Source of the DNA: Gibbula magus
Taxonomy: Eukaryota; Mollusca; Gastropoda; Trochida; Trochidae
Reading direction: 5' to 3'
NCBI GenBank assembly: GCA_936450465.1
Contig: OW388298.1
Coordinates: 6,184,035-6,248,034 of the forward strand
Length of the DNA stretch: 64,000 bases
Shown in pieces: positions 1 to 64,000 of the stretch. Position numbers and translations under genes: made by a program. Below the pieces are notes generated by a model. It made no database searches. It was not told where the DNA came from and worked only from the letters and a program-made list of their open reading frames with translations. Within the stretch, counting starts at the first letter, position 1. The number at the start of each line of letters is the position of its first letter.

Positions 1-3000
1 GAATACACAACATTAGATATTACAACTTTCCACAATTCATCTTCTCACCTCACAAGTAGACGTGAATACACAACATTAGATATTACAACTTTCCACAATT
101 CATCTTCTCACTTCACAAGTAGACGTGAATACACAACATCAGATATTACAACTTTCCACAATTCATCTTCTCACTTCACAAGTAGACGTGAATACACAAC
201 ATTAGATATTACAACTTTCCACAATTCATCTTCTCACTTCACAAGCAGACGTGAATACACAACATTAGATATTGCAACTTCCACAATTCATCTTCTCACT
301 TCACAAGCAGACGTGAATACACAACATTAGATATCACAACTTCCACAATTCATCTCCTCACTTCACAAGCAGACGTGAATACACAACATTAGATATTACA
401 ACTTTCCACAATTCATCTTCTCACCTCACAAGTAGACGTGAATACACAACATTAGATATTACAACTTTCCACAATTCATTTTCGCACTTCACAAGTAGAC
501 GTGAATACACAACATCAGATATTACAACTTCCACAATTCATCTTCGCACTTCACAAGTAGACATGAATACACAACATTAGATATTACAACTTCCACAATT
601 CATCTTCGCACTTCACAAGTAGACGTGAATACACAACATTAGATATTACAACTTCCACAATTCATCTTCTCACTTCACAAGCAGACGTGAATACACAACA
701 TTAGATATTACAACTTTCCACAATTCATTAGATATTACAACTTCCACAATTCATCTTCTCACTTCACAAGTAGACGTGAATACACAACATTAGATATTAC
801 AACTTCCACAATTCATCTTCTCACTTCACAAGCAGACGTGAATACACAACATCAGATATTACAACTTTCCACAATTCATCTTCTCACTTCACAAGTAGAC
901 ATGAATACACAACATTAGATATCACAACTTTCCACAATTCATCTTCTCACCTCACAAGTAGACGTGAGTACACAACATTATATATTACAACTTTCCACAA
1001 TTCATCTTCTCACTTCACAAGTAGACGTGAATACACAACATTAGATATTACAACTTTCCACAATTCATCTTCTCACTTCACAAGCAGACGTGAATACAAA
1101 ACATTAGATTTTACAACTTTCCACAATTCATCTTCTCACTTCACAAGTAGACATGAATACACAACATTAGATATCACAACTTTCCACAATTCATCTTCTC
1201 ACCTCACAAGTAGACGTGAGTACACAACATTAGATATTACAACTTTCCACAATTCATCTTCTCACTTCACAAGTAGACGTGAATACACAACATTAGATAT
1301 TACAACTTCCACAATTCATCTTCTCACCTCACAAGTAGACGTGAATACACAACATTAGATATTACAACTTCCACAATTCATCTCCTCACTTCACAAGCAG
1401 ACGTGAATACACAACATTAGATATTACAACTTTCCACAATTCATCTTCTCACTTCACAAGCAGACGTGAATACATAACATTAGATATTACAACTTTCCAC
1501 AATTCATCTTCTCACTTCACAAGCAGACGTGAATACACAACATTAGATATTACAACTTTCCACAATTCATCTTCTCACTTCACAAGCAGACGTGAATAGA
1601 CAACATTAGATATTACAACTTCCACAATTCATCTTCTCACTTCACAAGTAGACGTGAATACACAACATTAGATATTACAACTTTCCACAATTCATCTTCT
1701 CACTTCACAAGTAGACATGAATACACAACATTAGATATTACAACTTCCACAATTCATCTTCTCACTTCACAAGTAGACGTGAATACACAACATTAGATAT
1801 TACAACTTCCACAATTCATCTTCTCACTTCACAAGTAGACGTGAATACACAACATTAGATATTACAACTTCCACAATTCATCTTCTCACTTCACAAGCAG
1901 ACGTGAATACACAACATTAGATATTACAACTTTCCACAATTCATTAGATATTACAACTTTCCACAATTCATCTTCTCACTTCACAAGTAGACGTGAGTAC
2001 ACAACATTAGATATTACAACTTTCCACAATTCATCTTCTCACTTCACAAGTAGACGTGAATACACAACATTAGATATTACAACTTCCACAATTCATCTTC
2101 TCACTTCACAAGCAGACGTGAATACACAACATTAGATATTACAACTTCCACAATTCATCTTCTCACTTCACAAGTAGACGTGAATACACAACATTAGATA
2201 TTACAACTTCCACAATTCATCTTCTCACTTCACAAGTAGACGTGAATACACAACATTAGATATTACAACTTCCAAGATTCATCTTCTCACTTCACAAGCA
2301 GACGTGAATACACAACATTAGATATTACAACTTTCCAAAATTCATTAGATATTACAACTTTCCACAATTCATCTTCTCACTTCACAAGTAGACGTGAGTA
2401 CACAACATTAGATATTACAACTTTCCACAATTCATCTTCTCACTTCACAAGTAGACGTGAGTACACAACATTAGATATTACAACTTTCCACAATTCTTTA
2501 GATATTACAACTTCCACAATTCAACTTCTCACTTCACAAGTAGACGTGAATACACAACATTAGATATTACAACTTTCCACAATTCATCTTCTCACTTCAC
2601 AAGTAGACGTGAGTACACAACATTAGATATTACAACTTTCCACAATTCTTTAGATATTACAACTTCCACAATTCAACTTCTCACTTCACAAGTAGACGTG
2701 AATACACAACATTAGATATTACAACTTTCCACAATTCATCTTCTCACTTCACAAGCAGACGTGAATACACAACATTAGATATTACAACTTCCACAATTCA
2801 TCTTCTCACTTCACAAGCAGACGTGAATACACAACATTAGATATCACAACTTCCACAATTCATCTCCTCACTTCACAAGCAGACGTGAGTACACAACATT
2901 AGATATTACAACTTTCCACAATTCATCTTCTCACTTCACAAGTAGACGTGAATACACAACATTAGATATTACAACTTCCACAATTCATCTTCTCACCTCA

Positions 3001-6000
3001 CAAGTAGACGTGAATACACAACATTAGATATTACAACTTCCACAATTCATCTCCTCACTTCACAAGCAGACGTGAATACACAACATTAGATATTACAACT
3101 TTCCACAATTCATCTTCTCACTTCACAAGCAGACGTGAATACATAACATTAGATATTACAACTTTCCACAATTCATCTTCTCACTTCACAAGCAGACGTG
3201 AATACACAACATTAGATATTACAACTTTCCACAATTCATCTTCTCACTTCACAAGCAGACGTGAATAGACAACATTAGATATTACAACTTCCACAATTCA
3301 TCTTCTCACTTCACAAGTAGACGTGAATACACAACATCAGATATAACAACTTTCCACAATTCATCTTCTCACTTCACAAGTAGACATGAATACACAACAT
3401 TAGATATTACAACTTCCACAATTCATCTTCTCACTTCACAAGTAGACGTGAATACACAACATTAGATATTACAACTTCCACAATTCATCTTCTCACTTCA
3501 CAAGTAGACGTGAATACACAACATTAGATATTACAACTTCCACAATTCATCTTCTCACTTCACAAGCAGACGTGAATACACAACATTAGATATTACAACT
3601 TTCCACAATTCATTAGATATTACAACTTTCCACAATTCATCTTCTCACTTCACAAGTAGACGTGAGTACACAACATTAGATATTACAACTTTCCACAATT
3701 CATCTTCTCACTTCACAAGTAGACGTGAATACACAACATTAGATATTACAACTTCCACAATTCATCTTCTCACTTCACAAGTAGACGTGAATACACAACA
3801 TTAGATATTACAACTTCCACAATTTATCTTCTCACTTCACAAGTAGACGTGAATACACAACATTAGATATTACAACTTCCACAATTCATCTTCTCACTTC
3901 ACAAGTAGACGTGAATACACAACATTAGATATTACAACTTCCAAGATTCATCTTCTCACTTCACAAGCAGACGTGAATACACAACATTAGATATTACAAC
4001 TTTCCAAAATTCATAAGATATTACAACTTTCCACAATTCATCTTCTCACTTCACAAGTAGACGTGAGTACACAACATTAGATATTACAACTTTCCACAAT
4101 TCATCTTCTCACTTCACAAGTAGACGTGAGTACACAACATTAGATATTACAACTTTCCACAATTCATCTTCTCACTTCACAAGTAGACGTGAATACACAA
4201 CATTAGATATTACAACTTCCACAATTCATCTTCTCACTTCACAAGCAGACGTGAATACACAACATTAGATATCACAACTTCCACAATTCATCTCCTCACT
4301 TCACAAGCAGACGTGAATACACAACATTAGATATTACAACTTTCCACAATTCATCTTCTCACCTCACAAGTAGACGTGAATACACAACATTAGATATTAC
4401 AACTTTCCACAATTCATTTTCGCACTTCACAAGTAGACGTGAATACACAACATCAGATATTACAACTTCCACAATTCATCTTCGCACTTCACAAGTAGAC
4501 ATGAATACACAACATTAGATATTACAACTTCCACAATTCATCTTCGCACTTCACAAGTAGACGTGAATACACAACATTAGATATTACAACTTCCACAATT
4601 CATCTTCTCACTTCACAAGCAGACGTGAATACACAACATTAGATATTACAACTTTCCACAATTCATTAGATATTACAACTTCCACAATTCATCTTCTCAC
4701 TTCACAAGTAGACGTGAATACACAACATTAGATATTACAACTTCCACAATTCATCTTCTCACTTCACAAGCAGACGTGAATAGACAACATCAGATGTTAC
4801 AACTTTCCACAATTCATCTTCTCACTTCACAAGTAGACATGAATACACAACATTAGATATCACAACTTTCCACAATTCATCTTCTCACCTCACAAGTAGA
4901 CGTGAGTACACAACATTAGATATTACAACTTTCCACAATTCATCTTCTCACTTCACAAGTAGACGTGAATACACAACATTAGATATTACAACTTTCCACA
5001 ATTCATCTTCTCACTTCACAAGCAGACGTGAATACAAAACATTAGATTTTACAACTTTCCACAATTCATCTTCTCACTTCACAAGCAGACATGAATACAC
5101 AACATTAGATATTACAACTTTCCACAATTCATCTTCTCACCTCACAAGTAGACGTGAGTACACAACATTAGATATTACAACTTTCCACAATTCATCTTCT
5201 CACTTCACAAGTAGACGTGAATACACAACATTAGATATTACAACTTCCACAATTCATCTTCTCACCTCACAAGTAGACGTGAATACACAACATTAGATAT
5301 TACAACTTCCACAATTCATCTTCTCACTTCACAAGTAGACGTGAATACACAACATTAGATATTACAACTTTCCACAATTCATCTTCTCACTTCACAAGCA
5401 GACGTGAATACATAACATTAGATATTACAACTTTCCACAATTCATCTTCTCACTTCACAAGCAGACATGAATACACAACATTAGATATTACAACTTTCCA
5501 CAATTCATCTTCTCACTTCACAAGCAGACGTGAATAGACAACATTAGATATTACAACTTCCACAATTCATCTTCTCACTTCACAAGTAGACGTGAATACA
5601 CAACATCAGATATAACAACTTTCCACAATTCATCTTCTCACTTCACAAGTAGACATGAATACACAACATTAGATATTACAACTTTCCACCATTCAACTTC
5701 TCACTTCACAAGTAGACGTGAATACACAACATTAGATATTACAACTTTCCACAATTCAACTTCTCACTTCACAAGTAGACGTGAATACACAACATTAGAT
5801 ATTACAACTTTCCACCATTCATCTTCTCACTTCACAAGTAGACGTGAATACACAACATTAGATATTACAACTTCCACAATTCATCTTCTCACTTCACAAG
5901 CAGACGTGAATACACAACATTAGATATTACAACTTTCCACAATTCATTAGATATTACAACTTTCCACAATTCATCTTCTCACTTCACAAGTAGACGTGAG

Positions 6001-9000
6001 TACACAACATTAGATATTACAACTTTCCACAATTCATCTTCTCACTTCACAAGTAGACGTGAATACACAACATTAGATATTACAACTTCCACAATTCATC
6101 TTCTCACTTCACAAGTAGACGTGAATACACAACATTAGATATTACAACTTCCACAATTCATCTTCTCACTTCACAAGTAGACGTGAATACACAACATTAG
6201 ATATTACAACTTCCACAATTCATCTTCTCACTTCACAAGTAGACGTGAATACACAACATTAGATATTACAACTTCCACAATTCATCTTCTCACTTCACAA
6301 GCAGACGTGAATACACAACATTAGATATTACAACTTTCCAAAATTCATTAGATATTACAACTTTCCACAATTCATCTTCTCACTTCACAAGTAGACGTGA
6401 GTACACAACATTAGATATTAAAACTTTCCACAATTCATCTTCTCACTTCACAAGTAGACGTGAATACACAACATTAGATATTACAACTTCCACAATTCAT
6501 CTTCTCACTTCACAAGTAGACGTGAATACACAACATTAGATATTACAACTTCCACAATTCATCTTCTCACTTCACAAGTAGACGTGAATACACAACATTA
6601 GATATTACAACTTCCAAGATTCATCTTCTCACTTCACAAGCAGACGTGAATACACAACATTAGATATTACAACTTTCCAAAATTCATTAGATATTACAAC
6701 TTTCCACAATTCATCTTCTCACTTCACAAGTAGACGTGAGTACACAACATTAGATATTACAACTTTCCACAATTCATCTTCTCACTTCACAAGTAGACGT
6801 GAGTACACAACATTAGATATTACAACTTTCCACAATTCTTTAGATATTACAACTTCCACAATTCAACTTCTCACTTCACAAGTAGACGTGAATACACAAC
6901 ATTAGATATTACAACTTTCCACAATTCATCTTCTCACTTCACAAGTAGACGTGAGTACACAACATTAGATATTACAACTTTCCACAATTCTTTAGATATT
7001 ACAACTTCCACAATTCATCTTCTCACTTCACAAGTAGACGTGAATACACAACATTAGATATTACAACTTTCCACAATTCATCTTCTCACTTCACAAGCAG
7101 ACGTGAATACACAACATTAGATATTACAACTTCCACAATTCATCTTCTCACTTCACAAGCAGACGTGAATACACAACATTAGATATCACAACTTCCACAA
7201 TTCATCTCCTCACTTCACAAGCAGACGTGAGTACACAACATTAGATATTACAACTTTCCACAATTCATCTTCTCACTTCACAAGTAGACGTGAATACACA
7301 ACATTAGATATTACAACTTCCACAATTCATCTTCTCACCTCACAAGTAGACGTGAATACACAACATTAGATATTACAACTTCCACAATTCATCTCCTCAC
7401 TTCACAAGCAGACGTGAATACACAACATTAGATATTACAACTTTCCACAATTCATCTTCTCACTTCACAAGCAGACGTGAATACATAACATTAGATATTA
7501 CAACTTTCCACAATTCATCTTCTCACTTCACAAGCAGACGTGAATACACAACATTAGATATTACAACTTTCCACAATTCATCTTCTCACTTCACAAGCAG
7601 ACGTGAATACACAACATTAGATATTACAACTTCCACAATTCATCTTCTCACTTCACAAGTAGACGTGAATACACAACATCAGATATAACAACTTTCCACA
7701 ATTCATCTTCTCACTTCACAAGTAGACATGAATACACAACATTAGATATTACAACTTCCACAATTCATCTTCTCACTTCACAAGTAGACGTGAATACACA
7801 ACATTAGATATTACAACTTCCACAATTCATCTTCTCACTTCACAAGTAGACGTGAATACACAACATTAGATATTACAACTTCCACAATTCATCTTCTCAC
7901 TTCACAAGCAGACGTGAATACACAACATTAGATATTACAACTTTCCACAATTCATTAGATATTACAACTTTCCACAATTCATCTTCTCACTTCACAAGTA
8001 GACGTGAGTACACAACATTAGATATTACAACTTTCCACAATTCATCTTCTCACTTCACAAGTAGACGTGAATACACAACATTAGATATTACAACTTCCAC
8101 AATTCATCTTCTCACTTCACAAGTAGACGTGAATACACAACATTAGATATTACAACTTCCACAATTTATCTTCTCACTTCACAAGTAGACGTGAATACAC
8201 AACATTAGATATTACAACTTCCACAATTCATCTTCTCACTTCACAAGTAGACGTGAATACACAACATTAGATATTACAACTTCCAAGATTCATCTTCTCA
8301 CTTCACAAGCAGACGTGAATACACAACATTAGATATTACAACTTTCCAAAATTCATTAGATATTACAACTTTCCACAATTCATCTTCTCACTTCACAAGT
8401 AGACGTGAGTACACAACATTAGATATTACAACTTTCCACAATTCATCTTCTCACTTCACAAGTAGACGTGAGTACACAACATTAGATATTACAACTTTCC
8501 ACAATTCATCTTCTCACTTCACAAGCAGACGTGAATACACAACATTAGATATTACAACTTCCACAATTCATCTTCTCACTTCACAAGCAGACGTGAATAC
8601 ACAACATTAGATATCACAACTTCCACAATTCATCTCCTCACTTCACAAGCAGACGTGAATACACAACATTAGATATTACAACTTTCCACAATTCATCTTC
8701 TCACCTCACAAGTAGACGTGAATACACAACATTAGATATTACAACTTTCCACAATTCATTTTCGCACTTCACAAGTAGACGTGAATACACAACATCAGAT
8801 ATTACAACTTCCACAATTCATCTTCGCACTTCACAAGTAGACATGAATACACAACATTAGATATTACAACTTCCACAATTCATCTTCGCACTTCACAAGT
8901 AGACGTGAATACACAACATTAGATATTACAACTTCCACAATTCATCTTCTCACTTCACAAGCAGACGTGAATACACAACATTAGATATTACAACTTTCCA

Positions 9001-11259
9001 CAATTCATTAGATATTACAACTTCCACAATTCATCTTCTCACTTCACAAGTAGACGTGAATACACAACATTAGATATTACAACTTCCACAATTCATCTTC
9101 TCACTTCACAAGCAGACGTGAATACACAACATCAGATATTACAACTTTCCACAATTCATCTTCTCACTTCACAAGTAGACATGAATACACAACATTAGAT
9201 ATCACAACTTTCCACAATTCATCTTCTCACCTCACAAGTAGACGTGAGTACACAACATTAGATATTACAACTTTCCACAATTCATCTTCTCACTTCACAA
9301 GTAGACGTGAATACACAACATTAGATATTACAACTTTCCACAATTCATCTTCTCACTTCACAAGCAGACGTGAATACAAAACATTAGATTTTACAACTTT
9401 CCACAATTCATCTTCTCACTTCACAAGTAGACATGAATACACAACATTAGATATCACAACTTTCCACAATTCATCTTCTCACCTCACAAGTAGACGTGAG
9501 TACACAACATTAGATATTACAACTTTCCACAATTCATCTTCTCACTTCACAAGTAGACGTGAATACACAACATTAGATATTACAACTTCCACAATTCATC
9601 TTCTCACCTCACAAGTAGACGTGAATACACAACATTAGATATTACAACTTCCACAATTCATCTCCTCACTTCACAAGCAGACGTGAATACACAACATTAG
9701 ATATTACAACTTTCCACAATTCATCTTCTCACTTCACAAGCAGACGTGAATACATAACATTAGATATTACAACTTTCCACAATTCATCTTCTCACTTCAC
9801 AAGCAGACATGAATACACAACATTAGATATTACAACTTTCCACAATTCATCTTCTCACTTCACAAGCAGACGTGAATAGACAACATTAGATATTACAACT
9901 TCCACAATTCATCTTCTCACTTCACAAGTAGACGTGAATACACAACATCAGATATAACAACTTTCCACAATTCATCTTCTCACTTCACAAGTAGACATGA
10001 ATACACAACATTAGATATTACAACTTTCCACCATTCAACTTCTCACTTCACAAGTAGACGTGAATACACAACATTAGATATTACAACTTTCCACAATTCA
10101 ACTTCTCACTTCACAAGTAGACGTGAATACACAACATTAGATATTACAACTTTCCACCATTCATCTTCTCACTTCACAAGTAGACGTGAATACACAACAT
10201 TAGATATTACAACTTCCACAATTCATCTTCTCACTTCACAAGCAGACGTGAATACACAACATTAGATATTACAACTTTCCACAATTCATTAGATATTACA
10301 ACTTTCCACAATTCATCTTCTCACTTCACAAGTAGACGTGAGTACACAACATTAGATATTACAACTTTCCACAATTCATCTTCTCACTTCACAAGTAGAC
10401 GTGAATACACAACATTAGATATTACAACTTCCACAATTCATCTTCTCACTTCACAAGTAGACGTGAATACACAACATTAGATATTACAACTTCCACAATT
10501 CATCTTCTCACTTCACAAGTAGACGTGAATACACAACATTAGATATTACAACTTCCACAATTCATCTTCTCACTTCACAAGTCGACGTGAATACACAACA
10601 TTAGATATTACAACTTCCACAATTCATCTTCTCACTTCACAAGCAGACGTGAATACACAACATTAGATATTACAACTTTCCAAAATTCATTAGATATTAC
10701 AACTTTCCACAATTCATCTTCTCACTTCACAAGTAGACGTGAGTACACAACATTAGATATTACAACTTTCCACAATTCATCTTCTCACTTCACAAGTAGA
10801 CGTGAATACACAACATTAGATATTACAACTTCCACAATTCATCTTCTCACTTCACAAGTAGACGTGAATACACAACATTAGATATTACAACTTCCACAAT
10901 TCATCTTCTCACTTCACAAGCAGACGTGAATACACAACATTAGATATTACAACTTTCCACAATTCATTAGATATTACAACTTTCCACAATTCATCTTCTC
11001 ACTTCACAAGTAGACGTGAGTACACAACATTAGATATTACAACTTTCCACAATTCATCTTCTCACTTCACAAGTAGACGTGAATACACAACATTAGATAT
11101 TACAACTTCCACAATTCATCTTCTCACTTCACAATAGACGTGAGTACACAACATTAGATATTACAACTTTCCACAATTCATCTTCTCACTTCACAAGTAG
11201 ACGTGAATACACAACATAAGATATTACAACTTTCCACAATTCATCTTCTCTCTTCAAAA
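1..11259. repeat. 62-63 bp satellite array with higher-order structure
   Basis: About 180 head-to-tail units. A unit begins GAATACACAACATTAGATAT and ends near TTCACAAGTAGACGT. It is 63 bp with ACTTTCC and 62 bp with ACTTCC. Recurrent variants (CAAGCAGACG, TTCGCACTTC, ATATCACAAC, TACATAAC, AATAGACAAC, TCCAAGATTC) and half-length units joined at ATTCATTAGATATT recur in fixed order. Variant markers repeat about 4.34 kb apart, for example TCCAAGATTC near 2272/6615 and 3950/8285. This gives a higher-order repeat with an internal sub-period of about 1.67 kb. Between the first and second copies the interval is about 400 bp shorter. The array runs off the left edge and decays at the right end near TTCTCTCTTCAAAAGG. 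No protein-coding capacity or CENP-B-like box was seen. Whether it is centromeric, subtelomeric or interstitial cannot be told from the window. Confidence 0.97.
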
Positions 11260-12165
11260 GGTCAAACTGAGATTACCTAAAATTACATTCATTTTTTCAA
11301 ATATTCTTCCAAATTAATTAAGTTACATTTCCTGAATTGCTGGTGTACTTTTCCTTGTCCCGACCTTAATGAAAATATTGTACTAAATGATTCATTCTGA
11401 AAACCACCGAGTCTTTGTATTTACTAACTTAAATTAGAGCACAATATTTCTGCCAAAACTTGTTTATACTGTGATCTAAAATTAATAAACAAAATCACAT
11501 AATCCCAAAACCAAACATTTATCTTCCGATCACCTATTGTTCCTAATCCTCTATCTAGTATGTATGTAAGTAATTTGCCGATGGCAGTATTGCTTTTAAT
11601 GCTGATTATTCGTTAAATCTTTCTGTGAAGACGCGTTTTCTTCCATTTATGGATAAAGACAAACTAAACTTGATATTTTGAAAAATTAAACACATTTTGA
11701 GAAGTCACTTCTTAGCCCCATCTCTCGTTAAGACATGTAGGTAAAATATATCATATCATGTTTATTTTGATTTGTGAATACATGCATAACGAAAGTAGAT
11801 ATATAAATGAAGGACAGTGAAGGGAGTGATACCAATACACTTCTGTATGATTGGACGGAAACATTGAACATGTGTCCTGAATGGTCGCATTTCTCAAGAG
11901 ATTATAGTCCTGGCAGTTATTTTGTATGAACGTGAACAGATGTAGTTTATCAGTTTTCACCACCAGTTTCGCGTTGATGTTATATCTGAGATGACCTTGA
12001 TTCGTTCAATTAGAAGATAGCCTATTTATACTGTATTGTCAAATGTCAATTTATATTGTTGTATGTTATTTATGTGATCCAAGAATGAACATGTACTTTT
12101 TCAATTGATGTTAAAAATAAAAGTGGAAAGCCTACTTATTTTCCTTTTATTCTTGTTGAGATATT
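11260..12165. other. AT-rich DNA, no feature seen
   Basis: Single-copy-looking AT-rich sequence between the satellite and a degenerate minisatellite. A 70-codon minus-strand open frame near 11751-11963 has no splice or homology support, and I do not call it. Confidence 0.5.
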
Positions 12166-12169
12166 ACGT

Positions 12170-12550
12170 ATCCATTACCTAATAATAACCCTAATAAGCG
12201 CCCCGATCCTAATGGGAGCCCCACCCTTAAAAGAACTCCAACTTAATAATAACCCCACCCCAATAAGTGCCCCAACCATATAAGTGTCATTATAAGCCCT
12301 ATCTTTATAAGCGTCCTAACCTTATATGCGCTCTCTCTTACAAAAAAATTAAACCTAATAAACACCCAGTTTAATCAACACCAACCATATAAAGTGCCCC
12401 ACCCTTTCAAGAGCCCGATTCTAATAAGCACCCCAGTCTACTAAGATTTCCACCCTTATAAGCACCCTACCATTACAAGCGTCTCACCCTAATAAACACC
12501 CCATCCCTATAAGCACCCGACTCTGATAAGCCTCCTTACCCCGATAATGC
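12170..12550. repeat. Degenerate ~18-bp C-rich minisatellite
   Basis: About 20 diverged units of the form AATAAGCGCCCCACCCT, with many variants (AATAACCCC, ATAAGCACCC, ATAAGTGCCCC). The strong strand asymmetry (C-rich on plus) and the decay suggest an old array. Confidence 0.7.
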
Positions 12551-13440
12551 GGGCGTCACCCATTGCCGGAGCTAGCATCCCGAACATACAAATGTAAAAC
12601 ATTGAATTTACTGCCGGTAGTGTTGCGATGGTCATCCTTGAGGAGGTTAGAACCGACGGTGACACGATGCATACTTGAAGAACACACGAATATCACACGA
12701 CTATAATACGAAATCTACACAACGTTGTATAATCGTCGTGTGACATTCATATGAGCACACGATGGGTACTGGAAGGCCATCCGAACCAACCACGTGACAT
12801 GATATCAAACTCAACGTAACCGTTGCAGAATCACACATTTCTCGTAGACCATGTTCTGAATATACGTTACTTGTGATTAATCATGCATCCAGTGCCTTAA
12901 GTAAGGGTAACTTTTAGTGATAAAAAAATACTGTCAATCTGCAATTCTGGTGTGTTGGTTTAAACAGACAGACATATTCTGTATTAGAATCTCACCGCAA
13001 CATTTCAGTTGAATTACATTCAAGATATTGATAATACATTAAAACAATGAAGACCCACCCTGTAAAAAAAGGCAATGAGAGATGAATGATATGATGATAC
13101 ACAAGATTAAAGATAAAATATGAAATAAATACTATAGCTAAAATAATTAAAATGCATTACAAACATGTGGACAAAAAGGTACCAGATATGCAAATAAATA
13201 TGTGCAATAAAAACATCACAAATGTTGCTCTAAAGGTAGTTAAGCACAGGTGTTTTACCTGGAAAACAACATTTCAACTTTAGCACATATATAATTCACA
13301 CTTTGAATGCTACAGATGAAATATCTATTCAATCAGGAAGTGTTTCGTTATCAATATGAATACTTCTACTTTACTGTTCTAGTGGTTAAATGATATCTGA
13401 AAGACTGTTACTATTTGTTTAAATGGTGTGGCATATTTTA
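12551..13440. other. Unique spacer with an imperfect hairpin
   Basis: Ordinary AT-rich sequence up to the edge of the segmental duplication. An imperfect inverted repeat (CACACGACTATAATAC at 12694-12709 against GTATAATCGTCGTGTG at 12727-12742) could fold into a 16-bp stem with mismatches. No gene was seen. Confidence 0.45.
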
Positions 13441-14491
13441 AAAATAATACTTTATTTGTATGCAAATAACAGCGCGCAACTCTCATGGAAAATTGACACA
13501 AAATAATGCCTTCAATAATGCTTTCAATCTACTTTGACAGGACAAAACTTTTAATTTTTAAATACGTTTCAAAATACAATTATTTTCAAATGAAAAATAT
13601 TTTACTTCACATGGTTTTCTCAACAAGCCGATGAATTTTCCGCTTGTGTTTATCACACATGTGCAACGTATCGTGTAATGACAAATTTTGAGAATAGTAG
13701 CTATACCTTCCGTCTCGCCATTACACAGCCAAAACGTCTTTTATACCTCAAAGTATGAACAAATGATGAATGTCCAGATAACTTCTTATATAAAACGTAT
13801 TTAATTGTATAGTCTATCTTGTTTCAATGCTTTTAAAACATATATTTGTTATTAAAGCTGTGGGATCCAAAAACGAATTCCTTTCAAGGTAATAAAGTAA
13901 TGTCTATTGTCTATTACTCTAAATTAAGATACTGTGAAAAAATACTTGATGCGTTTCGGAAAATATGTTCGTTCACCTGTCTATCAAAATGCAGTGAATC
14001 ATATACTCCCAAACGTCATGTTTGTTCAAAACAATGACGCTAGAGTGCAGAAAATGTTGTCACAAAAAACTGTGGGAACAAAAGCCACTTCAACGTTGTC
14101 CAATGCAGGAGACAGACAATGCACGTCATTAACTATGTAAAACAATTTATTATGAGACATCATTTCTTTTACAACAGCATTTCAACTAAACAATTCACTG
14201 TCAAAAGGGAATGTCAAATTTAATTTTTGATCGTCTTGGAATATGAAAAGCATATCACTTCTGTAACGATTCCACATAGCAGAAGTCTTTCTGAGTACTG
14301 TTTCTAATGCGCAAACAGTTAAGTTTAAGTCTATTTGAATACCAGCCAACTGAATTGTTAAAGTGCTTTTATTGAACTTTTCATAACAGAATCCTCCTCT
14401 TCCGATTAATTTTTTTTATTCAAATTTGAAGTTCAAAGACTACAGGGAATTTTATTTCTTTTCTCTTCATCGAATTATTTTCGGCCAGAAC

Positions 14492-17400
14492 TTATTCTGT
14501 CTTCAGCTCCTTTACTCTAAAGATCCACCAAGTCCTCGTCACTCCCTTCTGAAATAAATTCCATATACATGAACTCGATAATGGTTGTTATTTAATCAAC
14601 TAAGACCTGTAAATGATATATCACCTCAGACAGATAAATATTTACAAAATAACTAACGCATGATAGGGAATGGTAGATTATCTTTACAGAGTTATATCAG
14701 TTGCGTAATTCTCGAGTCTTGGCGATGATCTGTCATTCCTCGTCACGAGTTGGTTGTTGTTTATATTACCCATAAAATAACAAAATCAAGCAAAAACGCA
14801 AATATTAATGGCCAAACGTTTCCCTTAAAGGACCCAAAAAGGAGGTGAATCTCCATATTCAGACGCCAGTGACGTGGATTCACTACTAACGTATATCTAT
14901 CCTTGTTTACTACGCACTTTTAAGATGTCCGCTGCAGAAATGTCTTTCACAATAAAAGATAGATGTGGTTTTAGTTGAAAGTGTGTAGTTCTGCCCATTA
15001 ATATCAACCCATGATTATACAATATAATATGCATATCAAGAGGTCTTAAAGTCGACTCAAACCGAAAATCCTAATGATGTTACAATTGAAAATGTGACAT
15101 CATAACTGATCACATCTATGACGTCATAACTCTCGAATGAAAGTCGTCCCTTTGAAGCTTACAGCAGTTTTTATTGTAAACTAGTAATGGCTAGTTTCTT
15201 TAATTTTCGCAAATTAAACTGCTTTCTCTGACATTGTTACGTCGACACAATTTAAGAAATATCCAATTTTAAAGTTTTGAAATCTGTGAATAAATTTCTT
15301 ATAAACAGCTTTTTACCATCGACAAATTAGTTCTGACAAACGATTCACTGAAATCAGCGAGTTCCCTTTAATGCATTTGGAAAGTTTCACTTTTTTATAA
15401 AGCCTTAATTATAACAATCTATGTAATTCGAGATTACCAAATATAACAAAAATCACATATGTATAAATGTCGAGCAATGGAATTTCTGCACGTGATCGAT
15501 TGACAAATCACTACCTGGTTAACATGTCTGTATATTTTTCAAAATTAAATAGTCAATATGGTAGAATGGAGATAAACAAAATCTGTTTGAAAATCAGCAG
15601 CATATAATGGAATAATTAAAACTCTAAATTATCAATTTAAAGTCTCATGCTATGCATTCCACAGTCAATCAAATTTATAGCTATAATAATTCCTCAGATT
15701 TTAAAACACAGTATGCTTATCTCCTATTCATTCAAATTACCTTGGATGGTGATCGTCCTTGGAAATCAGTACTTCTCCACCCCTGTATAACAGCTCTTCA
15801 TCTCCACCACCACCTCCACCACCTCCACCACCACCTTCACCACCATCCGAATCACCACCATCTCCACCACCACCACGACCACCACCATCCCAGTATCCAC
15901 AAGTACTCTCCCCTTCCACATAGTCGACTCCAACCTTCTCATAGTCCTCCTGAAATATATATAATAAACATGACATCAAAAGATGTTTGCATTTTTCAGT
16001 TTTTCTAACATAGCTTATGTACAAACTGTCTGCCTTGACAACGGAGGTTTCTTAACACGTCAAGGCTATCAACAAATGTCTTTAATTGTGCGTTATCCCT
16101 ACATTACTCTGTTTGGTCTTGATCGGCGGTGTCATGATGAATGATTTGTTATGCTTAGCGTTATTAAATAACCTGGACAATATAGTCAATACAAATGGTA
16201 TCAATCAATCAACTCAGAGACGGTAAGTTTTGAATTTGTCAATCTCCTATATTATAAAGTGAAAGTTTCAACAGGCTGGATACACATGTCTACCGTGATT
16301 CCTAGTAATTCCCTTAGCTTGGTGGTTTAGGCTTTTATTTGATACAGAAGAATCTTGGGTGTCACCTTATCTAGATCATAAACACCTTTTACAAGAAGTT
16401 ACACAGATATATGCAGATCAAACTGTTATTTCTTTAAATGTTAATTTTGTTATTTTTCCAAGATAAATATCAACTATTATTCATACAAATTACCTTGGAT
16501 GGAGATCGTCCTTGGAAATCAGTACTTCTCTGTTCCTGCATAACAGCTCTTCTATCTTCATCACAATCTCCATCGACAACCCAACCCACACCCCCGGTGC
16601 CTCCCTCTCCTTCCACAGTCTCTACTCGCACCTCCTCATGGTTCTCCGGAAATATAGTCAATACATATGGTATCAATCAATCAACTCAGAGACGGTAAGT
16701 TTTGAAATGTTGTCAATCTCCTATATTATAAAGTGAAACTTTCAACAGTCTGGATACACATGTCTACTGTGATTCCTAGCAATTCAAAATTTAATTATTC
16801 TGGGAATTTTCCCTTTCTTTATATAATAATTTTGTTATTTTCCAAGATACGAGTACTTATCAATTATGATTAATACTTATTACCTTGGATAGAGATCGTC
16901 CTCGATAATCAATACTCCTCCGTACCTGCATAGCAGCTGTTATATCCCAACCATCCCTGGCACCCCCAATGCTATTGTCTCCCTCCGGATCCTCCCCTTC
17001 CACAAAGTCGACTCCAAACTCCACATACTCCTCCTGAAATATATACAATACAGATGGCATCAATCAATCAACTCAGAGAGGTAAGTTTTGAAATGTTGTC
17101 AATCTCCTATATTATAAAGTGAAACTTTCAACAGGCTGGATTCACATGTCTACTGTGATTCCTAGTAATTCAAACTGTAATTAATCTGGGAATTTTCCCT
17201 TTCTTTATATAATAATTTTGTTATTTTCCAAGATACGAGTACTTATCAATTATGATTCATACTTATTACCTTGGATAGAGATCGTCCTCGATAATCAATA
17301 CTCCTCCGTACCTGCATAGCAGCTGTTATATCCCAACTATCCCTGGCACCCCCATTGCTATTGTCTCCCTCCGGATCCTCCCCTTCCACAGAGTAGACTT

Positions 17401-20400
17401 CAACCTCCTCATACTCCTCCTGAAATATATACAATACAGATGGTAACAAAAGATGTTTGCATTGTTCAGTTAACTCAGAGTCAGAAAGAATATATGCCAC
17501 CTTGATTCGATGATATAATATTTTTTCAACTGTAAAACTGTATTTAGAATTATGATTGAGTACTGTTGATTGTTTAGCTTTCATTCTATCTTTCTCATCA
17601 CCAGTACTTTTTAATATATGTTCGAAGCAAATGCACTCAGCTACATTAATGATCTACCAGCCTCACCAACCTGGATACACACGTCTTCCATGTTTCCTAA
17701 TTATTCCTTTGTGGATAAAAGCTTTATATGAATTTTAAAATTTGATATTTCCAGAGAAACATTACTGCCTTTGGGGAAGTTGTTTTGTCCAGACAGCATC
17801 TTCAGACTATCCCTACTAGCTGTCCATACTAACCGAACATGACACTCAATGTTCACCACTTTCCACAGGTTTCCTTTTTGTGGATGAGGACACTGAGTAA
17901 ATTTCAGTTTTTTCAGTTCAAACTTGCTCAAAGAATGAATCAACAATAACTAGAGCCGTGGACAGCAGCGAAACACCTCTGAACTTGTATATATCAGTTC
18001 AAACTTGCTCAAAGAATGAAACAACAATAACTAGAGCCGTGGACAGCAGCGAAACACCTCTGTACTTGTATATATCAGTTCAAACTTGCTCAAAGAATGA
18101 ATCAACAATAACTAGAGCCGTGGACAGCAGCGAAACACCTCTGAACTTGTATATATCAGTTCAAACTTGCTCAAAGAATGAATCAACAATAACTAGAGCC
18201 GTGGACAGCAGCGAAACACCTCTGAACTTGTATATACCACTTTAACCCAACATTACACATGTGGTAATCAATACTCATAGATGTGCATTTTTTAATCTGA
18301 AATTTGTGTTACCATAGAGGGAAACAGATGATATGTGAATTGTACTACTACACTTGTTAGGAAATGTCTTGGATGCATCGCAGACAGGTGGAATTTAAAT
18401 GTTATTCCATCATTTGGATTCATACAACTCACACTTCCATTGAATCGTCCATGTATATCAGCATCCCTCCTTTCTGGAGTCATGTCATGAAAGAGAAATT
18501 GAATAGTTTCATAATGAGTTAAATAATGCAGTTGAGAATAATAAGATTATCTCAAAATATATCTTCACACAATCCTGTGAGTCTTCACCGGACGACTGAA
18601 TGTTGTAATCGCCTGTTTGTAGACTTTTATTGAGTCCATATAGTAACAATTTTCAAGAAATTTAATGGTAATGTGTATACAAAAATTAATTGTTTATATC
18701 ATTTTGAGGAATGTATGTATGTAATTTTGTATGTTATATAAATATCACCCCATGTCTCATAATATATACCAACGCTAATGACAATAGTTAATGGTTATAC
18801 TTGGTTTTTGACGCCATGGTTATAATGATAACAATACATGGATTAGGAGATTATTGATTATTTACCACATTCAGGGTTAATTACAATTATTATAATTGTT
18901 ACCTGGTCCGGAGCTCAGTTCACCACGGTCATGTTGTATACTTCCTGCCTGCGAATTAGAGAGTTAAATATAATGTACATTATGAGTAACCATCATGTTT
19001 TTATCTTTATTTGCACTTAAAAACATAGGCCTGAGTATACATGTAGATGTTTTTGAAGGATATAATATCAGGTTAAATATTCGAGCGGGCCCAGATTTCC
19101 CACTAGAATAACATCAGCGTAAGATCCAGAATCCAGTTTCCTGAGATATGATGCTCAACATGCAAGATTACATCCCGAAAAATCCAAAGAGGATGATCAG
19201 CAAAGGTTACCAAAAGCTAGCTCTTTGTCTTCCCTAGGATAATCGAACTGTGAAAGATATATAGAGAGAATACATAATACCTTAATGTAACCGGCGTCAG
19301 AGAGATCACAAATAATTACCTGAATGTAAACCTGCATCAGGGAGCCCTCAAGTACGTACCTGAATGTAAACCAGCTTCAGGGAGCCAACAAGTACCTTCC
19401 TGAATGTAAACCAGCTTCAGGGAGCCCATAAGTACTTACCTGAATGTAAACAAGCGTCAGAGAACGCACAAGTACTTACCTGAATGTAAACCAGCATCAG
19501 GGAGCCTCCAAACTTTTACCTGAATGTAAAGCGCGTCAGAGAGCCTACAAGTACTAACCTGAATGTAAACCAGCGTCAGAGAGCCAACAAGTACTAACCT
19601 GAATGTAAACCAGCGTCAGAGAGCCCACAAGTACTTACCTGAATATAAACCAGCGTCAAAGAGCCAACAATTACTAACCTGAATGTAAACCAGCGTCAGG
19701 GAGCCAACAAGTACTTACCTGAATGTCAACCAACGTCAGAGAGACCACAAGTACTAACCTGAATGTAAACCAGCGTCAGAGAGCCAACAAGTACTTACCT
19801 GAATGTCAACCAACGTCAGAGAGCCCACAAGTACTAACCTGAATGTAAACCAGAGTCAAAGAGCCAACAAGTACTAACCTGAATGTAAACCAGCGTCAGA
19901 GATCCTACAAGTACTAACCTGAATGTAAACCAGCGTCAGGAAGCCCACAAGTACTTACCTGAACGTAAACAAGCGTCAGATATCCCACGAGTACTTACTT
20001 GATTGTACTCCAGCGTCAGAGATCCTACAAGTACTTACCTGAATGTAAACCAGCGTCAGAGATCCCACAAGTACTTACCTGAATGTAAACCAGCGTCTGG
20101 GATCCCACAAGTACTTACCTGAATGTAAACCAGCGTCAGAGATCCCACAAGTACTTACCTGAATGTAAACCAGCGTCAGAGAGCCAACAAGTACTTACCT
20201 GAATGTCAACCAACGTCAGAGAGCCCATAAGTACTAACCTGAATGTAAACCAGCGTCAGAGAGCCAACAAGTACTAACCTGAATGTAAACCAGCGTCAGA
20301 GAGCCCACAAGTACTAACCTGAATGTAAACCAGCGTCAGAGAGCCTACAAGTACTAACCTGAATGTAAACCAGCGTCAGAGATCCCACAAGTACTTACCT

Positions 20401-20697
20401 GAATGTAAACCAGCGTCAGGAAGCCCACAAGTACTTACCTGAACGTAAACAAGCGTCAGATATCCCACGAGTACTTACTTGATTGTACTCCAGCGTCAGA
20501 GATCCTACAAGTACTTACCTGAATGTAAACCAGCGTCTGGGAGCCAAAAGTACTTACCTGAATGTAAACCAGCGTCTGGGATCCCACAAGTACTTACCTG
20601 ACTTTAAACCAGCGTCGGAGATCCCACAGGTACTTACCTGAATGTAAACCAGCGTCATAGATCCCACAAGTAAAACGATTAGGACTTTAGACATCAT
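14492..20697 (-). CDS. Secreted repeat protein gene, copy 1 (frameshifted)
   Basis: Unrecognised secreted protein. Exons in transcript order: 20638-20697 (signal peptide MMSKVLIVLLVGSMTLVYIQ), 18903-18948, 18433-18473, two S exons 17270-17419 and 16884-17033, V exon 16494-16646, G exon 15741-15949, last exon 14492-14548. Donors read GTAAGT, GTAAC, GTGAGT and GTAAT; acceptors are TTTCAG or similar. Phases run 0-0, 0-1, 1-0, then 0-0, so all joins keep frame. Each S/V/G exon starts with an acidic stretch (EEYEEVGV type) and ends with RSTDYRGRSLSK or similar. Two defects are visible. The V acceptor is CCG instead of CAG. The G exon is 209 nt, one base short of a codon multiple: GATGAAGAGC where copy 5 has GATAGAAGAGC, which shifts frame just after the glycine run. 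Joined to the last exon, the shifted frame stops after about three codons. An AATAAA lies at about 14452 after the stop. The copy is therefore probably impaired. The last exon is the least certain part. Confidence 0.65.
15118..15127. promoter_or_regulatory. CRE/bZIP palindrome, unit 1
   Basis: Perfect ATGACGTCAT in the last intron. The same decamer is kept at the equivalent place in all five units although surrounding bases differ. bZIP factors of the CREB/ATF class bind TGACGTCA. Use here is inferred. Confidence 0.35.
17913..18236. repeat. 81-bp intronic tandem repeat, unit 1
   Basis: Exactly four copies of an 81-bp unit starting TCAGTTCAAACTTGCTCAAA. Because 81 is a multiple of three, one plus-strand frame stays open as a 27-residue repeat (SVQTCSKNESTIT...). 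It lies in an intron, antisense to the gene, so I treat the open frame as a by-product. Confidence 0.9.
19277..20672 (-). repeat. 40-bp splice-donor minisatellite, copy 1
   Basis: About 35 units. On the minus strand a unit reads GGCTCCCTGACGCTGGTTTA then CATTCAG|GTAAGTACTTGTG. The first 27 nt equal the end of exon 1 (codons for GSLTLVYIQ) and the last 13 nt equal the start of intron 1. The array begins inside exon 1 at 20638 and extends into intron 1. A 12-unit (480-bp) block is duplicated, marked by CCCACGAGTACTTACTTGAT near 19990 and 20470. Confidence 0.93.
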
Positions 20698-20735
20698 GGA
20701 TTCATCGACAGTGATCAAGTGTTTGATGGAGATGT

Positions 20736-20744
20736 CTTTTATTA
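20736..20744 (-). promoter_or_regulatory. TATA-like element, gene copy 1
   Basis: Minus-strand TAATAAAAG, 39 nt upstream of the first ATG. Its position is the same in copies 1, 3, 4 and 5. If it is the TATA box, the 5' leader is only about 10 nt. Confidence 0.35.
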
Positions 20745-21716
20745 ACCTATTACAAGTTTAAATATTCATCATTCATATATGTTATGATTACGTTTAATAA
20801 ACGTAAATTTAGTTGAATACATTGATATAATGATAGCAGCTTCAATCGACGTGGTTAGGTAATAAAATCGATTTTGTTTGGATGAGACACGCCAAGTTGT
20901 TTTAGTCAACATGGTAACAAATGTTCATACCTATAGTGCCACTCTTCATTATAATTCTTTCACGTTCAATAGTGCCCATAATGTTTATATACACATAGGC
21001 GTGTATTTACCTTATCTACAATTGGATTAATCATAATGATTATAGCTATAATGGTTATTAATGAAGACATCAAAGGAGACGTAAACGTTGCTATGCATTA
21101 CGTTACAATGGTTGGTTGCCGTGACGTCACAAAGATATAACGTCAACAATGGGTCAATATCAAAGTTGATTGATGTGTCCAGTGTTCAATATCGATTTCT
21201 ATGGACATATGACCGTCTTTGGACCAATCAGAACTGGTAAAAACTTCGATCATATAATAAATATTTTTAGCACATAGAATTAATTAGTAATATTAGAACC
21301 ATATTGTTTTAATTCAACCAAATTGTATTATAGTTTTTCATGATCTTTGTTGCGTTCAGGTTGCTAACGTAAACAAAGAAGACAATAAATTTCAAGAAAT
21401 AACTTCGCAATGACATTTTATTCTTCATATATGTAGATGACTCCTTGTTTTTAAACACAAGTTTACCATCTCAAACAATTAAGACGTAGATTATCATATT
21501 GATGTTGTTGGTAAATAACTACAATATGATTGATATAGAACGTATCTGTCTCAGTATTTTATTTGGAATTATTTTCATAAACTTAAAACCTTCATCCAGT
21601 GACCGATAGAAATGTGCACAATTGGTGGTTTGGGATGATCAATATCCTGCACTAGGAATAAGCATTGTGTTTTGCGAGCCATCGCGAGCTAAATACATAT
21701 GGTTTATTACCATAAT
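20745..21716. other. Upstream flank of gene copy 1
   Basis: Conserved intergenic DNA between the promoter of gene copy 1 and the next unit. Compared with units 2 and 4, it lacks the foldback element (deletion near 21060). It contains a second CRE-like core, CGTGACGTCACAA, near 21120. No gene was seen. Confidence 0.5.
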
Positions 21717-21735
21717 ATAATATAATATAATAACA
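21717..21735. repeat. Short AATAT microsatellite at unit 1/2 junction
   Basis: About four ATAAT units just left of the conserved ACAATGAATTCGGAAATTCG start of the next unit. Confidence 0.75.
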
Positions 21736-23222
21736 GTTTAATGTACTCATTACAATGAATTCGGAAATTCGATTTGTCCCAATGGCACCTGGCACTTCTA
21801 CCAAAGCAGTATATTAACCAACCCAAATCACACGAGCAAGATTATTTCATCATACATTATGTTGTTAATTCATTTTTCGTAAAACAGCTTGACAACATCA
21901 ATTTTGACAAGTGAACTTTCTCCAATTGAGTGTATTGATGTATGCAAATAACAGCGGGCAACTCTCATGGCAAATTGACACAAAATAATGCCTTCACTAA
22001 CGCTTTCAATTAACATAATTTTTACTTTATCAGGACCAAACTTTTAATTTTTAAATACGTTTCAAAATACAATTATTTTCAAATGAAAAATATTTAACTT
22101 CGAGAGGGCGTAATTACCCTTGCCTTTGTGAACTTGACTTTCTAGCTTGTAAAGGTATAGTTCTGCATTCTAAAGTCACATGGTGGGAACAAAAGCCACT
22201 TCAACGTTGTCCAATGCAGGAGACAGACAATACACGTCATTAACTATATAAAGCAAGTTATTATGAGGCATCATTTCTTTTACAACAGCAATTCTACTAA
22301 ACAATTCACTGTCAAAAGGGAATGTCAAATTTCATTTCGATCGTCTTGGGATATGATAGCATATCACTTCCGCAACGATTCCACATAGCAGACATTCATT
22401 CTGAGTACTGCTTTTAATGAGCAAACGGTTAATTGAATGCTCATGAAAATCTAATTGAATACCAACCAATTGAATTGTAAAGTGCTTTTATTCAACTTTT
22501 CATAACGAATCTTCCTCTTTCAATTATTTTTTTTTTCGAATTTGAGTTCACAGAATACAATGGATGTTATTTCTTTTCTTTTCATCGAATTATTTTTGGT
22601 CAGTATTTATCTTGTCTTCAGCTCCTTTACTCTAAAGATCCACCCAGTCCTCGACACTCGCTTCTGAAATACAGTCAAAACAAATGATTTCGACAATGGT
22701 TATTATTTAAACAATTCAGACCTGCAAATGATTTATCACCTTAGATAGATAAATATTTACTCAATAACTAACGCTGATTGGGAATGACAGATTCTCTTTA
22801 CCGAGTTATATCAATTGAGTAATTCTCGAATCTTGGCGATGATTTGTCATTCCCCATGAGGAGTTGGTCATAATGTATATTACCCATTAACAAAATCAAG
22901 TAAAACGCAAATATTTAAAGACAAACGATTCCCTTAAAGGACAAGAGAAGAAGATGAATCTCCATATCCAAACGTGACTGACGTGGATTCACTACTTACA
23001 TATTACGCAATTTTAAGATGTCCACTGCGGAAATGTCTTTCACAATGAAAGATAGATGTGGTTTTATTTCAGAGTTTTGTATTTCTGCCCAATACTATCA
23101 ATCCATGATTATACGATATAAGCTATTATAATATGCCTATCAAGATTTCTGCAAAGTCGAATCAAACCGGAAATCCTTGTGACGTTGCAATTCAGAATGT
23201 GAAGTCATAACTGCTCACACCT

Positions 23223-23232
23223 ATGACGTCAT
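23223..23232. promoter_or_regulatory. CRE/bZIP palindrome, unit 2
   Basis: ATGACGTCAT kept in the pseudogene unit as well. Confidence 0.3.
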
Positions 23233-26200
23233 AGTTCCGAACGAAAGTCGTCACTTTGCAGCTTTCAGTAGTTATATATAGCAAATTAGTAATGGCTATT
23301 GTCTGAAATTTTCGCACAATTAAGACATTGATACGTCGACACATGTGAGAACCCACTTACCACTACGGGCAAACAAATCAAACCTGTTCGAATGCAGAAG
23401 AACGTTTCCCAACTTACTAGTAGGGAGAAGTTGAATGAAGAATGAATGATGATTTATCTTGTTCTGGCAACCAATAAAACCGTTTTTTGTCTGTAACACC
23501 CAATCAAAAACCGGGGAAATGTGCAAATCCCATTTGACTTACAGGGAAAATACTACCCTGTCTACATTTTCCCATATCTTAGATAATGTTTATGTGTAGT
23601 TGATCCCTAACTTTTATAAAAAGCCCCCTACTTCCTGCAAAAAGGTGCTGCCTAATTTAAGCAAATAATGCCTGATTTCTGCATTTGAAACTGTTTCGGC
23701 AAGGACCAGTAAAGGACCATAACACAAATTATTACCATTTCTGATACACTTATTTAGCCAGTGTTTAGCAAATTCTCCAGGGGAATTTTACTTTAAATAT
23801 CTTCTTGAGCTTGTTGTGGTTACACAATTGATGTATTTAACTTAAATGAAAACTACAATAGTAAATTTAATGAGTTAATGTACCCGCTCGCCCTATGTTA
23901 AAGTTAACATTGCTTTTATTTAGTTTATGTTTGTACCTTGGCAAAAAAGGTTGCTTACACATCATGTAAATCAGTACTCAGCTCTTCTGTATATATCTCC
24001 CTATCTCCATCGATAATCCAACCCACACCAACCTTCTCATAGTCCTCCTGAAATATAGTCAATACATATGGTATCAATCAACCAACTCAGCGACAGTAAT
24101 TTTTGAAATTATCAATCTCCTTTATTATAAAGTGAAAGTTTAAACAAGCTGAATACACATGTCTACCACGATTCATAAGACCCATTGGTGAGACATGCCA
24201 CCTTATCTAGATCATAAACTTATTTTCCAAATTATAAAACTGCACCAGAAAGGCTGTGAAGCTATATATACACTTGGAAATTGATTAAGCAGCACCCAAT
24301 TTTGATAACAGCAAAGCATTCCGATTTGAAAGAAGACAATATGTCAGGCAAACTGTATTTAAGTGATTTCAGGTAGAAGAATCATTCAGCAGTGCTGAGA
24401 CGAGAGATCACTCAAATAACGGTTCAATGTCTTTTGGATAACGGCTGTTACAATAATTTGATATTTTGCTATCCAAATCCAAGTTCCATTATGAAATGAA
24501 ATGAAAGTCAATATTTGTGGCTTAAATTTGATTTGTGTAATTTTTTTCAAGTAAAGTGATTGCACTTAAACACTGACTTTTTAACAGAAGTCACTAATTA
24601 AAGCAGTATGCACCTTCAAACACACAAAATCACGAAATTGTCAATTTCAATAAACTTGCCTTAATGAACAAATACGGGAGCTCACGGTTTTGGCTTATCA
24701 AAAGCGAGAAGAAGAGTTGAATAAACAGATTGAATTATCTCTGGGGTGAAAACATCAACAAATCATGAGTTCATATAGAGATTAGTTTGGTTACAGCTTG
24801 CTGCTGTTCGGACACTGCGAGATTCGGGTTATCGGTGGCCGGACTATAGCGACTTGACTGTATATCATTGCATTGTATATCATATGATTGTCTAGCTTTC
24901 ATTCTGTGCATCTGTCCAACGGTACGGTTTGATTTTTTATCAATAGCAAATCTGCTTTGTTAAATTAATGATAGCCTCCATTCTGTACACATACTTCTAC
25001 GTCCACATGTCCATGGAACGTGACTACAACAAGTACTGTTTGAGGAAGTTGTTTTGTCAGACATTACATTAATGGGAAGCAGGAGATATGTGAGCTGCAT
25101 TTATTAGGAAATATCTTGGATACTACGCAGCAAGGTGAAAAGTGAACTCAGGCATTTAAATGTTCTTCAATTGAATTACAGAACTAATATTTAAACAACT
25201 CACAGTTTCTGCCAATCGTCCTTGGAAATCATTACTTCTCATTCCTGGATTCGTGAAATGAAAGAGAAAGGTTAGTAGCTGGCTATGGGTGTAATCATAT
25301 AGGTTACAGTGATACACATAACACGTATAAAAAGACTGAACGTATCCCAATTTATTAACCATATAGTTGAAATTAACCGAGTTAATATTATTTATATGAG
25401 CACATGTACAAAAATTCACACTCGTTTCATAAAAGTCAAATGACACTCTTCCTCGTTTACTTATCTCTATATATCTGCAAACAAGCTTGTGCACCTTTAC
25501 CAATACAACAGATGTTGAAATCTCCTGTAATATATGTCCTCTCAGATACAGATAGATCTACAACCAGTTCTCACGAAGCAAAATGCTGTGATGTTTGCTT
25601 TCCCTCTCTTGCAGGAATACACTTTCTTCTTCTTCCACTTCTTCTTGGAGATTTTACGAGCGGTTTCCAGCGGAGCTGATTTCCCACTCCGCGAAATACA
25701 CCTCACTCCGCGTCTCATTTACACCAACATTAAGTATCTAAATTAATGGTTATACCTAAGTGTTGACTCAAAGGATAAAATTATATCAATTTAAGGATTA
25801 GAGAATTATTGATAAGTTATCATGCTTAGGTTTACTGGCCAACTTAGCTCTGTCCAACATGGTCAAATGGTGTACTTCTTGCCTGTGAATAAAATAGATC
25901 AATTATATCATAAACTTCGCTTTATTTGCAGATGAAAGACCTACAGTAGACCTAAGATTTTAGTAGAATTAACATATTTTCTACACGTGCATGGCTAGGA
26001 TAGCTTTACACAGACATAAATAATAAATAAGATGATGTGTGAAATATAGACTCGTATTAAAGTAATAGAGAACAAACATCATCATCTTGAGTTTCGACTA
26101 AATCATGCTGTATGCATGTACCTCCTGCCTGTGAATTATTAAAACGTTCAACTATAATTATCCTCATTAGTCAAGATCGTAACCTTCTCTCTATTTGTAC

Positions 26201-26589
26201 ATACAAGGTAACAGGCCTACATCACATATCATCTTTGATAGGCATTCTACAAGTTGAGGTGATGAATAATGAAGAACAATTTTATGGATATACAACTTCT
26301 TTATTCTATGTAGGTACTAATGTCGTTGTCAAGCAGGTGATCACTTCATTCTATACAGTGCATATAAATGTATTCTCAATGAATTAATATAAACAAAGTG
26401 GATACAAGAATATACAACTGCACAACTGGAAATGAAAAGTTATTGATAGGAAGGAATACAAAAAAAAGTTGACAGTTGAATATCTTAATAAATCATGAAT
26501 GTTAAGATAGATGAATTATTGGCGCGTATTAGGTTAAGAAATATTATCGCCTAATAGGGGCTTAGTATTTCAGCCAATAGGGCGTTTAC

Positions 26590-27540
26590 TCATCTAAATG
26601 TAAACCAGCGTCAGGGAGCCCACAAGTACTCACCTGATTGTAAACCAGCATCAGGGAGCCCAAAAGTATAAAGCTAAATTTAAACTAGCGTCAGGGAGTC
26701 AATCAGTACTTACCTGAATGTAAACCAGCGTCAGGGAGCACACAAATTCTAACCTGAATGTAAACCAGCGTCAGGGAGCACACAAGTACTTACAAGAATG
26801 TAAACCAGCTTCGGGGAGACAACAGGTACCTACATGAATGTAAACCAGCGTCAGGGAGCCGACAAGTACCTACCTGAATGTAAACCAGCGTCAGGGAGCA
26901 CACAAGTACTTACCTGAAAGTAAACCAGCGTCATGGAGCACACAAGTACGTACAAGAATGTAAACCAGCGTCATGGAGCCTGAATGTAAACCAGCGTCAG
27001 GGAGCACACAAGTACTTAAAAGAATGTAAACCAGCGTCAGGGAGCCAACACGAACTTACCTGAATGTAAACCAGCGTCAGGATCTCACAAGGACTTACCT
27101 GAATGTAAACCAGCGTCAGAGATCCCACGAGTACTTACCTGAATGTATACCAGCGTCAGGGAGTCAAAAGTACTTACATGAATGTATACCAGCGTCAGGG
27201 AGTCAAAAGTACTTACATGAATGTACACCAGGTTCAGAGATCCCACAAGTACTTACCTGAATGTAAACCAGCGTCAGAGAGCCAACACGAACTTACCTAA
27301 ATGTAAACCAGCGTCAGGATCTCACAAGGACTTACCTGAATGTAAACCAGCGTCAGAGATCCCACGAGTACTTACCTGAATGTATACCAGCGTCAGGGAG
27401 TCAAAAGTACTTACATGAATGTATACCAGCGTCAGGGAGTCAAAAGTACTTACATGAATGTACACCAGGTTCAGAGATCCCACAAGTACTTACCTGAATG
27501 TAAACCAGCGTCAGAGAGCCCACAAGTACTTACAAGAATG
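26590..27540 (-). repeat. 40-bp splice-donor minisatellite, copy 2
   Basis: About 23 units of the exon1/intron1-derived 40-mer. Many have a changed donor context (TTCTTGTAAGT or TTCATGTAAGT instead of TTCAGGTAAGT). A block of about 238 bp, marked by GCCAACACGAACTTACCT, is duplicated near 27043 and 27281. The coding start that should lie at the right end is gone. Confidence 0.92.
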
Positions 27541-28355
27541 TGTTTGATTGAGATGTTTATTATAAACCTATTACAAATTTAAATATTCATAATTAATATA
27601 TGTTATGATTACGTTTAAAAAAAGTAAATTTAGTTGAATACATTGATATAATGATAGCAACTTCAATCGACGTTGTTGGGTAATAAAATCGTTTTTTTGG
27701 GATGAGACACGCCAAGTTGTTTTAGTCAACATGGTAACAAATGTTCATACCTTATATTGAGACTCTTCATTATGATTCTTTCACGTTCAATAATGCCCAC
27801 AATGTTTATATAAACATAGGTGTGTTTTTACCTTATCTACAATTGGATATTTTATAATGACTATAGCTATAATGATTATATATGAAGACACTGTGATCAA
27901 ATTTAATTGAAAACCATATACTGCATGACTGTATATGTAGTATTTGAGAAGGGGTGTCGTCCCTTTTTGTTGACGTGGCAATTGTGATAATTTTGCTAAA
28001 CTATATCAATAAAATTTCACCATCTTTCTGTTAATATTTCGTAATTGCTCAAATAGTCAAATGAATTCCCGCACTATGATTAACCAAACCTGTCAAAACC
28101 TTTTTTAACTTGAAAACGGTAAATATGTTTAATTAAGATGAATAGGAAAATTGCAATATGATTTTTTTATTATTGTAGTTATCTACTATAACTGAAAGAT
28201 TTGAATGATTTTAAAAACTAAAACTTTCATATAGTTTGGGCGTCGGTATTGCTGTGTAACTATAATGCGAAGCACCAAAACATTGATAACGAAAGCTTCA
28301 ACTGATAATGAATATTGTCTGTTTATTTGTAATCAGGTAAGTCAAACAATATTAT
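27541..28355. other. Upstream flank of gene copy 2
   Basis: AT-rich conserved flank equivalent to 40700-41500 and 52310-53085. No coding exon was seen. Confidence 0.5.
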
Positions 28356-28356
28356 A

Positions 28357-28483
28357 CAATTATGGACTCTTGTGGAGGTCGATGTCGTTTTTTATAATCT
28401 GAGTCAAACAATATTGACCGAGCAATATTTATTGACTCAGGTCAATGAAAACTTGTATTGACCTCCACAATAGTCCATAATTG
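28357..28483. mobile_element. Foldback (MITE-like) element, unit 2
   Basis: A 24-bp inverted repeat (arms at 28357-28380 and 28460-28483, one mismatch) encloses a second inverted pair, CTGAGTCAA/TTGACTCAG. It is the same element as at 53087-53215. It has no coding capacity. Confidence 0.65.
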
Positions 28484-28741
28484 TTTTATTATATTGTTTA
28501 AAGAAAACAACACGAGAGGGAACTTTAGTTAATTTGACGTAATTGTTTTGATATATAATTTTGAGAAACAACCAGAACATACGAGTTGTACTAAAAATAA
28601 TCTTTTGTTCAACATTCCCGTCCGCAAAACGATTAATCCTCAGCCAAACGCCTGCATCAAAGGAGACATAAACGTTGCTATGCTTTATAGATATTACCGC
28701 AACAATGGGTCAATGTCAAAGTTGATTGATTTGTCCATTGT

Positions 28742-29550
28742 TTGATGCCTTAAATAAAAGTAAATACTATGTATAGGCGGAGATATGGGGTGGTGGTGGG
28801 AAATGAATTGATACTGAAACTCAGAAATAATTGATAATAACGGATGAAAATTGTCTGCGATTGAGACAAAGGAAATAATTATAAGAAATGCGCATGCGCA
28901 TGATATGTCGCATACAAACAACAAGCAATCAACGGGCCCCTTGCCACAAGTAAAATATAAATGTAAATAATGAATGACTATACCATATAAATTGAAAATA
29001 ATGGAACAAGTAGGTGGCATACATTAAATGATAATGAATATTGGTTGTAATGAAATAAAAAATATTGAAAGCAAATGTTATTTAAATTACAGGTTATGAA
29101 AAAGCAATTAGGGTTGTAAAATATTGATATTAAGAATTTTGTTAATATTGTGTAGTATAAGTTAGAAACAAATTAGTGGAAATATTGTCTTTGGTTCTAA
29201 ACAAGCCTAAAATATTTAAGGCATCAATTTACAACCAAAGAACAACAAACAAATTCAAAGCATTAACTATTTAATAACGCTTTGGATTTAGGGATTCTCA
29301 AGGTCAAAGAAGAATCAGCAAGGTTTAAACCTATGCCCGTCATGGGTATACGAGGGGTGCGCGCCCGGTATGATACTGAATCGCACTGAAGATTGATACG
29401 AAGACCAAAGACTGGTTGGGGTTGTGCGCCCACAACCGAATTGGCGACCAGTTTCACATGAAATTACGATTTGGGGGGTGAGATTCTGCGAAGCGGAACT
29501 ACCCCATACGAAGGTGATATTGATAGATATCTGAGAATCCCCAAAGTCAA
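28742..29550. mobile_element. Insertion specific to unit 2, with inverted repeats
   Basis: Unit 2 departs from the paralogous units near 28741 and rejoins near 29550 (TTTCTATGGACATAT). Within it, TTGATGCCTTAAAT (28742-28755) is matched by its perfect reverse complement at 29214-29227, enclosing about 490 bp that may be a non-autonomous DNA element. The right part, 29228-29550, is more GC-rich and carries GGGATTCTCA/TGAGAATCCC. No transposase and no clear target-site duplication were seen. Confidence 0.45.
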
Positions 29551-30288
29551 TATTGTTTTCTATGGACATATCACGACGAATCAGAACTGGTAGAAACATC
29601 TTTACTATAATAAAGTGCGATATCTTTTGTATCACATAGAATTGATTAATATAAGAAACATATTGTTTAAATTCAACCAAATTGAATATAAAGTTTTTCA
29701 TAATCTTTGTTGCGTTAAGGTTGCTAACGTAAGCAATGAAAACAATAAATTTCAAGAAATAACTTCGGAATGACATTTTATTCTTCATATATTGAGATGA
29801 CTGCTTGTTTTTAAACATACCCGTTTACCATCTCAAAGAATTAAGACCTAGATTACCATATTTTTGTTTTTGTAAATGACTACAATATGATTTATATAGA
29901 ACGTATCTGTCTCATAAAGTATTTAATAATAATGTCATGAAGAATAAAGCATGTATGAAAAAATGCTCGGATCTGTTCTTAGTCCAATTCATTTTATATG
30001 ATTGTCAGGGAATAAGTTAATGAAGGGACAACCAAATATGTCTGTTATATGTATTTTATGTACTTAAAACCTTCATTCAGTGGCCAATAGAAATGTACAA
30101 AATTAGTGTTTTGGGATGGTCAATATACTGCACCAGGAATAACCATTGTGTTTTGCGAGCCATGACGAGCTAAATACACAGTGTTTATTACTATAATATA
30201 ATATATATACATAAATTTTATATGTGCACATGTGCTCATATCAATAATATTAATAATATTAATATTATTATTTTCAATCATATGGGTA

Positions 30289-30374
30289 ATATAATATAAT
30301 ATAATATAATATAATATAATATAATATAATATAATATAATATAATATAATATAATATAATATAATATAATATAA
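30289..30374. repeat. AATAT microsatellite at unit 2/3 junction
   Basis: About 17 perfect TAATA units. The unit-start segment that normally follows is deleted, and the next sequence resumes in the middle of the conserved block (AAGCCGATGAATTTT). Confidence 0.95.
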
Positions 30375-31254
30375 TGAACCCGGCACTAAAGTGTTCTCTA
30401 CAAGCCGATGAATTTTACGCTAGTGTTTATCCCACATGTGCAACGTATCGTGTAATGACACATTTTGATAATAGTAGCTATACCTTCCGTCTCGCCATTA
30501 CACAGACAAAACGTCGTTTATACCTCAAAGTATGAACAAATGATGAATGTCCAGTTAACTCCTTACTTAAAACATAAATAATTACATATTCTATCTTGTT
30601 TTAATGCTTTTAAAACATATATTTTTTATTAAAGCTGTGGGATCCAAAAACGAATTCCTTTCAAGGTGATAAAGTAATGTATATTGTCTATATTTCTAAA
30701 TTAAGATACTGTGACAAAACACTTGACGTTTCAGAAAATATGATTGTTCACCTTTCTATCAAAATGCAGTGAATCATATACTCCCAAACGTCGTGTATGT
30801 TCAAAACAATGACGCTGTAGTGCAGAAAATGTTGTCACAAAAAACTGTGGGAACAAAAGTCACTTCAACGTTGTCCAATGCAAGAGGCAGACACATCACG
30901 TCATTAACTATATAAAACAATGTATTATGATTTATTTTACAACAGCAATTTGACTAAACAATTCACTGTCAAAAGGGAATGTCAAATTTCATTTCGATCG
31001 TCTTGGGATATGATAGCATATCACTTCCACAACGATTTCCACAAAGCAGACATTCTTTCTGAGTACTGTTTCTAATGTGCAAAAGGTTAATTGAATGCTT
31101 ATGAAAATCTAATTGAATACCAACCAATTGAATTGTGCTTTTATTCAACTTTTCATAACAGAATCTTCCTCTTTCAATTAAATGTTTTATTCGAATTTGA
31201 GTTCACAGAATACAATGGATGTTATTTCGCTTCTTTTCGTCGAACTATTTTGGG

Positions 31255-34200
31255 TCAGTATTTATTCTGTTTCCACCCAGTCCACGTTACTCCCTTCTGA
31301 AATACAGTCCAAACAAATGATTTCGACAATGGTTATTATCTAATTAATTCAGGCCTGCAAATTATTTATCACCTTAAATAGATAAATATTTACTCAATAA
31401 CTAACGCTGATGGGGAATGAAAATTATCTTTACCGAGTTATATCATTTTTGCGTAATTCTCGAATCTTGGCAATGATATGCCATACCCCGTCAGGAGTTG
31501 GTCATGGTGTATATTACCCATTAACAAAATCAAGTAAAACACAACTATTAAAAGCCAAACGATTCCCTTAAAAGACAAGAGAAGAAGATGAATCTCCATA
31601 TCCAAACACGACTGACGTGGATTCACTACTTACGTACTATGCACATTTAAGATGTCCACTGTGGAAATGTCTTTCACAATAAAAGATAGATGTGGTTTTA
31701 TTTCAGAGTGTTGTATTTCTGCCCAATAGTATCAATCCATGATTATACGATATAAGCTATTATAATATGCATAGCAAGAGATCTGCAAATTTGGCTCAAA
31801 CCGAACATCCTCGTGACGTTGCAATTAAGAATGTGAAGTCATAACTGCTCATACCTATGACGTCATAGCTTTCGAACGAGAGTCGTCGGTTTACAGCTTT
31901 CAGTAGTTATATATAGCAAATTAGTTCTTTTCATTTCTGTTGGGATTTTTCTTTGCTTTGCTTTAAATGATAACTTTGTTATTTTTCCAAGATAAATATT
32001 AATTCTACCATAGCTTTGTAAAAGTTTGCATCTGATTGGCTACTGTGAAAAATCAGAAACAGTATAATTTGGTTATAGAATGCTCTGTGAAAGCTTTCAT
32101 TCTCCAAAAAACTTATATGCATGAATATGTTTTAAAATTAGCTGTTGTTCAAAATGCCACGAAGTAAATAATTTGGATAATAAATCTGGAACTGATCAAA
32201 ATAAGACAGGAAACGGTGAAAGTTAACATTGCAGTCCGAAAAAATGCCACGAAGTAAATAATTTGGAAAATGAATCTGGGACTGATCAAAATAAGACAGG
32301 AAACGGTGAAAGTTAACATTGCAGTCCGAAAAATCTGTTATTAAACAACTTCGCATTTCAGGAGCGTTCTCCAATAACTTTAATTGGGATGACAAAAAGG
32401 TTAAAAAAATTGCATTATATCATCTTGAAACTGTCGAAATGCAGAATAAATTTACTTAAACGTAATTTACAAACTTGACACCATAATACTATTGTCAATT
32501 TCGAAAAGTTTGCAGAAATTACCACAGATGGTGATGCAACTTGGAAAACAATACCATTTACAGAAAAGAGTGAGCTCCCTTTAATGCATTTGCAAACGTT
32601 CACTATTTTCCCAAGCCTTATAACATGCTTTGTCATTCCAAATTACCAAATAAATCACATTTGTATAAATGTTATAAAAACTCTAAATTATCCGTTATAC
32701 AAGTCTCACACTATGTGTTCCACAGGAAATCAAATTTATAACTATAATAATTTCTCAGTTTTCAAACACAGTATGCTGATCTCCTATTCATTCAAATTAC
32801 CTTTGATAGCAATCGTCCTTGTAAATCAGTACTTCTCCATCCCTGTATAACAGCCCTTCTTTCTCCGCCAACACCACCATCACCTCCACCACCACCTTCA
32901 CCACCATCCGCATCACCATCTCCACCACTACCACCACGACCACCACCACCACCACCCCAGTTGTATCCACAAGTACTCTGCCCTTCCACGGAGGCGACTC
33001 CAACCTCCAAATAGTCCTTCTGAAATATAGTCAATAAAAATGGTATCAATCAATCAACCCAGAGACGGTAAGTTTTGTAATTGTCAATCTCCTATATTAT
33101 AAAGTGAAAGTTTCAACAAGCTGGATACACATGTCTACCGTGATTCCTAGTAATCTTTTGGTGGTTAAGCCTTTTATTTGATATCAGTAGACACTTGGGT
33201 GAGATATGTCACCTTATCTAGATCAGTAACACCTTTTACAAGAAGTAACAAAGATATATGCAGATCAAACTGTTATTTCTTTAAATTTTAATTTAGTTAT
33301 TTTTCCAAAATTAATATCCACTGTGTTTCATACAAATTACCTTGGATGGAGATCGTCCTTGGAAATCAGTACTTCTCTGTTCCTGCATAACATCTCTTCT
33401 ACCTTCATCACTATCTCCATCGACAGCCCAACCCACGTCCCCGGTGCCTCCCTTTCCTTCCACAGTCTCGACTCCAACCTCCTCATGGTTCTCCTGAAAT
33501 ATTCAATACAGATGGTATCAATCAATCATCTCAGAGATGGTAAGTTTTGAAATTGTCAATCTCCTATATTATAAAGTGAAAGTTTCAACAAGCTGGATAC
33601 ACATGTCTACCGTGATTCCTTGTAATTCTCTTGATGGTTAAGGCTTTTATTTGATATCAGAAGGGTGAGATTCTCTATATGACGCCTTAACTAGATCATA
33701 TACTGCTTTTCCACAAAATAAAATTGCATCCAGAAACACCGTTGAGTTGCTTGTATATGCCATTGCAAAATTATATGATTATATTGTTTTATACTGTCTA
33801 TCCTGTAAGTTTTGATTATTTGTACGGAACAACTCCGCTATGCTAAATGCATGATAGACTCACCAACCGGGAACTACATGGTCCCTAGTTATTCCTCTAA
33901 TTGTGGGTAAGATCTTTATTTGAATTTTGAAGTTTGACATTTCCAGAACAAATATGACTACAACAGTTACCCTTTGAGGAAGTTGTTTTGTCCAGACAGC
34001 ATCTTTAGACAAACCTACAAGCTTAACCGAACATGACAATCGGATTACACAACGATCCATAGGTTTGCGTTTGTGGGTGTGGTCATGCAATGTGTAAATT
34101 TCAGTTTTTTGTATTTTCGTTAAATGTCGACTGCAATAGCCAATGGCCACTTTCGGGATCAAAATACAAGGGGATTTCAAGAAATATCCAACTGTAAAGT

Positions 34201-37200
34201 TCTGAAATCGGCAAATAAATTACTTATATGCAGCTTTTTAATTACAAAGCCAAATTAGTACTGACAAACGATTCACTGAAATCACGAAAGTGTATCAGTC
34301 GCGTTTGTCACTTCCTGCGCTTGGATATCAACGTTCATTATATTTCACGTAATTTAATTTAAATTCATCAAAACAATTCAAAATTACCATATATCTAATC
34401 CTTAGATATCTAACTTGGTAATTTCGCATGGTTATTGTATAAATATGTGTTTTAGTAAATTTCATAAAACCCAATGATGTGATGTAATGACAGTGACAAT
34501 TATTTACAAAGCTATTCAATCAGGTATGGCACAGGCGGTGACAAGAGGCGTCCTTGTGGCCAATCATGCTGTCATGCTCATGTGAGCTTGTCGGACTAAA
34601 TATGCAGTTGTTCTCAAACCGGCTGGTCTTAATAATTAATTACAAGTGTATATTGTCTCGATTTTATGCTCATTGCTCAGTTGAAATATCACCCAATTTA
34701 GATATTACTAAAAACTATTTTAAATGCACATTTACTACATTAAGAGATATGTTTGTTAACTCTTAAGTGTCTAAAGCGTTCATCTCTTGCTACATGGTAA
34801 TCTGTTTTAAAGAGTATTACTTACCTTTGAAAGAAAATACATAAATAACAGCATGCAGATTATTTTGGGATTATCCCATGTTTTAATGATTATGTTGTTA
34901 TTTTTTCCGAGATAAATATCAATTATCAACTATTAGTTTCCTCGATTTATTTGAGACCACGTCTTTAACTTGAAATTACATAAATAACATTATTCAGATA
35001 AAAAAGAAAAAAAAACATATTATAGTCATTTCTGGTGGAATTTTCTTTGCTTTAAATGATAACTTTGCTATTTTTCCAAGATAAATATCAATTCTACCAT
35101 AGCTTTGCAAAATCCTTGTATCTGATTGGCTACTGTGAAAAATCAGAGACAGTATAATTTGGTTATAGAATGCTCTGTGAAAGCTTTCATTCTCCAAAAA
35201 CTTATATGCATGAATATGTTTTAAAATTAGCTGTTGTTCAAAATGCCACGAAGTAAATAATTTGGATAATAAATCTGAAACTGATCAAAATAACACAGGA
35301 AACGGTGAAAGTTAACATTGCAGTTCGAAAAATCATATCAACAACTTGCATTTCAGAAGCGTTCTCCAATAACTTAAAATTGGATGACAAAAAGGTTAAA
35401 AACGTGCATTATATCATCTGGAAGCTGTCGAAATGCAGAATAAACTTACTTAAACGTAATTTTCAAACTTGACACCGTATTACTATTGTCAATTTCTAAA
35501 AGTTTGCAGAAATTGCCACAGATGGTGATGCAACTTGGAAAACAATACCATTTAAAGAAAAGAGTGAGCTTCCTTTAATGCATTTGCAAACGTTCACTAT
35601 TTTCCCAAGTCTTATAACATGCTATGTCATTCCAAATTACCAAATAAATCACATTTGTATAAATGTTATTAAAACTCTAAATTATCCGTTATACAAGTCT
35701 CACACTATGTGTTCCACAGGAAATCAAATTTATAACTATAATAATTTCTCAGTTTTCAAACACAGTATGCTGATCTCCTATTCATTTAAATTACCTTGGA
35801 TAGCAATCGTCCTTGTAAATCAGTACTTCTCCAGCCCTGTATAACAGCTCTTCTTTCTCCGCCAACACCTCCATCACCTCCACCACCACCTTCACCACCA
35901 TCCGCATCACCACCACCTCCACTACCTCCACGACCACCACCACCACCTCCACCAACACCACCACCACCCCATTTATATCCACAAGTACTCTGCCCTTCCA
36001 TGGAGGCGACTCCAACCTCCACAAAGTCCTTCTGAAATATAGTCAATAAAAAGGGCATCAATCAATCAACCCAGAGACGGTAAGTTTTGAAATTGTCAAT
36101 CTCCTATATCATAAAGTGAAAGTTTCAACAAGCTGGATACACATGTCTACCGTGATTCCTAGTAATTCCCTTAGGGTCTAAGGCTTTTATTTGATATCAG
36201 AAGACACTTGGGTGAGATATGTCACCTTATCTAGATCATTAACACCTCTTACAAGAAGTCACAAAGATATATGCAGATCAAACTGTTATTTCTTTGAATG
36301 TTAATTTTGTTATTTTTTCAAGATAAATATCAACTATGATTCATACAAATTACCTTCGATGGAGATCGACCTTGAAAATCAGTACTTCTCTGTTACTGCA
36401 TAATAGCTGTTCTATAATCGTTATTCCAAAATTGGTTTCAAAATATGTTTGCATTTTTAAGTTAACTCAAACTCAGAACGGATATATGCCACCTTGATTA
36501 GATGATATAATACTTTTCACACTGTAGAACTTTATTTAGAATTATGATTGAGTACTGACGATTGTGTAGCTTTCATTCTGTCTTTCTCATCACCAGAACT
36601 TTTTAATATATGTTCGAATTAAACCCAATCAGCTACATTAATGATCTACAAGCCTCACCGACCTGGATACACACGTCTTCCATGATTCCTAATTATTCCT
36701 TTGTGGATAAAACCTTTATTTGAGTTTTAAAATTTGATATTTCCAGAGAAACATTTCTGCCCCAGGTACTCTTTGGGAAGGTTGGTTTGTCCAGACAGCA
36801 TCTTCAGACTATCCCTACAAGCTGTCCCTACTGACCGAACATGACAATCAATGTTCGCCACTTTCCACAGATTGACTTTTTGTGGATGAGGACACTGAGT
36901 GAATTTCAGTTGTATCAGTTCAAACTTGCTCAAAGAATAAATCAACAATAATTGAACTTGTATGTAACACTTTTACCCAACTTTACACATGTGGCAGTCA
37001 ATACTCATAAATGTGCATTTATTAATCTGAAGTTTCTGTTACCATAGGGAGACTGTACTTCTACACTTGTTAGGAAATGTCTTGGATGCATTGCAGCAAG
37101 GTGGAATTTAGATGTTAATCATTTGGAATCATACAACTCACACTTTCTGTCAATCGTCCTTGTAAATCAGCATCCCTCCTTTCTGGATTCGTGTCATGAA

Positions 37201-40200
37201 AGAGAAAGTGGAATAGTTCCATAATGAGTTTAATAATACAGTTGAGAATAATATCTTTAATAAACTGTTTGAAGAGGCTAAAGGTTATCTCAAAATATAT
37301 CTGCACACAATCCTGTGAGTCTTCACCGGACGACCGAATGTTGAAACTGCCTGTTTGTAGACATTTGTTGAGTCCCAATAGTAGCAATTTTCAGGAAACC
37401 TAATGGTCATGTGTACACATGAATTAATTATCTTTATCACCTTTTGAGGAATGAATGTGTGTAATTTTGTATGTTATATAAATATCAACTCATGTCTCAC
37501 AATATATAGCAACGCTAATGACAATAGTTAATGGTTATACATGGTTGTTGACGTCATGGCTATAATGATAACAATACATGATTTAGGAAATTATTGATTA
37601 TTTACCACATTCAGGGTTAATTACAACTCGTTATAACTGAAAGTAGACTAATATGTTACCTGGTCCGGAACTCAGTTCACCAACGTCATGTTGTATAATT
37701 CCTGCCTGTGAATTAGAGAGATAAATATAATTTACATCATGAGTAACAATCATGCTCTTATCTTTATTTCCACTTAAAAATAGGCCTGGGTATACATGGT
37801 GTTTTTGAAGGATATAGTATCGGGTTAAATAATCGAGTGGGCCCAGAATTCCCACTTGAATAACATCGGCTTAGGATCAAGAAACCAGTTTCCTGAGATA
37901 TGATGCTCAACATGCAAGATTACATTCCGAAAATTGAAAGAGGATGATTACCAAAGGTTACCAAAACTCTCTCTCTCAGTGAAAGATATATATAGAGAAT
38001 CCAGTAAACGATTTATGGGACAATCAGCTGGCGTCACATTGTGAACTATTCACAGTTCCGCTGTGATCTTGAGAATAATGCCGAGATCTCCAAAATCTAA
38101 GCCCACAAGTATTTACCTGAATGTAAACCAGCATCAGGGAGCCACAAGTACTTACCTGAATGTAAACAAGCGTCAGGGAGCCCACAATAACTTACCTGAA
38201 TGTAAACAAGCATCAGGGAGCCACAAGTACTTACCTGATTGTAAACCAGCGTCTGGGAGCTATATGTACTTACCTGAATGTAAACTAGCGTCAGGGAGAA
38301 TAAACACATTTACATGAATGTAAATCAGCGTCAGGAAGCCCGCAAGTACGTACCTGAATGTAAACCAGCGTCAAGTTGGCAACAACCTCTCACCTTAATG
38401 TAAACCCGCGTCAGGGAGCCCGGAAGTATTTACCTGAATTGAAACCAGCGTCAGTGAGCCGACAGATACTTACCTGAATGTAAACATGTGTCTGGGAGCC
38501 TACAAGTACTTACCTGAATGTAAACCAGCTTCAGGAAGCCCACACGTACTTACCTGAATGTAAACCAGCGTCAGGGAGCCCACAAACTCTCACCTTAATG
38601 TAAACCCGCGTCAGGGAGATCACAAATACTTACCTGAATGTAAACCCGCGTCAGGGAGCCAATAAGAACTTACCTGAATGTTAAACAGCGTGAGGGAGCC
38701 ATAAGTACTCACCTGAATGTAAACAAGCGTCAGTGAGCCGAGATATACTTATCTGAATGTAAACCTTCGTCTTGGAGCCTACAAGTACTTACCTGAATGT
38801 AAACCAGTGTCAGGGAGCCTAAAAGTACTAACCTGAATGTAAATCAGTGTCAGGGAGCCTCCAAACTTTTACATGGATGTAAACCAGCATCAGGGAGCCC
38901 AAAAGTACTTAACTCAATGTAAACCAGCTGTCAGAGATCCCACAATTACTTATCTGAATTTTAACTAGCGTCAGAGATCCTAAAAGTACTTACCTGAATG
39001 TAAACCAGCGTCAGGGAGTCCACAAGTAGTTACCTGAATGTAAACCAGCGCCATGGAGTCCACAAATACTTACCTGAATGTAAACCAGCATCAGGGAGCC
39101 TAAAAACATTTACATGAATGCAAACCAGCGTCAGGAAGCCCAAAGTACGTACCTGAATGTAAACCAGCGTCAGGGAGCCCACAAACTCTCACCTTAATGC
39201 AAACCCGCGCCAGGGAGCCCGCAAGTATTTACCTTAATTGAAACCGGCGTCAGGGAGACCACAAGTACTCACCGGAATGTAAACCAGCGTCAGGAAGCCG
39301 ACAAGAACTTACCTGAATGTAAAACAGCGTGAGGGAGCCATAAGTACTCACCTGAATGTAAACAAGTGTCAGGGAGCCCACAAGAACTTACCTGAATGTA
39401 AAACAGCGTCAGGGAGCCCACAAGTACCTACCTGAATGTAAACCAGCGTCAGGGATCCCACAAACTCTCATCTTAATGTAAACCCGCGTCAGGGAGCCCA
39501 CAGGTACCTACCTGAATGTAAACCCGCGTCAGGGAGCCCACAAACTCTCACCGTAATGTAAACACGCGTCAGGGAGCCCACAAACTCTCACCTTAATGTA
39601 AACCCGCGTCAGGGAGCCATAAGTACTCACATGAATGTAAACCAATGTCAGGGAGCCTCCAAACTTTTACATGAATGTAAACCAGCGTCAGGGAGCCCAA
39701 AAGTACTTAACTCAATGTCAATTAGCGTCAGAGATCCCACATGTGCTTACCTGAATGTAAACCAGCGTCAGGGATCCCATAATTTCTCACCTGAATGTAA
39801 ACCAACATCAGGAAGCCCACAAATACTTACCTGAATGTGAACCAGCGTCAGAGATCCTGCAAGTACTTACCTGAATGTTAACCAACATCAGGAAGCCCAC
39901 AAATACTTACCTGAATGTGAACCAGCGTCAGAGATCCTGCAAGTACTTACCTGAATGTAAACCAGCGTCAGGGAGTCCACAAGTAGTTACCTGAATGTGA
40001 ACCAGCATCACGTAGCCCCCAAACTTTTACCTGAATGAAAACTAGCGTCAGGGAGCCCACAAGTACTTACGTGAATGTAAACCAGCGTCAGGGAGCCCAC
40101 AAGTACTTACCTGAATGTAAACCAGCGTAAGGGAGCCCACAAGGACTTACCTGAATTTAAACCAGCGTCAGAGATCCCACAAGTGCTTACCTGAATGTAA

Positions 40201-40650
40201 GCCAGCGTCAGGGAGCCCATAATTTCTTACCTGAATGTAAACCAACGTCAGGAAGCCCACAAATACTTACCTGAATGTAAACCAGCGTAATGGAATCCAC
40301 AAGTACTTACCTGAATGTGAACCAGCGTCAGAGATAGTATAAGTACTTACCTGAATGTAAACCAGCGTCATTGAGTCCACAAGTAGTTACCTGAATGTAC
40401 ACCAGCGCCAGGGAGCCTCCAAACTTTTACCTGAATGTCTACCAGCGTCGGGGACCTCACAAGTACTTACCTGAATGTAAACCAGCGTCAGAGATCCCAC
40501 AAGTACTTACCTGAATGTAAAACAGATTCAGAGAGCCCACAAATACTTACCTGAATGTTAACCTGCGTCAGGGAGCCTACAAGTACTTACCTGAATGTAA
40601 ACCAGCGTCAGGGAGCCAACAAGTACAACGATTAGGACTTTAGACATCAT
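31255..40650 (-). CDS. Secreted repeat protein gene, copy 3
   Basis: Exons in transcript order: 40591-40650 (signal peptide MMSKVLIVVLVGSLTLVYIQ), 37660-37705 (AGIIQHDVGELSSGP), 37142-37182 (RRDADLQGRLTES), G 35795-36031 (79 codons), V 33341-33493 (51 codons, normal TTTCAG acceptor), G 32801-33019 (73 codons), last exon 31255-31296 (13 codons plus stop). Phases agree throughout, giving about 265 residues. S exons are absent. A truncated V exon (36354 to about 36416) keeps its donor but has no 5' part and carries an in-frame TAA, so it must be skipped. Both G exons begin KDYLEV/KDFVEV and share GQSTCGY before the glycine run. The G-V pair arose by an internal duplication of about 3 kb. The protein is predicted to enter the secretory pathway. 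Its function is unknown to me. Confidence 0.68.
31857..31866. promoter_or_regulatory. CRE/bZIP palindrome, unit 3
   Basis: ATGACGTCAT at the equivalent place in unit 3. Confidence 0.3.
31940..33700. repeat. Intragenic duplication in unit 3, left block
   Basis: This block (G and V exons plus flanks) is repeated at about 35020-36430, with an offset of 2994 bp over the G exon (3090 bp left of the 90-bp duplication). It gives gene copy 3 two G exons. The right block has lost most of its V exon. Confidence 0.85.
32155..32334. repeat. 90-bp tandem duplication, unit 3
   Basis: Two copies of a 90-bp unit starting TGCCACGAAGTAAATAATTT, in the intron between the distal G exon and the last exon. The second U3 block, near 35245, has only one copy. 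Confidence 0.85.
35020..36430. repeat. Intragenic duplication in unit 3, right block
   Basis: Second copy of the G-V exon block. The V exon is cut at about 36416, and the sequence jumps to material that in unit 1 lies upstream of the S exons, so one deletion removed the V 5' part and the S exons. Confidence 0.8.
38098..40626 (-). repeat. 40-bp splice-donor minisatellite, copy 3 (longest)
   Basis: About 63 units of the 40-mer, the longest array. Most units keep TTCAG|GTAAGT on the minus strand. A subfamily reads TTAAG|GTGAGAGTTTG (plus-strand CTCTCACCTTAATGTAAACC), again a plausible donor. Units of 38-41 bp occur. Runs of 39-bp units create short repetitive open frames on both strands that need no coding explanation. 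Confidence 0.93.
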
Positions 40651-40688
40651 GGCCTCATCGACAGTGATCACAATTGTTATGGAGACGT

Positions 40689-40697
40689 CTTTTATTA
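40689..40697 (-). promoter_or_regulatory. TATA-like element, gene copy 3
   Basis: Minus-strand TAATAAAAG, 39 nt upstream of the first ATG, conserved with the paralogues. Confidence 0.35.
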
Positions 40698-41746
40698 ACT
40701 TATCTCTACTTAAAAACTTCACAATTCATATATGTTCGTAATACGTTTTAAAAAAGTAAATATAGTTGAATACATTGATATAATGATAACAGCTTCAATC
40801 GACATGGTTGGGTAATAAAATCGATTTTGTTTGTATGAGACACGCCAAGTTGTTTTAATAAACACGGTAACAAATGTTCATACCTATATTGTCACTCTTC
40901 ATTATGATTCTTTCACGTTCAATAATGCCCATAATGTTTATATAAACATAGGCGTGTATTTACCTTATCTACAGTTGGATATATTATAATGACTATAGCT
41001 ACAATGATTATATATGAAAACACTGTAATTAAACGTTAAATGAGTAACTATATACTGCATGACTGTATATGTTGCTTTTGCGTAGGGATTTTATCCCTAA
41101 TTGTTGACGTGGCAATTGTGATAATTTTGCCAAACTATATCAATAACATTTCACCAATTTTCTGTTTAATATTTCTTAATTGCTCATACATTCAGATGAA
41201 TTCCAGCACTATTATTAACCAAACCTGTCAAAAGCTTGTTTAAATAGAAAACAGTAAATAACAAATGTAAATAAGATGAATAGGAAAATTGCAATATAGT
41301 TTTACAATTATTGTACTTTACATGTATCTACTATAACTGAAATATGTGAATGGTTTTAAAAACTAAAATGTTCATATAGTTTGGGCCTCGGTATTGCTGT
41401 GTAACTATACTGAGAAACAACAAAACATTGATAACTAAAGCTTCAACTGATATGGATAATATCTGTTTATTTGTAATCAGGTTAATTAAACAATATTATA
41501 CAATTATGGACTCTTGTCGGGGTCAATATCGGTTTTATTATATGGTTTAAAGACCAACAATACGAGAGGGACCTTAAGTTAATGTGACGTCATAAAATAC
41601 ATGCTTCACTGACCTCACTAAGAATCAGAAGAAACAACCAGAACATACGAGTTGTACTAAAAATTATCATTTGTTCAACATTTACGTCTGCAAAACGATT
41701 AGGTTGGGTAAAGGTGTATCCCACCGTGACCAGACGGGCTGGTGTT

Positions 41747-41803
41747 TGTAGAGCGATGACCGGTTTCGTTCGGATTGAACTCATCAGACCAAGTGACACT
41801 ACA
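41747..41803 (-). ncRNA. Type I hammerhead ribozyme motif
   Basis: On the minus strand the conserved core is complete: CTGATGA (41787-41781), helix II GTTC-AATCC-GAAC (41780-41768), GAAA (41767-41764), then ACCGGT and C. Cleavage is predicted after the C at 41758 (GGTC|ATCG). Helix I pairs ATCG with TGGT (A-U, U-G, C-G, G-U) next to the core. After an internal loop it pairs CTACA (41751-41747) with TGTAG (41803-41799). Helix III is the bare palindrome ACCGGT with no loop, so it probably acts as a dimer. Short or palindromic helix III is known from animal type I hammerheads in Penelope-like elements, retrozymes and satellite DNA. Activity is inferred, not shown. Confidence 0.72.
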
Positions 41804-41846
41804 GAGAAGTGAGAGTCTTTATATAGTCCTGAAGAATGCCGATGTC

Positions 41847-41864
41847 CATTGTGACGTCACAATG
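41847..41864. promoter_or_regulatory. 18-bp perfect palindrome centred on a CRE
   Basis: CATTGTGACGTCACAATG is its own reverse complement and contains TGACGTCA. It lies about 45 bp from the ribozyme, inside the same insertion. Confidence 0.45.
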
Positions 41865-42655
41865 ATGCTTTTTCCGGGTCCCGGCCGGTGGAAGACATGT
41901 CATAGAGACGGCTGTGTGTCTGCCTGGAGACCAGTGTAACCCGGGCAAATAGCAGAATGAGTTGATAACGTACAGTAATAGACACAAAGCCTAAAGCTTA
42001 TGGCTTTAATTTCACAACACTGTTGTCATATTTGCAACAATGTGTCCACTCAAACCGAATCGGCTAATTAATGTCAGTCTCAACTTTGTGATTAGCCATG
42101 ACCAGTAAATAATGCTGGACACAACTAAGTTATTGATTCCTGCTCGATCTTTAGATTATCAAGATTATCTAATACTCTTCCCAAATTGTAACAAAACAAT
42201 AACGACAAGCCATTATATTTATATTTAAATACTTTAAATGATGGCATTTTCGACTTCAAACTGTTGAAATCTGTTCTATCTAAGTCCTTACACTTAGTTT
42301 GAAGCTACCACGGGGATACATCTTTCCTCCTGCTATGTGGTAACTAGAGCTATAAAGTTTTATACTGCATGTTGTCTCCCGATTGATGGCAAAACTATCC
42401 CTCTTTGTCAATTCACAAATTGAAATATAGTTTTTCATAATCTTTGTTGCGTTAAGGTTGCTAACCTAAGCAAAGATAACAATAAATTTCAATAAATAAC
42501 TTCGGAATGACATTTTATTCTTCATATTTTAAAATGACTACTTTTTTTAAACATACCCTTTTACCATCTCAAATAATTAAGACATAGATTATAATATTTT
42601 TGTTGTTGTAAATACCTACAATATGATGTTTATAGAACGTATGTGTCTCATAAGG

Positions 42656-44155
42656 AACCAATGTTTCTCTGTTAGAAACTGAGTTGAAATATCAAACCAA
42701 TAAAGTCCACATCAGATTTGTAGGTTTCATTTACACATTGTTCTTCTATCATATTCGATTTATTTGTTCTCCATTCTAAGCCTCGTAACTCATGTATATT
42801 CCATATATTACAGAGAGGTGGACAGTGATGGAGATGAGATCCCGTCTGACGACGAGACGAAGGAGTATGATGGGTACCGAATCTGGTACTCCCTGGGGAT
42901 CAACGTCACGCCCCCGCCCCCTGAACGTACCCTCGCGATTGGATGTGCTTGTCAGGTTGGTTTACATCCTTTCTCTGACTCAGTTTGATGCAAGTTATCT
43001 TACCTTATAAGTATTGTTTTATGAATGCCTTGAAATATCTGATTAAGAATTATGTAGCTCTTCAATTGGATTATTATTTTTTTCTAGAGATTAAGATTTC
43101 TCCATTCTGGGGACATTAGAAATAATCATTTTGGATATGCTAGTCAGATAAGAAACTCCTTCGTTTGTTCACTCAAATTACTGTCAGTAAAAAATGCATG
43201 AGATTTTTAAAAAGATCAATGGAGCACATGCTGTATTTATACTCTCTTGAACAATCTGTATTGAACTGAATTAACATTCATTTTCAACTTCTTATTTTAA
43301 AAATTGATTTTGTTTCAGCAAAAGGCAGTGTTACAAGTAGTCGTGAGGAACCCGCCACCTGTGGAGATAACGTTGGATGCAAAGGTCATAGGTCGCGACC
43401 TCTCCGGGATGGAGTCTATCACACTGAGTGCCGGGGAGACGGACGAATGTCTCCTCACGTTTGCTCCAGCCGTGGTTGGCAACAGGAAGGGCAGGTAAGA
43501 AAGCCCATTTGAGTTACGTAAATTATTGTTGCAGTGGAAAAAAGTAAATCCTTCGAAGTAGCCACTGAGCTTTGCCCTGAATAAAGTTGTTGAGTTTCTT
43601 GCTGAAGACCACATTAGAAAATCCCAAGACCAGTTGAAACCAAAAATGACCAGGTTGTGGACGGTCGGACAGGCCTTATTTCATACAATACAATTAATTA
43701 TTGATTTCAGGAAAATCAGTTCATCAAATGTTTCCAATGACACTCAGATCTGTGGCATGAAAGGGACAACAGTCAACAGGCAGTAAAGGACTTGGTTTTA
43801 CGCCAAGTGTGCACAGTTTATACCTCCATGAACTTAATAATATTTTAAGTCAATACTTATAAATAAATATATTCGTACCTGATGTTTTCAAAAGGTTTCA
43901 TTGCTACAAAAATACAAATTTGCAACAATTAGAGCTGTACTATTTACGTGTATGAAGACACCAAATATAAGCCCCGCCTACAACGTGTTCATCAGAAAAT
44001 GAAAATGCACAACACAACTAGCCATGAACCTGACGTCATGGGGGCGTGGCTAAATGTGATGTGAAGTCACGATATTAAGTTCATGCAGATAAGAACTGAA
44101 TCTCTGTGAGAGTGTTCAGCGAATCAGATCCACGCAAAGCAATTACTATTTATTT
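42656..44155. other. Unit 3-specific segment holding the CFAP47-like exons
   Basis: Unit 3 matches its paralogues up to GTCTCATAAG (about 42655). The next unit starts at ACAATGAATTCGG (about 44160). The 1.5 kb between them has no counterpart at the other junctions, and it replaces the AATAT microsatellite seen there. Confidence 0.65.
42814..43786 (+). CDS. 3' end of a CFAP47/hydin-like axonemal protein gene
   Basis: Three exons with good splice sites: 42814-42955 (acceptor ATTACAG, donor GTTGGT), 43319-43494 (TTTCAG, GTAAGA) and 43711-43786 (TTTCAG, stop TAA at 43784). Phases fit: the first exon begins with the last base of a codon, the next join is phase 0, then two bases plus one. They encode 129 residues: an acidic stretch (EVDSDGDEIPSDDE), then WYSLGINVTPPPP, then a beta-rich segment with NPPPVEITLD and LLTFAPAVVG. 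This WYxL...PPPP / NP... / FxPxxxG pattern is typical of the MSP/ASH-like repeats of CFAP47 and hydin, large proteins of motile cilia. Family assignment is from memory. An AATAAA at 43862-43867 follows the stop. Upstream exons are not recognisable in the window, so this may be a captured fragment. Confidence 0.6.
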
Positions 44156-44159
44156 ATAT

Positions 44160-45418
44160 TACAATGAATTCGGAAATTCGATTTGTGCCAGTGGCACTCT
44201 GCACTTCAAATAATGCAGTATATTAACCACACCAAATCACACGAGTAAAAAAGTTTCATCATACAATATGTTGTTCATTCATTTTGCGCAAAACAGCTTG
44301 ACAACATAAATTTTGACATATGAACTTTCTCCAATTGCGTGTATTGATGTATGCAAATAATATGGCGCTACTCTCATGGCCAACTGATACACAATAATGC
44401 CTTCAATAATGATTTCAATTGACAAATCCCAAAAAAAATTCTATTTTTAAAAACGTTTCAAAATACAATTTTTTTCAAATGAAAATATTTAACTTTGAGA
44501 GAGCGAAATTACCGTTGACTTGGTCAACTTGACTTTCTAGCTTGTAAAGGTATAGTTCCGCATTCTTAAGTCACATGGTTTTCTCAACAAGTCGATGAAT
44601 TTTCCGGTAGTGTTTATCACACGTATTTTGATAATAGTAGCTGTACCTTCCGTCTCGTCATTACACAGCCAAAACGTTGTTTATATACTTCAACGTATAA
44701 ACAAATGATGAATGTCCAGTTAACTTATTACATAAAACATATTAAATAACATATTCTTGTGTTAATGCTTTTAAAACATATGTTTTTATAAAAGCTGTGG
44801 GATCCAAAAACGAAATCCCTTCAAGGTAATACAGTAATGCCTGTTGTCTATTTCTCTAAATTAAGATACTGTGAAAAAATACTTGACGTTTCAGAAAATA
44901 TGCTTCTTCACCTTTCTATCAAAATGCAGTGAATCATATACTCCCAAACGTTGTGTATGTTCAAAAGAATGACGCTGTAGTGCAGAAAATGTTGTAACAA
45001 AAAACTGTGAGAACAAAAGCCACTTCAACGTTGTCCAATGCAAGAGACAGACAAAGCACGTCATTAACTAGATAAAACATTTTATTATGATTTCTTTTAC
45101 AACTGCAATTCGACTTATCCATTCACTGTCAAAAGGGAATGTCAAATATCCTTTCGATCGCCTTGGGATATGATAGCATATCACTTCCGCAACGATTCCA
45201 CAAAGCAGACATTCTTTCTGAGTACTGTTTCTAATGTGCAAAAGGTTAATTGAATGCTCATGAAAATCTAATTGAATCCCAACCAATTTAATTGTAAAGT
45301 GCTTTTATTCACCTTTACAAAACAGAATCTTCCTCTTTCAATTAAATGTTTTATTCGAATTTGAGTTTACAGAATACAATGGATGTTATTTCTTTTATTT
45401 TCGTCGAATTATTTTGGG
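44160..45418. other. Downstream flank of gene copy 4
   Basis: Conserved unit-start DNA (ACAATGAATTCGGAAATTCG onwards), equivalent to 21750-22600 and 54175-55465. Open frames here, such as the one shared by 13934-14140 and 54909-55115, are broken in units 2-4. I see no gene. Confidence 0.55.
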
Positions 45419-48400
45419 TCAGTATTTATTCTGTTTCCACCCAGTCCACGTCACTCCCTTCTGAAATACAGTCCAAACAAATGATTTCGACAATGGTTAT
45501 TATTTAATCAATTCAGACCTGCAAATTATTTATCACCTTAAATAGATAAATATTTACTCAATTACTAACGCTGATGGGGAATGACATATTATCTTTACCG
45601 AGTTATATCAATTGCGTAATTCTCAAATCTTGATGATGATCTGCCATTCCCCGTCAGGGGTTGGTCATGGTGTATATTACCCATTAACAAAATCAAGTAA
45701 AACACAAATATTCAAAGCCGAACGATTCCCTTAAAGGACAAGAGAAGGAGATGAATCTCCATATCCAAACGCGACTGACGTGGATTCACTACTTACGTAC
45801 TATGCACATTTAAGATGTCCACTGCGGAAATGTCTTTCACAATAAAAGATAGATGTGGTTTTATTTGAGAGTGTTGTATTTCTGCCCAATAGTATCAATC
45901 CATGATTATACGATATAAGCTATTACAATATGCATATCAAAAGATCTGCAAATTTGCCTCAAACCGAACATCATTGTGACGTTGGAATTAAGAATGTGAA
46001 GTCATAACTGCTCACACCTATGACGTCATTGGTACGTCGACACATGTGGGAACCCACTTATCACTATTGGAAACAAATAAAACGTGTTCGATTTCCAAAA
46101 TTACTAGTCGCAAAAAGTTGAATGAAGAATGGAAGATGAATTATGTTGTTCCGGCAACCATTGAAACAGCCAATCAAAAACCGGGAATATGTGCAAATTC
46201 CCATACCTTTGATATTGTTTGCATTTGTAATTGATCCCTAACATTTGTACAAGACCCCTTCTTCCTGCAAAAATCTGCGTAATTTAAGTAAATGTTGTCT
46301 GATGACTGCAGCAACTATGATTCATAACAATTACCTTGGATGGAGATCGACCTTGGAAATTAGTACTTCTCCGTTCCTGCATAACAGCTCTTCTACCTTC
46401 ATCACTATCTCCAACGACAGCCCAACCCACACCCCCGGTGCCTCCCTTTCCTTCCACAGTCTCGACTCCAACCTCCTCATGGTTCTCCTGAAATAAAGTC
46501 AATACATATGGTATCAATCAATCAACTCAGAGATAGTAAGTTTTGAAATTGTCAATCTCCTATATTATATAGTGAAAGCTGAGTTGCTTGTATATGCCAT
46601 TGCAAAATTATATGATTATATTATTTCATTCTGTCAATCCTGTAAGTTTTGATTATTTGTACGGAACAACTCCGCTATGCTAAATGAATGATAGACTCAC
46701 CAACCGGGAACTACATGGTCCCTAGTCATTCCTCTAATTGTGGGTAAGATCTTTATTTGAATTTTGAAGTTTGACATTTCCAAAAAAAATATGACTACAA
46801 CAGTTACCCTTTGAGGAAGTTGTTTTGTCCAGACAGCATCTTTAGACAAACCTACAAGCTTAACCGAACATGACACTCGGATTACACAACGATCCATAGG
46901 TTTGCGTTTTGTGTGTGTGGCCATGCAATGTGTAAATTTCAGTTTCTTGTATTTTCGTTAAATGTCGACTGCAATAGCCAATGGCCACTTTTGGGATCCA
47001 AATACAAGGTGATTTCAAGGAATATCCAACTGTAAAGTTCTGGAATCGGCAAATAAATTACTTATATGCAGCTTTTTAATTACAAAGCCAAATTAGTACT
47101 GACAAACGATTCACTGAAATCACGAAAGTGTATCAGTCGCGTTTGTCACTTCCTGCGCTTGGATATCAACGTACATTATATTTCACGTAATTTAATTTAA
47201 ATTCATCAAAACAATTCAAAATTACCATATATCTTATCCTTAGATATATAACTTGGTAATTTAGCATGGTTATTGTATAAATATGTGATTTAGTCAATTT
47301 CATAAACCCAATGATCTGATGTAATGACAGTAACAATTATTTACAAAGCTGTTCAACGTGGTATTGCACAGGCGGTGACCAGAGGCGTCCTTGTGGCCAA
47401 TCATGCCGTCATGCTCATGTGAGCTTGCCGGACTAAATATGCAGCTGTTCTCAAACTGGGTGGTCTTAATAATTAATTACAAGTTTATATTGTCTCGATG
47501 TTATGCTCATTGCTCAGTTGAAATATCACCCCAATTATTAAATATTACTTAAAACTATTTTAAATGCACATTTACTACATTAAGAGATATGTCTGTTAAC
47601 TCTTAAGTGACTAAAGCCTTCATCTTTTGCTACATGGTAATCTGTTTTAAAGAGTATTACTTACCGTTGAAAGAAAGTACATAAATAACAGCATGCTGAT
47701 TATTTTGGGATTTTCCCTTGTTTTAATGATTATTTTGTTATTTTTTCCGAGATAAATATCAATTATCCACTATTAGTTTCTTCGATTGATTTGAGACCAC
47801 ATCTTCAGCATGAAATTACATAAATAACATTATTCAGATACAAAAGAACAAATTTTATAGTCATTTCTGTTGGGATTTTTCTTTGCTTTAAATGATAACT
47901 TTGTTATTTTTCCAAAATAAATATCAATTCTACCATAGCTTTGCAAAATTCTTGTATCTGATTGGCTACTGTGAAAAATCAGAAACAGTATAATTTGGTT
48001 ATAGAATGCTCTGTGAAAGCTTTCATTCTCTAATAAACGTACATGCATGAAAATGTTTTAAAATTAGCTGTTGTTCAAAATGCCACGAAGTGAATAATTT
48101 GGATAATAAATCTGGAACTGATCAAAATAAGACAGGAAATGGTGAAAGTTAACATTGCAGTCCGAAAAAATGCCACGAAGTAAATAATTTGGATAATAAA
48201 TCTGGGACTGATCAAAATAAGACAGGAAACGGTGAAAGTTAACATTGCAGTCCGAAAAATCTGTTACAACAAACAACTTCGCATTTCAGAAGCGTTCTCC
48301 AATAACTTTAATTCGGATGACAAAAAGGTTAAAAACATGCATTATATCATCTGGAAACTGTCGAAATGCAGAATAAACTTACTTAAACGTAATTTACAAA

Positions 48401-51400
48401 CTTGACACCATAATACTATTGTCAATTTCGAAAAGTTTGCAGGAATTACAACAGATGGTGATGCAACTTGGAAAACAATACCATTTACAGAAAAGAGTGA
48501 GCTCCCATTAATGCATTTGCACACGTTGACTATTTTCCAAAGCCTTATAACATGCTTCGTCATTCCAGATTACCAAATAAAAAACATTTGTATAAATGTT
48601 ATTAAAGCTCTAAATTATCCATTATCCAAGTCTCACACTATGTGTTCCACAGGAAATCAAATGTATAGCTATAATAATTCCTCAGATTTTCAAACACAGT
48701 ATGTTTATCTCCTATTCATTCAAATTACCTTGGATAGCGATCGTCCTTGGAAATCAGTACTTCTCGATCCCTGCATAACAGCTCTTCTTTCTCCGCCAAA
48801 ACCACCATCACCTCCACCACCACCTCCACCACCATCCGCATCACCACCACCTCCACTACCTCCACGACCACCACCACCACCTCCACCACCTCCACCACCT
48901 CCACCACCTCCACCACCAACCCAGTATCCACAAGTACTCTCCCCTTCAACATAGTCGACTCCAACCTTCTCATAGTCCTCCTGAAATATATACAATAAAA
49001 ATGACATCAAAAGATGTTTGCATTTTTCAGTTATTCTAACATAGCTTATGTACACACTGTCTGCCTTGACAACAGAGGTTTCTTAACACGTCAAGGCTAT
49101 CAACAAACATATTTAATTGTGCGTTATCCCTACATTACTCTGTTTGGTCTTGATCGGCGGTGTCATGATGAATGATTTGTTATGCTTAGCGTTATTAAAT
49201 AACCTGGACAATATAGTCAATACAAATGGTATCAATCAATCAACTCAGAGACGGTAAGTTTTGAATTTGTCAATCTCCTATATTATAAAGTGAAAGTTTC
49301 AAAAAGCTGGATCCACATGTCTACCGTGATTCCTAGTAATTCCCTTAGCTTGGTCGTTAAGGCTTTTATTTGATATCAGAAGAATCTTGGGTGTGATATG
49401 TCACCTTATCTAGATCATAAACACCTTTCATAAGAAGTTACAAAGATATATGCAGATCAAACTGTTATTTCTTTAAATGTTAATTTTTTTTTATTTTTCC
49501 AAGTTAAATCTCAACTATTATTCATACAAATTACCTTGGATGGAGATCGTCCTTGGAAATCAGTACTTCTCTGTTCCTGCATAACAGCTCTTCTATCTAC
49601 ATCACAATCTCCATCGACAACCCAACCCACAACCCCGGTGTCTCCCTCTCCTTCCACAGTCTCTACTCGCACCTCCTCATGGTTCTCCGGAAATATAGTC
49701 AATACATATGGTATCAATCAATCAACTCAGAGACGGTAAGTTTTGAAATGTTGTCAATCTCCTATATTGTAAAGTGAAACTTTCAACAGGCTGGATACAC
49801 ATGTCTACTGTGATTCCTAGTAATTCAAAATTTAATTAATCTGGGAATTTTCCCTTTCTTTATATAATAATTTTGTTATTTTCCAAGATACGAGTAATTA
49901 TCAATTATGATTCATACTTATTACCTTGGATAGAGATCGTCCTCGATAATCAGTACTCCTCCGTCCCTGCATAGCAGCTGTTATATCCCAACCATCCCTG
50001 GCACCCCCATTGCTATTGTCTCCCTCCGGATCCTCCCATTCCACAGAGTCGACTCCAACCTCCTCATACTCCTCCTGAAATATATACAATACAGATGGTA
50101 ACAAAAGATGTTTGCATTGTTCAGTTAACTCAGATTCAGAAAGAATATATGCCACCTTGATTCGATGATATAATATTTTTTCACACTGTAAAACTGTATT
50201 TAGAATTATGATTGAGTAATGTTGATTGTGCAGCTTTCATTCTATCTTTCTCATCACCAGTACTTTTTAATATATGTTCGAAGCAAATCCACTCAGCTAC
50301 ATCAATGATCTACCAGCCTCACCAACCTGGATACACACGTCTTCCATGATTCCTAGTTATTCCTTTGTGGATAAAAGCTTTATATGAATTTTAAAATTTG
50401 ATATTTCCAGAGAAACATTACTGCCCCAGGTACTCTTTGGGGAAGTTGTTTTGTCCAGACAGCATCTTCAGACTATCCCTACTAGCTGTCCCTACTAACC
50501 GAACATGACACTCAATGTTCACCACTTTCCACAGGTTTCCTTTTTGTTGATGAGGATAATTAGTAAATTTCAGTTTTTTTCAGTTCAAACTTGCTCAAAG
50601 AATGAATCAACAATAACTAGAGCCGTGGACAGCAGCGAAACACCTCTGAACTTGTATATATCAGTTCAAACTTGCTCAAAGAATGAATCAACAATAACTA
50701 GAGCCGTGGACAGCAGCGGAACATCGCTGAACTTGTATATATCAGTTCAAACTTGCTCAAAGAATGAATCAACAATAACTAGAGCGGTGGACAGCAGCGA
50801 AACACCTCTGAACTTGTATATATCAGTTCAAACTTGCTCAAAGAATGAATCAACAATAACTAGAGCCGATGACAGCAGCGAAACACCTCTGAACTTGTAT
50901 ATACCACTCTACCCAGCATTACACATGTGGTAATCAATACTCATAGATGTGCATTTATTAATCTGAAGTTTCTGCTACCATAGGGGGAAGCTGTACTTCT
51001 ACACTTGTTAGGAAATGTCTTGGATGCATCGCAGACAGGTGGAATTTAGATGTTATTCCATCATTTGGATTCATACAACTCACACTTCCATTGAATCGTC
51101 CATGTATATCAGCATCCCTCCTTTCTGGAGTCGTGTCATGAAAGAGAAAGTTGAATTGTTTCATAATGAGTTTAATAATGCAGTTGAGAATAATAAGATT
51201 ATCTCAAAATATATCTTCACACAATCCTGTGAGTCTTAACCGGACGACCGAATGTTGAATCGCCTGTTTGTAGACTTTGATTGAGTCCATATAGTAACAA
51301 TTTTCAAGAAATGTAATGGTCATGTTTATACAAAAATTAATTGTTTATATCATCTTTTGAGGAATGTATGTATGTAATTCTGTATGATATATAAATATCA

Positions 51401-52264
51401 CCCCATGTCTCATAATATATACCAACGCTAATGACAATAGTTAATGGTTATACATGGTTGTTGACGCCATGGTTATACTGATAACAATAAATGGATTAGG
51501 AGATTATTGATAATTTACCACATTCAGGGTTAATTACAATTATTATAATTGAAAGAAGACTGATATGTTACCTGGTCCGGAGCTCAGTTCACCAAGGTCA
51601 TGTTGTATACTTCCTGCCTGTGAATTAGAGAGATAAATATAATTTACATCATGAGTAACCATAATGCTCTTATCTTTATTTGCACTTAAAAAACATAGGC
51701 CCGGGTAAACATGTAGGTGTTTTTGAAGGATATTATATCAGGTTAATTATTCGAGTGGGCCCTGAATTCCCACTAGAAGAACATCTGTGTAAGATCAAGA
51801 ATCCAATTTCCTGACATATGATGCTCAACATGCAAGATTACATCCCGAAATATCCAAAGAGGATAATAATAAGGTTACCAAAACCTTATTAGCTCCAAAA
51901 GCTAGCTCTTTGTCTTCCCTAGGATAATCAATCTGTGAAAGATATATACAGAGAATACAGAATACCTTAATGTAAACCAGTGTCAGGGAGCTACAAATAA
52001 TTAGCTGAATGTAAACCAGCGTCAGGGAGCCCAAAAGTACTGACCTGAATGTACACCAGCATCAGAGATCCCCAAAATACTTACCTGAATGTAAACCAGC
52101 GTCAGGGAACCCACAAGTACTTACCTGAATGTAAAAAAGCATCAGGGAGCCCAAAAGTACTTACCTGAATGTAAACCAGCGTCAGGGAGCCCACAAGTAC
52201 TTACCTGAATGTAAATCAGTGTCAGAGATCCCACAAGTAAAACGGTTAGGACTTTAAACATCAT
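45419..52264 (-). CDS. Secreted repeat protein gene, copy 4
   Basis: Exons in transcript order: 52205-52264 (signal peptide MMFKVLTVLLVGSLTLIYIQ), 51572-51617 (AGSIQHDLGELSSGP plus one base), 51084-51124 (completes E, then RRDADIHGRFNGS), S 49925-50074, V 49535-49687, G 48729-48980 (84 codons, longest glycine tract), V 46335-46487, last exon 45419-45460 (KGVTWTGWKQNKY, stop). All joins keep frame, giving about 298 residues. The first V exon has CCG in place of the acceptor CAG. Splicing could still use the AG inside its first codon GAG, which would drop one Glu. The second V exon has a normal acceptor. The protein is acidic in the exon starts, basic at the exon ends, and has one Cys in the G exon. 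I see no known domain. This is the cleanest copy for transcript testing. Confidence 0.7.
46020..46029. promoter_or_regulatory. CRE/bZIP palindrome, unit 4
   Basis: ATGACGTCAT kept exactly at the edge of a block where units 1 and 5 diverge from unit 4. Confidence 0.3.
48081..48260. repeat. 90-bp tandem duplication, unit 4
   Basis: Two copies of the same 90-bp unit (TGCCACGAAGT...), downstream of the G exon. This links unit 4 to the left block of unit 3. Confidence 0.85.
50580..50903. repeat. 81-bp intronic tandem repeat, unit 4
   Basis: Four copies of the same 81-bp unit as in unit 1, at the equivalent intron position. Units 3 and 5 keep only partial single copies (near 36919 and 59100), so expansion or loss happened after the units duplicated. 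Confidence 0.9.
51964..52237 (-). repeat. 40-bp splice-donor minisatellite, copy 4
   Basis: About seven units of the 40-mer next to the coding end of exon 1. It is nearly identical to the array of copy 5, so the two units duplicated recently or were homogenised. Confidence 0.9.
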
Positions 52265-52303
52265 GGCTTCATCGACAGTGATCAAGTGTTTGATGGAGAT
52301 ATA

Positions 52304-52311
52304 TTTTATTA
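52304..52311 (-). promoter_or_regulatory. TATA-like element, gene copy 4
   Basis: Minus-strand TAATAAAA followed by TATATC, about 40 nt upstream of the first ATG. Confidence 0.35.
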
Positions 52312-53086
52312 ACCTATTACAAGTTTACATATTCATAATTCATATATGTTCGGATTACGTTTAAAAAAAGTAAATTTATTTGAATACATTGAGATAATAG
52401 CTTCAATCGACGTAGTTGGGTAATAAAATCGATTATGTCTGGACACGCCAAGTTGTTTTTAGTCAACAAGGTAACAAATGTTCATACCTATATTGTCACT
52501 TTTCATTATGATTCTTTCACGTTCAATAATGCCCATAATGTTTATATAGACATAGGCGTGTATTTACCTTATCTAAAATTGTATATATCATAATGACTAT
52601 AGCTATAATGATTATATATGAAGACACTGTAATTAAACGTTAAATGAAAACAATATACTGAATGACTGTATATGTAATATTTGAGAAGGGGTTTCATCCC
52701 CTATTGATGATGTGGCAATTGTCAAACTATATCAATAAAATTTAACCATCTTTCTGTTTAATATTTCTTAATTGCTCAAACAGTCAGATGAATTCCCGCA
52801 CTATGATTAACCAAACCTGTCAAAAGCTTGTTTAACTAGAAAACAGTAAATACAAAATTTAATTTAGATGAATAGGAAAATTGCAATATGATTTTTTTAA
52901 TTATTGTAGTTATCTACTATAACTGAAAGATTTGAATGATTTTAAAAACTAAAACTTCATATAGTTTGGGCGTCGGTATTGCTGTGTAACTATTATGCGA
53001 AACACCAAAACATTGATAACGAAAGCTTCAACTGATAATGAATATTATCTGTTGATTTGTTTTCATCTCAGTTAAACATAATTATA
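52312..53086. other. Upstream flank of gene copy 4
   Basis: AT-rich conserved flank, no coding exon seen. Confidence 0.5.
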
Positions 53087-53215
53087 CAATTATGGACTCT
53101 TGTGGAGGTCAATATCGGTTTTTTATTTACCTGAGTCAAACAATATTGACTGAGCAATATATATTGACTCAGGTGAATGAAAATTTATATTGACCTCCAC
53201 AAGAGTCCATAATTG
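53087..53215. mobile_element. Foldback (MITE-like) element, unit 4
   Basis: A perfect 29-bp inverted repeat, arms 53087-53115 and 53187-53215 (outer end CAATTATGGACTCTTGTGGA). A nested perfect 11-bp pair, ACCTGAGTCAA/TTGACTCAGGT, lies inside. Transcribed from either strand it would form a long hairpin of about 129 nt. Unit 3 keeps only the left arm (from 41501). It could be a miniature inverted-repeat element or a hairpin RNA locus; no target-site duplication is clear. Confidence 0.7.
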
Positions 53216-54055
53216 TTTTAATATATTGTTTAAAAAAACAACACGAGAGGGAACTTTAGTGCACACAATACACGCATCACTGTCCTCACTGAGAATCTAT
53301 AATTGTTATGATATATATGATTTTAAGAAACAACCAGAACATACTAGTTGTACAATTATCTTTTGTTCAACATTCACGTCGGCAAAAGGATTAATCTTCA
53401 GTGCAAAGTGCCGACATCAAAGGAGACGTAAACGTTGCTATGCATTCCCTTACAATGGTTGCCGTGACGTCACAAAGATATTACGTCAACAATGGGTCAA
53501 CATCAAAGTTGATTGATGTGTCCATTATTCAATATCGATTTCTATGGACAAATGACCGTCTTTGGACCAATCAGAATTGGTAAAAACTTCGATCATATAA
53601 TAAATCTTTTTATCACATAGAATTGATTAATATTAGAAACATATTGTTTTAATTCAACCAAATTGTAATACAGTTTTTCATAATCTTTGTTGCGTTAAGG
53701 TTGCTAATGTAAGCAAAGAAAACAATAAATTTCAAGAAATAACTTCAGAATGACATTTTATTCTTCGTATATTGAGATGACGGCTTGTTTTTAAACACAC
53801 CCGTTTACCATCTCAAACAATTAAGACCTAGATTATACTATTTTTGTTGTTGTAAATAACTACAATATGATTTATATAGAACGTATCTGTCTCATAAAGT
53901 ATTTTATTTAGAATTATTTAAAGAAACTTAAAACCTTCATTCAGTGACCGATAGAAATGTACAAAATTGATGTTTTGGGATGGTCAATATCCTGCACTAG
54001 GAATAAGCATTGTGTTTTGCGAGCCATGTCAAGCTAATTACATAGTGTTTATAAC
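53216..54055. other. Intergenic, unit 4 to unit 5
   Basis: Conserved flank with CGTGACGTCACAA near 53463 and the segment TTTCTATGGACA near 53540. Short open frames are not conserved between units. No gene was seen. Confidence 0.5.
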
Positions 54056-54156
54056 TATAATATAATATAATATAATATAATATAATATAATATAATATAA
54101 CATAATATAATATAATATAATATAATATAATATAATATAATATAATATAATATAAT
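54056..54156. repeat. AATAT microsatellite at unit 4/5 junction
   Basis: About 20 TAATA units with one ACATA interruption, directly left of the start of unit 5. Confidence 0.95.
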
Positions 54157-55465
54157 AACAGTTTATTGTACTCATTACATTGAATTCGGAAATTGCCGAT
54201 GTGTGCCAGTGGCATCCGGCACTTCTACTAATGCAGTATATGAACCACCTGAAATCACACGATCAAGATAACTTCATCACACAATATGTTGCTCATTCAT
54301 TTTGCGTTAAACAGCTTGACAACAGCTTGACAACATCAATTTTGACAAATGAACTTTCTCCAATTGTGTGTATTGTTGTATGCAAATACCAACGCGCAAC
54401 TGTCATGGCAAATTGACAAAAAATAATGCCTGTAAAAATGCTTTCAATTAACATAATTTTTACTTTATCAAGACCAAATTTTTAATTTTTATAATACGTT
54501 TCAAAATACATTTCTTCTCAATGACAAATATTTTACTTTGAGAGGGCGAAATTACCCTTGACTTGGTCAACTTGACTTTCTAGCTTGATCCGCATTCTAA
54601 AGTCACATAGTTTTCCGCTAGTGTTTATCACACATGTGCAACGTATCGTGTAATGACACATTTTGATAATAGTAGCTATACCTTCCGTCTCGCCATTACA
54701 CAGCCAAAACGTCTTTTATACCTCAAAGTATGAACAAATGATGAATGTCCAGATAACTTCTTATATAAAACGTATTTAATTGTATAGTATATCTTGTTTC
54801 AATGCTTTTAAAACATATATTTTTTATTACAGCTGTGGGATCCAAAAACGAATTCCTTTCAAGGTAATAAAGTAATGTCTATTGTCTATTACTCTAAATT
54901 AAGATACTGTGAAAAAATACTTGATGCGTTTCGGAAAATATGATCGTTCACCTGTCTATCAAAATGCAGTGAATCATATACTCCCAAACGTCATGTTTGT
55001 TCAAAACAATGACGCTAGAGTGCAGAAAATGTTGTCACAAAAAACTGTGGGAACAAAAGCCACTTCAACGTTGTCCAATGCAGGAGACAGACAATGCACG
55101 TCATTAACTATGTAAAACAATTTATTATGAGGCATCATTTCTTTTACAACAGCATTTCAACTAAACAATTCACTGTCAAAAGGGAATGTCAAATTTAATT
55201 TTTGATCGTCTTGGAATATGAAAAGCATATCACTTCTGTAACGATTCCACATAGCAGAAGTCTTTCTGAATACTGTTTCTAATGCGCAAACGGTTAAGTA
55301 TAAGTCTATTTGAATACCAGCCAATTGAATTGTTAAAGTGCTTTTATTGAACTTTTCATAACAGAATCCTCCTCTTCCCATTAATTTGTTTATTCAAATT
55401 TGAAGTTCAAAGACTACAGGGAATTTTATTTCTTTTCTCTTCATCGAATTATTTTCGGCCAGAAC

Positions 55466-58400
55466 TTATTCTGTCTTCAGCTCCTTTACTCTAAAGATCC
55501 ACCAAGTCCTCGTCACTCCCTTCTGAAATAAATTCCATATACATGAAATCGATAATGGTTGTTATTTAATCAACTAAGACCTGTAAATGATATATCACCT
55601 CAGACAGATAAATATTTACAAAATAACTAACGCATGATAGGTAATGGTAGATTATCTTTACAGAGTTATATCAGTTGCGTAATTCTCGAGTCTTGGCGAT
55701 GATCTGTCATTCCTCGTCACGAGTTGGTTGTTGTTTATATTACCCATAAAATAACAAAATCAAGCAAAAACGCAAATATTAAAGGCCAAACGTTTCCCTT
55801 AAAGGACCCGAAAAGGAGGTGAATCTCCATATCCAGACGCCAGTGACGTGGATTCACTACTAACGTATATCTATCCTTGTTTACTACGCACTTTTAAGAT
55901 GTCCGCTGCAGAAATGTCTTTCACAATAAAAGATAGATGTGGTTTTAGTTGAAAGTGTGTAGTTCTGCCCATTAATATCAACCCATGATTATACAATATA
56001 ATATGCATATCAAGAGGTCTGCAAAGTCGACTCAAACCGAAAATCCTAATGATGTTACAATTGAAAATGTGACATCATAACTGATCACATCTATGACGTC
56101 ATAACTCTCGAATGAAAGTCGTCCCTTTGAAGCTTACAGCAGTTTTTATTGTAAACTAGTAATGGCTAGTTTCTTTAATTTTCGCAAATTAAACTGCTTT
56201 CTCTGACATTGTTACGTCGACACAATTTAAGAAATATCCAATTTTAAAGTTTTGAAATCGGTGAATAAATTTCTTATAAACAGCTTTTTACCATCGACAA
56301 ATTAGTTCTGACAAACGATTCACTGAAATCAGCGAGTTCCCTTTAATGCATTTGGAAAGTTTCACTTTTTTATAAAGCCTTAATTATATCAATCTATGTA
56401 ATTCGAGATTACCAAATATAACAAAAATCACATATGTATAAATGTTGAGCAATGGAATTTCTGCACGTGATCGATTGACAAATCACTACCTGGTTAACAC
56501 GTCTGTATATTTTTCAAAATTAAATAGTCAATATGGTAGAATGGAGATAAACAAAATCTGTTTGAAAATCAGCAGCATATAATGGAATAATTAAAACTCT
56601 AAATTATCAATCTAAAGTCTCATGCTATGCGTTCCACAGGAAATCAAATTTATAACTATAATAATTCCTCAGATTTTAAAACACAGTATGCTTATCTCTT
56701 TTTCATTTAAATTACCTTGGGTAGCGATCGTCCTTGGAAACCAGTACTTCTCCATCCCTGCATAACAGCTCTTCTATCTCCACCAACACCACCATCACCT
56801 CCACCACCACCTTCACCACCATCCTCATCACCACCATCTCCACTACCTCCACGACCACCACCATCCCAGTATCCACAAGTACTCTCCCCTTCCACATAGT
56901 CGACTCCAACCTTCTCATAGTCCTCCTGAAATATATATAATAAACATGACATCAAAAGATGTTTGCATTTTTCAGTTATTCTAACATAGCTTATGTACAA
57001 ACTGTCTGCCTTGACAACAGAGGTTTCTTAACACGTCAAGGGTATCAACAAATGTCTTTAATTGTGCGTTATCCCTACATTACTCTGTTTGGTCTTGATC
57101 GGCGGTGTCATGATGAATGATTTGTTATGCTTAGCGTTATTAAATAACCCGGACATTATAGTCAATACAAATGATATCAATCAATCAACTCAGAGACGGT
57201 AAGTTTTGAAATTGTCAATCTCCTATATTATAAAGTGAAAGTTTCAACAAGCTGGATACACATGTCTATCGTGATTCCTAGTAATTCCCTTACCTTGGTC
57301 GTTAAGGCTTTTATTTGATATCAGAAGAATCTTGGGTGTCACCTTATCTAGATCATAAACACTTTTTACAAGAAGTTACAAAGATATATGCAGATCAAAC
57401 TGTTATTTCTTTAAATGTTAATTTTGTTATTTTTCCAAGATAAATATCAACTATTATTCATACAAATTACCTTGGATGGAGATCGTCCTTGGAAATCAGT
57501 ACTTCTCTGTTCCTGCATAAAAGCTCTTCTATCTTCATCACAATCTCCATCGACAACCCAACCCACACCCCCGGTGCCTCCCTCTCCTTCCACAGTCTCT
57601 ACTCGCACCTCCTCGTGGTTCTCCGAAAATATAGTCCATACATATGGTATCAATCAATCAACTCAGAGAGGTAAGTTTTGAAATGTTGTCAATCTCCTAT
57701 ATTATAAAGTGAAACTTTCAACAGGCTGGATACACATGTCTACTGTGATTCCTAGTATTTCAAAATGTAATTAATCTGGGAATTTTCCCTTTCTTTATAT
57801 AATAATTTTGTTATTTTCCGAGATACGAATAATTATCAATTATGATTCATACTTATTACCTTGGATAGAGATCGTCCTCGATAATCAGTACTCCTCCCTA
57901 CCTGCATAGCAGCTGTTATATCCCAACCATCCCTGGCACCCCCATTGCTATTGTCTCCCTCCGGATCCTCCCCTTCCACAAAGTCGACTCCAAACTCCAC
58001 ATACTCCTCCTGAAATATATACAATACATATGGTATCAATCAATCAACTCAGAGACGGTAAGTTTTGAAATGTTGTCAATCTCCTATATTACAAAGTGAA
58101 ACTTTCAACAGGCTGGATACACATGTCTACTGTGATTCCTAGTAATTCAAAATTTAATTAATCTGGGAATTTTCCCTTTCTTTATATAATAATTTTGTTA
58201 TTTTCCAAGATAGGAGTACTTATCAATTATGATTCATACTTATTACCTTGGATAGAGATCGTCCTCGATAATCAATACTCCTCCGTACCTGCATAGCAGC
58301 TGTTATATCCCAACTATCCCTGGCACCCCCAATGCTATTGTCTCCCTCCGGATCCTCCCCTTCCACAGAGTAGACTCCAACCTCCTCATACTCCTCCTGA

Positions 58401-61400
58401 AATATATACAATACAGATTGTAACAAAAGATGTTTGCATTGTTCAGTTAACTCAGATTCAGAAAGAATATATGCCACCTTGATTCGATAATATAATATTT
58501 TTTCACACTGTAAAACTGTATTTAGAATTATGATTGAGTACTGTTGATTGTGCAGCTTTCATTCTATCTTTCTCATCACCAGTACTTTTTAATATATGTT
58601 CGAAGCAAATGCACTCAGCTACATTAATGATCTACCAGCCTCACCAACCTGGATACACACGTCTTCCATGATTCCTAGTTATTCCTTTGTGGATAAAAGC
58701 TTTATATGAATTTTAAAATTTGATATTTCCAGAGAAACATTACTGCCCAAGGTACTCTTTGGGGAAGTCCTTTTGTCCAGACAGCATCTTCAGACTATCC
58801 CTACTAGCTGTCCCTACTAACCTAACATGACACTCAATGTTCACCACTTTCAACAGGTTTCCTTTTTGTGGATGAGGACACTGAGTAAATTTAAGTTTTT
58901 TCAGTTCAAACTGTCCCTACTAGCTGTCCCTACTAGCTGTCCCTACTAGATGTCCCTACTAGATGTCCCTACTAGATGTCCCTACTAGCTGTCCCTACTG
59001 GCTGTCCCTACTAACCCAAAATGACACTCAATGTTCACCACTTTCCACAGGTTTCCTTTTTGTGGATGAGGACACTGAGTAAATTTATGGGTTTTTTTCA
59101 GTTCAAACTCAAAGAATAAATCAACAATAATTAGAGCCGTGGACAGCAGCGAAACACCTCTGAACTTGTATATACCACTTTTACCCAACATTACACATGT
59201 GGTAATCAATTCTCATAGATGTGCATTTGTTAATCTGAAGGTTTTGTTACCATAGGGGGGGAAAGATGATATGTGAATTGTACTTCTACACTCGTTAGGA
59301 AATGTCTTGGATGCATTGCAGCAAGGTGGAATTTAGATGTTATTCCATCATTTGGATTCATACAACTCACACTTCCATTGAATCGTCCATGTATATCAGC
59401 ATCCCTCCTTTCTGGAGTCGTGTCATGAAAGAGAAAGTTGAATAGTTTCATAATGAGTTTAATAATGCAGTTGAGAATAATAAGATTATCTCAAAATATA
59501 TCTTCACACAATCCTGTGAGTCTTCACCGGACGACCGAATGTTGTAATCGCCTGTTTGTAGACGTTTATTGAGTCCATATAGTAACAATTTTCAAGAAAT
59601 TTAATGGTCATGTGTATACATGCATTAATTATTTTTATCATCTTTTGAGGAATGAATGTATGTAATTTTGTATGTTATATAAATATCACCCCATGTCTCA
59701 TAATATATACCAACGCTAATGACAATAGTTTTTTTTTTTTAAATATTTTTATTCAATTCAATTCAGTAGGCATAGGCATATACATTTGAAAACAGTAAAA
59801 CATTGTACAGTATCAATATAATATAACATTTACATGAAGCGCCCATAAAATACACAGGCCAGCTGAACAAGTACAGCAGATATAATTACAACATACTGGT
59901 CAGATATTTCCATTTGGCATGAAATGATGGCAAATTGTTATTTTTTTTTGCCATAATGTTTTCAACTTTAATAACATCCTTAACAATTTTTATAAAACTG
60001 TCAATCAATAATTCATTTTGTTTTATACTGGTGATGTGAATGTATTTTTTGGCTAATAGAATGATGTGTGATGCCAGAAGGTTGAAAGGGCTGTTACAAA
60101 AAAAAATATCAAGGTTAGAGATAATTATGTTTGGAATATGAGGATTCAGAAAGTGTTCAACATTTCTCCAAAATTCATGTACATGTTTACATTTAATAAA
60201 AACATGCTCAAGGTTTTCTGGTTCACTTCTACAAAAGGAGCATATATTTGTGTCTATAATTTTCATTTGCAACAGCTCTTTTCTGGTATAAATTGCTCTA
60301 TTAATGAATCTGTATTGAAAGTCTAAAAGTTTAACATCCTTAGTACAATTTCTATATTTCTTAAAGACAACTGTCCATGAAATGTCAAAATTTAGTTGTC
60401 TTTCCCATTTCTGACAAACTTTAAGTGGAGTGTTATCAGATATAAGGTTATCATAGAAATTTCTACATCCTTTCCTTTGAGAGAGTAAATATTGGAGAGT
60501 TTGGTTCAATACAAGGTTTTGTGTGCAAGTATCATAAGCTAAAAGGGTGTTTTTCCATATCTTAGGGATGTTCAAGATTATCTTGTTATATTCAAGGACT
60601 GTACCCCTTATGTGATAAAGATTTTTCAGTTCATTAAAAGACAAAAATGAATTATCACCCCAAATATCTCTTATTGTATGAATGCCTCTATTGAACCAAT
60701 TCTCAATTAAAAGGTTACCATTTCGAAAATGATGATTTAACCATAGTGGTTCAGCTAATATTTCTTCAACAGAAGATGTATTTATTACATGTTGTTTCTT
60801 GTAATATTTACTCCAAAGGGCCACAACATCATTCCAAAAAGGGTTATCAACTGTTACGTGATTATTTATTTGTGCCCCGAGAAGAAATATCTTTTTAAAA
60901 GGAAATAGACTTGGATTATTAGTTGTATTTTTATTTACATATCTTCTTAGGCATGATAATTTAAGTGCATTAATAAATGCTTTGATATCTGTCATTCTAA
61001 GTCCACCTTCTTCATATTTTCTACAAATGGTTGCCCTTTTAATTTTGTCTCTCTTGCCATCCCACATAAAATTAAATAGGATATTATTCAATTGGTTTAT
61101 GAAATCTGTTGGGGGTGTAGGCAATACAGAAAAAATATGGACTAGAGTTGATATCACAAGTGTTTTTAAAACTATAATTTTCCCTTGTAAGGTTAGTTTT
61201 CTCTTTTTCCATCCTGCAAGAAGTCTGTTAATAGTTTCTAGTCTTTTTCTGGTATTGATTACCCATAAATTTTCCAATTTAGGGTTGAGATATATTCCAA
61301 GGATGTTAAATTCACCTTCATGCCAATCTAAACTACTTTCTGGGCATAGTTTTACTTTGCTTCCAATCATTGATCCAATCCAGATAGCTTTTGTTTTTTC

Positions 61401-63756
61401 AATGTTTATTTTAAGGCCAGACATTTTATAGAACTTATGTAAAGTTTCTAGAGCTGCTTTAAGGCTATTTTCAGATCCATCAAGATAAAGTTGAGAATCA
61501 TCAGCATATTGTCCACATCTATATTCTACATCATTGAGTGTGATACCTTTAATATCTTTGTTAGTCCTTATCATAGTTCCTAAGATTTCTGCCACAAAAA
61601 TAAATACATATGGAGAGACTGGGTCGCCTTGTCTACAGCCGCGTTCATTTGGAAAGAAAGAGGAAAGATGACCATTTTGAATAACACATGAAGTTGCATT
61701 TTGCATCAATATATTTATCCATTTTATAATGTTGGATCCAAAACCCAATTTTTTTAGAACTTTTATCATAAAATCTTTTGATACTGTATCAAAGGCTTTC
61801 TCAAAATCAATAAGAATCAAAAGGCCTGATTGGTTATTCTTTTTTAGTTCATACATGATATCATACATCAATCTGACATTATCACTAATGCACCTACCAG
61901 GTATAAACCCTGTTTGATCAGGATGTATCAGAGTATCTAGTGTCATTTTCAGTCTGTTAGCAATACAGGAGCTTGTTATTTTGTACAAAGTATTCAAAAG
62001 TGAAATTGGGCGCCAATTTTTCAGATATCTTCTGTCTTTGTTTTGTTTTGGAATACAAGTTATTACACCTCTATTAATTGTAAAGGATAACTGGTCTTTT
62101 TCAAAAACTTCTTGTATATATCTGTATATCCAAAATTTAAGATCTTTCCAAAACCATTTAAAGAATTCAACTGGAAAGCCGTCCAAACCTGGGCTTTTAT
62201 TATTTTTCATTGATTTTACAGTTTCAGATAGTTCTTTCATATTTATCGGTTCATCAAGCTTATCTGCAATGGAACTATCAAGTGAAGGAGTGTTTATGGT
62301 GTCTAAAATGTCTTGTGTATCACATTCAATGTTATCAACAGCATATAGTTTATGATAAAAGTGTTCTTGTTCTTCAAGAATAGCTTTTCCATCAGTCAGA
62401 AGTTCCTGCCTTTCATTAATTAAAGAATTAATAAGTTTACTAGTGTAATTTCTGTTTTCTAAATTACAGAAAAAAGATGTAGGTTTTTCGCCTTCTTCAT
62501 ACCACTGTATTCGACTTCTTATTTGTCTACCTTTTTCTTCTTCTTCTCTTATTTTTTCAAGTTCTGACAAATTTTTAGACAATTTGGCAAACATCTCTTC
62601 ATTAACACTTTGAAAATTTTCTCTAATTTCATTTTCTAAAATTTGTATCTCTTTTTCTAGATGAATAGTTTTTTCAGTTTTATTTTTTTTTAAATATGAT
62701 GAGAATGAAATTGATTTTCCCCTTACTTTCATCAGAAAGGTTTCCAAAAAAAGCTCAACCGAAATACTTAATTTTAGTTGGAGATCATCACTGTTTCTTG
62801 TATCAGTGTTATCCAAAGCATATTCTTCTTTGGTTTCCTCTAATATTTCTTTCACAAGTTTATTATAATCTTCATTGTAAAGAAGAGAAGTGTTAAACTT
62901 CCAGAACCCCTTGCCCCTTTTAATGACAATAGTTAATGGTTATACATGGTTGTTGACGCCATGGTTATAATGATAACAATAAATGGATTAGGAAATTATT
63001 GATTATTTACCACATTCAGGGTTAATTACAATTGTTATAACTGAAAGAAGACTGATATGTTACCTGGTCCGGAGTGTTGTCCATCATGGTCATGTTGTAT
63101 ACTTCCTGCCTGTGAATTAGAGAGTTAAACATAATTTAGATCATGAGTAACCATAATGCTCTTATCTTTATTTGCACTTAAAAACATAGACCCGGGTAAA
63201 CATGTAGATGTTTTTGAAGGATATTATATCAGGTTAATTATTCGAGTGGGCCCTGAATTCCCATTAGAAGAACATCTGTGTAAGATCAAGAATCCAATTT
63301 CCTGACATATGATGCTCAACATGCAAGATTACATCCCGAAAAATCCAAAGAGGATAATAATAAGGTTAGCAAAACCTTATTAGCTCCAAAAGCTAGCTCT
63401 TTGTCTTCCCTAGGATAATCAATCTGTGAAAGATATATACAGAGAATACAGAATACCTTAATGTAAACCAGTGTCAGGGAGCTACAAATAATTAGCTGAA
63501 TATAAACCAGCATCAGGGAGCCCAAAAGTACTGACCTGAATGTACACCAGCGTCAGAGATCCCCAAAATACTTACCTGAATGTAAAACCAGCGTCAGGGA
63601 ACCCACAAGTACTTACCTGAATGTAAACCAGCGTCAGGGAACCCACAAGTACTTACCTGAATGTAAACCAGCATCAGGGAGCCCACAAGTACTTACCTGA
63701 ATGTAAATCAGTGTAAGAGATCCCACAAGTAAAACGGTTAGGACTTGAAACATCAT
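55466..63756 (-). CDS. Secreted repeat protein gene, copy 5
   Basis: Exons in transcript order: 63697-63756 (signal peptide MMFQVLTVLLVGSLTLIYIQ), 63064-63109, 59371-59411, S 58247-58396, S 57860-58009, V 57471-57623, G 56716-56925 (70 codons), last exon 55466-55522 (KGVTRTWWIFRVKELKTE, stop). This gives about 288 residues with V, or 237 if V is skipped, since V is symmetrical. The V acceptor is TCG. Exon 2 differs from all other copies in its second half: HDHDGQHSGP instead of HDLGELSSGP. A 3.2-kb sense-oriented LINE sits in the intron between exons 2 and 3, with its own poly(A) signal. No frameshift was found. Exon 1 is 244 nt from the right edge of the window. Confidence 0.68.
56093..56102. 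promoter_or_regulatory. CRE/bZIP palindrome, unit 5
   Basis: ATGACGTCAT at the equivalent place in unit 5. Confidence 0.3.
58912..59013. repeat. 13-bp tandem repeat and flanking duplication, unit 5
   Basis: About eight copies of TGTCCCTACTAGC, with TAGA and TGGC variants, at the place where other units have the 81-bp repeat. The flanking segment (ACACTCAATGTTCACCACTT and following) occurs on both sides, near 58830 and 59020, so the array arose inside a local duplication. Confidence 0.85.
59717..59730. repeat. Target-site duplication, left
   Basis: TAATGACAATAGTT, next to the poly(A) end of the LINE, identical to the right copy. Confidence 0.95.
59731..62920 (-). mobile_element. 5'-truncated L1/Tx1-like LINE
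   Basis: A 3190-bp insertion in the minus orientation, in the intron between exons 2 and 3 of gene copy 5. It is flanked by a 14-bp target-site duplication, TAATGACAATAGTT (59717-59730 and 62921-62934). The 3' end carries a poly(A) run (T's at 59731-59740) preceded by an AATAAA (59748-59753). The paralogous units keep the uninterrupted empty site GCTAATGACAATAGTTAATGG near 18774, 37512 and 51427. Coding sequence runs right up to the 5' junction, so the element was truncated on insertion, as is usual for target-primed reverse transcription. The endonuclease domain and any ORF1 are missing. Confidence 0.96.
59886..62918 (-). CDS. LINE ORF2 fragment: reverse transcriptase and C-terminal domain
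   Basis: An uninterrupted frame of over 1000 codons from the truncation point to the stop at 59886, with no frameshift. It starts mid-protein with GKGFWKFNTSLLYNEDY, the junction motif between endonuclease and RT regions in L1/Tx1-like proteins. Residue numbers here count from the GTG at 62855. A coiled, charged linker (about 60-110) is followed by KPTSFFCNLENRN. The RT motifs come next: WRPISLLN (about 282), GFIPGR (316), IDFEKAFD (349-356) with the first catalytic Asp, GCRQGDPVSP (405), and the YADD box (450-453) holding the other two Asp residues. A C-terminal knuckle, CSFC-H-C (Cys872, Cys875, His884, Cys889), is present. It would have reverse-transcribed LINE RNA. Without the endonuclease this copy should not move by itself. 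The intact frame points to a young insertion. Confidence 0.95.
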   Translation of the reverse strand, partial: RGKGFWKFNTSLLYNEDYNKLVKEILEETKEEYALDNTDTRNSDDLQLKLSISVELFLETFLMKVRGKSISFSSYLKKNKTEKTIHLEKEIQILENEIRENFQSVNEEMFAKLSKNLSELEKIREEEEKGRQIRSRIQWYEEGEKPTSFFCNLENRNYTSKLINSLINERQELLTDGKAILEEQEHFYHKLYAVDNIECDTQDILDTINTPSLDSSIADKLDEPINMKELSETVKSMKNNKSPGLDGFPVEFFKWFWKDLKFWIYRYIQEVFEKDQLSFTINRGVITCIPKQNKDRRYLKNWRPISLLNTLYKITSSCIANRLKMTLDTLIHPDQTGFIPGRCISDNVRLMYDIMYELKKNNQSGLLILIDFEKAFDTVSKDFMIKVLKKLGFGSNIIKWINILMQNATSCVIQNGHLSSFFPNERGCRQGDPVSPYVFIFVAEILGTMIRTNKDIKGITLNDVEYRCGQYADDSQLYLDGSENSLKAALETLHKFYKMSGLKINIEKTKAIWIGSMIGSKVKLCPESSLDWHEGEFNILGIYLNPKLENLWVINTRKRLETINRLLAGWKKRKLTLQGKIIVLKTLVISTLVHIFSVLPTPPTDFINQLNNILFNFMWDGKRDKIKRATICRKYEEGGLRMTDIKAFINALKLSCLRRYVNKNTTNNPSLFPFKKIFLLGAQINNHVTVDNPFWNDVVALWSKYYKKQHVINTSSVEEILAEPLWLNHHFRNGNLLIENWFNRGIHTIRDIWGDNSFLSFNELKNLYHIRGTVLEYNKIILNIPKIWKNTLLAYDTCTQNLVLNQTLQYLLSQRKGCRNFYDNLISDNTPLKVCQKWERQLNFDISWTVVFKKYRNCTKDVKLLDFQYRFINRAIYTRKELLQMKIIDTNICSFCRSEPENLEHVFIKCKHVHEFWRNVEHFLNPHIPNIIISNLDIFFCNSPFNLLASHIILLAKKYIHITSIKQNELLIDSFIKIVKDVIKVENIMAKKNNNLPSFHAKWKYLTSML
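62921..62934. repeat. Target-site duplication, right
   Basis: TAATGACAATAGTT, next to the truncated 5' end of the LINE, identical to the left copy. Confidence 0.95.
63455..63731 (-). repeat. 40-bp splice-donor minisatellite, copy 5
   Basis: About seven units of the 40-mer. It has the same unit order as copy 4, with one AAAACCAGCG insertion variant near 63585. Confidence 0.9.
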
Positions 63757-63794
63757 GGCTTCATCGACAGTGATCAAGTGTTTGATGGAGATAT

Positions 63795-63803
63795 CTTTTA
63801 TTA
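63795..63803 (-). promoter_or_regulatory. TATA-like element, gene copy 5
   Basis: Minus-strand TAATAAAAG, 39 nt upstream of the first ATG, conserved with the paralogues. Confidence 0.35.
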
Positions 63804-64000
63804 ACCTATTACAAGTCTAAATATTCATAATTCATATATGTTCGGATTACGTTTAAAAAAAGTAAATTCATTTGAATACATTGAGATAATAGCTTCAATC
63901 GACGTGGTTGGGTAATAAAATCGATTATGTTTGGATGCGACACGCCAAGTTGTTTTAGTCAACACGGTAACAAATGTTCATACCTATATTGTCACTCTTC

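Follow-up and report, generated by a model that had tools for sequence, protein, structure and literature searches.

Genes and arrays in the window

The window comprises 64,000 nucleotides of the Gibbula magus genome (OW388298.1, which is contig C10 of an assembly of 1.47 Gb in 140 contigs; positions 6184035-6248034). Hemocyanin beta-sandwich domains (PF14830), which point to a mollusc, are present at 16 places on contig C6, arranged as two runs of eight, and in 0 of 14 control genomes. The window contains five arrays of a 40-bp unit belonging to five gene copies, W1 to W5. The following features were assigned, all on the minus strand:

37142..37182, minus strand: W3 predicted exon 3, ERRDADLQGRLTES
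37660..37705, minus strand: W3 predicted exon 2, AGIIQHDVGELSSGP, 46 nt, ending in phase 1; from conservation and AG/GT borders
38100..40626, minus strand: W3 array, about 63 units; CAGGTAAGT in 27 of 63 full units, GT in 58 of 63
40585..40593, minus strand: W3 first donor, CAG|GTAAGT
40591..40650, minus strand: W3 exon 1, coding part, MMSKVLIVVLVGSLTLVYIQ; ATG at 40650, the last ~35 nt being the first unit
20638..20697, minus strand: W5 exon 1
19278..20672, minus strand: W5 array, about 35 units; perfect donor in 17 of 34 full units
26587..27541, minus strand: W4 array, about 24 units; no exon 1 and a damaged exon 2
52205..52264, minus strand: W2 exon 1
51963..52239, minus strand: W2 array, about 7 units; perfect donor in 4 of 6 full units
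63697..63756, minus strand: W1 exon 1
63454..63731, minus strand: W1 array, about 7 units; perfect donor in 4 of 6 full units

An earlier note on this DNA had described a 40-bp array extending from exon 1 into intron 1. Tandem Repeats Finder reported a 40-bp unit repeated 63.3 times in W3 (38100-40626), in agreement with the note. Exon 1 of W3 was likewise found to end in CAG|GTAAGT (donor at 40593-40585), and the proposed acceptor at 37705 coincides with the first base of the predicted exon 2 (37705-37660). For the five arrays the note had given about 35, 23, 63, 7 and 7 units; we counted about 35, 24, 63, 7 and 7. The array starts inside exon 1 in four of the five copies, but not, as had been claimed, in all of them: W4 (26587-27541) lacks exon 1, there is no in-frame ATG ahead of its array, and the 5' flank typical of the family passes directly into it.

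Read in the sense of the gene, the repeat unit of W3 is GGCTCCCTGACGCTGGTTTACATTCAG|GTAAGTACTTGTG. The nonamer CAG|GTAAGT (CAGGTAAGT) occurs 62 times in the window, 61 times within the five arrays, while shuffled sequences contained it 0.46 times on average and at most twice. It is not present in each unit as had been supposed. Most full units of the window retain the GT (121/132), but only 61/132 carry the perfect nonamer and the units are therefore unequal as donors. The note had also divided the unit into 27 nt of exon and 13 nt of intron, by which the share of the exon was understated. Twelve of the 14 copies whose exon 1 is open matched the tail of the unit, GTACTTGTG, at seven to nine of the next nine nucleotides upstream. 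This match was weaker in F1 (6/9) and A1 (4/9), both of which exhibit small deletions, and of the four bases further upstream only none or one matched in all 14 copies. Since the homology extends by 8-9 nt in most copies and then ends, we concluded that the unit is made up of approximately the final 36 nt of exon 1 followed by GTAA; the GT completing GTAAGT is the start of the next unit.

Twelve of 13 copies examined have exons 1 to 3 open, the exception being A3, in which the join of exon 2 and exon 3 creates a TGA. Changes in exon length keep the frame (-6 in exon 1 of A1, +6 in exon 3 of G). Because the raw pN/pS of exons 1 to 3 was 0.91 (37 codons), we regard the copies only as likely working genes. 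One Pfam scan of a composite translation yielded no family, and one protein search gave no match at E <= 1 among 41 candidates. The genes probably form a fast-evolving family of secreted proteins, as predicted from models whose later exons are only sketched. At 32.8-37.2 kb of the window and at matching places in other copies there are short exon-like modules with RSTDFQGR-type ends, which recur several times per gene and in some cases follow glycine-rich stretches. Different gene copies also contain 81-bp repeats of four copies each (17913-18236 and 50580-50903) and duplications of 386/387 bp (16644-17443 and 57627-58426). A 63-bp satellite fills the first 11 kb of the window (1-11260); it also has higher-order periods, for example one of 464 bp.

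Arrays across the genome

Array blocks were delimited by cyclic alignment of fetched regions. On C10 we found 18 blocks with 1163 full units, 859 of which contain CAGGTAAGT and 1092 GT at the place of the donor. Within the tandem family the number of units per gene ranges from about 6 to 637. The repeat is a minisatellite, as it consists of tandem 40-bp units (39 in F1) whose copy number turns over between paralogues, and it is also a VNTR overlapping a donor, as it begins within exon 1 in 14/14 copies with an open exon 1 and mostly retains the GT. The variation in length is that between paralogues of one assembly. Two of the blocks, both in F1 (C10:5781571-5787692), share one unit variant (5781571-5781654 and 5787511-5787692) and look like a single array interrupted by a ~5.9-kb insertion that holds CTAGAAACTTTCTAG repeats. 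The 18 blocks therefore represent 17 places when those of F1 are counted as one array. The largest array (C10, 6115345-6089971) comprises 637 full units, of which 551 have a perfect donor, and resides in intron 1, with an open exon 1 on one side and exon 2 near 6085511 on the other. In E3 (C10:6334168-6341806) a 191-unit array is preceded by a repeat that occurs again near 6355764, and the exon 1 flank was not found within 14 kb upstream.

Outside C10, a copy on C1 harbors about 28 units immediately ahead of exon 2, the place of exon 1 being taken by multi-copy, transposon-like sequence. C12 contains an array of about 6.6 units some 1.7 kb from a match to the later exon region of the family, and on C13 about three units directly follow an open frame that is also found upstream of several family copies. 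A dispersed satellite captured by the gene was considered as a source of the arrays and received no support: array matches came from four contigs only (C10, C1, C12 and C13) and always lay within or next to sequence of the family or its cluster (20 of 21 candidates scored). As the search was not exhaustive (the 637-unit array was absent from its list), further arrays may exist. The 14 matches obtained with the exon 1 region and the 26 with the region of exons 2 and 3 included no array-free relative.

The open frame upstream of several array genes has a CCCxxxC motif (VGIITNTFCCCEIGCSYG...), and often a second, broken copy is nearby. It was seen at C13:50567000-50570200, at 5779914-5780191, 6125089-6125311 and 6273724-6273945 of C10, and at other sites. 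By eye it resembles an insulin A chain; it gave no Pfam match.

Frame, conservation and turnover of the donors

To follow the reading frame, every later AG|GT site in the 14 copies with an open exon 1 (814 sites) was joined to the copy's own exons 2 and 3, or in F1 to exon 2 only. An early stop was encountered from 812 of these sites, 798 times in the extension and 14 times in exon 2 or 3. The earlier note had proposed that every third donor keeps the frame and adds an insert. This is arithmetically correct, but the outcome differs because the unit contains CCC TGA in one of its registers. Only two sites were in frame and open. They are the second donor of W6, which is perfect, and that of F1, which reads GTCAGT; each lies at +39 since the unit there is 39 nt long. 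F1 as a whole has a 39-nt unit with GTCAGT donors, a multiple of three that is open. A3 also has an in-frame site at +39, which is weak (CAGGTTTGT) and leads to the stop at the join of exons 2 and 3. Thus, the insert is available in at most two of the 14 copies, by way of the second donor and not the third, and in-frame peptide inserts after the signal peptide are ruled out by stops for 812/814 later sites. Reading on past the first donor (donor 1) meets a stop after 9-138 nt in 14/14 copies.

Donor 1 itself retained AG|GT in 13/13 copies and was perfect in 11/13. It showed two mismatches (9.8 expected), whereas the exon part of the first unit was more diverged than usual (53 versus 29.6 expected in the 13 copies). 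With sister copies collapsed, the conservation of donor 1 had a P value of 0.023, which changed to 0.049 when the homogeneous arrays A2 and G were left out; because the copies are related, the P values for donors are too optimistic. Donors of ranks 1 to 3 taken together exceeded the array average (P = 0.003), those of ranks 2 and 3 being good too, and donors of the last unit fell below it (27 mismatches versus 9.8 expected). The first donor was perfect in 11/14 arrays with exon 1 and in 0/4 without (P = 0.011); as one of the four begins with a truncated unit, its first full unit was also used, which gave 1/4 versus 11/14 (P = 0.083). By this weak test, donor 1 looks better kept than the rest. 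In W3, W5, W6, W7 and W8 the donor mismatch rate was lowest in the first quarter of the array (in W6 below all but the second quarter), and mismatches at exon-derived positions showed no drop there; these copies are related and may reflect one event.

Divergence along the unit was determined for four sets totaling 1163 units: the 637-unit array, 190 units of E3 (no exon 1), W3 and the other 273 units. In this order it amounted to 0.028, 0.025, 0.113 and 0.098 at the nine donor positions, to 0.038, 0.045, 0.092 and 0.102 at 24 exon-derived positions, and to 0.100, 0.074, 0.222 and 0.146 at the last seven intron positions. The donor is less diverged than the exon-derived part in the two most homogeneous arrays and less than the intron positions in all four sets. 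These values mean that donors are not clearly favored over the exon part, whereas the intron tail is freer, and there may be some constraint on the donors of the array. Selection keeping all donors received no clear support, since donors drift roughly as the rest of the unit does. The largest gap between donor and exon divergence belongs to E3, which has no exon 1; perfect donors are present in 152/190 of its units. Arrays also persist without exon 1 in W4, F3 and C1.

The units were rightly said to carry the gene's own first 5' splice site and to differ strongly in number between paralogues. E2 and E3 share 98.6% identity across 349 bp of downstream flank, yet their arrays span 649 and 7639 bp, E3 being without exon 1; the arrays of W6 and W7 measure 718 and 1464 bp beside downstream flanks that are 98.3% identical. 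Judged by these comparisons, the differences in length behave as those of a minisatellite turning over by unequal exchange. The donor stretch is able to pair with its copy in the adjacent unit. When the initial 400 nt of five arrays were folded as RNA together with 100 nt of flank, they were no more stable than shuffled sequences (z +0.5 to +2.3).

Precedents, interpretation and significance

According to the earlier note no system of this kind had been described. This was not right, the VNTR in intron 18 of human ABCA7 being a close precedent (PMC5954066). In the available text of that report, the VNTR starts at exon 18's own GT donor, and the donor of the next unit serves as a cryptic donor by which one unit is retained and the frame is shifted (PMC5954066). 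This retention amounted to 2 +/- 1% and was unaffected by the length of the VNTR, quoted as 315-9711 bp, while longer VNTRs led to more skipping of the next exon and to less expression (PMC5954066). The two systems have in common a minisatellite including the exon's own donor and a widely varying array length. However, ABCA7 has a 25-bp intronic unit without coding sequence at an internal exon of one human gene (PMC5954066), whereas the Gibbula magus unit combines about 36 coding nt with CAG|GTAAGT, lies at a first exon, occurs in a whole gene family and reaches 637 units. In human segmental duplications, internal tandem repeats of ~30-bp units (on average four repeats) were described at exon-intron boundaries (PMC2812944). 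They are similar in being border minisatellites that differ in number between recent paralogues and can change splicing, but no single donor multiplied hundreds of times is reported in the available part of that paper (PMC2812944). Intron gain by tandem duplication of AGGT segments, as outlined in the accessible text, also copies splice-site sequence (PMC4974935); here, by contrast, the other end of the intron is unchanged, the donor is multiplied and no new intron is made. Arrays spanning an exon's own donor (PMC5954066) and boundary minisatellites differing between paralogues (PMC2812944) are therefore already described, as far as the available texts of both reports go. Within the literature searched, it is apparently new that part of the unit is coding sequence, that most units carry a perfect donor, that an array reaches 637 units and that such arrays are spread over a gene family; no other donor-multiplying array was found there among the matches listed.

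The explanation we favor, with somewhat better than even confidence, is that the array is a near-neutral hypervariable minisatellite born at the splice junction of exon 1, in which donor 1 is predicted to splice and the later copies are mostly passive decoys. One tandem duplication across the junction of exon 1 and intron 1 would be the simplest origin and likely created the first extra unit, possibly through slippage between two GTACTTGTG stretches. Minisatellite birth has been modeled as slippage, and both duplicated 5' splice sites and the choice of cap-proximal donors have been studied experimentally. The spliceosome would pick the first, cap-proximal donor. Any transcript spliced from a later donor would contain a stop and be eliminated, so that donor 1 would be under purifying selection and the other units would drift and turn over by unequal exchange. 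Since almost any other donor gives an early stop, only the first one is likely in normal use. We counted in favor of this view the 812/814 stops, the drift, the arrays lacking exon 1, the turnover, the upkeep of donor 1 and the ABCA7 case. Counted against exclusive use of donor 1 was the better than average conservation of the donors at ranks 2 and 3, which such use does not predict.

The main rival, because exon skipping rises and expression falls with VNTR length in ABCA7, is a length-dependent brake: later donors would really be used, their stop-bearing messages degraded, and the array length would set gene output. Tuning of expression by array length is possible, and the brake would be in line with the early stops behind 812/814 later sites, with the many later donors that equal the first in strength (859/1163 units perfect) and with the drop in ABCA7 expression as the VNTR grows (PMC5954066, from the available text). 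Yet in the same text single-unit retention is independent of length, skipping of the next exon being changed instead, and exons 1 to 3 are still open in the copy with 637 units; we consider the brake unlikely. The abundance of perfect nonamers (859/1163 units) could also suit an array that recruits much U1 snRNP and guards against premature polyadenylation within a long first intron, or raises transcription. U1 has been reported to suppress intronic polyadenylation, and 17/18 blocks lack AATAAA and ATTAAA, so the array adds donor sites but no poly(A) signals. This lack, however, follows from the unit sequence alone, array length ranges about 100-fold among copies, and arrays persist without exon 1; a role in U1 recruitment is quite improbable.

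Each unit can further be regarded as an acceptor and a donor back to back, so that intron 1 would be removed stepwise or re-spliced to the same junction of exons 1 and 2. Recursive splice sites or ratchet points resemble the units in the juxtaposition of acceptor-like sequence and donor CAG|GTAAGT within an intron, as presented in the available parts of the reports (PMC8605326, PMC6110457); the likeness is one of sequence alone, and the units differ by a weak pyrimidine tract and a spacing of 40 nt. Intron 1 would then be up to 637 zero-length exons, and a second splice from donor 1 to the CAG of the chosen unit would restore the exon 1-exon 2 junction, a scheme we hold to be very doubtful. 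Agreeing with it, CTGAC lies 17 nt ahead of CAG|GTAAGT in 778/1139 units (a YTRAY-like motif in 1033/1139), and donors 2 and 3 are kept better than average. But the acceptor side is weak, with 56% pyrimidines versus 71% at the 15 exon 2 acceptors of the family and a longest pyrimidine run of 3.1 versus 5.2, and there is no sign of upkeep across the whole array, which leaves stepwise removal a very slight chance. If it were true, the gene would be immune to its own decoy donors. Insertion of repeated peptide segments after the signal peptide by in-frame later donors, as read by the earlier note, could draw on the two open +39 donors of W6 (perfect) and F1 (GTCAGT, 39-nt unit), but in view of the stops behind the other 812/814 sites and of the weak A3 site (CAGGTTTGT) with its stop at the exon 2-exon 3 join, we regard it as extremely improbable.

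The family provides a natural experiment in which the spliceosome faces a large set of nearly identical 5' splice sites and has to select one, a perfect donor having been multiplied hundreds of times next to still-open exons. It offers an intron 1 with about 6, 16, 35, 63 and 637 units, and nearly all choices other than the first would truncate the frame. If donor 1 is chosen every time, the deciding factor is its location with respect to the cap or the exon; if it is not always used, the length of the array would be a heritable dial on gene output.
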